Counted from the first letter of the stretch, positions 1-43,137 are shown. The stretch is DNA of 43,137 nt from a bacterium (GCA_013360215.1 JABWCP010000027.1:1-43137); one strand, 5' to 3'. The notes: generated by a model from the sequence alone, not told the origin. A program made the numbers and translations.

Positions 1-3000
1 TCGTATCGTATCCGCTCCGCTATGGGACTCCGCATACGTCACCGCATCACGCAGTGAACCGGCACCGGCATCGTTGGTATTGATGACTAATAGCGGATCA
101 ACCGCAATGGCTAACACGGGCGCCGAAAAAGCCGATGAATGAAAGAAACTGTCCTGTATGGCGGTATAATACATACCCGGTATGGGCGGTACTTTTATAG
201 ACCAATTACCCGACGCATCGGCATAAACTGAGTCGAGATAAATACGGCCTTGATCTGCCGAATCAGCATAAATTTGAATAAGAGCGTTTTTACCTGAATA
301 ACCGCTGACTGTAGAATCAAAATCAACGGACGTGATGACAGGCGCCCATACATTCTGATGTGCACCCGCAACGAGTGAAATACCACCGCCGCCATTGGAA
401 TAAATCTCGTTGGCGAAGAAGTGATCGCTATCCACCTGAAATCCGGTTTGATCGGCGGTAATTCCAAAATTCGTATTATAGGCTATCCGATTTCGGGTTA
501 TTTCGTTGTTGTGCGCAAAGGTCGAAATACCTGCAATAAAGACTCCGTTGCCCGCATTACCCAGCGCAGTGACGCTGTCAATGGCAACGCCAATCAGGTT
601 ATGCAAGACGACATTGTACGCAGATATGCCGGTATTGCCAATAATCGCAATACCGTTACCGCTATTTCCGGAAATTACATTTCCGGAACCAATTTCTCCA
701 ACTTGATTCGCTGAACCGCCGTCAATTTGAATCCCGTCGTTGCCGTTGGGTATAGCCGTGCTACCGGAAAGATCCGTGCCGATCAAATTTCCAATAATCA
801 AATTGCTGTCGGTTCCAACATCCTGAATACGAATTCCCTGATTGAAATTTCCTGACACGATATTTCCGCCGGAACCGGTGTTATTCCCAATAAGAGCGTA
901 TTGAGTCCCGTTTTCAATAACGATACCGATATTATTGGGAAGGGCCACAGCTCCGGTGCGGTCCACACCCACAAAATTCTGAAACACCATCGTTGAGTCC
1001 GCATCGTTTAGAATGATTCCATTGCCGCTATTACCGGCAATCACGTTGGCGGCCGCCCCGGCATTGAGTCCTATCTGATTGTTCACACTGCCGTATACAC
1101 CGATACCGTTACCGGTTCCGAGGCTGATGGTTCCGGTCGAATCGGTGCCTACATAATTACCCGCTACAAGATTGTAATTTGAATTATTCTGAATATAGAT
1201 TTGCACAGGGAAGTCTGCACCCGAACCGTTATTTCCAAAAACATTACGCCCCGCGTCCGTTCCGTCTCCTACGACGTTATAGGAGCTGTTATCCAGTGTA
1301 ACACCAGAACCTGCTCCTCCTCCTGACCAATTGGGCATGGCGGCTAAACCGGTAATATCTGTTCCCACAAAATTTCCCAAAATCGAGGTACCGGAAGAAT
1401 TTTCAACCATGATGCCAGCGCCGTTAAGTACGTTGGAAGAATTATTTGAAATAATATTTCTACCGGCCGGAGTTCCGTCGCCGATCATATTGCCCACGGC
1501 ATTGAGAATATGAATTCCATAATCCTGATTGCCCATCGCAAGCGTCCCACTGGAGTCAGTGCCGATAAGATTTCTGGCCACAATATTGCTATCAGATTGT
1601 ATCAGAACCCCACTGTTCATATTGCCAGAAATGACGTTATATTCAGAAGACAGCGGATCCCCGATTCGGTTGTATTTGGCGCCACTACTGATGACAACCC
1701 CGTGACTGTTTGCACTAGTTGTAACTCCATCGAGCGTACCAATCCAATTGCCAGCAACGACATTTGAGTCTGTTCCCGTATGTTCAATGACTATACCCGG
1801 AGCCTGCCCACTGCCACTGTTACTTGCAATAATAATATTGCGCCCGCTTATCGTACCATCCCCAATTTTGTTTCCCTTCGCACCGTTGATGAGGTGCACC
1901 CCAATATTATTAGCGTAAAGGTAATTGCCTATGATCAGATTATATCTGCCACTATCAATATCGATACCGCTTGCGCCGGTCAAGAATTCAAGAATACCAA
2001 GGTGTTTGATCGTGTTGTAGGATGAAGCTATATAAAGACCAAAGTCAAGAGTGGACCCACCGCTGATGAAAATATCATCGGCTATACCATTTCCGTTGAT
2101 GTCGCCATCGATCACAGTGCCGTTATCCGTCAAATGAGGAAGTTCCGATGCCACATAAATAGTCTGCCCGGAAACTGAAGCGTCAAACCGTATCGTATCC
2201 AGCCCTGCATTGGAATTCGCGAAATTAATAGCATTTCGCAGTGTGCCAAACGAGCCGTCATCCAACACGGAAGTAATCAGCAAAGGATCGCTGAATGTCA
2301 AACTATCCGGTATGCTGAAACCAGACGTCCGCCCGACGCTGCTCTGCAATGCCGTCAGGAATGGCGCCTCACCGCCAAGCAGGGTCACAGGTACGGCAAA
2401 ATTGCCCGCGCCATCAGCAACGCCGGTTCCGATGCGAAGCCGCCCTTGATTCGTGGAATCCACGTAGATTTGAACGAACGCGTTGGGGTCCGACGTTCCG
2501 TGAACCACGGAATCCATACTCATGAAAGAAATCATCGGAGGGGTTATACTGCCATTGGAGCCGGCAACGTAATTCATGCCGCCGAGGTTGTTGCTGTAGA
2601 TACGGTTTCCGTGGGCAATCATACTGTCCGCGCTCGCACTGCCGTCCATTTCGATTCCGTGGAAATTATTGAAGGCAATGGCATTGTCCAACAACAGATT
2701 CCGCCTGGCGCCGAGCAGCGAATAGATCCGAACGCCCATCTGGTTATTGCCAACGGGGGTAACGCCATCAGCACCCACGCCGATATTATTATTAATGATC
2801 GTGTTTTCGTCCGCAAGGCCGCCATTCGAGAATATGAAGATTCCATGATTTGCGTTCCCGGAAATCGTGTTGCCGTTACCGATCGTATTAACGCTTGCAT
2901 TCTGCAATTGGATACCCATCCCAACGTTTGCGAGAGGCGCGTTACCTGAGATGTCCACGCCAATGAAGTTGTCTTCAATCACGTTGGAATCTGACCATAT

Positions 3001-3925
3001 TTCGATGCCGTTGCCTGTATTGCCGGAGATAATGTTTCCGAGACCGGGCTTGCCGATAAAATTCGCGTTAGAACCCGCATCAAAGTAAATTCCGCGTTCG
3101 TTGGGAATCGCCGCTGTGCCGCTGAAATCGGTACCGATCTTATTATCGAAAATTTCTACTTCTTTTGCATAATAGGAAAAACCGGTGTAGCCAAAATTGA
3201 TGGCCAGGGCGCCCGCGCCGCTCCATCCGGAAATAATATTACTATGAATCTTCAGACCACGTCCGTTTTGAATGTAGATACCCGAAAGATGACTTGGGGC
3301 ATAGGTTAGGGGCGCCGATCCAGCCGCATTCGTTCCGATCTTGTTGTCGACAATCTTGGTCGAATCAAGATCATTGGAACTGCCGTAAAAAAATATTCCA
3401 TAACCCCGCGCTGAAATGACGTTGCCTCGTATTTCGTGTTGCCCGCCGCCAGCTGGCGCCAGGATGTCGATGTTGTTCACGTTGCTGTAGAGTGCCGTTC
3501 CGTCGGTACCGATATAATTATAGAGTATTTTCGCCCGGCGTGCCGCATTCGAAATCGTCAGTGCCGCTTCGGAACCCTGCACAAACCGAATGATCGTCAA
3601 ACCCTTGATGGTAATATCGTTTGCGGCAACGCGCACGAATGCTTCGTTGATACCGTTGTTGATCCCGTCGATTACAACGTCGGGAATGTTGTCGGTATTA
3701 TAGTCTCCATTGATAAATAGAGAATCATCGGTAATGTCGGGTAACTGAGAGGCGAGTAAGACGGAATCGACTGATACATTGAAAATGATCGTATCAGGAC
3801 CGGCGTGAGAGTTGGCATAGTCGATTGCGTCGCGCAGTGATCCGCTACCGCCATCCCCTTTTGATGTAACCAAAGTTGTTGTCGGCAAAATGACCGCGTT
3901 TTTGAGAACATAGATTACATTCGCA
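1..3925 (-). repeat. Parallel beta-helix modules at the C-terminal side of the giant protein
   Basis: Three module openings read GSLRDAI, GTLRNAI and GSLRDAV (near 3830, 2240 and 55), each followed by a DTI(R/I)F strand. The first two are followed by long runs of NosD-like turns such as N-x-I-G-x-x-x-x-G and VISGNSGNGI. They end in similar Ig-like domains with an A-x-(V/I)-QIY-(V/A)-DS core. The third opening is cut by the window edge. The fold is inferred from the glycine/asparagine turn periodicity typical of right-handed beta-helices. Confidence 0.8.
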
Positions 3926-6900
3926 GTATTGTCGGCGGCGGCAATTTCCATGGTCGCTGTGCCTGAAAAATTTCCTGATGAAAGGATAACACCGCCGTTG
4001 CCCGTGCCGTAGGAAGAACCTGCTACGAAGTTACCGGCGCCATCATTGACGATCGTCTGGACATTCGTGGATCCGTAGTTCACGGCAGCCACGTCCATGT
4101 CGCCATCTCCTTCAAAATCACCCAAAGTTATGGATTGCGGTAATGAACCGACGCCAATTTCGTTGCCGGAGAATCCACCGACGCCGTCATTCAATCTGAT
4201 CCCTACGTTACCGCTGTTCTCATTACAAAAAGCAATATCCATAAGCCCGTCGCCGTTGAAATCGGCCGCACGGATGGCTCTCGGCTGGATCCCGTTGGTC
4301 GTAAAATCTCCGCCGCCGCTGAAGATGCCTGTCCCGTCATTGTAACGTATCGAAAATGTTCCACTGCTGTAGTTCGAAGCGGCGAGATCAAGATCACCGT
4401 CATTGTCAAAATCGGCAACTGTGATGAAGTACGGATTATTCTGAAGATTGATCACACCGCCAAGGCTGAAAACCGTTCCCGTTCCATCGTTAAACCGAAC
4501 TCTCAATTCAGTTCCGCTTTCCGTGGATATGATGTCAACGTCACCGTCACCGTCAAAATCGCCGGCCGCAACGGTCAACTGAGCTACACCCGTGCTGATA
4601 TTGGCAAGCACACCAAAATTGCCGCTTCCGTCGTTGGAGCGAAGGGATATGTCCGAACTGGAATTATTGGCAACCGCAATGTCAACGTCGCCATCGCCGT
4701 CAAAATCAGCAGACGCGATCTCATAAGGTAGACTGCCCACCGCTACGTTTGACAAAACGGTGAAGCCGCCGGAGCCGTCATTAATGGCAATGGAAACATC
4801 GTTCGTCGATTGATTGACAACCGCCATATCCAGACTTCCGTCGTTATTGAAGTCGGCAGCCGCAATGGCTTTTGGAAAAGTTCCCACGACAACGGTATCG
4901 CCCGCGGAAAAGAAACCCGTCGCAAGATTCGTCTGAACATAGAACTGCCATGAATATGGTTTAAGCGTATCGCTGCTTATGGCTAATATACCCCGGGTCA
5001 AAGTGACGGTAACAAGTTCACCGGGAATAAAATCCGTATTGGGGTCAATATTTGCCGTTTGCGCACCGTATCCGTATGTAAAAGTATGATCACCGCTTTG
5101 CGCACCACGAATGAGAATATTTCTCGAATTCAGACTATCCGTTAGAATATCCGATGTGAAATTTACAATAATATTGCTGTTTGCTGGAATAGAAAGCCCA
5201 TTGGCCGATGGTGTGGTCGAGACGATTGACAGCGGAGGCGCCATCGCGCCGGATAAGACATATGTCGGGCCATTGAACAGCGTGAGATTTCGACTATTTG
5301 GTGTTGCGTCGAATGTTGTTGAACCGGCTCCTTCATCAAAATGCCAGTTCGCCAAAAGACCAGCTTCGTCCCCGCGTGATGGGCTAGCCTGAACCGATGC
5401 CATTTCCGCATCCGTCAACCCGCGGTTCCAGATCCGCATTTCATCGATCTGACCTTCAAAATGCAGGCTATTGTATGGATTCACACCGACACCGATGGAG
5501 CCGGATGTAATATTCTGGACATTTCCACTGACTACAGAATCTACAACAACACCATTCTTATAGGCGTAAAGCTGACCATTGCGAAGAACGACCGCCACAT
5601 GCGTCCAGACGTCATTCGTATATGGAATTCCTACAAATATTTGGCTCCCGTCCCATAGATAGGCCCAAATACGGTCCTGGCCGGTATAATCACCGCGCGT
5701 TAATCCGAGATAACCTCCGGCATCAAGGATAATCCCTTGGCCTTCATAGATCGTGGAAATCGACGGAGACGTACCGTTTGGCTTAACCCAGCCGCTGATC
5801 GTGACCGATGACGGGTCAACGCCCAAGTTCTGGTATGACGTAAAGATCGCCGCCTCATCATCAATGCCCTCAAGACTCAGCGCCTGACCGGCACCCGCTA
5901 CCGGAACCGCCGCGTCTTCATTGGAGTAGCCGCTTTCATCGGTAGCATTGATTGCTTTGATACGGAAATAATATAACGTTCCGTTAACAAGTCCCGTAAT
6001 CGTCTTGTTTGTTCCAACTGAAGAATCCGTCTGTACCATAGGATTGGGATTGACGTCATGATAAATGCGGTATAATGTTGCGCCAGGTGCAGCGCTCCAG
6101 TTCAATTCGACCTGCCCATTTTGAGCTACCGCATATAAACCGCTTGGTGACGGTAGAATCGCATCATTGAATGCAATCGAGACATCATTGGAACCCGCAT
6201 TTGGCGTAATCAGATCGATAGAACCGTCGCCGTCAAGATCCGCTGCGGCAATATCATAAGGCTGTGATCCGACAGAGATCGCTGTGCTTCCTGAAAAATT
6301 GGCCGCGCCGTCGTTATAACGTACAGAAACCGTATTGGCATTCCAATCTGCCGTCGCAAAATCCACATCGCCATCGCCGTCAAGATCACTGGCAACCAGT
6401 GAGTAAGGAAACAGGCCGACCGTCGGTGTTTGACCGCCGAAAAAGTTTCCTGACCCGTCATTCAACACTACCGATGCGTCATTGGACCCGACGTTTGCCG
6501 TCAGAATATCGATATCTCCATCGCCATCCAAATCTGCCGCCTGAATGCCCTGCGGATTGGTTCCAACAGCCGGATCGGATGCAATCGGGAAATTACCCGC
6601 GCCGTCATTCAGACGAACCGATATGCTGTTTGCCCCCACATTGGCCGTCGCAAAATCCATATCGCCGTCGCTGTCAAAATCGCCCGTCGTAATATCATAC
6701 GGCGTTGTTTGGACAGAAACCGTAGCGCCGCCGGTAAAATTTGCCGCGCCGTCGTTGATCAAAACGCTCACATTATTTGAATTCGCGTTCGCCACAACCA
6801 GATCAAGGTCCCCGTCGCCGTCAATATCAGCGGATTGAACAGCATACGGACCGGAGCCTACTGCAACACTTGGTCCTGAAAAATTACCGGCTCCGTCGTT

Positions 6901-9900
6901 AAGCAGTGTCGTAACAGTATTACCGCCGGCGTCGGCGGTAACAATATCCATATCGCCGTCATTGTCGAGATCGGCCACATGAGGACCGTACGGATTGGTT
7001 CCAACCGGAACCGTATAACTTGATAAAATTCCGCCGATGCCGTCGTTAAGAATGATCGTGACTTCACTCGGTGAAACATTAGTGGCCACGATATCGATCG
7101 TACCATCCAGGTTAAAATCTGCCGTCGCAACGCCGCCAGGGTTTGTCCCGGCGGCAAGATTTGATGCCGGTAAAGAATAGGACGCCGCGGCAAAGGACGG
7201 CGCGGCCGTAAATTGAAATTGAATATTCCTCAAAATATTTCCGCTGACGGCGACATTTGAAGCGCCAGACATGATCACAGTAACCACTTCACCCGGTTTA
7301 AAATTGGCCGTCGGATCAATCGTCAAAGTATACAAGACATTATCATAAAACAGCGATGTATTCATATAGCCGCTCAGCGAACCAAAAACTTTGGCGTCGA
7401 ATGAACTCATATCTTCAGGATATTCCACCACAATGTTGGCCGTAGGATTGATTCCAACGGTGTTTGGGATCGGAATGACAGAAGTAGGAACGATATAATT
7501 GTTATTTTTTAAGACTGTCGTATTTCCGCTGACCGAACCGTCGACGCGGATTATATCGATGTCGCCGTCATTGTCTACGTCTCCTCCATCGATTGACCAT
7601 GCAGGCCCTGGCCCGACGAACGCGTTATAAGAACCCGAAAAGTTGGCGGACCCGTCATTAATGCGAATCGAAACTGTAGTTGCCCCGCCTGTATTTCCGG
7701 CCGCGATGTCCACATCGCCGTCGCCGTCAAGATCACCGAGAAATACTGAGCGTGGAGAAACCAGACCGCTAATGTCGGAACCACCGGAAAAAACACCTGT
7801 GCCGTCGTTGAGGCGGACGGATATATCGCTTCCGCCCTCGTTGGCCGTGACCAGATCTAGATCGGTATCGGCGTCCAGATCAGCCAGTCTGACCATGACC
7901 GGACCAAAACTTACAGAAGAAGTCCCTCCGGAAGAAAAACCCGCCGCGCCGTCGTTGAGCAAAATGGATACTGTGTTGTCGTTATAATTCGACGCAAGCA
8001 GGTCAATGTCCCCATCGCTGTCAACATCTCCTCCCGTTACGCCGACCGCAAGATTTCCCACCGCCACATCGGTAGTTCCGGAAAAATTACCTGCGCCGTC
8101 GTTGAGACGGATCGACACGTTATTCGATCCGCTGTTGGCCGTGACAAAATCAACATCGCCGTCGCCGTCAAAGTCCGCTGCAAAAACAGATTGGCCGTTT
8201 CCTCCGATCGCAAAATTATTTGGGCCTGAAAAACTACCTAAACCATTATTGATATAGGACGCTACAAAACCGGAGGAAGCTATTAATAGGTCCAAATCAC
8301 CGTCATTGTCAATATCGGCGGCTGTCACGGCTCTTGAATTTGTTCCGGATGAAAGATCAGTACTGCCGGAAAAATTGCCTGTTCCATCATTGAACCGAAT
8401 CGAGACAGTTCCATCGACATCATTGGCCGCAGCCATATCAAGATCACCGTCCCCGTCCAGATCGGCCAGACTGACTCCGAACGGAGTGGAGCCGACCGTT
8501 GCTCCGGGCAGCGTGGTGAAAGTTCCCGTCGCAGGGAAAGCACCAACGGTAAATTGCCAGGAATAGGGGTTGAGCGTATCCGTGTTGGTAGCGATGATAC
8601 CGTCGGTGAGTGTGACCGTTACTACTTCACCAAATTTGAAATCGGTATCGGGATCGATGGATAAGCTGGCTTCGTAAAAGTAATTAGCCGTATGTAACCC
8701 GCTGTGGGAACCGCGGATCTTGATCGTGGCATTATTTAAAGTGGCCACATTGATATCTTGAGGAAAATTGACGAAGATATTCGATGAAATGCCTACATTA
8801 CCCTGATTTTGCAGCGGAGTTACGGATGTAACATTGAAATAACCGGGAGCATTTATTAGGATCGAAACATCATTTGAAACGCTGTTCGCGGTTGCAAGAT
8901 CCATATCCCCATCCCCGTCAAAGTCCGCCGCATAGACGGAAAGGGGACTCCACCCCACCGCGACATCGGTAGTTCCTGAGAAATTGCCTGCGCCGTCATT
9001 GAGGCGTATCGAAACATAATCACTCAAATCTGCCGTCGCGATGTCCATATCCCCATCCCCGTCAAAATCCGCCGCATAGACTGAAGATGGACCACTCCCA
9101 ACATATACAGTGGTACTTCCGGAAAAATTACCGGCGCCGTCATTCAGGCGTATCGAAACACTATTTGAACCACTATTGGCCGCAGCGATGTCCATGTCCC
9201 CGTCGCCGTCAAAATCTGCGGCATACACTGATTGTGGATTTGTTTCCACCACGATATCGGTCGTCCCTGAAAAGTTCCCTGACCCGTCATTTAGGCGTAT
9301 CGAAACATCATTTGAGCTGAAGTTAGCCGTCGCGATATCTATGTCTCCGTCGCCGTCAAGATCTGCCGCATAAACTGAATACGGTACCGACCCAGACGGA
9401 ACATCAGTGGTCCCCGAAAAATTACCCGCACCATCATTCATTCGAATGGATACCGTACTCGAACCTGTGTTTGCCACCGCTATGTCCATGTCGCCGTCGC
9501 CATCAAAATCCGCCACATAGACGGATTGTGGTCCTGTGCCAACCCCGACATTCGTGCTTCCGGAAAAATTTCCAGCGCCGTCATTCAGGCGTATCGAAAC
9601 ACTATTTGAACTTGGATTTGCTGTCGCGACGTCCACGTCCCCATCGCCGTCAAAATCTGCGGCATACACTGAAAATGCGCCTGACGCAACCGCGACATCG
9701 GTGCTTCCCGAAAAATTACCTGCTCCGTCATTCAGGCGTATCGAAACATTACTTGAACCCCCGTTTGCCGTCGCGATATCCATATCCCCATCCCCGTCAA
9801 AGTCCGCCGCATAGACGGATCGTGGATTGGTCCCTACCCCGAAGTTGCTAGCTACCTGCGGGAATGTTGCCGGCGCAATATCAGATGCAACTGTGAATTG

Positions 9901-11682
9901 CGTGACGTACGTTTTCAGAGTATCCGTATCCGTGGCCCTGATACCGCTTGTCAGAATAACCGAAACGGCTTCACCGGGTTTGAAATCAACATCCGGATTG
10001 ATCGTCACCGTTAAGCCGCTGGGTGTGTATGAAGCAGAATGAAGTCCGCTCTGTGAACCGTATACTTTCATATTCGAAGCTGTCAATGTACCAACATTGA
10101 CGACTTGTGAGAAAGTCACTGTGATGCCGCTGTTTGAACTGATGTTTCGTGCGTTCTGTCCCGGCACCGTGGAGGCCACCGTGAAATACGGATTGTTGAC
10201 GCCAAGATCGCCCTGCGAAGTCATCAATTGGGCATAAACGTCATAATTTCCGCTCCTCTGATCCGACCAAATAACGATCGCATTCCCGGAGCCGTCGTGT
10301 ACCATCGTATGCCAGAATTGATAACCGTTTGCAGAACAAACAACATTGCCGTTTGGCGACCAAAGAATATTTCCGGATCCGTCTATACGCTGGGCAAAAA
10401 TGTCTGCGTCGATGGCGGGGGTCGCATACCATGAAACAAATATCCCGCCTGCGCCGTCGGATGTGATAACGGCTTCATCGGGAGAACCGTTCGTGCTGGC
10501 GGCCACACCATTGGCCGGCCACAGAGCGACGCCGGAAGAGTTAAGTCTTTGCGCATAGATCCCCGCGCCGGCGCTTCGGGTGTCATACCATCCTATAAAT
10601 ACTCCGCCTGATCCGTCCGCTACAAGACTTGGGATCTGTTGAAATCCGTCCGCAACAGCAACGGCAACGCCGTTTACGCCCCACTGCAGAGCGCCTGCGC
10701 TGCTTACACGCTGGGCAAAGAGATCGAAATCTCCATTACGCGTATCCCGCCATGCGATAAAGGCTCCACCTGATCCGTCGGCGACAATTGAAGGGTAGTC
10801 TTGATAACTTGCAAAGGTACTGATAGCTTCACCGTCAACCGTCCATTGCGTGACACCGACATTGTTGATCCTTTGTGCATAGATCCGATTATCCGTGCCG
10901 TTTCGAAAATCATGCCATGTGATGATCGCGCCGCCCGAGCCGTCGTCGGTTATCCCGCCAATGGTTTGGTTGTCAGTTGCGACGCAAATGGAAACGCCAT
11001 CGACCGTCCATTGAGGAACCCCAGTCGCGTTGACCTTTTGTACATATATATCTGTTGCACCGCCCCTATTGTCGTTCCATGCAATTACGGCTCCGCCCGA
11101 GCCGTCGGCGGCAATTCGTGCATCCGTTTGATTGCCGCTCGCGCCGGTTATCTGCACTCCGTTCGCCGTCCAAAGTACAGTTCCGCTTGCATCGATCCGT
11201 TGCGCATATATGTCGTAATTAGCACCGCCGTTCCGGTTATCCGTCCACGTTATAATGGCACCGCCGTTGTTATCGGTTACGATCTTCGGACTTGACTGCC
11301 CGCTGGTCGCATTACTGATGACCACGCCGTCAACTGTCCAGAGAGGCGCGCCGGTTGCGTTCAATCGTTGGGCGTAGATATCGGGATTGGCGCCGCCGCG
11401 GTAATCTTCCCATACAATGAAAACCCCGCCGCTGCCGTCTGGAATAGCCTGAGGGTATCTTTGATCCCCAAATGTCGTAGATACGGGATTACTAACTGTT
11501 GGATTCGTTGACCATTGGGCCGACACACTTCCGATGCCGGTAAGACCCATGACCGCTGCGGCCATGGTTATTTTGACTAACACGCGTGCAAGTTTCATCC
11601 TCGAAACGTGGAAACGGAATAGATTTGGAATATCATGGCGAATTGATAAAACCAATTCATAAAGTCGTGGCAATCCGTTCAT
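1..11682 (-). CDS. Giant secreted multi-propeller / beta-helix surface protein (C-terminus outside window)
   Basis: A single frame stays open from the ATG at 11682 to the left edge: 3894 codons with no stop, so the gene is partial at its C-terminus. The start is supported by GGAG seven bases upstream. An internal ATG at 11598 would give an ordinary signal peptide (MKLARV... ending SVSA|Q) but has no properly spaced SD. Reading N to C: leader (~56 aa); eight ~54-residue repeats with a W-x-D-x-R core and an IYAQR(L/I) strand; then four blocks of [bacterial Ig-like domain + seven FG-GAP/VCBS repeats with DxDGDxD calcium-type loops]; an FN3 and a LamG-like jelly roll lie between the third and fourth blocks; finally at least three modules opening with SLRDAI/LRNAI followed by NosD-like parallel beta-helix repeats. 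The protein is presumably exported and displayed or released, acting as an adhesin or carbohydrate/protein-binding scaffold. No catalytic motif was seen. The function is inferred from domains only. Confidence 0.9.
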   Translation of the reverse strand, partial: MNGLPRLYELVLSIRHDIPNLFRFHVSRMKLARVLVKITMAAAVMGLTGIGSVSAQWSTNPTVSNPVSTTFGDQRYPQAIPDGSGGVFIVWEDYRGGANPDIYAQRLNATGAPLWTVDGVVISNATSGQSSPKIVTDNNGGAIITWTDNRNGGANYDIYAQRIDASGTVLWTANGVQITGASGNQTDARIAADGSGGAVIAWNDNRGGATDIYVQKVNATGVPQWTVDGVSICVATDNQTIGGITDDGSGGAIITWHDFRNGTDNRIYAQRINNVGVTQWTVDGEAISTFASYQDYPSIVADGSGGAFIAWRDTRNGDFDLFAQRVSSAGALQWGVNGVAVAVADGFQQIPSLVADGSGGVFIGWYDTRSAGAGIYAQRLNSSGVALWPANGVAASTNGSPDEAVITSDGAGGIFVSWYATPAIDADIFAQRIDGSGNILWSPNGNVVCSANGYQFWHTMVHDGSGNAIVIWSDQRSGNYDVYAQLMTSQGDLGVNNPYFTVASTVPGQNARNISSNSGITVTFSQVVNVGTLTASNMKVYGSQSGLHSASYTPSGLTVTINPDVDFKPGEAVSVILTSGIRATDTDTLKTYVTQFTVASDIAPATFPQVASNFGVGTNPRSVYAADFDGDGDMDIATANGGSSNVSIRLNDGAGNFSGSTDVAVASGAFSVYAADFDGDGDVDVATANPSSNSVSIRLNDGAGNFSGSTNVGVGTGPQSVYVADFDGDGDMDIAVANTGSSTVSIRMNDGAGNFSGTTDVPSGSVPYSVYAADLDGDGDIDIATANFSSNDVSIRLNDGSGNFSGTTDIVVETNPQSVYAADFDGDGDMDIAAANSGSNSVSIRLNDGAGNFSGSTTVYVGSGPSSVYAADFDGDGDMDIATADLSDYVSIRLNDGAGNFSGTTDVAVGWSPLSVYAADFDGDGDMDLATANSVSNDVSILINAPGYFNVTSVTPLQNQGNVGISSNIFVNFPQDINVATLNNATIKIRGSHSGLHTANYFYEASLSIDPDTDFKFGEVVTVTLTDGIIATNTDTLNPYSWQFTVGAFPATGTFTTLPGATVGSTPFGVSLADLDGDGDLDMAAANDVDGTVSIRFNDGTGNFSGSTDLSSGTNSRAVTAADIDNDGDLDLLIASSGFVASYINNGLGSFSGPNNFAIGGNGQSVFAADFDGDGDVDFVTANSGSNNVSIRLNDGAGNFSGTTDVAVGNLAVGVTGGDVDSDGDIDLLASNYNDNTVSILLNDGAAGFSSGGTSSVSFGPVMVRLADLDADTDLDLVTANEGGSDISVRLNDGTGVFSGGSDISGLVSPRSVFLGDLDGDGDVDIAAGNTGGATTVSIRINDGSANFSGSYNAFVGPGPAWSIDGGDVDNDGDIDIIRVDGSVSGNTTVLKNNNYIVPTSVIPIPNTVGINPTANIVVEYPEDMSSFDAKVFGSLSGYMNTSLFYDNVLYTLTIDPTANFKPGEVVTVIMSGASNVAVSGNILRNIQFQFTAAPSFAAASYSLPASNLAAGTNPGGVATADFNLDGTIDIVATNVSPSEVTIILNDGIGGILSSYTVPVGTNPYGPHVADLDNDGDMDIVTADAGGNTVTTLLNDGAGNFSGPSVAVGSGPYAVQSADIDGDGDLDLVVANANSNNVSVLINDGAANFTGGATVSVQTTPYDITTGDFDSDGDMDFATANVGANSISVRLNDGAGNFPIASDPAVGTNPQGIQAADLDGDGDIDILTANVGSNDASVVLNDGSGNFFGGQTPTVGLFPYSLVASDLDGDGDVDFATADWNANTVSVRYNDGAANFSGSTAISVGSQPYDIAAADLDGDGSIDLITPNAGSNDVSIAFNDAILPSPSGLYAVAQNGQVELNWSAAPGATLYRIYHDVNPNPMVQTDSSVGTNKTITGLVNGTLYYFRIKAINATDESGYSNEDAAVPVAGAGQALSLEGIDDEAAIFTSYQNLGVDPSSVTISGWVKPNGTSPSISTIYEGQGIILDAGGYLGLTRGDYTGQDRIWAYLWDGSQIFVGIPYTNDVWTHVAVVLRNGQLYAYKNGVVVDSVVSGNVQNITSGSIGVGVNPYNSLHFEGQIDEMRIWNRGLTDAEMASVQASPSRGDEAGLLANWHFDEGAGSTTFDATPNSRNLTLFNGPTYVLSGAMAPPLSIVSTTPSANGLSIPANSNIIVNFTSDILTDSLNSRNILIRGAQSGDHTFTYGYGAQTANIDPNTDFIPGELVTVTLTRGILAISSDTLKPYSWQFYVQTNLATGFFSAGDTVVVGTFPKAIAAADFNNDGSLDMAVVNQSTNDVSIAINDGSGGFTVLSNVAVGSLPYEIASADFDGDGDVDIAVANNSSSDISLRSNDGSGNFGVLANISTGVAQLTVAAGDFDGDGDVDIISTESGTELRVRFNDGTGTVFSLGGVINLQNNPYFITVADFDNDGDLDLAASNYSSGTFSIRYNDGTGIFSGGGDFTTNGIQPRAIRAADFNGDGLMDIAFCNENSGNVGIRLNDGVGGFSGNEIGVGSLPQSITLGDFEGDGDMDVAAVNYGSTNVQTIVNDGAGNFVAGSSYGTGNGGVILSSGNFSGTATMEIAAADNTANVIYVLKNAVILPTTTLVTSKGDGGSGSLRDAIDYANSHAGPDTIIFNVSVDSVLLASQLPDITDDSLFINGDYNTDNIPDVVIDGINNGINEAFVRVAANDITIKGLTIIRFVQGSEAALTISNAARRAKILYNYIGTDGTALYSNVNNIDILAPAGGGQHEIRGNVISARGYGIFFYGSSNDLDSTKIVDNKIGTNAAGSAPLTYAPSHLSGIYIQNGRGLKIHSNIISGWSGAGALAINFGYTGFSYYAKEVEIFDNKIGTDFSGTAAIPNERGIYFDAGSNANFIGKPGLGNIISGNTGNGIEIWSDSNVIEDNFIGVDISGNAPLANVGMGIQLQNASVNTIGNGNTISGNANHGIFIFSNGGLADENTIINNNIGVGADGVTPVGNNQMGVRIYSLLGARRNLLLDNAIAFNNFHGIEMDGSASADSMIAHGNRIYSNNLGGMNYVAGSNGSITPPMISFMSMDSVVHGTSDPNAFVQIYVDSTNQGRLRIGTGVADGAGNFAVPVTLLGGEAPFLTALQSSVGRTSGFSIPDSLTFSDPLLITSVLDDGSFGTLRNAINFANSNAGLDTIRFDASVSGQTIYVASELPHLTDNGTVIDGDINGNGIADDIFISGGSTLDFGLYIASSYNTIKHLGILEFLTGASGIDIDSGRYNLIIGNYLYANNIGVHLINGAKGNKIGDGTISGRNIIIASNSGSGQAPGIVIEHTGTDSNVVAGNWIGTLDGVTTSANSHGVVISSGAKYNRIGDPLSSEYNVISGNMNSGVLIQSDSNIVARNLIGTDSSGTLAMGNQDYGIHILNAVGNMIGDGTPAGRNIISNNSSNVLNGAGIMVENSSGTSILGNFVGTDITGLAAMPNWSGGGAGSGVTLDNSSYNVVGDGTDAGRNVFGNNGSGADFPVQIYIQNNSNYNLVAGNYVGTDSTGTISLGTGNGIGVYGSVNNQIGLNAGAAANVIAGNSGNGIILNDADSTMVFQNFVGVDRTGAVALPNNIGIVIENGTQYALIGNNTGSGGNIVSGNFNQGIRIQDVGTDSNLIIGNLIGTDLSGSTAIPNGNDGIQIDGGSANQVGEIGSGNVISGNSGNGIAIIGNTGISAYNVVLHNLIGVAIDSVTALGNAGNGVFIAGISTFAHNNEITRNRIAYNTNFGITADQTGFQVDSDHFFANEIYSNGGGGISLVAGAHQNVWAPVITSVDFDSTVSGYSGKNALIQIYADSADQGRIYLDSVYADASGNWSIKVPPIPGMYYTAIQDSFFHSSAFSAPVLAIAVDPLLVINTNDAGAGSLRDAVTYAESHSGADTIR
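3930..4940 (-). repeat. Seven FG-GAP/VCBS blades, fourth propeller (last blade degenerate)
   Basis: Repeats have loops centred near 4840, 4695, 4545, 4400, 4255, 4110 and 3965. The seventh (GNFSGTATMEIAAAD) has lost the Asp-rich loop but keeps the length and the flanking strands. A bacterial Ig-like domain at about 4950-5260 precedes the block. It leads into the first beta-helix module. Confidence 0.8.
5380..6130 (-). other. FN3 domain followed by LamG-like jelly roll inside the giant protein
   Basis: About 6130-5900 encodes a fibronectin type III domain (the VELNWSAAPGATLYRIY strand and an LYYFRIKAIN strand). About 5890-5380 encodes a LamG/concanavalin-A-like domain with hallmark strands LSLEGIDDEAAIF, VTISGWVKP, WTHVAVVLRNGQLYAYKNG and FEGQIDEMRIWNRGL. 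LamG-like domains usually bind glycans or proteins. This pair separates the third and fourth propeller blocks. Confidence 0.75.
6140..7190 (-). repeat. Seven FG-GAP/VCBS blades, third propeller
   Basis: Seven repeats with loops centred near 7105, 6960, 6815, 6670, 6520, 6375 and 6228. The first blade has a degenerate loop (ADFNLDGTID). A bacterial Ig-like domain lies upstream at about 7200-7510. The block runs directly into the FN3 domain through the segment SPSGLYAVAQNGQVELNW. Confidence 0.85.
7530..8535 (-). repeat. Seven FG-GAP/VCBS blades, second propeller
   Basis: Seven repeats with calcium loops centred near 8450, 8300, 8165, 8010, 7870, 7715 and 7570. The sequences are more diverged from one another than in the first block (for example ADIDNDGDLD, GDVDSDGDID, ADLDADTDLD). 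A bacterial Ig-like domain (about 8540-8850) precedes them and shares the FKFGEVVTVTLT strand with the other Ig-like copies. Confidence 0.85.
8865..9875 (-). repeat. Seven FG-GAP/VCBS blades, first propeller
   Basis: Seven repeats of about 50 residues occur here. Each contains YAADFDGDGDMDIATAN-like calcium-loop residues followed by VSIRLNDGAGNFSG. Calcium-loop codons are centred near 9795, 9650, 9495, 9350, 9205, 9055 and 8905. A bacterial Ig-like domain (roughly 9880-10200) precedes the set. The blades are unusually similar at DNA level. Seven FG-GAP units form a closed propeller in integrin-alpha-type folds, so the set looks complete. Confidence 0.85.
10205..11515 (-). repeat. Eight W-x-D protein repeats at the N-terminus of the giant protein
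   Basis: Eight consecutive ~54-residue units share the pattern DGSGG-h-h-I-x-W-x-D-x-R-x-G-x-x-D-I-Y-A-Q-R, followed by a turn, L-W and a GV strand. The W-x-D cores read WEDYR, WTDNR, WNDNR, WHDFR, WRDTR, WYDTR, WYATP and WSDQR in order; the seventh has lost the D-x-R element. Eight such units would suit a closed eight-bladed beta-propeller, although that fold is inferred from repeat length and strand pattern, not from a recognised family name. Confidence 0.75.
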
Positions 11683-11735
11683 GGATGAACTCCGATATAA
11701 TGAAAGAATGGAATATGCGAGCTAATACTTAATTA

Positions 11736-11753
11736 TGTCAAAATCAATGTCAA
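11736..11753 (-). promoter_or_regulatory. Two TTGACA elements upstream of the giant gene
   Basis: On the minus strand two perfect TTGACA hexamers lie 12 bp apart (11753-11748 and 11741-11736), about 55-70 bp upstream of the start at 11682. Neither has a well-matched -10 at 16-17 bp; the best candidate is CATATT at 18 bp from the second. A promoter is likely somewhere here, but the exact element is uncertain. Confidence 0.35.
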
Positions 11754-11774
11754 CATTTCTACCGTGAAAAAACG

Positions 11775-12527
11775 CTAAAAAATATGTACTCCTTTGATGC
11801 GGCGCACTGCGGCAATCCCAGTTCCGGTCGCATGGTAAAACAGAGGCTCCAAAAAATGAGAAGAATGAAATGTAAAAGCTTGGGAACAACACATATCATC
11901 AGGGACGGGATATTGGCAGGCCATGGAAACTTCATTCCAGTGCAATGGCTCTTGAATTTTCGTAATCACCTCGAATGAAGCGGACGAAGCTGGAACCGTG
12001 GATATGCCAAAACGACATGATGCTTCGATACACTGCGTATAAATAACCTGATCAAATGTATCGTGCCATTCATCCGTCCATGCGATAATCACACCGCCAA
12101 AAATTTCCTCGCCCATGGCCGGGAAGGTTTGCTGGCCCGCAACCGAAGTGATTGCATCACGATTGCTCATCACCAGAACTGATCCCGAGCCGTCACTCCG
12201 TCGGGCACATATGTGCTCCGGCAATGATCTCTCGTCATTGCAGACAATATTAGCGTTGCAATTTTCGCCGATGCTAATTCTATTGGTAAATCGGCCTTTC
12301 GATACCGTATAGATAGCCGCGTCATCGGTCGCACTTGATACAACACCTGACATGTTTATCAGTTGTGCAAAAATCGTATTGCTTCCGATCATGAGCATCG
12401 CAACTACAACACGGCCTATCTTACAAAAGACCTTTGCGGGTGATTGCCGATAAGGTAATTGGTTGTCAAAAAGAAATGCGTTTTGCGATGGGTTGGAAAG
12501 ACCGATCGAGCGTAAATACGAGATCAC
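11775..12527 (-). CDS. Small secreted protein, truncated-looking relative of the giant protein's N-terminus
   Basis: This is a 250-residue protein of unrecognised family. A GTG start at 12527 is chosen because GGAG lies six bases upstream; an ATG at 12539 has no SD. A long N-terminal leader (~55 aa) ends with a hydrophobic segment and the probable cleavage site TIFA|Q. The mature part contains two units resembling the W-x-D repeats of the neighbouring giant protein: ICARRSDGSG, and GGVIIAWTDEWHDTFDQ followed by VIYTQCIEAS. The C-terminal ~80 residues are cysteine- and histidine-containing and match nothing I recognise. It sits upstream of the giant gene on the same strand with a 92-bp gap. 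It is probably a decayed or trimmed paralogue rather than part of a propeller, because two repeats cannot close one. Confidence 0.6.
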   Translation of the reverse strand: MISYLRSIGLSNPSQNAFLFDNQLPYRQSPAKVFCKIGRVVVAMLMIGSNTIFAQLINMSGVVSSATDDAAIYTVSKGRFTNRISIGENCNANIVCNDERSLPEHICARRSDGSGSVLVMSNRDAITSVAGQQTFPAMGEEIFGGVIIAWTDEWHDTFDQVIYTQCIEASCRFGISTVPASSASFEVITKIQEPLHWNEVSMACQYPVPDDMCCSQAFTFHSSHFLEPLFYHATGTGIAAVRRIKGVHIF

Positions 12528-12592
12528 GGATATCTCCATAGATGTGGATATTATATAACCGTTTCTCTAATCGCGCAGACTATAAAAACGCA

Positions 12593-12620
12593 ATATACAA
12601 AACGCACGAAGCGTGTATAT
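12593..12620 (-). promoter_or_regulatory. Bulged hairpin with following T-run in the leader (possible attenuator)
   Basis: The arms ATATAC/GTATAT and ACGC/GCGT pair with a three-base bulge and a five-base loop. On the minus-strand transcript a T5 run follows a few bases after the hairpin. It sits between the promoter and the 250-aa gene, so premature termination or a structured leader is possible. Only the sequence pattern supports this. Confidence 0.3.
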
Positions 12621-12778
12621 CGAAAGAAACGTCAAATTTCGTTTTTGCAGGCTGAGAACAGCGCCCGCTCATGGGATTGTAAAGGACGTATTTTCCTCAA
12701 AACACGTCCGCGTGAGAATACAAAACTCTATTTGATATGCTGTGACTCATTATCACAACATCAAAAAACTGTAGGACT

Positions 12779-12807
12779 AAATTACCGCAAAGGGCGCGCA
12801 GTGTCAA
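12779..12807 (-). promoter_or_regulatory. Sigma70-type promoter for the 250-aa gene
   Basis: TTGACA (12807-12802), a 17-bp spacer and TAATTT (12784-12779) on the minus strand. The -10 form matches the other promoters inferred in this window. Transcription would start near 12772 and give a leader of about 245 nt. Confidence 0.6.
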
Positions 12808-12816
12808 GCCCTTTGC
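12787..12816. promoter_or_regulatory. Inverted repeat around the -35 element (possible operator)
   Basis: GCAAAGGGC (12787-12795) and GCCCTTTGC (12808-12816) are perfect 9-bp complements separated by 12 bp. The intervening loop contains the TTGACA hexamer. A repressor binding the two half-sites would occlude the promoter. Alternatively it is a hairpin downstream of the TPR gene, but no T-tract follows on the minus strand. Confidence 0.4.
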
Positions 12817-12850
12817 CGATCCATGAATATGGGATCGCAAAACTTCTTTT

Positions 12851-14086
12851 TTACTGCGGCGTTGGGAAGTCCGGGGGACCACCTCCGAGCGGACCGGACG
12901 AACTGCCTCCGCCGCCGCCAACCAAACTCAGCAGCAGTAACACGGCCAATGCACCGCCTGCGATTCCGCCGGCTATTAATAGCGGACGACGGGAACGCTT
13001 GATTTCGCGGGCTTTGATATCAGCTTGTTTGGCTTCCATTTCTTCCGTCAGATAACTGTGCGGGATCACCGTCGTGTATCCCGACGCGATAGTCACACTG
13101 TCATCCGCAGGCAATGTACTGCCGGCACAGAATGCCTCCGCAGCGGCGCGGTATGTTTTACTGAAATCGGCGGAAGTATCTTTAGCCACGCCTGTCAAGC
13201 GTCGAATTACGTTGACCGACGGTTCATATCCGGGGAAATAGTGAAGACTGGCACAAGCGTATTGAAGTGCCATCGTTTTATAATGCTCTTCTTTTTTTAT
13301 TTGATACAGCGTTTCGCACACATCGGCCAAATGGTAATACGGGCTGAAAATGTCTATCGCTTCCGTACGGTAGCTGATCGCGCGTATCAGTTGATTATAA
13401 GCTACGGTATCTTTGTGCTGCACATTAAAGATATTCCCAAGGCTTTTGTAGGATTCATACAAATCGGTGTACGTCTTTTTTCCTTTTTCCATCATACGCA
13501 TGCCTTCGCTGAAACGATCAGCCAAATCCGGATTCCCCATCGTCAGAAATCCGACGCGATAATCGGACGTAGAAAAATCTTTATGTTTCGTTATGGCTTT
13601 TTCATAAATCGCTTTCACGCCATCGTAGTTTTGACGCTTGGCTTCAAGCATCATCAGTTCGGAATACGCCGGTAAGAACCACGGATCTTTTTCATAGATT
13701 TCACGGAGCACGGCTTCACCGAGTTCCGGACCACTTTTTGTAAAATAATACGTATCCCCCTTGGGCGTTTTTTCCGCAAACGTCACGCTGTCCAATTTGA
13801 GATACAACTGTGCCAATTTGTATTTTACCGCCACGACACCGGGATTATGCGTAATGATATCTTCAAAAATAACCCGTGCGTTTTCGTATTGCCCTTTGCG
13901 CACCAGGTACTCCGCGGCATCATATTTATCGGCATCGGAAAGCTGCGTGTAGCTGGATCCTCCGAGCGCAATGATCAGTTCCGGATTATCCTGAAGCATG
14001 GAAGTGCGCGTCGTACCGCAGGAAATCAGCCCTGACATCGTCGTCAGAGCCGCCATCAACATCGTGTAAAAATTTTTACGCATCAT
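12851..14086 (-). CDS. TPR lipoprotein with a C-terminal membrane segment
   Basis: 411 residues. The N-terminus is a lipoprotein signal with lipobox LISC (Cys near residue 23). Residues ~50-290 carry TPR-like helical pairs (DAAEYLVRKGQYENARVIFE, AVKYKLAQLYLKL). Near residue 365 a basic stretch (REIKRSRR) precedes one hydrophobic helix, followed by a Gly/Ser-rich and Pro-ending tail. That order (basic, membrane, glycine) is the reverse of GlyGly-CTERM sorting tails. The gene lies 15 bp downstream of the LRR gene, and its AAGGA overlaps that gene's stop, so the two are probably cotranscribed. Its role is unknown; TPR lipoproteins typically scaffold envelope assemblies. Confidence 0.85.
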   Translation of the reverse strand: MMRKNFYTMLMAALTTMSGLISCGTTRTSMLQDNPELIIALGGSSYTQLSDADKYDAAEYLVRKGQYENARVIFEDIITHNPGVVAVKYKLAQLYLKLDSVTFAEKTPKGDTYYFTKSGPELGEAVLREIYEKDPWFLPAYSELMMLEAKRQNYDGVKAIYEKAITKHKDFSTSDYRVGFLTMGNPDLADRFSEGMRMMEKGKKTYTDLYESYKSLGNIFNVQHKDTVAYNQLIRAISYRTEAIDIFSPYYHLADVCETLYQIKKEEHYKTMALQYACASLHYFPGYEPSVNVIRRLTGVAKDTSADFSKTYRAAAEAFCAGSTLPADDSVTIASGYTTVIPHSYLTEEMEAKQADIKAREIKRSRRPLLIAGGIAGGALAVLLLLSLVGGGGGSSSGPLGGGPPDFPTPQ

Positions 14087-14101
14087 ACGATTGCTATATC
14101 C

Positions 14102-17100
14102 TTATTTAACCAAAAGCATTTTTCGGGTGAATGATTTACGCAAACCGGTTGTTGTTTCCAGTTCCACGCGATAAAGATAAACACCGGATGAAACCAAAGC
14201 GCCACGTTCGTCACGCCCGTCCCATGCCGCCGTACGCAAACCGGTCTCTTGGCGGTCACCGTTTACCAATGTCCGCACTTTTTGCCCAAGCATATTATAA
14301 ACCGTCAGTGTTACTTTGGCCTGCGAAGCCAGTGCATAACGTATCGTCGTCCCCGGATTGAAAGGGTTGGGGTAGTTTTGCTGCAATTCAAACGCTTTAG
14401 GAAGTTGTTCCAATTCCGTTTGTTTACCTGCAAGATACTCCGGAGTTCCCGCCAAAATACGCATCAGCCATTTTGTGCCCGACGGCGGTAAGGACATTGC
14501 CGTTTCATGATCAATAAATGAATTCGTACTGACATTGAATAAACGCACGGACCAACCCGGTTCATTATTGACAATCTGCATCGTTAGTTCACCCGACTCC
14601 AAACCGGACTCCAATACAAAGTCCGAGGTAATACCCTGCTTATCAAAACGTATCGTTTTGCGATTGAGACCATGATCGCCCGACGGGAAATACACGCCGA
14701 TGGTTTGCCCTGGGTTCTTAGGCTCCGGTTGTGCAAACGCTTCCGCATCATCGCGATCTAATACAGCCAGCGTAGTATAAAGATCACCGTAGCGAATTTG
14801 TTTTTTCAAACCTTCGGCGCTGAGCATGATACGAAATTTTTCACCTTCTAATTGGTTCGATGATTTAGGCATCCAAACAAAATTATCCGGTGTTACGCGA
14901 ATCGTACGCGCCGCATTACCTTTTACATAAATCGCATACCCGCCAAAAGGCTGCAGCGTGGTGACTTCAGTGCTCCATGCTTCGGTCGCGCCGACGCCAT
15001 ATTCGATCGGCCCGTAAAACGCCGTATCTTCAAGTGCGGCAAAATTAATCGTGAACGGGTATGGGTTTCCTATCAGATTCCATCCCGGGGCCAGTGACAT
15101 ATCAAATCCCGTCGTCAGATTGGTTTTACCCGCTGCCGTATTAATCGGCATATCTACCGGCGACTTGTGATAAAACCACATCCCTGCACCATTGGCCAGG
15201 GCTGTGATTTCTGCAGGTTGCGCGTTGTACGCGATATAGTCACCCGAATACACACCGCTTAAAATCGAACTCAAATTTTTGCTATCCAGATCTGCCGGTA
15301 CAGACACCAAACGCCAACGATTAGATGGAATGCCCGTAGGATATTTAGATCCTGCGAGGGATGAGGCCACAGTCGTAAATGTTACCGGTACGCTACTTGT
15401 ATCACTGATGGCTGTATTAACTCTGCTATCCCGCGCACGAATATACAAAGCAATACCTTCCGTCGTGATATTCGAATCATGCACGGTAGCGGTAAATGTA
15501 TTATTCGTACCGGCTGTCATGGTCAGTGAATCATAAGCCGATGTGCCTTTTTGGAAAAATAGTTTTACCCCCGATAGACTGCCATTATCCGTAACCGTCG
15601 CTGTCACCGTTAGCGATGCACCCGATGCAACGGATGCCGGAAGGGTAACATTGCTAATCGTCGGTGCGGTCACATCCAAAATATAAGTCACGTTGAATGT
15701 ATCCGTTACCGTCGAATACCCGTCAAATGCGCTTGCAACGACGGCCGCTGTACCGCTGAACCCGGCCACACTGGCAATGTAAAGTGTATCGTGAGAAATC
15801 GTTGCGGTAAGCTCCGCAGGCGTCGTGGAGACCGAATACGTCAACGTCGTATTATCCGCGTCGGAAAAAACATGCGTCAATTTCCGGCGAAACGTCTTTC
15901 CGAACCCTTCAAAAAGCGAGGTATCGGGAATGGCATTCGCCACGATCGGCGCTACGCTATGCGTTGTATCACTTGCAGTCGACGATTGCGCGCTAAAACC
16001 AAAATTACCTACAGACGAGATTTTATAAAAATAAACGGTATTGGACGAAAGACTGGTATTACTGTAAGTCAGTGTGGGCGCCGCAACGGAATCTACCTGC
16101 ACATAACCGGAAGCCGCTGTCGTCGAACGATACACGCGGTAACGTGTGATGACACCCGAAGGTTTATTCCAAGCTACATCAATGCGGTTGGTCGTCACAC
16201 CGGAGGCCGTAACCCCTGTCGGTGTGGATGGCGCAGTACCGGTCACGGTTAGTGTTATTACTTTTCGGCGCAGTGTAGTCCCTATCGCAACCGTATTGGT
16301 CACATCGCACGTATAGTTTCCCGCGTCACTGGTTTTCACGGAATCAATGTACAACGTGTCATTATTGGTTGAAGGTATAGCGACATTGTTTTTCTTCCAT
16401 GAATATTGATTATTGGCGCCACCTGCAGTGACTACTAAAATACGCGAAGACGCCTCCGCTGAGCTGACCGATGCATAACTATCCAAACTGTCCTGGCCGG
16501 AGTATGTAAATGTGGCGATACCGACATTGGGTTGAATGTCTTCAAAAGTAAATTTATTACCCGAAAGATTGAGCGAAGTCAATGTGCCGATATTTGAAAG
16601 ATCAGGAAATACGCTCAGACGATTGTTCTGTACTTCCAGATTTTGCAGGGCGGCAAGATTTCTAAAGGTTACGGGTATAGAATCCGTAAACGCATTGTTA
16701 TTCAGTGTCAGATCCGTCATGGCGTTAAGATTGCCCAGTGAAGGCGGGATTTGGCCCGAAAGCTGATTATTCTCAAGACCAAGATTGGCCAAATTGGTCA
16801 GATTCCCCAAACTGGAAGGAATAGTATTCGTAATGGCATTGCCATACAACTGAAGTGAAATGAGGCTTCCCAAAGTACCGAGTGTAACCGGAATACGTCC
16901 GGTCAGATTATTGTTATTCAGATCAATCGCCGTTACACGATTGCCACCGACGGTTACGCCAAACCAAGAGCTCACCGGTCCGGTTTTCCAATTGGTTTTG
17001 GTCGTCCAGTTAGTGCCGCCGGTACTGTCATAGAGATTGACCAGCGCCACGGAGTCGGCTGTGAGCACCTGCGCCGATAGCGGTCGCAAACCCCACCCGA

Positions 17101-17137
17101 AGATAAATGTAAAAACAACGACGAAACATGATTTCAT
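14102..17137 (-). CDS. LRR / Ig / FN3 surface protein with FlgD-like C-terminal sorting tail
   Basis: 1011 residues. The start at 17137 is chosen because GAGG lies five bases upstream and it begins a clean signal peptide (MKSCFVVVFTFIFG... LSA|Q); a further upstream ATG has no support. Domains in order: a plant-type LRR block (~20-200: LYDSTGGTNWTTKTNW, then units like LTGRIPVTLGTLGSL), an Ig domain (~215-300, with SDAGNYTC), FN3 (~305-395), a cadherin-like domain and an Ig-like domain (~400-590), a GWNLIGNPYPF-containing region, and a C-terminal tail (~925-1011) with QNYPNPFNPGTTIRY, ending in KMLLVK. Such tails are associated with type IX secretion or surface anchoring in FCB bacteria. It is probably a secreted adhesin or binding protein. 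No secretion-system gene lies in this window. Confidence 0.9.
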   Translation of the reverse strand: MKSCFVVVFTFIFGWGLRPLSAQVLTADSVALVNLYDSTGGTNWTTKTNWKTGPVSSWFGVTVGGNRVTAIDLNNNNLTGRIPVTLGTLGSLISLQLYGNAITNTIPSSLGNLTNLANLGLENNQLSGQIPPSLGNLNAMTDLTLNNNAFTDSIPVTFRNLAALQNLEVQNNRLSVFPDLSNIGTLTSLNLSGNKFTFEDIQPNVGIATFTYSGQDSLDSYASVSSAEASSRILVVTAGGANNQYSWKKNNVAIPSTNNDTLYIDSVKTSDAGNYTCDVTNTVAIGTTLRRKVITLTVTGTAPSTPTGVTASGVTTNRIDVAWNKPSGVITRYRVYRSTTAASGYVQVDSVAAPTLTYSNTSLSSNTVYFYKISSVGNFGFSAQSSTASDTTHSVAPIVANAIPDTSLFEGFGKTFRRKLTHVFSDADNTTLTYSVSTTPAELTATISHDTLYIASVAGFSGTAAVVASAFDGYSTVTDTFNVTYILDVTAPTISNVTLPASVASGASLTVTATVTDNGSLSGVKLFFQKGTSAYDSLTMTAGTNNTFTATVHDSNITTEGIALYIRARDSRVNTAISDTSSVPVTFTTVASSLAGSKYPTGIPSNRWRLVSVPADLDSKNLSSILSGVYSGDYIAYNAQPAEITALANGAGMWFYHKSPVDMPINTAAGKTNLTTGFDMSLAPGWNLIGNPYPFTINFAALEDTAFYGPIEYGVGATEAWSTEVTTLQPFGGYAIYVKGNAARTIRVTPDNFVWMPKSSNQLEGEKFRIMLSAEGLKKQIRYGDLYTTLAVLDRDDAEAFAQPEPKNPGQTIGVYFPSGDHGLNRKTIRFDKQGITSDFVLESGLESGELTMQIVNNEPGWSVRLFNVSTNSFIDHETAMSLPPSGTKWLMRILAGTPEYLAGKQTELEQLPKAFELQQNYPNPFNPGTTIRYALASQAKVTLTVYNMLGQKVRTLVNGDRQETGLRTAAWDGRDERGALVSSGVYLYRVELETTTGLRKSFTRKMLLVK

Positions 17138-17215
17138 AAAAGCCTCAGTGCATGTTCGCAAACAAATATTAATTCGATGTAAATTATCAGATTTGATTGA
17201 CGGCAAGATCATTAA

Positions 17216-17244
17216 AAATTAGTTAAAAAACAATAGCCTAGCAA
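17216..17244 (-). promoter_or_regulatory. Promoter of the LRR-TPR operon
   Basis: TTGCTA (17244-17239), a 17-bp spacer and TAATTT (17221-17216) on the minus strand, about 80 bp upstream of the LRR start. The -35 lies immediately after the moaE stop codon. An imperfect hairpin (AATAG/CTATT arms followed by GTTTTTT) overlaps it and may terminate moaE. Confidence 0.5.
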
Positions 17245-17246
17245 GT

Positions 17247-17702
17247 CTATTTTTTAGAAATCGCGGTGGCTCCGGCATGCTGCCACTCCACGCTGCCGTC
17301 GGCAAAAAATTCTTTCTTCCAGACCGGCAAATCTCGTTTTATTGCTTCCATAATCCAGCGGCATGCTTCAAATGCTTCGCCCCGATGCCCCGCACCGACG
17401 GCGACCACAATACTGGCTTCAGTAACTTTCAGCAAACCGATCCGGTGTACCGCATAAACCTTATTAAGCGGCCATTGCCCGCACGCCGACTGAAGAATCG
17501 TGCGCAGTATTTTTTCCGCCATATCAGGATAGGCCTGATAATCTATTTGCTCTACCGGTCTGCCGCCGAATTCGTTGCGCACCGTACCGATAAAAATATT
17601 CACAGCACCGTTTTCCGGGCTGAGGCAAAATTGATAAGCCGAATCCGCCGAAAGGGGCGATGTCGTGATCCGGGCAAAAATTTTTTCGTTATCTTCAGGC
17701 AT
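17247..17702 (-). CDS. moaE: Molybdopterin synthase catalytic subunit MoaE
   Basis: 151 residues. MoaE transfers sulfur from the MoaD thiocarboxylate to cyclic pyranopterin monophosphate, making molybdopterin in the cytoplasm. The family pattern is clear: GAVNIFIGTVRNEFGG near the N-terminus, then VHRIGLLKVTEASIVVAV, then the HRGEAFEACR helix and the conserved PVWKKE with the active-site lysines. Its length is typical. The start at 17702 is favoured because GGAGG, formed by the last moaD codons, lies eight bases upstream; longer frames would overlap moaD. It follows moaD by 4 bp. No other molybdopterin biosynthesis gene is in the window. Confidence 0.95.
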   Translation of the reverse strand: MPEDNEKIFARITTSPLSADSAYQFCLSPENGAVNIFIGTVRNEFGGRPVEQIDYQAYPDMAEKILRTILQSACGQWPLNKVYAVHRIGLLKVTEASIVVAVGAGHRGEAFEACRWIMEAIKRDLPVWKKEFFADGSVEWQHAGATAISKK

Positions 17703-17706
17703 AACT

Positions 17707-17964
17707 TTATCCTCCGCTGACCGGCGGTATAATACACACTTCATCACCGTTTTGAAATTGGACAGCGCCGGCGACGTATTCCATATTTACAGCCAGGCGG
17801 CTTTGGTTTTGATATGCCTTCAAGCGCGGAAATTTTTCGGCGATAACTTGCCAAAAAGTTTCTGCATCCGCTGAAGCCGGCAATACAATTACCGCCTCCT
17901 CGCATCCGGCCGCTTCACGGCACATCGCAAAAAATTTAACGCGTACATTGATCATGTTCATCAT
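17707..17964 (-). CDS. moaD: Molybdopterin synthase sulfur carrier subunit MoaD
   Basis: 85 residues, ubiquitin-like fold. The protein ends with VSGG, the C-terminal Gly-Gly that is adenylated and thiocarboxylated, and it contains the FFAMCREAAG and NGDEVCIIPP segments characteristic of MoaD. The first ATG overlaps the TGA of the upstream alpha-2-macroglobulin gene as ATGA, implying translational coupling. A start three codons later (17955, MINVRVKFF) fits family N-termini and SD spacing slightly better. Partner of the adjacent MoaE. Confidence 0.93.
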   Translation of the reverse strand: MMNMINVRVKFFAMCREAAGCEEAVIVLPASADAETFWQVIAEKFPRLKAYQNQSRLAVNMEYVAGAVQFQNGDEVCIIPPVSGG

Positions 17965-20900
17965 TCCACTGAAATCTGAGTTGCCGTCGTCGTTCCGAAA
18001 ATCTCCGGATGATACATCGCTTCGGCTTTGGTAGCCGGCAGCGCAAACGTACCGTAGGTCGTCGCACGCACGTAATAGATAAACTTCTGTGTCCCGTTTT
18101 CAAAATAGTCAGCAAAAGCCACGACGCGATCATCGCGCATTTCCGAACGTGTAAATCCACCGTACTCCCACCAACGATTTTCGGTCCCACCGCCGTACGA
18201 AGATGCCGAAGTTGCCAAATCCGTGTTGATCGCTTCAAATCCCGCCGGCAACGGATCATCCAACACCACATATTGGCGTGCTTGCGCCGTACTGACCGTC
18301 AATGTGATTTTATAAATTTTACCGGCTTTATAACGTCCGTCCGTGACGACGTGACCCGAAGCGTCTTGTATCTCTTTGCTCACCCGCAATCCCTCATCGC
18401 GTGCCGGAGCATTACCGCCTGAACGCGGCGCATAGGTCATACGCGCATTGTAATATAAACGCCCCGCGCCTGTTTTGGATATATCAAGCGGCAATGCTTT
18501 ACCGCTCGGAAATTCGGCTAAAGCCGTAAGGGATGTGTGACTCTGTGTCGTCCGGCCCTGATACATTTGGGAGAGCAATTGACGCCCTGCCAAACGCACC
18601 GTTGCTTTGAAATCCGGATCCACGTCTTCAAAATTTCTGAAATACGTGCCCAGCGCGTAAAACACATACAAGTTTTCCTGCGTCGTACGCCAGCGTCCTT
18701 GTTTACGTTCTTCAAGCATATATTTCACTACTTTTTCAGCCCAAGGTACGTTGGTGCCGTCTAGTTCGATAAACGTTTGCAATATCGCCGCGGTGGTGCG
18801 CATCGGCGAATGGAATGACCATTCCGAACCGGGCAAATTCGGCTCTTCAAAATGCGCCGTCGTGGGATTCATTTTAATCGCATTCATCAGATCACGACGT
18901 AATGTTTCGGTCATGGCTTTATGACCGCCGCCTTTGACAATCGCTTGCAAAAGCATTGCGCGTGCAAACAAAGGTAATTCGGAACGGCGCTGGAATAACA
19001 GTTCGGCGCTGGCCGCATCATACACATCGTGATCGGCCAATATAGCCAATGCAAACGCATTGGTATTGTGCCAATAAAAAACACCATAGCGGTCTACCGG
19101 ATTATTACGAACAAGCTTTTTCAAATATTCTACGCCGTTGTCCATGATTTCTTTGGGTACATCATAACCGATAGCTTTCGCCTTGGTCAAAGCAAACATC
19201 GCATACACACTGACGTAGGGTGATACCGTATTATCGCCGGTCCAATACGAAAAACCACCGCTGTACTTTTGAAATTTGGGAATCTCATTCAGGTATTCTT
19301 TAACCGCCGCATCGACCGATTTTGTTTTGTCTTCAAACGGAGTGAGACCAAATGCTGTCACTACGTCACCAAAAAGAATGACCGGTAAAACACGGGAGGT
19401 GCGCTGTTCGAGACAACCGTACGGATATTCGAAAAGATATTTTACACTACCGTCAAGGTCAACCAATGCCGTAGACGATGTTTTGATTTCAAAACTTCCC
19501 GTGTTTTCAAAAATCGAACCGGGAATGATCACTTGTTCCTGCGTTTTATCCGTCGTACTGCCGGCAAGCGCCACGGTTTCCGTTGGTACGGGCATACGCA
19601 CCGGTATTGTTATTTCTACGCCATCGCTAAACGACTGCATCTGTGCGGTAAAACTAAACTTCGCCGGCCCGGTCTTAAGCGCACGATATGTAAAACGCAC
19701 TTCTTGGGATGCACCGGGTTGCAACTCCACCGATTTTTCGTTTGGTCCGATAATTTCGACACCTTCCACCTGTGCGCGTATCGTCGCTGTCCCCGCTTGC
19801 GTGGTGTTATTGTGTAGCACTGCGCCGGCTTCCATGGCGTCGTCTATGCGGGCAAAACGCGGTAGTGCAGGCCGAAGCATGAGATCTTTGCTGACCGTAA
19901 TGGAATGATCGTCACTGCCAAAACGAGAATCGCGGGTATGGGCCACCGCAAATATGCGAAACATAGTGAGGTTGTCCGGCAGTTGTACACGGACACGCGC
20001 CTTACCGCGCGCATCGGTGATCACGGAAGGATTCCAGTACACACAGGATTTGAAATCTTTGCGCATGGCAATGCCCGGCATACTTCGCTCGTCACCACCG
20101 CCACCGCCGACACCACCCTTTTCTTTAAGATCGCGCTTTACCAGTTGATCCAAAATAAATCGCCGCGATTCGGTCGTAGCAACCTGCAACTCACGTTGTT
20201 TGTAAAAATGTGAAAACACATCCGGCGTTTGATATCCCACCAGATTGAGTACGCCGACATCTTCGACATAAAGCGTCACTTCCGCAATTTGACCATACCC
20301 TGACTTGTCCGCCACTTCGACGTCCACATCCATCCATTCACCGGGTTGAAATTTATTTTTCGGTGTTTGAATTTTCACGGCCAGTTTGTTAGCCGACGGA
20401 TCCACAGAAAGGTTGATATAGCCGATTTTAAAAGACGGCTTTCCTATGTCTTCATTTTGATCGGGCACAGGTTCAGCGGTTCGCCCTTGTAAAAGCATCA
20501 CCGACACAAACGCATTGGGCGCCATCTCGGCCGTAATCGGAATTTCGACCGAAGCGGCATTACCTTTGAGTTCCGTCATGAAATGACGAATAATACCTTC
20601 GCGTTCTACACTCACCAGAGCACGCGCGCGCTCATAAGGCGACTTGACGAGTATTTTGGCTTTTTCACCGACTTTATATTGGCTTTTATTCGCAACCAAA
20701 TCAATCCGGTCGCCATCATTGAGTTTCCATCCAGCATAGGATTCGCCGGTCACATAAACGTAGGATTCTGAAATAATCGTATTGTCGTATGGATCGCTCG
20801 AAGTCGCTCTCAAAATATAATAACCCGTCGAGGCTGGGTTCAATTTTTGCGTGACGATCTCCCCCCCGCGCGAGCGTACCGTAAAAACCCCTTCCGTTGT

Positions 20901-23600
20901 ATCGCGCTGAGAAGATGTCCATCGGTACGAACCATCATACGATTTTTCCCGAACGGAATGCCATTCACGGCGAATCAATTCCAATTCAATTTTTTTATCG
21001 GCCGTTTTTTTTCCATCAGACGTTACGGCTACGACATCCACCGACAAGGGTTCACCCCATGTCATAAAAGTCGTTGATGGTTTGAGGCCTATATAAAATG
21101 CGCCTTGATGTACGCGCACCGTTGTCCGGCCGCTGACATACTGCCTGTTTTTATCTTCTACCGTACCTTCGATGACCAGTTCCGAAGTTTCGGAAACACC
21201 GCCGGCATTGAGCACGACTTCGGCATCCATAAGACCGTGTTGATCCAATGTCCCGGAGGAGCTCGCAAGCACCGTTTGATACGCACCACGCCCGTAATAC
21301 CCGTCGTAATCGTACATTTTACCAAAGAAATACCCGTCATACCCCTCCGGTTGGAATGAGCTGGCATTACGCGTAATACTCCAGTTCATAGATGCATCGG
21401 CCATCGGCGCACCAAAAAGATAGTGCGCATCAAAATTAAGTTTGAGCGTCTCACTCCATACGTACTCGGATTTAACCGAATTGATGGTCACCGCACTTTC
21501 GACAGGACGAAACTCCTGCACCTGGAACGATTCACCGGTGAGTTCTTTATTTTTATCCGACGTATACAAACGCGCAGAATAATAACCGAGCGGCGCATTT
21601 TCAGGAACGGTAAATTCGAAATCCGTTCCTCCAAACGGATTGACTACGATGTCTTGGGCATACACTTCATCGTTGGACGGATTAAAAATACGAGCTTTCA
21701 GATTTAGTCCCGTCGGTACGGACCACGCGCCTTTTTGTAAGCGACGCAGCATTGCTTTAAATTGCACTTTATCGCCCGGCCTGTAGATGCCTTGATTGGT
21801 AAATAACTTAGACGAAATTTCGTCTTCGGCCGACTGAACATACCACGCATATGGAATATTAAAGCGCCATAAATCAATTTTATTATCCGAGCGCGCGTAG
21901 GCTGTTTGATCACCACGCGTTGCAAATACCCACAGCCTCGGTTCGTTGTATGTATCTATCGGTTGGAGACCAAAACCGCTCCAGCCCTGTGTTTCCGCTA
22001 CGCCATCCGAATTGGTATAACCGCTCCACAACAGATTACCCATATCGTCGCGTATCTGCACAAAGGCGCGTGCAGCACGGCCGTCTTTGAGCTGGCTGAC
22101 GGCAATAACGCTTTTATCGCGGGCAAATTTTGCCGTAATGCCGATATCCGTGACTTGTATCAGTGCGCGTTGATAGTCATTCCATGTATCATGCTTCATC
22201 TGTACGAAGACGAAACCCGACGGTTGGGAGGCCAACGCCGGATCCAATGCGAGCGGATAATATTGTGTCGCATTACGCGGCAGATCGGGACGTTCAGATA
22301 TCGTATGTGCCCAACGATTAAAACCATTATCGCGATATAAACCCTCTTTGGCTAAACCAATGACTTCCTCTTGGGTGATAACCGCCATTTGAATATCAAT
22401 ATTGCCGGGATTGATCATCGCCACATTCAGATCGTGGCGCAGATACGATTCTAAAACATGTTCTCCGGTTTCAAAATAAACCGACGACGCGTAATCGCCC
22501 GTTCTGAAATTCTGCCGAACCGTAACTCCCAAAGCGTTATCAAAAGCATCTTTTATCTCGGGATCAATGGTAATCGTATAATCCGTTTGCGGCTGAAGTT
22601 GCGCATAGATACTCGCAGGATACTCCGACGACCACGATGGATATATTTCATTGATCTCGGTATGCGGCGTGATCGTAAGATGCGATTTGAGTTCATCGGC
22701 ATCTATGCGATTGGTGAACTTTAGTTGAAAAGGACTATTGGGATATTCCGGCGGAATCAATTCCAAAAACTCCAAAGGCCCGTAGGTCGAAATGTCATGC
22801 GTCACGCGCTCGGATGACCCTAGCACGCCTTCGCGTCCTTTGAGGCCGGATGCGATCTGCAATTGATAACTCGTCTGCATGCGCAAAGATGTGATCGGTT
22901 TTACGCGCACAATGCGCTCAACGGGTGATCCGGCAACCTGGTCATAACCATAGTTGTAATACGTCAGTAAGTCCGCGCTATCGGCCGGTTCGATGCTAAC
23001 CGGTATATTGGCGCCGTCCTGAATACGAATGAGGCGTATCTTTTCCTTGGCGGAATGAATATCTATCGGTTGATTAAATGTCAGCATGATTTTCGGATTG
23101 AGCGTAGTGCCATTCATCTCCGAAATATTATGACTGATCAATTTCGGTCGCATGGTTTCAAACGAAAAAACATACGGCGAAGTCATCGCGCTACCGTCGA
23201 GAGCACGCGTGCCTGCCGGTATGGTTACGGTAAATCGTGTATTCAGTGGGAGTTTTTCGGACGGGATAAAAGATAATGTATTCGTTCCCATCCAGCGGAA
23301 TTTGCCGTTTACTGAGGGACTTATTTCCAGCGGCCCGTCACCGTCGCCTTCCGGCAAAGCGCTCAACGCCACCATCGGTTTTGCAAAAATCACTACAACG
23401 GCATAAAGCTGCTGAATATCGGCGACCGTTCCTTGCGGTGTTGCCGACAATACAAAGTCCCCTGAACCGAAAACCGTTTCGGGCATAGGTGTGGCTTGCA
23501 TAGTGTCCGGTGCAATACAACCATTGAGGTGCATCGAAGATAACAAAACCACCGATATCGATAACAACAGACGTATCATTTTTTTCACTTTAGATCCCAT
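17961..23600 (-). CDS. Alpha-2-macroglobulin family lipoprotein with intact thioester
   Basis: 1879 residues, the usual size for bacterial alpha-2-macroglobulins of the YfhM type. These trap proteases that breach the periplasm; a bait segment is cut and the thioester then captures the attacker. The lipoprotein signal has Cys28 (MHLNGC). MG-type beta domains fill the first ~1100 residues, including the GIYRPGDKVQFKAMLRR segment. A Gly-rich segment (GGVGGGGGDERSMPG) precedes the ANA-like region LMLRPALPRFARIDD. The thioester motif CLEQ is at C1396-Q1399, in YPYGCLEQRTSR, followed by an alpha-helical thioester domain and a C-terminal receptor-binding-like domain. The start at 23600 is chosen for GGGAG six bases upstream. 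It lies between a SemiSWEET gene and moaD. No pbpC lies nearby, unlike many enterobacterial homologues. Confidence 0.93.
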   Translation of the reverse strand: MGSKVKKMIRLLLSISVVLLSSMHLNGCIAPDTMQATPMPETVFGSGDFVLSATPQGTVADIQQLYAVVVIFAKPMVALSALPEGDGDGPLEISPSVNGKFRWMGTNTLSFIPSEKLPLNTRFTVTIPAGTRALDGSAMTSPYVFSFETMRPKLISHNISEMNGTTLNPKIMLTFNQPIDIHSAKEKIRLIRIQDGANIPVSIEPADSADLLTYYNYGYDQVAGSPVERIVRVKPITSLRMQTSYQLQIASGLKGREGVLGSSERVTHDISTYGPLEFLELIPPEYPNSPFQLKFTNRIDADELKSHLTITPHTEINEIYPSWSSEYPASIYAQLQPQTDYTITIDPEIKDAFDNALGVTVRQNFRTGDYASSVYFETGEHVLESYLRHDLNVAMINPGNIDIQMAVITQEEVIGLAKEGLYRDNGFNRWAHTISERPDLPRNATQYYPLALDPALASQPSGFVFVQMKHDTWNDYQRALIQVTDIGITAKFARDKSVIAVSQLKDGRAARAFVQIRDDMGNLLWSGYTNSDGVAETQGWSGFGLQPIDTYNEPRLWVFATRGDQTAYARSDNKIDLWRFNIPYAWYVQSAEDEISSKLFTNQGIYRPGDKVQFKAMLRRLQKGAWSVPTGLNLKARIFNPSNDEVYAQDIVVNPFGGTDFEFTVPENAPLGYYSARLYTSDKNKELTGESFQVQEFRPVESAVTINSVKSEYVWSETLKLNFDAHYLFGAPMADASMNWSITRNASSFQPEGYDGYFFGKMYDYDGYYGRGAYQTVLASSSGTLDQHGLMDAEVVLNAGGVSETSELVIEGTVEDKNRQYVSGRTTVRVHQGAFYIGLKPSTTFMTWGEPLSVDVVAVTSDGKKTADKKIELELIRREWHSVREKSYDGSYRWTSSQRDTTEGVFTVRSRGGEIVTQKLNPASTGYYILRATSSDPYDNTIISESYVYVTGESYAGWKLNDGDRIDLVANKSQYKVGEKAKILVKSPYERARALVSVEREGIIRHFMTELKGNAASVEIPITAEMAPNAFVSVMLLQGRTAEPVPDQNEDIGKPSFKIGYINLSVDPSANKLAVKIQTPKNKFQPGEWMDVDVEVADKSGYGQIAEVTLYVEDVGVLNLVGYQTPDVFSHFYKQRELQVATTESRRFILDQLVKRDLKEKGGVGGGGGDERSMPGIAMRKDFKSCVYWNPSVITDARGKARVRVQLPDNLTMFRIFAVAHTRDSRFGSDDHSITVSKDLMLRPALPRFARIDDAMEAGAVLHNNTTQAGTATIRAQVEGVEIIGPNEKSVELQPGASQEVRFTYRALKTGPAKFSFTAQMQSFSDGVEITIPVRMPVPTETVALAGSTTDKTQEQVIIPGSIFENTGSFEIKTSSTALVDLDGSVKYLFEYPYGCLEQRTSRVLPVILFGDVVTAFGLTPFEDKTKSVDAAVKEYLNEIPKFQKYSGGFSYWTGDNTVSPYVSVYAMFALTKAKAIGYDVPKEIMDNGVEYLKKLVRNNPVDRYGVFYWHNTNAFALAILADHDVYDAASAELLFQRRSELPLFARAMLLQAIVKGGGHKAMTETLRRDLMNAIKMNPTTAHFEEPNLPGSEWSFHSPMRTTAAILQTFIELDGTNVPWAEKVVKYMLEERKQGRWRTTQENLYVFYALGTYFRNFEDVDPDFKATVRLAGRQLLSQMYQGRTTQSHTSLTALAEFPSGKALPLDISKTGAGRLYYNARMTYAPRSGGNAPARDEGLRVSKEIQDASGHVVTDGRYKAGKIYKITLTVSTAQARQYVVLDDPLPAGFEAINTDLATSASSYGGGTENRWWEYGGFTRSEMRDDRVVAFADYFENGTQKFIYYVRATTYGTFALPATKAEAMYHPEIFGTTTATQISVE

Positions 23601-23610
23601 GACCATCTCC

Positions 23611-23898
23611 CTATTTCCCATTATTTGCTTTTACATTGGAACGATATTTTATTTTAAGCACAATCAACCAAAGATTCAATGCGATGGAAACGATATTAGC
23701 CATAATGATAACTAAGTCATCACGCATTACCCCATAGAGCAACCATCCGCTCATCCCGATCAATAAAACGACCGGCTGAGCAATAGCCACATCCTCAACT
23801 TTTTTGGTACGAAGGCTTTTTATCACTTGCGGTAGAAAACCAAACGTAGTTAGAATTCCAGAAACCAAACCTACGATCATTGTATCCATGAAGACCAT
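23611..23898 (-). CDS. SemiSWEET-type sugar transporter
   Basis: 95 residues with three predicted membrane helices and the PQ-loop signature GFLPQVIKSL in the first, followed by the short basic loop RTKKVEDVA. This is the architecture of bacterial SemiSWEETs (MtN3/PQ-loop family), which dimerise to form a sugar uniporter in the inner membrane. The substrate cannot be told. Starts at 23898 and 23889 (MDTMIVG) are both possible; neither has a good SD. It lies 10 bp upstream of the alpha-2-macroglobulin start and is divergent from the 161-aa gene. Confidence 0.85.
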   Translation of the reverse strand: MVFMDTMIVGLVSGILTTFGFLPQVIKSLRTKKVEDVAIAQPVVLLIGMSGWLLYGVMRDDLVIIMANIVSIALNLWLIVLKIKYRSNVKANNGK

Positions 23899-23974
23899 TC
23901 AATCATGTTTTGAGTTGAGTTTTTTTTATTTACATTACATTTCAATAACTCATCTGAATAAGGATAAATCATTT

Positions 23975-24460
23975 ATGAAAGACATTTCAGAGGCGATTAA
24001 TAACCTGCTGAACAAATTCAAAATTTGGGTACTGCTTGGCGGTGTTGTAGTCATAACGATCGCTTTTACGGCCCCCCAATTCCTGTTCATTTTGATATTC
24101 CCTCTATTCTTCGGATTATTTTTCTACATATTCAAAAGCTTCGTACAACCCATGATGCGCAGCATGGATGCTCAATTTGGCGTCAAGCTTCCTCCTGAAT
24201 TCGATGAGAGCCAAGAAACGACTCGCGACATTTCGCGTTGGGATGCAATACTATCGTGCGCTCAATCCAAAGGCGGCCGTCTGACCGCGGCCGATGTTTC
24301 GATTTATTTTAATGTGGATCTGCAGACGGCGGAGGTACGTCTCGATCAATGCGTGGAATCAGGACATGCGGAGCTTTATGTAAGCCAATCCGGCGTTAAA
24401 GTATATCAATTCTCTCACATTATCAGCGACGACGAAAAAAAACACGCTGAACCAATATAA
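23975..24460 (+). CDS. Small membrane protein with possible winged-helix-like C-terminal domain
   Basis: 161 residues and the only plus-strand gene. The ATG at 23975 has AAGGA upstream. Two hydrophobic helices at about residues 18-38 and 40-60 are followed by a cytoplasmic-looking domain. Residues ~88-150 (WDAILSCAQSKGGRLTAADV, then VDLQTAEVRLDQCVESGHAE) have the length and pattern of a winged-helix module: helix, turn, recognition-like helix, hairpin. I do not recognise the family. The 76-bp divergent gap to the SemiSWEET gene shows no clear promoter. Confidence 0.75.
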   Translation: MKDISEAINNLLNKFKIWVLLGGVVVITIAFTAPQFLFILIFPLFFGLFFYIFKSFVQPMMRSMDAQFGVKLPPEFDESQETTRDISRWDAILSCAQSKGGRLTAADVSIYFNVDLQTAEVRLDQCVESGHAELYVSQSGVKVYQFSHIISDDEKKHAEPI

Positions 24461-24467
24461 CTTATTT

Positions 24468-24501
24468 TTAAAGCGCATGGCTCTATACCCATGCGCTTTA
24501 A
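24468..24501. terminator. Perfect 13-bp hairpin between convergent genes
   Basis: TTAAAGCGCATGG (24468-24480) and CCATGCGCTTTAA (24489-24501) pair perfectly around an 8-base loop. The hairpin lies between the stops of the 161-aa gene and aspS. Neither strand has a good trailing T-run, so it may act as a bidirectional transcription block or an mRNA 3'-end stabiliser rather than a textbook intrinsic terminator. Confidence 0.65.
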
Positions 24502-24510
24502 CGTATCCGA

Positions 24511-26292
24511 TTATTCCGTTGTTCGTATGTGCAGTTCTTTCAGTTGTCGTGCATCTACGGGCGAAGGCGATTGATCCATCAGTGAAACGGCGCTATTGGT
24601 TTTAGGAAATGCGATCACATCGCGGATGGATTTCCGTCCGGCCAGAATCGCCGTCAAACGATCGAATCCCAATGCGATACCACCATGCGGGGGCACACCA
24701 TATTCAAAGGCACGCAGTAAAAATCCAAATTTGGTATCGCGATCTTCCTGTGTAAGCCCCAACGCGTCAAACATTTTATTTTGTACATCGCGGCTGTGAA
24801 TACGGATACTCCCGCCGCCGACTTCCGAACCGTTGAGTACCAGATCATACGCTTTTGCGCGCACGGCGCCGGGTTCCGAATCCATCTTCGAAAGATCCTC
24901 ATCAAACGGTGACGTAAACGGGTGGTGCATCGCATTCCAGCGTTTTTCTTCTTCATCGTACTCGAAAAGCGGAAAATCTACAACCCAAAACATCGCATAC
25001 GCATCGTCACGAATGAGCTTCAAATCCTCGGCGAGTTTTAAACGCAGTGCACCTAATGCAGACTGTACGATTTTTTCTTTGCCTGCAGCGATCAAAAGCA
25101 AATCGCCCTCTTTAGCGCCGGCCACTTCGACCATACGGCGCAACTTATCTTCGGTGAAAAATTTACCGATAGATGAGGTTATGCCCGTCGCTTCCACTTT
25201 GACCGTCGCTAAACCTAGCAGGCCGTGGTTTTTTACAAATTCAGTCAACTCATCTATTTTTTTGCGCGAAAAAGAGGACGCTTGCGATTCCACGCAAAGT
25301 AGAGCGATCGCGCCGTCTTTTTGATCAAGTACATCGTTGAAAACCTTGAACTCCGAACCGCGCACACAATCTTCGATATACGTGATGGGCATACCAAAAC
25401 GCAGATCCGGCTTATCACTGCCGTACACGCGCATCGCTTCAGAATACGGCATACGACGCAGCGGCATCGTAAGGTCTATGCCTTTGAGTTCCTTAAAAAT
25501 TTTAAACATCAGGCGTTCAATCATGCCCAGTACGTCTTCGCGTTCGACGAACGACATTTCCACGTCCACCTGCGTAAATTCCGGCTGACGGTCGGCGCGT
25601 AAGTCTTCATCACGGAAACACTTGACGATTTGAAAATAGCGATCCATACCCGACACCATCAGAAGCTGTTTGTAAATCTGCGGTGACTGGGGTAAGGCAT
25701 AAAATTTTCCGGCGTGGACGCGGCTGGGCACCAGATAATCCCGCGCGCCTTCCGGTGTGCTTTTCATCAGTACGGGTGTCTCGACTTCGACGAATTGATT
25801 TTCGGTAAAATAATTGCGTACGATTTGCGCGAGACGATGCCTCAGTACAAGCGTTTCCTGCATATACGAACGCCGCAAATCAAGGTAACGGTACTCCAAT
25901 CGCAGATCTTCATCTACTTTGAGGTTTTCATCATTGATTTCAAACGGCGGTGTTTTGGCACGGCTCATGATAGTCAGCGATTCCGCGATCACTTCGATTT
26001 CACCGGTAGGAATATTCTTATTCACCGATTCCCGGGGTGTGACGACACCCAAAACTTTGATAACAAACTCACTGCGAAGCTCTTTTGCTTTTTCGTGGGT
26101 TTCGGAAAATTTATCCGGATTAAAAACGATCTGGGTTAAGCCATAACGATCACGCAGGTCTATAAAAATGACCTGTCCCAAATCGCGACGGCGGTGAATC
26201 CATCCGATCAACGTTACTTTTTGCCCGGCATTTGCGGCACGCAGTTCACCGCATGTCGTACTGCGGTGAGCCGTATTCATAATAGCGCTCAT
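24511..26292 (-). CDS. aspS: Aspartyl-tRNA synthetase, bacterial type
   Basis: 593 residues, the normal length. The enzyme charges tRNA-Asp in the cytoplasm. The N-terminal OB-fold contains HRRRDLGQVIFIDLRDR. The class II core has PQSPQIYKQLLMVSGMDRYF, motif 2 (CFRDEDLRADRQPEFTQVD) and motif 3 (GGIALGFDRL). The bacterial GAD insertion lies between motifs 2 and 3. The C-terminus carries the usual QSPSPVDARQLKELHI. The residue after RRRD is Leu, as in discriminating enzymes such as E. coli; many non-discriminating bacterial AspRS have His there. Starts at 26292 and 26280 are both plausible; neither SD is strong. A terminator just upstream separates it from the Exb locus. Confidence 0.97.
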   Translation of the reverse strand: MSAIMNTAHRSTTCGELRAANAGQKVTLIGWIHRRRDLGQVIFIDLRDRYGLTQIVFNPDKFSETHEKAKELRSEFVIKVLGVVTPRESVNKNIPTGEIEVIAESLTIMSRAKTPPFEINDENLKVDEDLRLEYRYLDLRRSYMQETLVLRHRLAQIVRNYFTENQFVEVETPVLMKSTPEGARDYLVPSRVHAGKFYALPQSPQIYKQLLMVSGMDRYFQIVKCFRDEDLRADRQPEFTQVDVEMSFVEREDVLGMIERLMFKIFKELKGIDLTMPLRRMPYSEAMRVYGSDKPDLRFGMPITYIEDCVRGSEFKVFNDVLDQKDGAIALLCVESQASSFSRKKIDELTEFVKNHGLLGLATVKVEATGITSSIGKFFTEDKLRRMVEVAGAKEGDLLLIAAGKEKIVQSALGALRLKLAEDLKLIRDDAYAMFWVVDFPLFEYDEEEKRWNAMHHPFTSPFDEDLSKMDSEPGAVRAKAYDLVLNGSEVGGGSIRIHSRDVQNKMFDALGLTQEDRDTKFGFLLRAFEYGVPPHGGIALGFDRLTAILAGRKSIRDVIAFPKTNSAVSLMDQSPSPVDARQLKELHIRTTE

Positions 26293-26331
26293 ACTTTCTT
26301 TGATTTCCGATCTATCTTGATAATTAAATAT

Positions 26332-26366
26332 AAAAAAAACCGCCACGCTTGGGGCGTGACGGTTTT
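26332..26366 (-). terminator. Intrinsic terminator of the Exb/AgmX operon
   Basis: On the minus strand the arms AAAACCG(T)CACGC and GCGTG(G)CGGTTTT pair with one mismatch around a 5-base loop. A run of T follows directly. It lies 20 bp beyond the AgmX-like gene and ends that operon before aspS. Confidence 0.85.
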
Positions 26367-26386
26367 ATCACAATGTACGATAATGC

Positions 26387-27454
26387 TTACTTCGTGAAGA
26401 CGAACGTCTGGTTAACCGTTACGACGCCTTTTTTACCGCGCGGGAAAGTCCATCCGCGGATTTTATTGGTCACGCAATTAGCGACGGCATCGCCGACAGT
26501 ATTTTGCGTAACGCTCACACCGGAAACGCGACCCGCTTGATTGATCTTGATCGAAACGGATAACTTACCTTTAAGATCCGGTGATTTTTTTAGTTCTTTC
26601 TGATAGCACGCATTGACGGAGGTTGCGTTTTGGTCAATGACACCTTGGATTTCAGCCGCTGACGCACCTTGGCCGCCACCGGTTCCTGAGATCGATGCTT
26701 TACCGACACCGATAAGACCGCTACCGGCACTACCGGCCGCTACAGACAATGCACCGGCACCGCCAAGCTCAGCCGTGAGGTCGGAAATGCTTCCGGTTCC
26801 GCCGGCTACACCGCCCGCACCGAGCACGGTACGATCACCGCCGCCACCGGTCGCTTCACCGATACCGCCGACCTGACCTAACACCTCATCAAGATTGCCG
26901 CTACCGCCGGAGAAATCAACGGCCGCATAACGACCGCCCCCGCCGGAGCCTACAGCACCGGCTACCGCCAAAACACCACGACCTGCAGCCGCTTTGGCCG
27001 CCGCACCGGCACGGGCTGCCGCTGCAGCTTTGGCTGCGGCTGCGCGTGTAGCACGGCCTTGAGCATTCGTGGGCGCTTGCTGACGATTGATTTGCGCACT
27101 GGGAACCGCGGAAGTAGCTGTTTCTTCAGTTTTTTCTTCTTCTTTGGGTTTATCCAACTCTTCCAGAAGCGCGGCGTCCACTTTGTTGATTTTCGCAATT
27201 GCTTTCAAAAGCTTGTTGTCAAGGACAGTCGGTTTCGGGCGCGGCGGTTGCATCGCCATATAGATCAACGGCGTATAGACGACCACCAAAGAGATAAAGA
27301 AAATGCCCAGCATGCGCTTATCAAACGCAGACCAATAGCTTTTCTGAAACTCTTTTGGAAATGCAACGATACGAATATCGCGCGCCGCACCGGCCGCGCG
27401 CGCGCCGCCCGGAGGGGCTGCCGCAGCTTTAGTATTTCGTTTTACTGAATTCAT
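26387..27454 (-). CDS. AgmX/PglI C-terminal domain protein (TonB-like transducer)
   Basis: 355 residues with AAGGAG six bases before the ATG. A cytoplasmic N-terminus (~46 aa) precedes one membrane helix (~47-69, MLGIFFISLVVVYTPLIYMA). An acidic segment follows, then an Ala-rich run (~130-165) and a long Gly/Ala/Ser low-complexity stretch (~165-265) suited to crossing the periplasm. The C-terminal ~85 residues match the AgmX/PglI tail: NACYQKEL...GKLSVSIKINQAGRV...NCVTNKIRGWTFPRG, with its two conserved cysteines. In Myxococcus, proteins with this domain (GltJ/AgmX, GltG/PglI) belong to the gliding machinery. Placement after exbB-exbD-exbD supports a role in passing proton-motive energy outward. 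Confidence 0.88.
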   Translation of the reverse strand: MNSVKRNTKAAAAPPGGARAAGAARDIRIVAFPKEFQKSYWSAFDKRMLGIFFISLVVVYTPLIYMAMQPPRPKPTVLDNKLLKAIAKINKVDAALLEELDKPKEEEKTEETATSAVPSAQINRQQAPTNAQGRATRAAAAKAAAAARAGAAAKAAAGRGVLAVAGAVGSGGGGRYAAVDFSGGSGNLDEVLGQVGGIGEATGGGGDRTVLGAGGVAGGTGSISDLTAELGGAGALSVAAGSAGSGLIGVGKASISGTGGGQGASAAEIQGVIDQNATSVNACYQKELKKSPDLKGKLSVSIKINQAGRVSGVSVTQNTVGDAVANCVTNKIRGWTFPRGKKGVVTVNQTFVFTK

Positions 27455-27497
27455 TCCGGACTCCTTCTCGAGTCAATTCACAAAATTAAATTTTTTA

Positions 27498-28004
27498 TTA
27501 GATCACATCATTTTTGTTGGCTAATGCGCCTAACAAACGAAGATTAGAAAATTGGTTACGACCGCAGGTTACAACGACTTTCATAAGTACGTTGAAAGGT
27601 GTACGATCATCGCAAACCACAATCACCTCACGCTTAAACTCAATACCAAATCGCGCTTCCAAATCCAACGCTTTATTGGCATCTTCTTCAAGCTTTTCAG
27701 CAAGCTGTGGAATCAGAAATGAATTCTTTTGCGCCAGTACCGTTTCCGTGTCAGCAATCACATCTTTGTTGTAATAAATGTGTGCCTGAGAAACGTTAAT
27801 GAGCAACATCTTCTTAGGTTTGTTTTTGGTAACAATTTTCGGTGGTTGCATACCATCCGATTTCGTAGCCAAAGCACCGGAAGTGGAAAAGTTCATAAGA
27901 AGGAAGAGCAACATGATAGTCAGAATGTCCATCATGGAGTTCATATTCAGCGTACCTTCTTCGCTACGCTTATTCTTTTTTGCTGCAGATGGTTTAAATG
28001 CCAT
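27498..28004 (-). CDS. ExbD/TolR-family protein with channel Asp intact
   Basis: 168 residues with AAAGGA upstream. A short basic N-terminus is followed by one membrane helix carrying the family Asp: MNSMMDILTIMLLFLL, Asp26, equivalent to E. coli ExbD D25. The periplasmic part contains the TolR-like REVIVVCDDRTPFNVLMKVV strand-helix. With ExbB it should form a proton-conducting stator. It shares its first six residues (MAFKPS) with the neighbouring paralogue, suggesting a tandem duplication. Confidence 0.93.
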   Translation of the reverse strand: MAFKPSAAKKNKRSEEGTLNMNSMMDILTIMLLFLLMNFSTSGALATKSDGMQPPKIVTKNKPKKMLLINVSQAHIYYNKDVIADTETVLAQKNSFLIPQLAEKLEEDANKALDLEARFGIEFKREVIVVCDDRTPFNVLMKVVVTCGRNQFSNLRLLGALANKNDVI

Positions 28005-28045
28005 GTAAAATATTCCTTTAGGAAACTAATTTCGGCGCCTATGGT

Positions 28046-28621
28046 TTAGATAATTATCTTACCGACACCGATATTGGCAAACCACGGTTGTTTTACTTTT
28101 TGATTACTGCTCGGATCCGAAAACTCTTTGAATTCGGAGTTGGTGATGATATCCATCGCGGTGACGATGGCCTGATACGGAATTACATCCTCTGCCGTAA
28201 TGATAATGGTTCGCTCATCTTCAAAACCCTTACCATTAATTTGTTTGACGATATCCTTCATTTTCTGTTCAAGACCTCTGAAGTCGTATTTACCGTCCGC
28301 CAACTTAGGAAGCGTCGGACCCGTAGTACCGCCTTCACCAGCCAAAACGATCGAATTTCCGGCAATCGTCATACCTTTTTCGGTAACAACTAGCTTAAGC
28401 CCGATTTTCGGTTTTTCTTTTTCAGGCTTATCATCCGCGCCGCCACCACCTCCACCACCGCTCAGCGGGGGAAGGTTTAGCTCCAAATAAGTCATTTTAA
28501 CGAATTCGGAACATTTGAGAAGCAACGGAATCAAGATACACATCATGTTCATGATGGGCCGCAGATCAAGCTCTGTGTTCTCGGCCTTAACACTCCGTCT
28601 TTGAGAGGGTTTAAATGCCAT
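28046..28621 (-). CDS. ExbD/TolR-family paralogue lacking the channel Asp
   Basis: 191 residues with AAAGGG upstream. The segment ELDLRPIMNMMCIL aligns residue for residue with E. coli EINVTPFIDVMLVL, placing Asn25 at the position of the essential Asp25. The helix also contains Pro, Lys and Cys (PLLLKCSEF), atypical for the family. A poly-Gly segment follows (GGGGGGGADDKPEKEK), then a periplasmic domain with DERTIIITAEDVIPYQAIV, which resembles the TolR/ExbD periplasmic fold. It probably pairs with the Asp-bearing paralogue as a structural rather than proton-carrying subunit. Confidence 0.9.
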   Translation of the reverse strand: MAFKPSQRRSVKAENTELDLRPIMNMMCILIPLLLKCSEFVKMTYLELNLPPLSGGGGGGGADDKPEKEKPKIGLKLVVTEKGMTIAGNSIVLAGEGGTTGPTLPKLADGKYDFRGLEQKMKDIVKQINGKGFEDERTIIITAEDVIPYQAIVTAMDIITNSEFKEFSDPSSNQKVKQPWFANIGVGKIII

Positions 28622-28705
28622 TGTAAAACCCTTTTAAATTATAAAAGTTCTAATAAATCTTAAGTGTTGAAATCAAAACGATAATCACTCGCTAAGATAC
28701 TGTAA

Positions 28706-29491
28706 TTATTTGTTACCCGTCATCAAATTGATGAGTTTGACCATGTGTTCATCCATTTCATCAATGATTTTACCGGTTTTGGTATTGATCAATGTGTAAA
28801 CGATGATACAGGGAATAGCAACAGAAAGACCCCAGATCGTCGTTTGCATAGCGGCAGAGATACCTTTCGCGAGGAACAACGCTTTTTGATCTTCAGGCAT
28901 GGCCGGGTTACCTACGGCGGCGAAAGCGAGAATCAGACCGTACACCGTACCCATCAGACCGAAAAGTGTCGAAACGTTGGATAACATAGCGAGGTAACCG
29001 GAGCGTTCCGAGAGTTTCGGAATAATTTCGAGTGTTCCTTCGTCAACGGCATTTTGGATGGCACGAAAATCTAAAGGACCGCCTTCTTTTTCAGCTGCGC
29101 GTTTCAGACCGGCGAGCACAACCGACGGAAGAGCTTTATCTTTTGCTGTTTCGCAAAGCGCAATCGCTTTTTTGAGGTTTCCACCGGCAACCAGCTTACG
29201 AACTTCAGCCATGAATTTGTTGGCATCTACATTGGAACGCACAAAAATAAAATAAAGACGTTCCGCCATGATGGCCACGGAAAAAACACCGCAAAACGCA
29301 ATGATCCACATGTAAGTAGAACCTGCTTCTTCCCATTTGAATGACTGGAAAAATGCATCAAAGAAAATGGCTACCTGTGATTGCGATTCTTGAGGAGCCG
29401 CAGCGCCGCCGTCTTGGGCGAAAAGCGAAGAAGCCATCATTTGGGCTGTCACTGTCAAGCCTGCTGCCTTAGCCAAGATGTTCTTTTTCAT
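28706..29491 (-). CDS. ExbB/TolQ/MotA-family proton channel subunit
   Basis: 261 residues with GGAGG nine bases upstream. It has an N-terminal signal-like segment ending SLFAQ and a first membrane helix (~60-82, MWIIAFCGVFSVAIMAERLY). A cytoplasmic domain follows with LVAGGNLKKAIALCE and the LKRAAEKEGG helix. Then come the two conserved ExbB helices: LAMLSNVSTLFGLMGTVYGL with the family GLxGTVxG motif, and AMQTTIWGLSVAIPCIIVY. It should form the pentameric inner-membrane channel that the two ExbD-like proteins plug. It has its own promoter. Confidence 0.95.
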   Translation of the reverse strand: MKKNILAKAAGLTVTAQMMASSLFAQDGGAAAPQESQSQVAIFFDAFFQSFKWEEAGSTYMWIIAFCGVFSVAIMAERLYFIFVRSNVDANKFMAEVRKLVAGGNLKKAIALCETAKDKALPSVVLAGLKRAAEKEGGPLDFRAIQNAVDEGTLEIIPKLSERSGYLAMLSNVSTLFGLMGTVYGLILAFAAVGNPAMPEDQKALFLAKGISAAMQTTIWGLSVAIPCIIVYTLINTKTGKIIDEMDEHMVKLINLMTGNK

Positions 29492-29580
29492 GAATACTAA
29501 CCTCCGGTTATGTTTCAGGGTACTTTAATGAGGAATGTATAAAAAATTTCGTGATTCAGACTTAGATACGAACGGCATAC

Positions 29581-29608
29581 AATTTAAATGCTTTTGATTG
29601 AAATGCAA
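29581..29608 (-). promoter_or_regulatory. Promoter of the exbB-exbD-exbD-agmX unit
   Basis: TTGCAT (29608-29603), a 16-bp spacer and TAAATT (29586-29581) on the minus strand, followed by an ~80-nt leader to exbB. It lies in the 129-bp gap after the 160-aa gene. The motor genes may therefore be expressed apart from the upstream TPR genes. Confidence 0.5.
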
Positions 29609-29620
29609 GAAAATTAAAAA

Positions 29621-30103
29621 TCAATTACGCCGCTTTTTGATTATTTTATCTATTTCTTCCAGATTGACACGTTCGGAACCGACGATCGTACTTTTATCAA
29701 TCGCAGTCAAATCCAAATATCGTTTTTTAAGTTCACGTTCGTACGATTTTTGTCCGATCACTTTTTCGATTTGCGGTGAAACACGATTAGCAAAAAGCGA
29801 AACACCGGGACCTTCGGATTTTCCGCGAATGGTCGTCTTGCTGAAAAACTGCACCATGTCTCCCGTTGGCTTATAATACACTACAAGAATCGGACCCTTG
29901 GCGCCTTCCTCTTCTTTGATCGTATAGAGTTTGGCATCCGGAGGATTATTCGTGCCAAGCACGACTACGATTTGTTCACCGGCATCGTTTTCGATTACTT
30001 CCATATCCGGGTGTTTGACATCCTGTGCATTGATACGCGATGTGGCTGCGCTAAACACCAACATCGCTCCGAGGATGCACAACCAACACATTAATTTATT
30101 CAT
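29621..30103 (-). CDS. Small periplasmic protein of unrecognised family in the Exb locus
   Basis: 160 residues. AAGGAG lies five bases before the ATG and overlaps the preceding TPR gene's stop region (9-bp gap), so it is cotranscribed with the TPR gene. A signal peptide (~26 aa, ending RINAQ) leads to a beta-rich mature domain (GEQIVVVLGT, PILVVYYKPTGDMVQFF) and a highly charged C-terminal helix (YERELKKRYLDL ... LEEIDKIIKKRRN). I recognise no family. Its position between the TPR proteins and ExbB suggests an accessory of the same machine. Confidence 0.85.
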   Translation of the reverse strand: MNKLMCWLCILGAMLVFSAATSRINAQDVKHPDMEVIENDAGEQIVVVLGTNNPPDAKLYTIKEEEGAKGPILVVYYKPTGDMVQFFSKTTIRGKSEGPGVSLFANRVSPQIEKVIGQKSYERELKKRYLDLTAIDKSTIVGSERVNLEEIDKIIKKRRN

Positions 30104-30112
30104 ACCTGCTCC

Positions 30113-33100
30113 TTACTTTCCTTTTGCGACACGTCCGCGACGGAAGAGCGTGTTTTTAAGTTCCTGTCCTTCCGGAGGCGCGGCATCCCGAATCGCCGCC
30201 GTCGGATCTTCGATTTCGGTTACTTCGAGAACGATACGGATACCATGATGTTCTTTAGGCGATTCGCGATCGTGCATCATGATTCCTAATACGTTGCGAC
30301 CTTGTGCAAAGTTTTCGATGAAAAGTTCCGTTGTTTCGAGTACATTACCGATACTGTCCGCTTCGCCCGATTCTTGTAACGCCGTGCCGACAAAGGCGCC
30401 GTTCAGATAAAACTCGTAATATCCGTCCACAGCGACATAGAGTTTGCCCGACAAAGGGCTGCCTTTAACGTTGAAGTACGTGCGGAAGTATGCCACTTTA
30501 GCCGTATCCATGATCTTATTGATCTGGTCTTGCGAATAGATCGGCTTTGCATTTGTATCCTGCATTGTAAAATCAGCCAATACATAGCGGCGCGTTATAT
30601 ACGATTGGGTGGTCGTAGTATCAGTCGTTTCGGATTCTTCCGACGGAGCTGCCGCTTCACCATTAGCATTTTCTGTCGCTGATGAATCTTGACCGCCCGT
30701 TTTTACTGTAGCAGTGTCAATCGTCGGAGGTACTTCGGGTGCTTTTTCAGGAACTAACTCTTTAGGTAATTCCGGCACTGAGAACCGCTGACCTAATCCA
30801 ATCCAAATCGGATACGCTTTATGTTCTTCTAAAATTTTGTGTCCAAGCTTCATTGTTGACGGAGGCGCGGCGGCCGCATACCATTTGCCGTCATTAAATC
30901 CTGTCGTCTGCCAGGAATCATCCGCTTTGGGCGAAGACAACCACGTTTCATAATTGGACGCGTAAAAATTGGTATACGTCTTTAGTTTCAGAAGCTTCGC
31001 ATAATACTGATCGTATTTACCAAGCAAGGCGAGAATTTTACGCAATTCAACGTTATCGGTTTGAATGATCTTATCATCCGGGCCGGTGCCGTTGGGATCG
31101 GCAACAATCTTCGCCATTTCCAATTCTTGTGCCGCACTGAATGCTTCTTCAAGCACCGACTTCGCGATTTCACGCGTAAACGTCAAGTTCTGGCTGTACG
31201 TCTGGCTGGCATCGGTATAATAAGCCATCGTTTCGTCAGCTTGGTTTTGGAAATACGTCGCTTCGTATGTCTTGTAGTATTTATCCGATGTATCCGATTC
31301 GGTATAGTTCAGCTTAGCATAATCGTATGCAAACGCAAACATTTCACGTTGAATTTGGCGTGCATCCTCTTCGCCGTACAAACCTTTTTCTTTGGCTTGG
31401 GTCACAGCTGCGGAATAACCCTTCACGGCTTTTTCACCGAAAGGTTTGGCAAATTGCGTGATATAGGTTTGCATTTCCGTCGGAATTTCATAGAAAATCG
31501 TATAGAAGTCTTTCCCGGTTTTCTTATCCACATACGTATCGCCTTTGCTTACAATTTCGCGATACTGATCGGAAAACTTTTTATACTGTTCCATCATTTG
31601 GAATGACAGTTTAGCGTACTCACCGGGTACTATCGCAGAGAAGCGAATCATATTTCGGCGGCATTCGGCCATGTATTTATCATTGATTCCGAGCGAATCC
31701 ATCTGTTTTACCGCCTCTTCATACGCTTTGATCGCTTCCTGGGCAGCCGGTGTGATCGCTTTATCCAATGTCAATTGCTGGAAAGCCGCTAGCTCCAATG
31801 ATCCGGGTTTGAATTCCGGAGGTACCGGCGCCGATTGAATCGTTTCAAAAATCAAACGTTTGGCGTCGGCTACCTGATAAAGAATGTGTGATATTTTAGA
31901 ACGGCTGAGGTCGCGGTATTGCAGCGCCATTTCTTTCTGACGGAGCAAGGAATAATCACGATCTTTAGCTGTTTTGCCTTCTGTCAAAATCTTGATAATA
32001 ATCTGCGCGCTGTCCGGCTTCGACGCATATTTCTTAGTGATCGAATCCGTCAGTTCTTTTTCATCATCCGTCAGTTTTTTATACACTTTATCTAAGAACG
32101 AACCGGCGTTGATGTACTCTTGCACAGCGGCTTTGTACACAAGCGAAGCACCGTAAAAACTTTCCGTCTGTGCTTTGACAAGCTTGGCAATGTCTTTTTC
32201 TTTTTTAAACTCACGATTGGCCAACGCGTCACCGAACTCTTCGCGTACAAGACCGCGATAGTATGCCGCCTCGTAGGTGCGATACTGCGCATAACTTGTG
32301 ATCGCGTCATAATATGTCATAAGATCTTGAACGATGGCCAGTTTCTGATCTTCTTTGAGTGTGATATTTGGTTCTTTGATCGTTACTTTTGTGAAATCTT
32401 CGTAACGCAGTTTAGCCAATTCATACACCGATTCGGACGAGAAGAATTTATTGTAATCTAATCGCTGCGCTTTCAAGTTATCGCTTTTCTTTTTGGCTTC
32501 CTGAAAAGATACGATCGCATCCGCACGGCGATTTTTCTTGAGATGGTTGACGCCTACGTCGTACAACGCCTGCACATTGCGTTTATCGTTGGGATACGCG
32601 CGCGCATACTGTGTGTATTTTTGGTACGCTTTTTCTTCATCATTAATGGCGAAGTATAATTTCGCGATATTAAAATCCAGTTCCGGCGTGTATTGTGATT
32701 TGGGGAAAAGCTTCACAAATTTTTCACTCACTCGGATCGCCTGCCGATTCAGATCTTTAGCTTCGTTACTGTCGCCTTTAGCCGCAGCCTGCTTAGAGGA
32801 TTGCTCGAAGAAATATTCGGAATTATACAGCGCTACTTCGGATGAGCGTGAGCCATCCGCATAATTAGGATAGCGGTCAACGAGCCGCTCACCGACTTGT
32901 GCCGCCGTTTTCATTTCCTTCATATCCGAATACATGTTCTGCACGTTCCATAAAGCCGCCGGTGCTTCTTTAGTATCTTTAAACGTGTCGGCATAGGCTT
33001 CAAATACGGCTATCGAACGTTTTAATTCTTTCGAATTATAGTACTCCACGCCGGAGTTGAACATCGCTATAGCCAGTTCATTACGCTTACCGTAACCAAG

Positions 33101-35359
33101 CTTTTTACCTTCTTCATAAGCTCGCTGAAACTCGCGTGCTGCTTTATAATTTTCTTTTTTACCCTGGAAGTATTCGGCGTGCTTGAAAATGGAGAAAAAT
33201 ATAACTTGAACCGCTTCCGTCTTTTGCTCAGCGCTTACTTCAGAATTTTCCAACAACTTGCGTGCAACAATTTCCGAACTGCGGAAATCTTTTTTATCGC
33301 GATAGGTTTGCATCAGGTAACGTTGCGCCAAACGCGCTTTATCGCTCTTTGGATACCGTGTTACAATCGTATTAAAATACTGCGATGCCCGCGCAAAGTC
33401 ATTATGCGAGAAGTAAATGCCGCCGGCGTAGGCTAAGAAGTCGGGTGTTTTATAACCCGGTTTCGTCATTACCGGTTTCGGATTTTCCAATGAATCGGTC
33501 GGATACAATGCGGATGTATCCGGGAAAAGGCGTGCGTAATTGTTGATCGCATCAAGCAGTTTGGATTCACTTGGTGTAATTGGCAATATACTGTCCATCG
33601 GCACGTCTTTGGGACGTGTGAAAGGACGAGCACGATATAACGAGTCGGCAATCACGTACGCATTCATAGCCGATTTGAAACGATATTGATCGTATGGGTA
33701 CAATGTCGCGACTTTGATAAAGTCTTCATACGCCGTATCCAGCATTTTAAAAAATGCAAATTCGATAAACGCCATATTGTAATGGAATTTATACGCAAAT
33801 GTATCCACAGGAAAAAATGTGATAAACTGACGGCTAAAGTCCATCGCTACACGCCAGTCTTTGAGATCATTACTCAACGAGGCTTCGCCGTAATAATACA
33901 AAATGTTATCTACTAACACGTCGCGCGCCATACGATTGGCCCGAATGACTAAGTCTTTATCCGTCATGGCTACAGACCAGTCGCTGCCGGGGCGGTATGA
34001 ATTATACAGCTTATAACGATGGAAAATCACGCTGTCCAAAAGCGACTTGGCAACCGCTTTATTTTGTGTACCGCGCTGCATACGTTCGAAGGTATTGATC
34101 ACTTTGAACTGCGCGTCCGCTGTACGCCAAAATAGAGGATAGGTATTAATCAACGTGTTATACGCATACAACGCTAAGGTATCTTTTTGCTCAAGATTAT
34201 AAGATTCGCCCAATTGCCAAATAATTTCCGGAGCGTAGCGTTTTTCACTGAGTTTAGCTTCATCGATGTACGACTTAATCAATTTGTATCCGCCATCCGC
34301 CGTACCTTGCGCGAGATCTATTTGTTCACCCCAGCGGTTAAAACTGATACCGATATAAACGAGCGCCTCGACATCAAGTTCTTGGCTGAAATTATTGTAA
34401 TAACGCGCCGAATCCACATCATCTACGAGGTATGTGAAATAACTTATCGCTTTAGGATAATCACCGAGACGATAATGCGTCCAAGCTAACTTATAAACAG
34501 CCTCCTGAAAGCGTTCGGCTTGGGGGTAATCTAAAACTTTGCTATAATTTTTGATAGCCTTCTGCAAATCGGCATCGCCGCCGCGTTGAAAATAATATTC
34601 ACCGATGCGGTTATAGCATTCACCCGCGTATTTACTGTCGGGAAAACGAACAGCCAAATCCTGATAAATTTTCAATGCTTCGCGTTGTCTACGGTCGCCA
34701 TCATTGATAAAGCGTTCATCGCCGCGAGACTTGAGTTGACGGCCTTCCGCCTCACGGAAAAAAGCGATATTATACATCGCATCAACGACATACGGGCTTT
34801 CCGGGAAATTATCCATTAACTGCTGGTATGTTTTGATGACTTCCGTATAATCCATCTCCGGATCCGGCAAAAGTTGCGGCCCCGGATATTGATTCATCTC
34901 TTGTTCTATTTCTTTATCCGTTTTTTTCTGCGCGACAAGATTGGTGCGGAAATCCTCTTTACGACGTTCGTATTCATTGAGAATTTTTTGATTTTCCGTC
35001 GCTATCGAATCAGAAACAACAGAGAAGTTATCATTCATAATCTGATAGAGGTACTCCGCGCGCTGCAAAAGTACAAGCGCCGTCGTGGCCGTGCCGGAAC
35101 CCGATTTATCAAGAAACTCTTTGCTCTGTTTGATGCCTTTATCGAGCAGTTGAACCCGTTCGGTTTCCAACTTATTGCGTTGTAACTCAAGTTCTTCTTT
35201 GAGTTTCAACAGATCTTCACTGGAAACGCTTTCGAGGGTTACCGTGTCTTTGTTTGACTTGTTCCCGGTGCCGCGTTGTGCGTAAAGCGCCGTTTGGGAG
35301 ACCAATCCGGCTAAAAGCACCAGTGCAATCCATTTTCCTGATCGTAAAACCAATGTCAT
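30113..35359 (-). CDS. Very large periplasmic TPR protein with C-terminal jelly-roll-like domain
   Basis: 1748 residues. The ATG at 35359 is preferred over a GTG at 35371: it begins the signal peptide directly (MTLVLRSGKWIALVLLAG... LYA|Q) and has GGA upstream. An early coiled coil (~30-70, KLKEELELQRNKLETERVQ) is followed by many TPR/Sel1-like repeats over ~130-950, with recurring YP or FP caps (QLMDNFPESPYVVDAMYNIA, IVTRYPKSDKARLAQRYL). A long helical region follows (~950-1430). The last ~300 residues contain DDSWQTTGFNDGKWYAA and AYFRTYFNV...LYVAVDGYYEFYLNG...GRNVLGIMMHD, the pattern of galactose-binding-like beta sandwiches, with a Thr/Ser/Glu-rich linker inserted. It compares in type with the giant TPR protein AgmK/GltI of Myxococcus gliding loci. 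Confidence 0.9.
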   Translation of the reverse strand: MTLVLRSGKWIALVLLAGLVSQTALYAQRGTGNKSNKDTVTLESVSSEDLLKLKEELELQRNKLETERVQLLDKGIKQSKEFLDKSGSGTATTALVLLQRAEYLYQIMNDNFSVVSDSIATENQKILNEYERRKEDFRTNLVAQKKTDKEIEQEMNQYPGPQLLPDPEMDYTEVIKTYQQLMDNFPESPYVVDAMYNIAFFREAEGRQLKSRGDERFINDGDRRQREALKIYQDLAVRFPDSKYAGECYNRIGEYYFQRGGDADLQKAIKNYSKVLDYPQAERFQEAVYKLAWTHYRLGDYPKAISYFTYLVDDVDSARYYNNFSQELDVEALVYIGISFNRWGEQIDLAQGTADGGYKLIKSYIDEAKLSEKRYAPEIIWQLGESYNLEQKDTLALYAYNTLINTYPLFWRTADAQFKVINTFERMQRGTQNKAVAKSLLDSVIFHRYKLYNSYRPGSDWSVAMTDKDLVIRANRMARDVLVDNILYYYGEASLSNDLKDWRVAMDFSRQFITFFPVDTFAYKFHYNMAFIEFAFFKMLDTAYEDFIKVATLYPYDQYRFKSAMNAYVIADSLYRARPFTRPKDVPMDSILPITPSESKLLDAINNYARLFPDTSALYPTDSLENPKPVMTKPGYKTPDFLAYAGGIYFSHNDFARASQYFNTIVTRYPKSDKARLAQRYLMQTYRDKKDFRSSEIVARKLLENSEVSAEQKTEAVQVIFFSIFKHAEYFQGKKENYKAAREFQRAYEEGKKLGYGKRNELAIAMFNSGVEYYNSKELKRSIAVFEAYADTFKDTKEAPAALWNVQNMYSDMKEMKTAAQVGERLVDRYPNYADGSRSSEVALYNSEYFFEQSSKQAAAKGDSNEAKDLNRQAIRVSEKFVKLFPKSQYTPELDFNIAKLYFAINDEEKAYQKYTQYARAYPNDKRNVQALYDVGVNHLKKNRRADAIVSFQEAKKKSDNLKAQRLDYNKFFSSESVYELAKLRYEDFTKVTIKEPNITLKEDQKLAIVQDLMTYYDAITSYAQYRTYEAAYYRGLVREEFGDALANREFKKEKDIAKLVKAQTESFYGASLVYKAAVQEYINAGSFLDKVYKKLTDDEKELTDSITKKYASKPDSAQIIIKILTEGKTAKDRDYSLLRQKEMALQYRDLSRSKISHILYQVADAKRLIFETIQSAPVPPEFKPGSLELAAFQQLTLDKAITPAAQEAIKAYEEAVKQMDSLGINDKYMAECRRNMIRFSAIVPGEYAKLSFQMMEQYKKFSDQYREIVSKGDTYVDKKTGKDFYTIFYEIPTEMQTYITQFAKPFGEKAVKGYSAAVTQAKEKGLYGEEDARQIQREMFAFAYDYAKLNYTESDTSDKYYKTYEATYFQNQADETMAYYTDASQTYSQNLTFTREIAKSVLEEAFSAAQELEMAKIVADPNGTGPDDKIIQTDNVELRKILALLGKYDQYYAKLLKLKTYTNFYASNYETWLSSPKADDSWQTTGFNDGKWYAAAAPPSTMKLGHKILEEHKAYPIWIGLGQRFSVPELPKELVPEKAPEVPPTIDTATVKTGGQDSSATENANGEAAAPSEESETTDTTTTQSYITRRYVLADFTMQDTNAKPIYSQDQINKIMDTAKVAYFRTYFNVKGSPLSGKLYVAVDGYYEFYLNGAFVGTALQESGEADSIGNVLETTELFIENFAQGRNVLGIMMHDRESPKEHHGIRIVLEVTEIEDPTAAIRDAAPPEGQELKNTLFRRGRVAKGK

Positions 35360-35370
35360 ACGCGTATCCA

Positions 35371-38247
35371 CTATGATTTAAATATTTTTTTCGTATGGGT
35401 TGATTCCTCATCGCGTCGGATAAAAACCGACACGCGGTGCGACTTTTCCGCAACATCATTCACAGCTTGGGTGCGGGATATGATCATATACCGTAAGCTC
35501 TGCGTAGTTTCGCCATCCATCAACAGCGCAGACTCACCATTAGAACCGCCGCCGGATGTCGAATCGGCCGTCGCATTTTCTTCTTTGGTTTGAGTGTCCG
35601 GCGCCGATGTGCTCGAGGCCGAATCGGCCGGGGCCGACTTCACCGTCGAGTCACCTTGTACCGTTTCCGAAGGAGGCAATTCTTCATCGACCGCTCCTTC
35701 TTCCTGTTGCTGTTCCTGCGGCGCCTCAATCGGTTTGGTATCAATTACGATAACTTCCGGCACCACATCATTATAATCAAACGGATCGTTTTCAGGTTTT
35801 TCACTGGACTTATCGAGGAAGTATTCTTTTTGAAAAAATGTCTGCTGTTCGCGGCGCACCTCTTGAAGTTCTTTATCGCGAATTTCGCGTTCCTTCAATT
35901 CGATCTCGCGCTCCACCTCAGCAATACGGAGCTCATAGTTTCTTTTTCGTGTTTCTAAGATTTTATCAATCTGAGCAACCGCTTTTCCGATATCGCCGAT
36001 CTGTTCCGATTTCGTCGAATTGAGTACGAAGTTGATATTATTTCGGCCGTAGCTTGCAAAATCACCCCAGGTATCCAAGTCAACGTAGCTTTCGGCCGGT
36101 GCATCGGCTAAAAGCAGAACTTCGTAATCACTTAATCGGTAATATAATCCGGCCAGTTTATTACGTTCAAAATCCAGTTTAAGCATCGCGCTTTGGTTAT
36201 TCCGCTCACGCGCTGTTTTCATCAGATCATCAATCTGGAAAAGTTGATTTTGCACCAACTGTTTTTCACGACCGATTTTTTCACGCAGAACACTCTGTTG
36301 GCGGTTACGTGCTTCCATTTCGCTTATCGTTCGCGAAATTTTATGTTTCTGAAAATACGTTTCAATTTCAAGCGCGGCTAACTGATCCGTCGAGCCTTCC
36401 GAAGCATCTATGCGGTTTTTCTCTAAATAGTTTTCAGCACCAATTTGTTGAAAATCCGAAATCTGATTCGAAAGCTGTTTGCCAAATTTTTCTTCGTCTT
36501 CTTTATTGCCGCTTTCGCGCGCTTCGCGCAACTTGGCTTCCGTTACGCGGATCTTACTGGCCATGACCGACATGGTCTGATAAAAACCGGCCGACTTACC
36601 TTCACGGATACGGTTATAACCGTTGTTTTCCAAGGCATCACTGAGTTGGCGGTGCAATTCGTCATAGCGCATAAAACTCGCGCTATCGTTTTTGATGCGT
36701 GCGACACGTTTTGCGTCTTCGAGCATCATCAATGTTTTGCGTGTCGAATCGCGTTCGGCAATAAATTGATCCGCGAGATATTTGGCTTCCGTAGCCTCCG
36801 CGACAAAATTATATGATTCGACCGCATATAACTCGCGATCGCGATCCGTCAATGTTGGATCCAACACTTTGATATTGCCCAACAGTGTTTTGGTTTCAAA
36901 TAAATAATCGCTGGCAGGATATAAGTTAACCAACGAATCCGCGAATATGCGCGCCGTATCGATATCGTTGTCTTTGAATGAAGCCCAAGATGCGATCAAC
37001 AGCGCGGCATCATGATATTCTGAACTGCGCTGTATTTTTTTCATGTATGGAAATACGGCGTTGAATTTTTGTCCGTTGATCGTTTGCTCGAACTTGATGA
37101 AAGATGCTTTGAGCAACGAGAGATCTTTCAGGCGTTTTTGATCTTCTACGGTAAAGCGCGGATTGTTCGGTTCGATTTTCGTAACATGAACAAATTCTTC
37201 CAGCGCTTCGTTGTATTGTTCCAATCCGACGTAACAATGCGCTACCAAATAACGCGCCGGCCAATAGTAACGCGATTCTTTGGATACTTTGCGCAGTGCG
37301 GCTATCCCGGTTGTATAATCTGAAGTGGAAAAAAATGTCAAACCGGCCAAATAAAAAGCTCGGTTGTAACGGTTATCATCTTTAGGACGTTCCGGAGCTT
37401 TAGCGAGGTATTCGCCGTAGTACTTTTGCATCGCGGAACGATCTTCTTTGATGTACGCCATCGTAATCTGTGTGTACAATGCCCGTTCTACGTATGGCGA
37501 GGTGGTCATCTCGGAAACCAATTTATCGAACCAGGTTTTCGCGTTATCAAAATCTTTCATCCGGTAATAACTGTCACCGATATAATAAAGTACATCATCC
37601 CATTCGTTGAGAACAGTATTGTACGTCTCATAAATATCCTGCAACTCCGCAGCTGCGGCCGAGTAACTTTCTTCCTTGTAACGACGCAGTGCAATTTTGA
37701 GGTGGTGTTGGACCATGCGACGTATATCATCGGGTGTTCCGCTCTTGACCAATCGGGAGCGAATAGCCATCGCATCTATTTTGGTCATACCAAGATCCAT
37801 CGCATACAAACGCTGATACTCCATGTGGAGCTCATTCAATGCTTTCTGATCGGTATATCCGGGAAGAACGCGATTACTCTTTTTCATACCCTCAAGATTC
37901 TCTTTGATGGTATTCATGCGCAAACGAATCGAGTCACGCATTTCTTTGCGCGCAAAAGGCAACCCTTCCGTACCGGGCGGAATTGCAATTTTTTTATCAC
38001 GACGGTACCAAAACTCTTCACGCGTCGTAGACATCAGGTCAAGAATCATCACCTCGTTATCAAGGTAACGATACGCAAAACTTTCGTCGAGGCTGTTTAT
38101 GTAGCTTTTAACGCTCGCACGGTATTCAGCGCGGGCTTCTTTTTCTTGCGCCGTGCCAGTACCGGTCACCACTGTCAAACTCAGTCCGCAGAGCGCGGTC
38201 TTCAATAAACGGCCACACGATACGCGGGTGCGAATACTCAAATTCAT
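35371..38247 (-). CDS. Large TPR / coiled-coil periplasmic protein
   Basis: 958 residues, first gene of the Exb/TPR locus. GGAAGG lies five bases before the ATG. Signal peptide ~1-33. Residues ~180-470 hold TPR-like repeats (DDVLYYIGDSYYRMKDFDNA, AFYLAGLTFFSTSDYTTGI, ARYLVAHCYVGLEQYNEAL). Residues ~480-700 and ~770-840 are predicted coiled coil (RIAEVEREIELKEREIRD). The C-terminal ~150 residues are an acidic Ser/Thr/Ala/Gln-rich linker, then a short conserved-looking end (SLRYMIISRTQAVND). Its stop lies 12 bp upstream of the next TPR gene's ATG, so the two are cotranscribed. The role is inferred: envelope scaffold. Confidence 0.9.
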   Translation of the reverse strand: MNLSIRTRVSCGRLLKTALCGLSLTVVTGTGTAQEKEARAEYRASVKSYINSLDESFAYRYLDNEVMILDLMSTTREEFWYRRDKKIAIPPGTEGLPFARKEMRDSIRLRMNTIKENLEGMKKSNRVLPGYTDQKALNELHMEYQRLYAMDLGMTKIDAMAIRSRLVKSGTPDDIRRMVQHHLKIALRRYKEESYSAAAAELQDIYETYNTVLNEWDDVLYYIGDSYYRMKDFDNAKTWFDKLVSEMTTSPYVERALYTQITMAYIKEDRSAMQKYYGEYLAKAPERPKDDNRYNRAFYLAGLTFFSTSDYTTGIAALRKVSKESRYYWPARYLVAHCYVGLEQYNEALEEFVHVTKIEPNNPRFTVEDQKRLKDLSLLKASFIKFEQTINGQKFNAVFPYMKKIQRSSEYHDAALLIASWASFKDNDIDTARIFADSLVNLYPASDYLFETKTLLGNIKVLDPTLTDRDRELYAVESYNFVAEATEAKYLADQFIAERDSTRKTLMMLEDAKRVARIKNDSASFMRYDELHRQLSDALENNGYNRIREGKSAGFYQTMSVMASKIRVTEAKLREARESGNKEDEEKFGKQLSNQISDFQQIGAENYLEKNRIDASEGSTDQLAALEIETYFQKHKISRTISEMEARNRQQSVLREKIGREKQLVQNQLFQIDDLMKTARERNNQSAMLKLDFERNKLAGLYYRLSDYEVLLLADAPAESYVDLDTWGDFASYGRNNINFVLNSTKSEQIGDIGKAVAQIDKILETRKRNYELRIAEVEREIELKEREIRDKELQEVRREQQTFFQKEYFLDKSSEKPENDPFDYNDVVPEVIVIDTKPIEAPQEQQQEEGAVDEELPPSETVQGDSTVKSAPADSASSTSAPDTQTKEENATADSTSGGGSNGESALLMDGETTQSLRYMIISRTQAVNDVAEKSHRVSVFIRRDEESTHTKKIFKS

Positions 38248-38331
38248 TCCGACCTTCCTGTGAAGATTAGCAAAAGACCGTCGTCGGCCTTTGGAATTTA
38301 ACCTAAGGATTTGTTTTATCTAATTTCAGCG

Positions 38332-38360
38332 AATTTAGGCGTTTTAAAAAGTGAAGTCAA
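38332..38360 (-). promoter_or_regulatory. Promoter of the large TPR operon
   Basis: TTGACT (38360-38355), a 17-bp spacer and TAAATT (38337-38332) on the minus strand. The start of transcription would be near 38325, leaving a leader of about 75 nt. It is the only good promoter seen in the 154-bp gap upstream of the locus. Confidence 0.65.
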
Positions 38361-38401
38361 GTTATTTTATTAAGTTACGTTAAACGGACGGCTGCCGTAT
38401 T

Positions 38402-38983
38402 TCAGTTCACGTCGCGGAACCATTTGTGTGAAATAATGATCGGTTTGTAATGTTGCAGATAATCAAAAAGTGAAGGCACATCCGGGATTAATGGGCACAA
38501 ACCTACCGCTTCGGGCTTGATAAACTGACCGGCACTGGCCGAACGAATAAATTCACCGATCGCGTCATAGAACCCATTGATATTGAGCAGCGCCGCAGGC
38601 TTTTGTATGGCATTGAGTTGGCGTAATGTAACAATTTCGAATATCTCCTCCAACGTACCGTACCCGCCGGGCAAAGCCACAAACGCATCGGCACGCGATT
38701 CCATCACGGCTTTACGTTCACGCAAATCGCGCGTCACGATCATCTCATCCGCTTGTGCATTACTGATACCATGCTTGGCTATCACTTCGGGAATAACACC
38801 GACTACATGTCCTCCATGGCTTTTGACACTGGTCGCTACAAGGCCCATTAAGCCGACGGTCGTTCCGCCATAGATCAGTGACCATCCGTTATGGACGATC
38901 GCCGCTCCTAATTCTTCCGCGGATCGTTTATGTACATCGCTAACGGCATCACTGGACGAACAAAACACACATAATGAACGCAT
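38402..38983 (-). CDS. LOG-family phosphoribohydrolase
   Basis: 193 residues. The Rossmann-fold N-terminus (SLCVFCSSS), the GGTTVGLMG loop and the hallmark PGGYGTLEE motif identify the LOG family, whose characterised members cleave cytokinin riboside 5'-monophosphates or other nucleoside monophosphates to free base and ribose 5-phosphate. Older databases call it lysine decarboxylase, which is incorrect. The ATG at 38983 fits the family N-terminus; a GTG one codon upstream is also possible, with GAGG in range of both. It follows the agmatinase-like gene by about 12 bp and is probably cotranscribed with it. Confidence 0.93.
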   Translation of the reverse strand: MRSLCVFCSSSDAVSDVHKRSAEELGAAIVHNGWSLIYGGTTVGLMGLVATSVKSHGGHVVGVIPEVIAKHGISNAQADEMIVTRDLRERKAVMESRADAFVALPGGYGTLEEIFEIVTLRQLNAIQKPAALLNINGFYDAIGEFIRSASAGQFIKPEAVGLCPLIPDVPSLFDYLQHYKPIIISHKWFRDVN

Positions 38984-38995
38984 CACGCGTAAACC

Positions 38996-39877
38996 TCATT
39001 TTTTAGCAGACACATAGCCCATTAATTTATAAGCCATTTTAGCTAGTGCATAATCGGAAAACGGGAACTGTTTGTGGGGCGCCAGTTCCACGATATCAAA
39101 ACCGATCACCGTGCGGCGTTCGCATACTTTGCGAAGAAACGCCATGGTGGGATACCATTCCAAACCACCCGGCTCGGGCGTCCCGGTCGCCGGTATAATA
39201 CTGGGATCCAGTCCATCGCAATCTATGGTGATATACACTTTTTCTTTCAATGCGTGAATCGCCTCGAGCATCCATTCGTCCCCGCTGCCGACAATATCCT
39301 TCGCGTAAAAGGTTTGAATGTTGTTCTGCTGAATCAGTTTCCGTTCCTCGATACATTGCGCGCGAATACCGATTTGAACAATGTTTTTATTAAAATCCCA
39401 AATACGCTTCATAACACATGCGTGACTCCACGGCGTATCATGGTACGTTTCGCGCAAATCCGAATGCGCGTCAATCTGTAGTACGGAGAAATCATCGCCT
39501 AAGCGATCGTGGAATGCGCGTACGATCGGCGAGGTTACCGTATGTTCGCCCCCGAGGCATACGGGCATTTTTTGGTCATCTAAAATTTTTCCAACGGCCT
39601 GCTGGATTTGTTTCATCGCTTTTTCACCTTTGTTCTTTCCAAAGGTTACCGGTTTAAGCGTGGCAATGCCAAAGTCATATACGCTATCGCGATCCAGCTC
39701 TTCATCATAAAACTCAACCATCTGCGAAGCTTTAATGATCGCTTTGGGGCCCTTACGCGTTCCCTGACCATAACTGGTTGTTGCTTCGTAAGGAATCGGC
39801 AAAACGGCAAATTTGGCCGTTTTGTAATCCGATAATTTTTTTTCTATGCCCAAAAAGTTATCGGGTGTTTTACTCAT
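38996..39877 (-). CDS. speB: Agmatinase (ureohydrolase family)
   Basis: 293 residues, full length, with GGAG eight bases before the ATG. The binuclear manganese site is complete: GGEHTVT, DAHSDLRE, a downstream SHA (WSHACVMKR) and DCDGLDPSIIPATGTPEPGG. The family hydrolyses agmatine to putrescine and urea, or related guanidino compounds. The substrate assignment as agmatine is by family resemblance (SYGQGTRKGPKAI near the N-terminus is typical of agmatinases). No arginine decarboxylase or spermidine synthase is in the window, so the pathway cannot be confirmed here. Confidence 0.92.
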   Translation of the reverse strand: MSKTPDNFLGIEKKLSDYKTAKFAVLPIPYEATTSYGQGTRKGPKAIIKASQMVEFYDEELDRDSVYDFGIATLKPVTFGKNKGEKAMKQIQQAVGKILDDQKMPVCLGGEHTVTSPIVRAFHDRLGDDFSVLQIDAHSDLRETYHDTPWSHACVMKRIWDFNKNIVQIGIRAQCIEERKLIQQNNIQTFYAKDIVGSGDEWMLEAIHALKEKVYITIDCDGLDPSIIPATGTPEPGGLEWYPTMAFLRKVCERRTVIGFDIVELAPHKQFPFSDYALAKMAYKLMGYVSAKK

Positions 39878-39945
39878 GATATTTCTCCGAAATTAAACTA
39901 GGTGATTTTTATAAATCTATGCCGGTTACCATACATCAAAATATA

Positions 39946-42054
39946 TCATGCAGACCATACGTCACGATCCATCGCGTCATGATCCGGATCGAGTGGAATA
40001 CCGCCGCGCAAGGGCTTGGTTTCCAGATTATTACGCCCATCAAACAGACCCACGGAAAAACGACACGGTAAAGGAATGCGCGAACGTATTATGCGCCACT
40101 CTGCAATTTCACCGAAGACCCAATCCTGAGTATGTACATTCAACTCCTGTGCATGCACTACGCGCTGGCCTTCATAATCAAAAAAAGCCTGTACAGTAAA
40201 TTTTTTTTCGCGCAACAAAGTAATTTGATCGGGTGAAAAATTCAACCGGATGTAGAGATAATGTTCATCAAATCCGAATTGAATGCTATCGAACCAAACT
40301 TGGCCGCCGCTCATGGTATCGGCATCTTTTGATGCGGCATAAAAACCGGCATCGCGCCATTCGTAAAACGAAGATTCTTTGCCGTCAATACGCGGTCGGA
40401 GGAGTGCTTTGGGGCGATGCAGCACAGGCTCTTTTTTACGGTCGGCCATGATCGGAACAAATAATTTTTCATGCGCGGGTTCGCCCAATGCGTCGTATAC
40501 GCGACGTAAAAAATAACGAAACAGCACATCAAATCGCGTTTTGTGGCGCGCCTGATGATCGTCGCCCATCCACCAAAACCAATCGCTGCCCTCCGCGATA
40601 GCCATCATTTCCCATGCATGATCCAATTTTTCAAACGTATATTTTCCGCTCTTGCGCGCCGTTTCGAGGAATAAACGCGTTTCCGTGAGATATTCCCACG
40701 CCGTATTTTTTTCCGGATGCGAACCGATCCAGACGTCGAAATTATGAGCAATCCATGAACCCGGATGAATGTGATGTATTTCCGGCAATTGCGGCGTTTG
40801 TATTTTCATCAAATAATCATTGATGCGAACGGTCTCTATGGTTTGCGACGTGGATAGGCGAAGATACAAAGCACGTAGGAATTCGCGACCGTTGTTGGGA
40901 TAATATTCCCAGCAATTTTCGCCGTCCAGAATAATGCTCACCAATCTTTGCGACGGATCCAGCCCGCGACGTATCAGATCTTCACGAATGGCTTCCAAAT
41001 GCGACACAAACTCGGCGGCGGCTTTTTCCGGCGGCATGGCGGCATAACGAAATCCGATCGCATCGGAGAGACCGTGATCGCGGAATAACACGACCACTTC
41101 GGACTTGGAAGTACGGATGCGATACGGTTGATACGGATCGCCCGGAGTTCGCGACTCGGAGCGCATCAATATCTCTTCATCCGTCGCAACCCATCGGAAC
41201 CCTTCTTCGGCGATTTGTCCGATCACGGCTTGGCTGACGCTGCCTTCGGACGGCCACATCCCGCGCGGTGCAAAGCCCATACGCGACTGGAAAAATTCGC
41301 GTGCGGCACGGATATGCCAATGCGCGTCATCCGGATAAACAAATGCTTTTTCCGAAAGCGTCGTATGCGGGTTGGATTTTTGCGCGATGGCCGTATCATT
41401 CAATAACGGTAAAATCGGATGGTACAGCGGTGTGACGGAAATTTCGATTTGTTGTTCGCGCGCCAACCGCCGGTAGAGAGGAATGATTTTTCTTAAAATA
41501 TCCAAATGCGCCGCTAAAACGCCGGCTTTGTCGGATTCGCTAAAACCACGACCCTTTTGGATCCACGAACGAAACGGTTCTTTCGTTTTCCACGATTCGC
41601 CGATCCAGCACAGATTGTACCACATCTGAAGATCGCACCAGTCTTCGACGGAAAACTGTCGCCACTCGGAGCGGCGGTCTAATAATTCTTTATACCGCGG
41701 ATTGGGTGCGATCATTCGCTCTTCGTGGGCCAGAAAAAAGTCGTCTATGATTTGCTCGCGATCATGTTCGTTTAATTGACCGGCCGGCAACCGCGTCAAT
41801 CGCATAATATGATCTTCCACACCGTGTTCGGTATAATCTTCGATCTGCATCAGCAGTGAAGGCACCAAATTAAAGTTTTGTTTGAGCGTAGGGAAGTCGG
41901 TGAGATAATTAGGAATATCGAAATAATCTTTTACACCATGCAGGCGCACCCAAGGCATTGCAAAAAATGGTTTGCCATCCGGCGCGGCCACTTTGTAATA
42001 CGGCTGGTGCTGGTGCCACAAGAAAGCGACGTTAAGAGTTTGTTCCGATGCCAT
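39946..42054 (-). CDS. Glycoside hydrolase family 57 (alpha-amylase/pullulanase-like)
   Basis: 702 residues from the ATG at 42054 (MASEQTLN), which leads straight into motif 1, LWHQHQPYY. Further motifs: HPILPLL, then GMWPSEGSVS, whose Glu is the expected nucleophile, then the EGFRWVATDEEIL segment and ILDGENCWEYYPNNG. Family 57 acts on alpha-1,4/1,6 glucans such as starch or glycogen. No signal peptide is seen, so it probably works on intracellular glycogen or oligosaccharides. The C-terminal ~170 residues (SGGQVWFDSIQFGFDEHYLY) look like an added beta-sandwich domain. It has no clear SD and may have a very short leader. A 68-bp gap separates it from speB; they may or may not be cotranscribed. 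Confidence 0.92.
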   Translation of the reverse strand: MASEQTLNVAFLWHQHQPYYKVAAPDGKPFFAMPWVRLHGVKDYFDIPNYLTDFPTLKQNFNLVPSLLMQIEDYTEHGVEDHIMRLTRLPAGQLNEHDREQIIDDFFLAHEERMIAPNPRYKELLDRRSEWRQFSVEDWCDLQMWYNLCWIGESWKTKEPFRSWIQKGRGFSESDKAGVLAAHLDILRKIIPLYRRLAREQQIEISVTPLYHPILPLLNDTAIAQKSNPHTTLSEKAFVYPDDAHWHIRAAREFFQSRMGFAPRGMWPSEGSVSQAVIGQIAEEGFRWVATDEEILMRSESRTPGDPYQPYRIRTSKSEVVVLFRDHGLSDAIGFRYAAMPPEKAAAEFVSHLEAIREDLIRRGLDPSQRLVSIILDGENCWEYYPNNGREFLRALYLRLSTSQTIETVRINDYLMKIQTPQLPEIHHIHPGSWIAHNFDVWIGSHPEKNTAWEYLTETRLFLETARKSGKYTFEKLDHAWEMMAIAEGSDWFWWMGDDHQARHKTRFDVLFRYFLRRVYDALGEPAHEKLFVPIMADRKKEPVLHRPKALLRPRIDGKESSFYEWRDAGFYAASKDADTMSGGQVWFDSIQFGFDEHYLYIRLNFSPDQITLLREKKFTVQAFFDYEGQRVVHAQELNVHTQDWVFGEIAEWRIIRSRIPLPCRFSVGLFDGRNNLETKPLRGGIPLDPDHDAMDRDVWSA

Positions 42055-42066
42055 CGCTTGTGAAGT

Positions 42067-42095
42067 TTTATAAATAATGAAAAACCGTAAAACAA
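42067..42095 (-). promoter_or_regulatory. Promoter of the GH57 gene
   Basis: TTGTTT (42095-42090), a 17-bp spacer and TATAAA (42072-42067) on the minus strand, just beyond the terminator of the upstream gene. The expected transcription start near 42060 is only about six bases before the ATG at 42054. Confidence 0.5.
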
Positions 42096-42103
42096 TATAC
42101 GAA

Positions 42104-42137
42104 TAAAAAAAATGGGTTGCCACAAAAGCAACCCATT
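42104..42137 (-). terminator. Intrinsic terminator of the membrane-anchored TPR gene
   Basis: On the minus strand AATGGGTTGC and GCAACCCATT pair perfectly (10 bp) around a 7-base loop. A run of six or more T follows. It lies 23 bp past the stop of the 224-aa gene. Confidence 0.92.
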
Positions 42138-42160
42138 AATATAACTTTTAAAATTTACGC

Positions 42161-42835
42161 TTAGGCCCCGATTTCATCCAATGCATTCTTAGCATCACGC
42201 GCCGCGCTGGTTTCAGGATACTCTTTCGTTACTTTTTCATACAACGCTTTAGCATTTGACGCTTGATTGACCATGCGGTAGCAACGCGCTGCTCCGATCA
42301 TGCTTTCGGGTGCCAAATGAGAACTGGGAAATTTACCTGCTGCTTTTTCGTATTGTTTGGCCGCTTCTTCGTACTTATTCTGCCCTTCATAACAAGCCGC
42401 AATACCCATAAGCGACGACATCACAAAAAGTTCATTATCCGCATAATCGTCGAGATACTGGTTGAAATACTGCAACGCAAAATCGTATTGATCGGTATTA
42501 AAATAAGCATTGGCCATATAAAAAGTTCCCATGCCTCCGCCGACGGTACCTTCGTATTCAGCACAATACTTTTCGAGACGACGAATCGCTTCACGGTAAT
42601 CACCGCTGAAATAAACACGCTCCGGTGCGGCTAATTTATTGACGGACTCTGCATCACGTTCTTTACTGTAATTCATATAGCCCCAAGACGTGGCTATGAT
42701 GACCAGTAAACCGACAATACCGTACAGGATAACCTGTTGATTGGTCTGCACGTAATCGGTGAACTGTGAAATTTTATTCATCACCGGATCTTTATGCAGT
42801 TCTTTTTTAGTAAGATGTTTTCTTGGCGTTAACAT
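42161..42835 (-). CDS. Membrane-anchored TPR protein (YfgM-like topology)
   Basis: 224 residues. The N-terminus LTKKELHKDPV is a motif common in FCB-group TPR proteins and supports the first ATG rather than the later one at 42781. One membrane helix (~36-54, VILYGIVGLLVIIATSWGY) leaves most of the protein in the periplasm. TPR pairs follow: AIRRLEKYCAEYEG, TFYMANAYFNTDQYDFALQ, LMGIAACYEGQNKYEEAAKQ and ARCYRMVNQASNAKALYEKV. The single-helix-plus-TPR plan resembles YfgM, which works with periplasmic chaperones; orthology is not claimed. It is monocistronic: a promoter precedes it and a terminator follows it. Confidence 0.88.
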   Translation of the reverse strand: MLTPRKHLTKKELHKDPVMNKISQFTDYVQTNQQVILYGIVGLLVIIATSWGYMNYSKERDAESVNKLAAPERVYFSGDYREAIRRLEKYCAEYEGTVGGGMGTFYMANAYFNTDQYDFALQYFNQYLDDYADNELFVMSSLMGIAACYEGQNKYEEAAKQYEKAAGKFPSSHLAPESMIGAARCYRMVNQASNAKALYEKVTKEYPETSAARDAKNALDEIGA

Positions 42836-42882
42836 GCGTAATTCACTTCATTCTGTGGTCTAATTGATTTTTAAAGCGCCCC

Positions 42883-42911
42883 ATAATACAAAACGGGCTT
42901 CTTGCACGCAA
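42883..42911 (-). promoter_or_regulatory. Promoter of the membrane-anchored TPR gene
   Basis: TTGCGT (42911-42906), a 17-bp spacer and TATTAT (42888-42883) on the minus strand, with an expected leader of about 40 nt. The rest of 42836-43027 shows no gene. Confidence 0.5.
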
Positions 42912-43027
42912 GTAAAATTAACAGAAACTAATTTTTATTCTAGTCGGTTAAAAATGATTCTACGGCTCAATAAGTCCTCGATTCAATATTATATTGTTAC
43001 AATTATAACATCAAGCCTGCGGAAACG

Positions 43028-43137
43028 ACGACCATTGGTCTTCTGCTGATTGTACCCTCGATCACGCCGTTGGCGTGACGACCATTGGCCTTCTGCTGAT
43101 TGTACCCTCGATCACGCCGTTGGCGTGACGACCATTG
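43028..43137. repeat. 50-bp tandem repeat with internal hairpins, cut by the window edge
   Basis: A unit beginning ACGACCATTGG starts at 43028, 43078 and 43128, a period of exactly 50 bp. The first two copies differ at one base (43039 T versus 43089 C). Each unit contains the inverted repeat TCACGCC-gtt-GGCGTGA, and copy one also has GACCA-t-TGGTC. There is no variable spacer, so it is a direct tandem array rather than CRISPR. Its true copy number lies outside the window. Confidence 0.85.

Follow-up and report, generated by a model that had tools for sequence, protein, structure and literature searches.

Four groups of exactly seven VCBS blades in a giant, probably exported bacterial protein: modules gained and lost as units, with blades that appear to follow a history of their own

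The stretch of DNA analysed here, referred to below as the window, comprises 43,137 nucleotides from a bacterium (GCA_013360215.1 JABWCP010000027.1:1-43137). Positions 1-11682 are occupied, on the minus strand, by a giant open reading frame of 3,894 amino acids that is still open at the contig start, i.e. the gene is cut by the contig end; its features are listed in Table 1. Window positions 1-99 recur without a difference at the start of contig C51 (G000:C51 1-99), where a second giant beta-helix gene also runs off the contig end, and the contig start is where the assembly broke, at a beta-helix repeat that the two contigs share. Exactly at the other end of the window (43027-43137) there is a 50-bp tandem repeat (2.2 copies, 98%). 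Among the neighbouring minus-strand genes are one for a 1036-aa protein with leucine-rich repeats, Ig and Fn3 domains and a C-terminal sorting-type domain, a candidate type IX cargo (14102-17212), and one for a bacterial alpha-2-macroglobulin whose N-terminal part bears two Big_5 Ig-like domains (17961-23621).

Table 1. Features of the giant open reading frame, with residues of the protein and positions in the window
Feature	Residues	Window position	Strand	Evidence
Probable Sec signal peptide; start at an internal ATG; glutamine at +1	29-55	11518..11598	-	Read from sequence; MKLAR...GSVSA/QW, kept in G003; fits the Q-rule (PMC5837995)
N-terminal eight-bladed propeller, 8 repeats of ~54 aa	56-500	10183..11517	-	HMM units, AlphaFold, Foldseek, sub-cutoff TIGR04275
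Ig-like domain 1, Big_5 type	503-603	9874..10176	-	Pfam and HMM
VCBS/FG-GAP propeller 1, 7 blades; closing strand ~607-616	607-949	8836..9864	-	Motif, HMM, turn statistics, model
Ig-like domain 2	952-1048	8539..8829	-	Pfam and HMM
VCBS/FG-GAP propeller 2, 7 blades	1053-1394	7501..8526	-	Motif, HMM, model
Ig-like domain 3, divergent	1400-1500	7183..7485	-	HMM built from the four Ig domains
VCBS/FG-GAP propeller 3, 7 blades	1503-1844	6151..7176	-	Motif, HMM
Fn3 domain	1848-1920	5923..6141	-	Domain search
LamG/concanavalin-like domain	1955-2093	5404..5820	-	Pfam Laminin_G_3 1.4e-18
Ig-like domain 4	2150-2252	4927..5235	-	Pfam and HMM
VCBS/FG-GAP propeller 4, 7 blades, the last without calcium motif	2257-2601	3880..4914	-	Motif, HMM
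Right-handed beta-helix repeats, running on past the contig end	2605-3894	1..3870	-	Weak Pfam Beta_helix and NosD

A first-pass annotation had described four groups of exactly seven FG-GAP/VCBS repeats, each behind a related bacterial Ig-like domain, and both observations hold. The blade groups (residues 619-949, 1067-1394, 1514-1844 and 2270-2601) contain 7, 7, 7 and 7 units, with blades of about 49 aa spaced 47-51 aa apart, and the Ig-like domain in front of each is related to the other three (31-54% pairwise identity). Pfam reports only three Big_5 stretches, the third Ig-like domain being divergent, and all four are recovered by an HMM made from them. The modules, originally placed at 3930-9875, span 3880-10176 once the Ig domains and closing strands are included. 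It had also been suggested that five propellers stand in tandem before the beta-helices; the number is right, yet the tandem is not strict, since the Fn3 and LamG domains part the last two propellers. The blades themselves are matched by Pfam FG-GAP_3 (PF13517) with 543.8 bits against a curated cut-off of 26.9 (25 stretches, down to 3e-167). A calcium loop of the DxDxDG type, sought with a relaxed regular expression and located between strands A and B in the structure model, is present in 27 of the 28 blades; the last blade (residues 2564-2601) is degenerate, has lost the motif and was found by the profile HMM alone (38.7 bits).

We searched 80 related loci, drawn from many phyla, with an HMM for one blade derived from the window. 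In the window and these loci together, runs of 7 blades occurred 98 times, runs of 14 thirteen times and a run of 21 once, with other lengths rarer, some of the odd ones arising where a blade was missed or a contig ended. Once the set had been cleared of duplicates, of irregularly spaced runs and of those at ORF ends, 94 arrays in relatives were left, 75 with exactly seven blades and 79 with a multiple of seven. All of these loci are relatives, but short peptide patterns were used to retrieve them and the HMM covers no more than one blade, so the number seven was not imposed by the query, and the peaks at 7, 14 and 21 show that it is not due to chance.

The blades also differ by position in a way that bears on ring closure. 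The NDGxGxF turn leading into strand D is present in 48-63% of blades at positions 1 to 6, as opposed to 2 of 101 seventh blades, and a counterpart of the missing strand D is found just before blade 1 (e.g. TFPQVASNFGVGTNP vs NFSGSTDVAVASGAF). An AlphaFold model of two modules (residues 500-1400, i.e. propellers 1 and 2, from 27 aligned rows; pLDDT 90.7, pTM 0.73), the kind of structure prediction that had been proposed as a check, has about 28 strands per group: one before blade 1, six successive A-B-C-D sets and a final A-B-C. With closure read from the strand order in this model, the strand before blade 1 is strongly predicted to complete the last blade of the same group, which is the velcro arrangement of a seven-bladed propeller. 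Array counts, the strand missing from blade 7 and the strand order of the model thus agree in supporting the earlier proposal that seven per group is a closure rule. The best Foldseek matches of the two-module model are multi-propeller proteins or complexes (e.g. DDB1, SF3B and the tandem WD propellers of Utp21); TM-scores on the propeller pair are only about 0.3 and, like the pTM of the model, probably reflect uncertain relative orientation of the domains.

The N-terminal eight-repeat block had been counted as a further propeller, and this reading is upheld: its eight units (residues 72-500) are modelled as a propeller with eight strand triplets and a short N-terminal closing strand (AlphaFold, pLDDT 88.6, pTM 0.89), the eight-bladed model matches propellers in the PDB by Foldseek, and eight HMM units are found here and in most full-length relatives. 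A sequence search of the block against the PDB gave no match, nor does it fall into any Pfam family; the NCBIfam model TIGR04275 (beta_prop_Msarc) matches weakly at 46.5 bits (E 2e-12), below its curated cut-off of 85 bits, and the block further differs from that family in its eight units of ~54 aa. Upstream of the giant gene, a 254-aa ORF (window 11775-12539, minus strand) shows faint traces of the eight-repeat unit (HMM 34.8 bits) and may be a degraded N-terminal block.

Proteins of this kind are already known, as multi-propeller VCBS proteins with Ig domains were described in 2021: core VCBS proteins have signal sequences, sometimes several propellers and mostly Ig-like partners (Pereira and Lupas 2021, PMC8023676). 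The window protein shares these traits and the DxDxDG motif in loop AB, and differs in having four propellers of exactly seven blades, an N-terminal propeller with eight blades whose repeats are of another type, and beta-helices. VCBS propellers are also known to amplify internal blades (Pereira and Lupas 2022, PMC9218822), and the blades of block 1 are highly similar, as in recently amplified propellers; that survey, however, found a continuum of blade numbers, whereas the family of the window protein stays at seven. Profile matches of the VCBS propellers include CRTAC1 (7.6e-19), integrin alpha-IIb (~5e-7) and the propeller of a Tc B subunit. Like the integrin-alpha and CRTAC1 propellers, they have seven blades and a calcium loop between strands A and B; unlike them, they belong to a bacterial protein with four propellers per chain and without integrin leg domains or a beta partner, so that this number and the Big_5/Fn3/LamG/beta-helix context set the protein apart from integrin alpha subunits. 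Locus L036, with ten modules (the last one cut), and L016, with eight, have more than the window protein. Our search of the literature on giant multi-propeller proteins in Ignavibacteria/Kapabacteria and on tandem FG-GAP adhesins returned nothing specific.

With respect to its history, the window protein was compared closely with that of a relative, G003. Over the eight-repeat block and Ig domain 1 (window 9874-11682) the two proteins are 89% identical, as opposed to only 71% for aspartyl-tRNA synthetase (aspS) of the same two genomes and 40-48% for the remainder of the gene past propeller 1, and same-genus relatives of G003 reach only 63-67% over this part. Because of this disparity, transfer or recombination may have affected the N-terminal part, which is unusually similar to that of G003. 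At fourfold-degenerate sites the eight-repeat block and Ig domain 1 have 0.60-0.69 identity. In propeller 1, blades 2-5 agree at 24 of 72 such sites, the out-of-register background, compared with 28 of 50 for blades 1, 6 and 7 (Fisher p = 0.016, for a split into edge and middle blades that was picked after viewing the identity profile), and a weak register is left at the protein level (p = 0.018). The interior blades of propeller 1 thus appear to have been turned over, while their number is still seven.

Between the eight-repeat block and the Fn3 domain there are no Ig-propeller modules in G005, where the block runs directly into Fn3-LamG, one in G003 and three in the window, whose fourth module is placed after LamG. 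The four Ig domains of the window and Ig domain 1 of G003 and G006 form one clade (support 100/98). The first-pass annotation had suggested duplication of whole modules, and as far as gain and loss of entire modules are concerned both observations bear this out; that blades are inherited together with their module is not borne out. Blade n of one block does not group with blade n of the others: in a permutation test over the six block pairs of the window, in-register identity at positions 2-6 is 0.462, vs 0.460 expected (p = 0.42), and the small excess over positions 1-7 (0.436 vs 0.428 under permutation, p = 0.076) weakens once blade 7, which is truncated, is left out. Permutation was used instead of a blade tree because 49 columns are too few, and a phylogeny of the 28 window blades and 7 blades of G003 had no starred (well-supported) branch.

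Two further candidate processes were tried and rejected. Concerted evolution of block 1 was dropped because the full-blade test at fourfold sites (0.432 within vs 0.402 between, p = 0.07) allows less within-protein homogenisation than a core-only comparison had suggested. Gene conversion from block 1 into blade B2_3, the two being 82% identical in amino acids, is unsupported at synonymous sites (fourfold identity 0.26).

In the relatives, an Ig domain and its propeller often have different histories, and nucleotide similarity typically stops near the border between them. Where the Ig domains of two modules share 70% identity or more, mean fourfold identity is 0.49 in the Ig domain, and in the propeller 0.35 with the blades in register and 0.33 with them shifted. 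Colinearity is seen between L038 and L020, whose Ig domains are 67-83% identical; three of their propellers lie at the background level of ~30-40% and a fourth at 64-89%. The reverse is seen for the propellers of L016 (3169) and L036 (3623), which are 79% identical in register vs 36% out of register, and whose upstream 113 aa are only 42% identical, the break falling inside the Ig domain; L013 (2622) and L019 (2535) resemble this pair, and there the similarity ends at the propeller end. An in-register excess above 0.15 was observed in 11 of 8,001 propeller pairs, and the 48,006 shifted comparisons yielded no such case; orthologous modules account for some of the 11, and the candidates for exchange are those with dissimilar upstream Ig domains. 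One reading of these mosaics is that the seven-bladed propellers are exchangeable cassettes held between conserved Ig frames, and that recombination in the Ig domains swaps them between slots and also between proteins, which would diversify the binding faces; we put this forward tentatively, as a possibility somewhat short of even. We found no description of such propeller exchange in the literature.

Several alternative explanations should be considered. Blades might have multiplied freely by slippage or unequal crossing-over, with the number seven due to chance or to the way the HMM segments the arrays. Such growth could draw on block 1, where the blades are 75% identical to one another and are flagged by Tandem Repeats Finder, but as the sole process it is refuted by the counts of internal arrays (see above) and by a last blade that lacks the strand supplied by the segment before blade 1, and we give it hardly any credence; blade-level turnover within a fixed seven may occur. 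A better case can be made for the model of the first-pass annotation, in which whole [Ig + propeller] modules are duplicated in place and then diverge by point mutation, as it accounts for the clean differences of 0, 1 or 3 modules and for the single Ig clade. Nevertheless, it is unlikely in this form: it does not fit blocks that fail to match blade by blade, nor a comparison with G003 in which Ig domain 1 keeps 0.69 identity at fourfold sites and the middle blades of propeller 1 only 0.33. "Module duplication rather than repeat growth" is therefore half the story, since blades or whole propellers also appear to have been rebuilt or exchanged. The mosaics in relatives may in turn reflect misassembly at Ig domains, as nearly all of the loci concerned are in metagenome-assembled genomes, although a nucleotide identity of ~80-85% is low for confusing an assembler.

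As to function, LamG and beta-helix domains occur in polysaccharide-degrading enzymes. One may thus consider such an enzyme, with VCBS propellers that only present the substrate and catalysis by the beta-helix or the eight-bladed propeller, whose Foldseek matches include polysaccharide lyases and sialidases. Those matches, however, have TM-scores of 0.3-0.55 and ~12% identity, as expected of the propeller fold in general, and no enzyme family is reached at the curated cut-off in Pfam or NCBIfam, so that we regard this as very unlikely. The picture that we consider quite probable is instead that of a giant exported protein, on the surface or extracellular, that works through five beta-propellers, each closed on its own: an eight-bladed one and four of the VCBS/FG-GAP type, which have seven blades and bind calcium. 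Residues 29-55 read as a signal peptide with cleavage before a glutamine (QWSTNP), in line with the Q-rule of Bacteroidetes, by which glutamine follows the cleavage site (PMC5837995). The genome of the window has SprA and 32 Por_Secre_tail matches, and the full-length protein of G003 (6,354 aa) has a C-terminal tail resembling a sorting domain; on these sequence features, Sec export followed by type IX delivery to the cell surface is likely. The GW motif that marks a sugar pocket (as defined in PMC8023676), in the loop joining strand D to strand A of the following blade, is nearly absent (one of 28 blades, B1_7), which separates these propellers from the PVL/tachylectin type. Sugar binding in the manner of PVL is thus unsupported, and proteins or other glycans are possible ligands. 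Our preferred reading would be a long cell-surface protein with multivalent binding.

Such a protein would present its propellers as separate binding faces on a long stalk spaced by Ig domains, with calcium stiffening the blades, and could act as a multivalent adhesin or as a scaffold that binds glycans or proteins. In the mechanism that we propose, Ig-propeller units would be gained and lost at domain junctions, blades or whole propellers would be turned over independently of the Ig spacers, and the requirement for ring closure would keep the number of blades at seven. For the VCBS repeat family, "exactly seven" becomes a counted rule, with arrays in relatives mostly ending at 7, 14 or 21, and at a single junction members of the window protein's family differ by entire propeller modules. 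Propeller swapping is directly testable in the colinear pair L038/L020, and, if true, it would amount to a cassette-style diversification of giant bacterial surface proteins in which the scaffold is kept.
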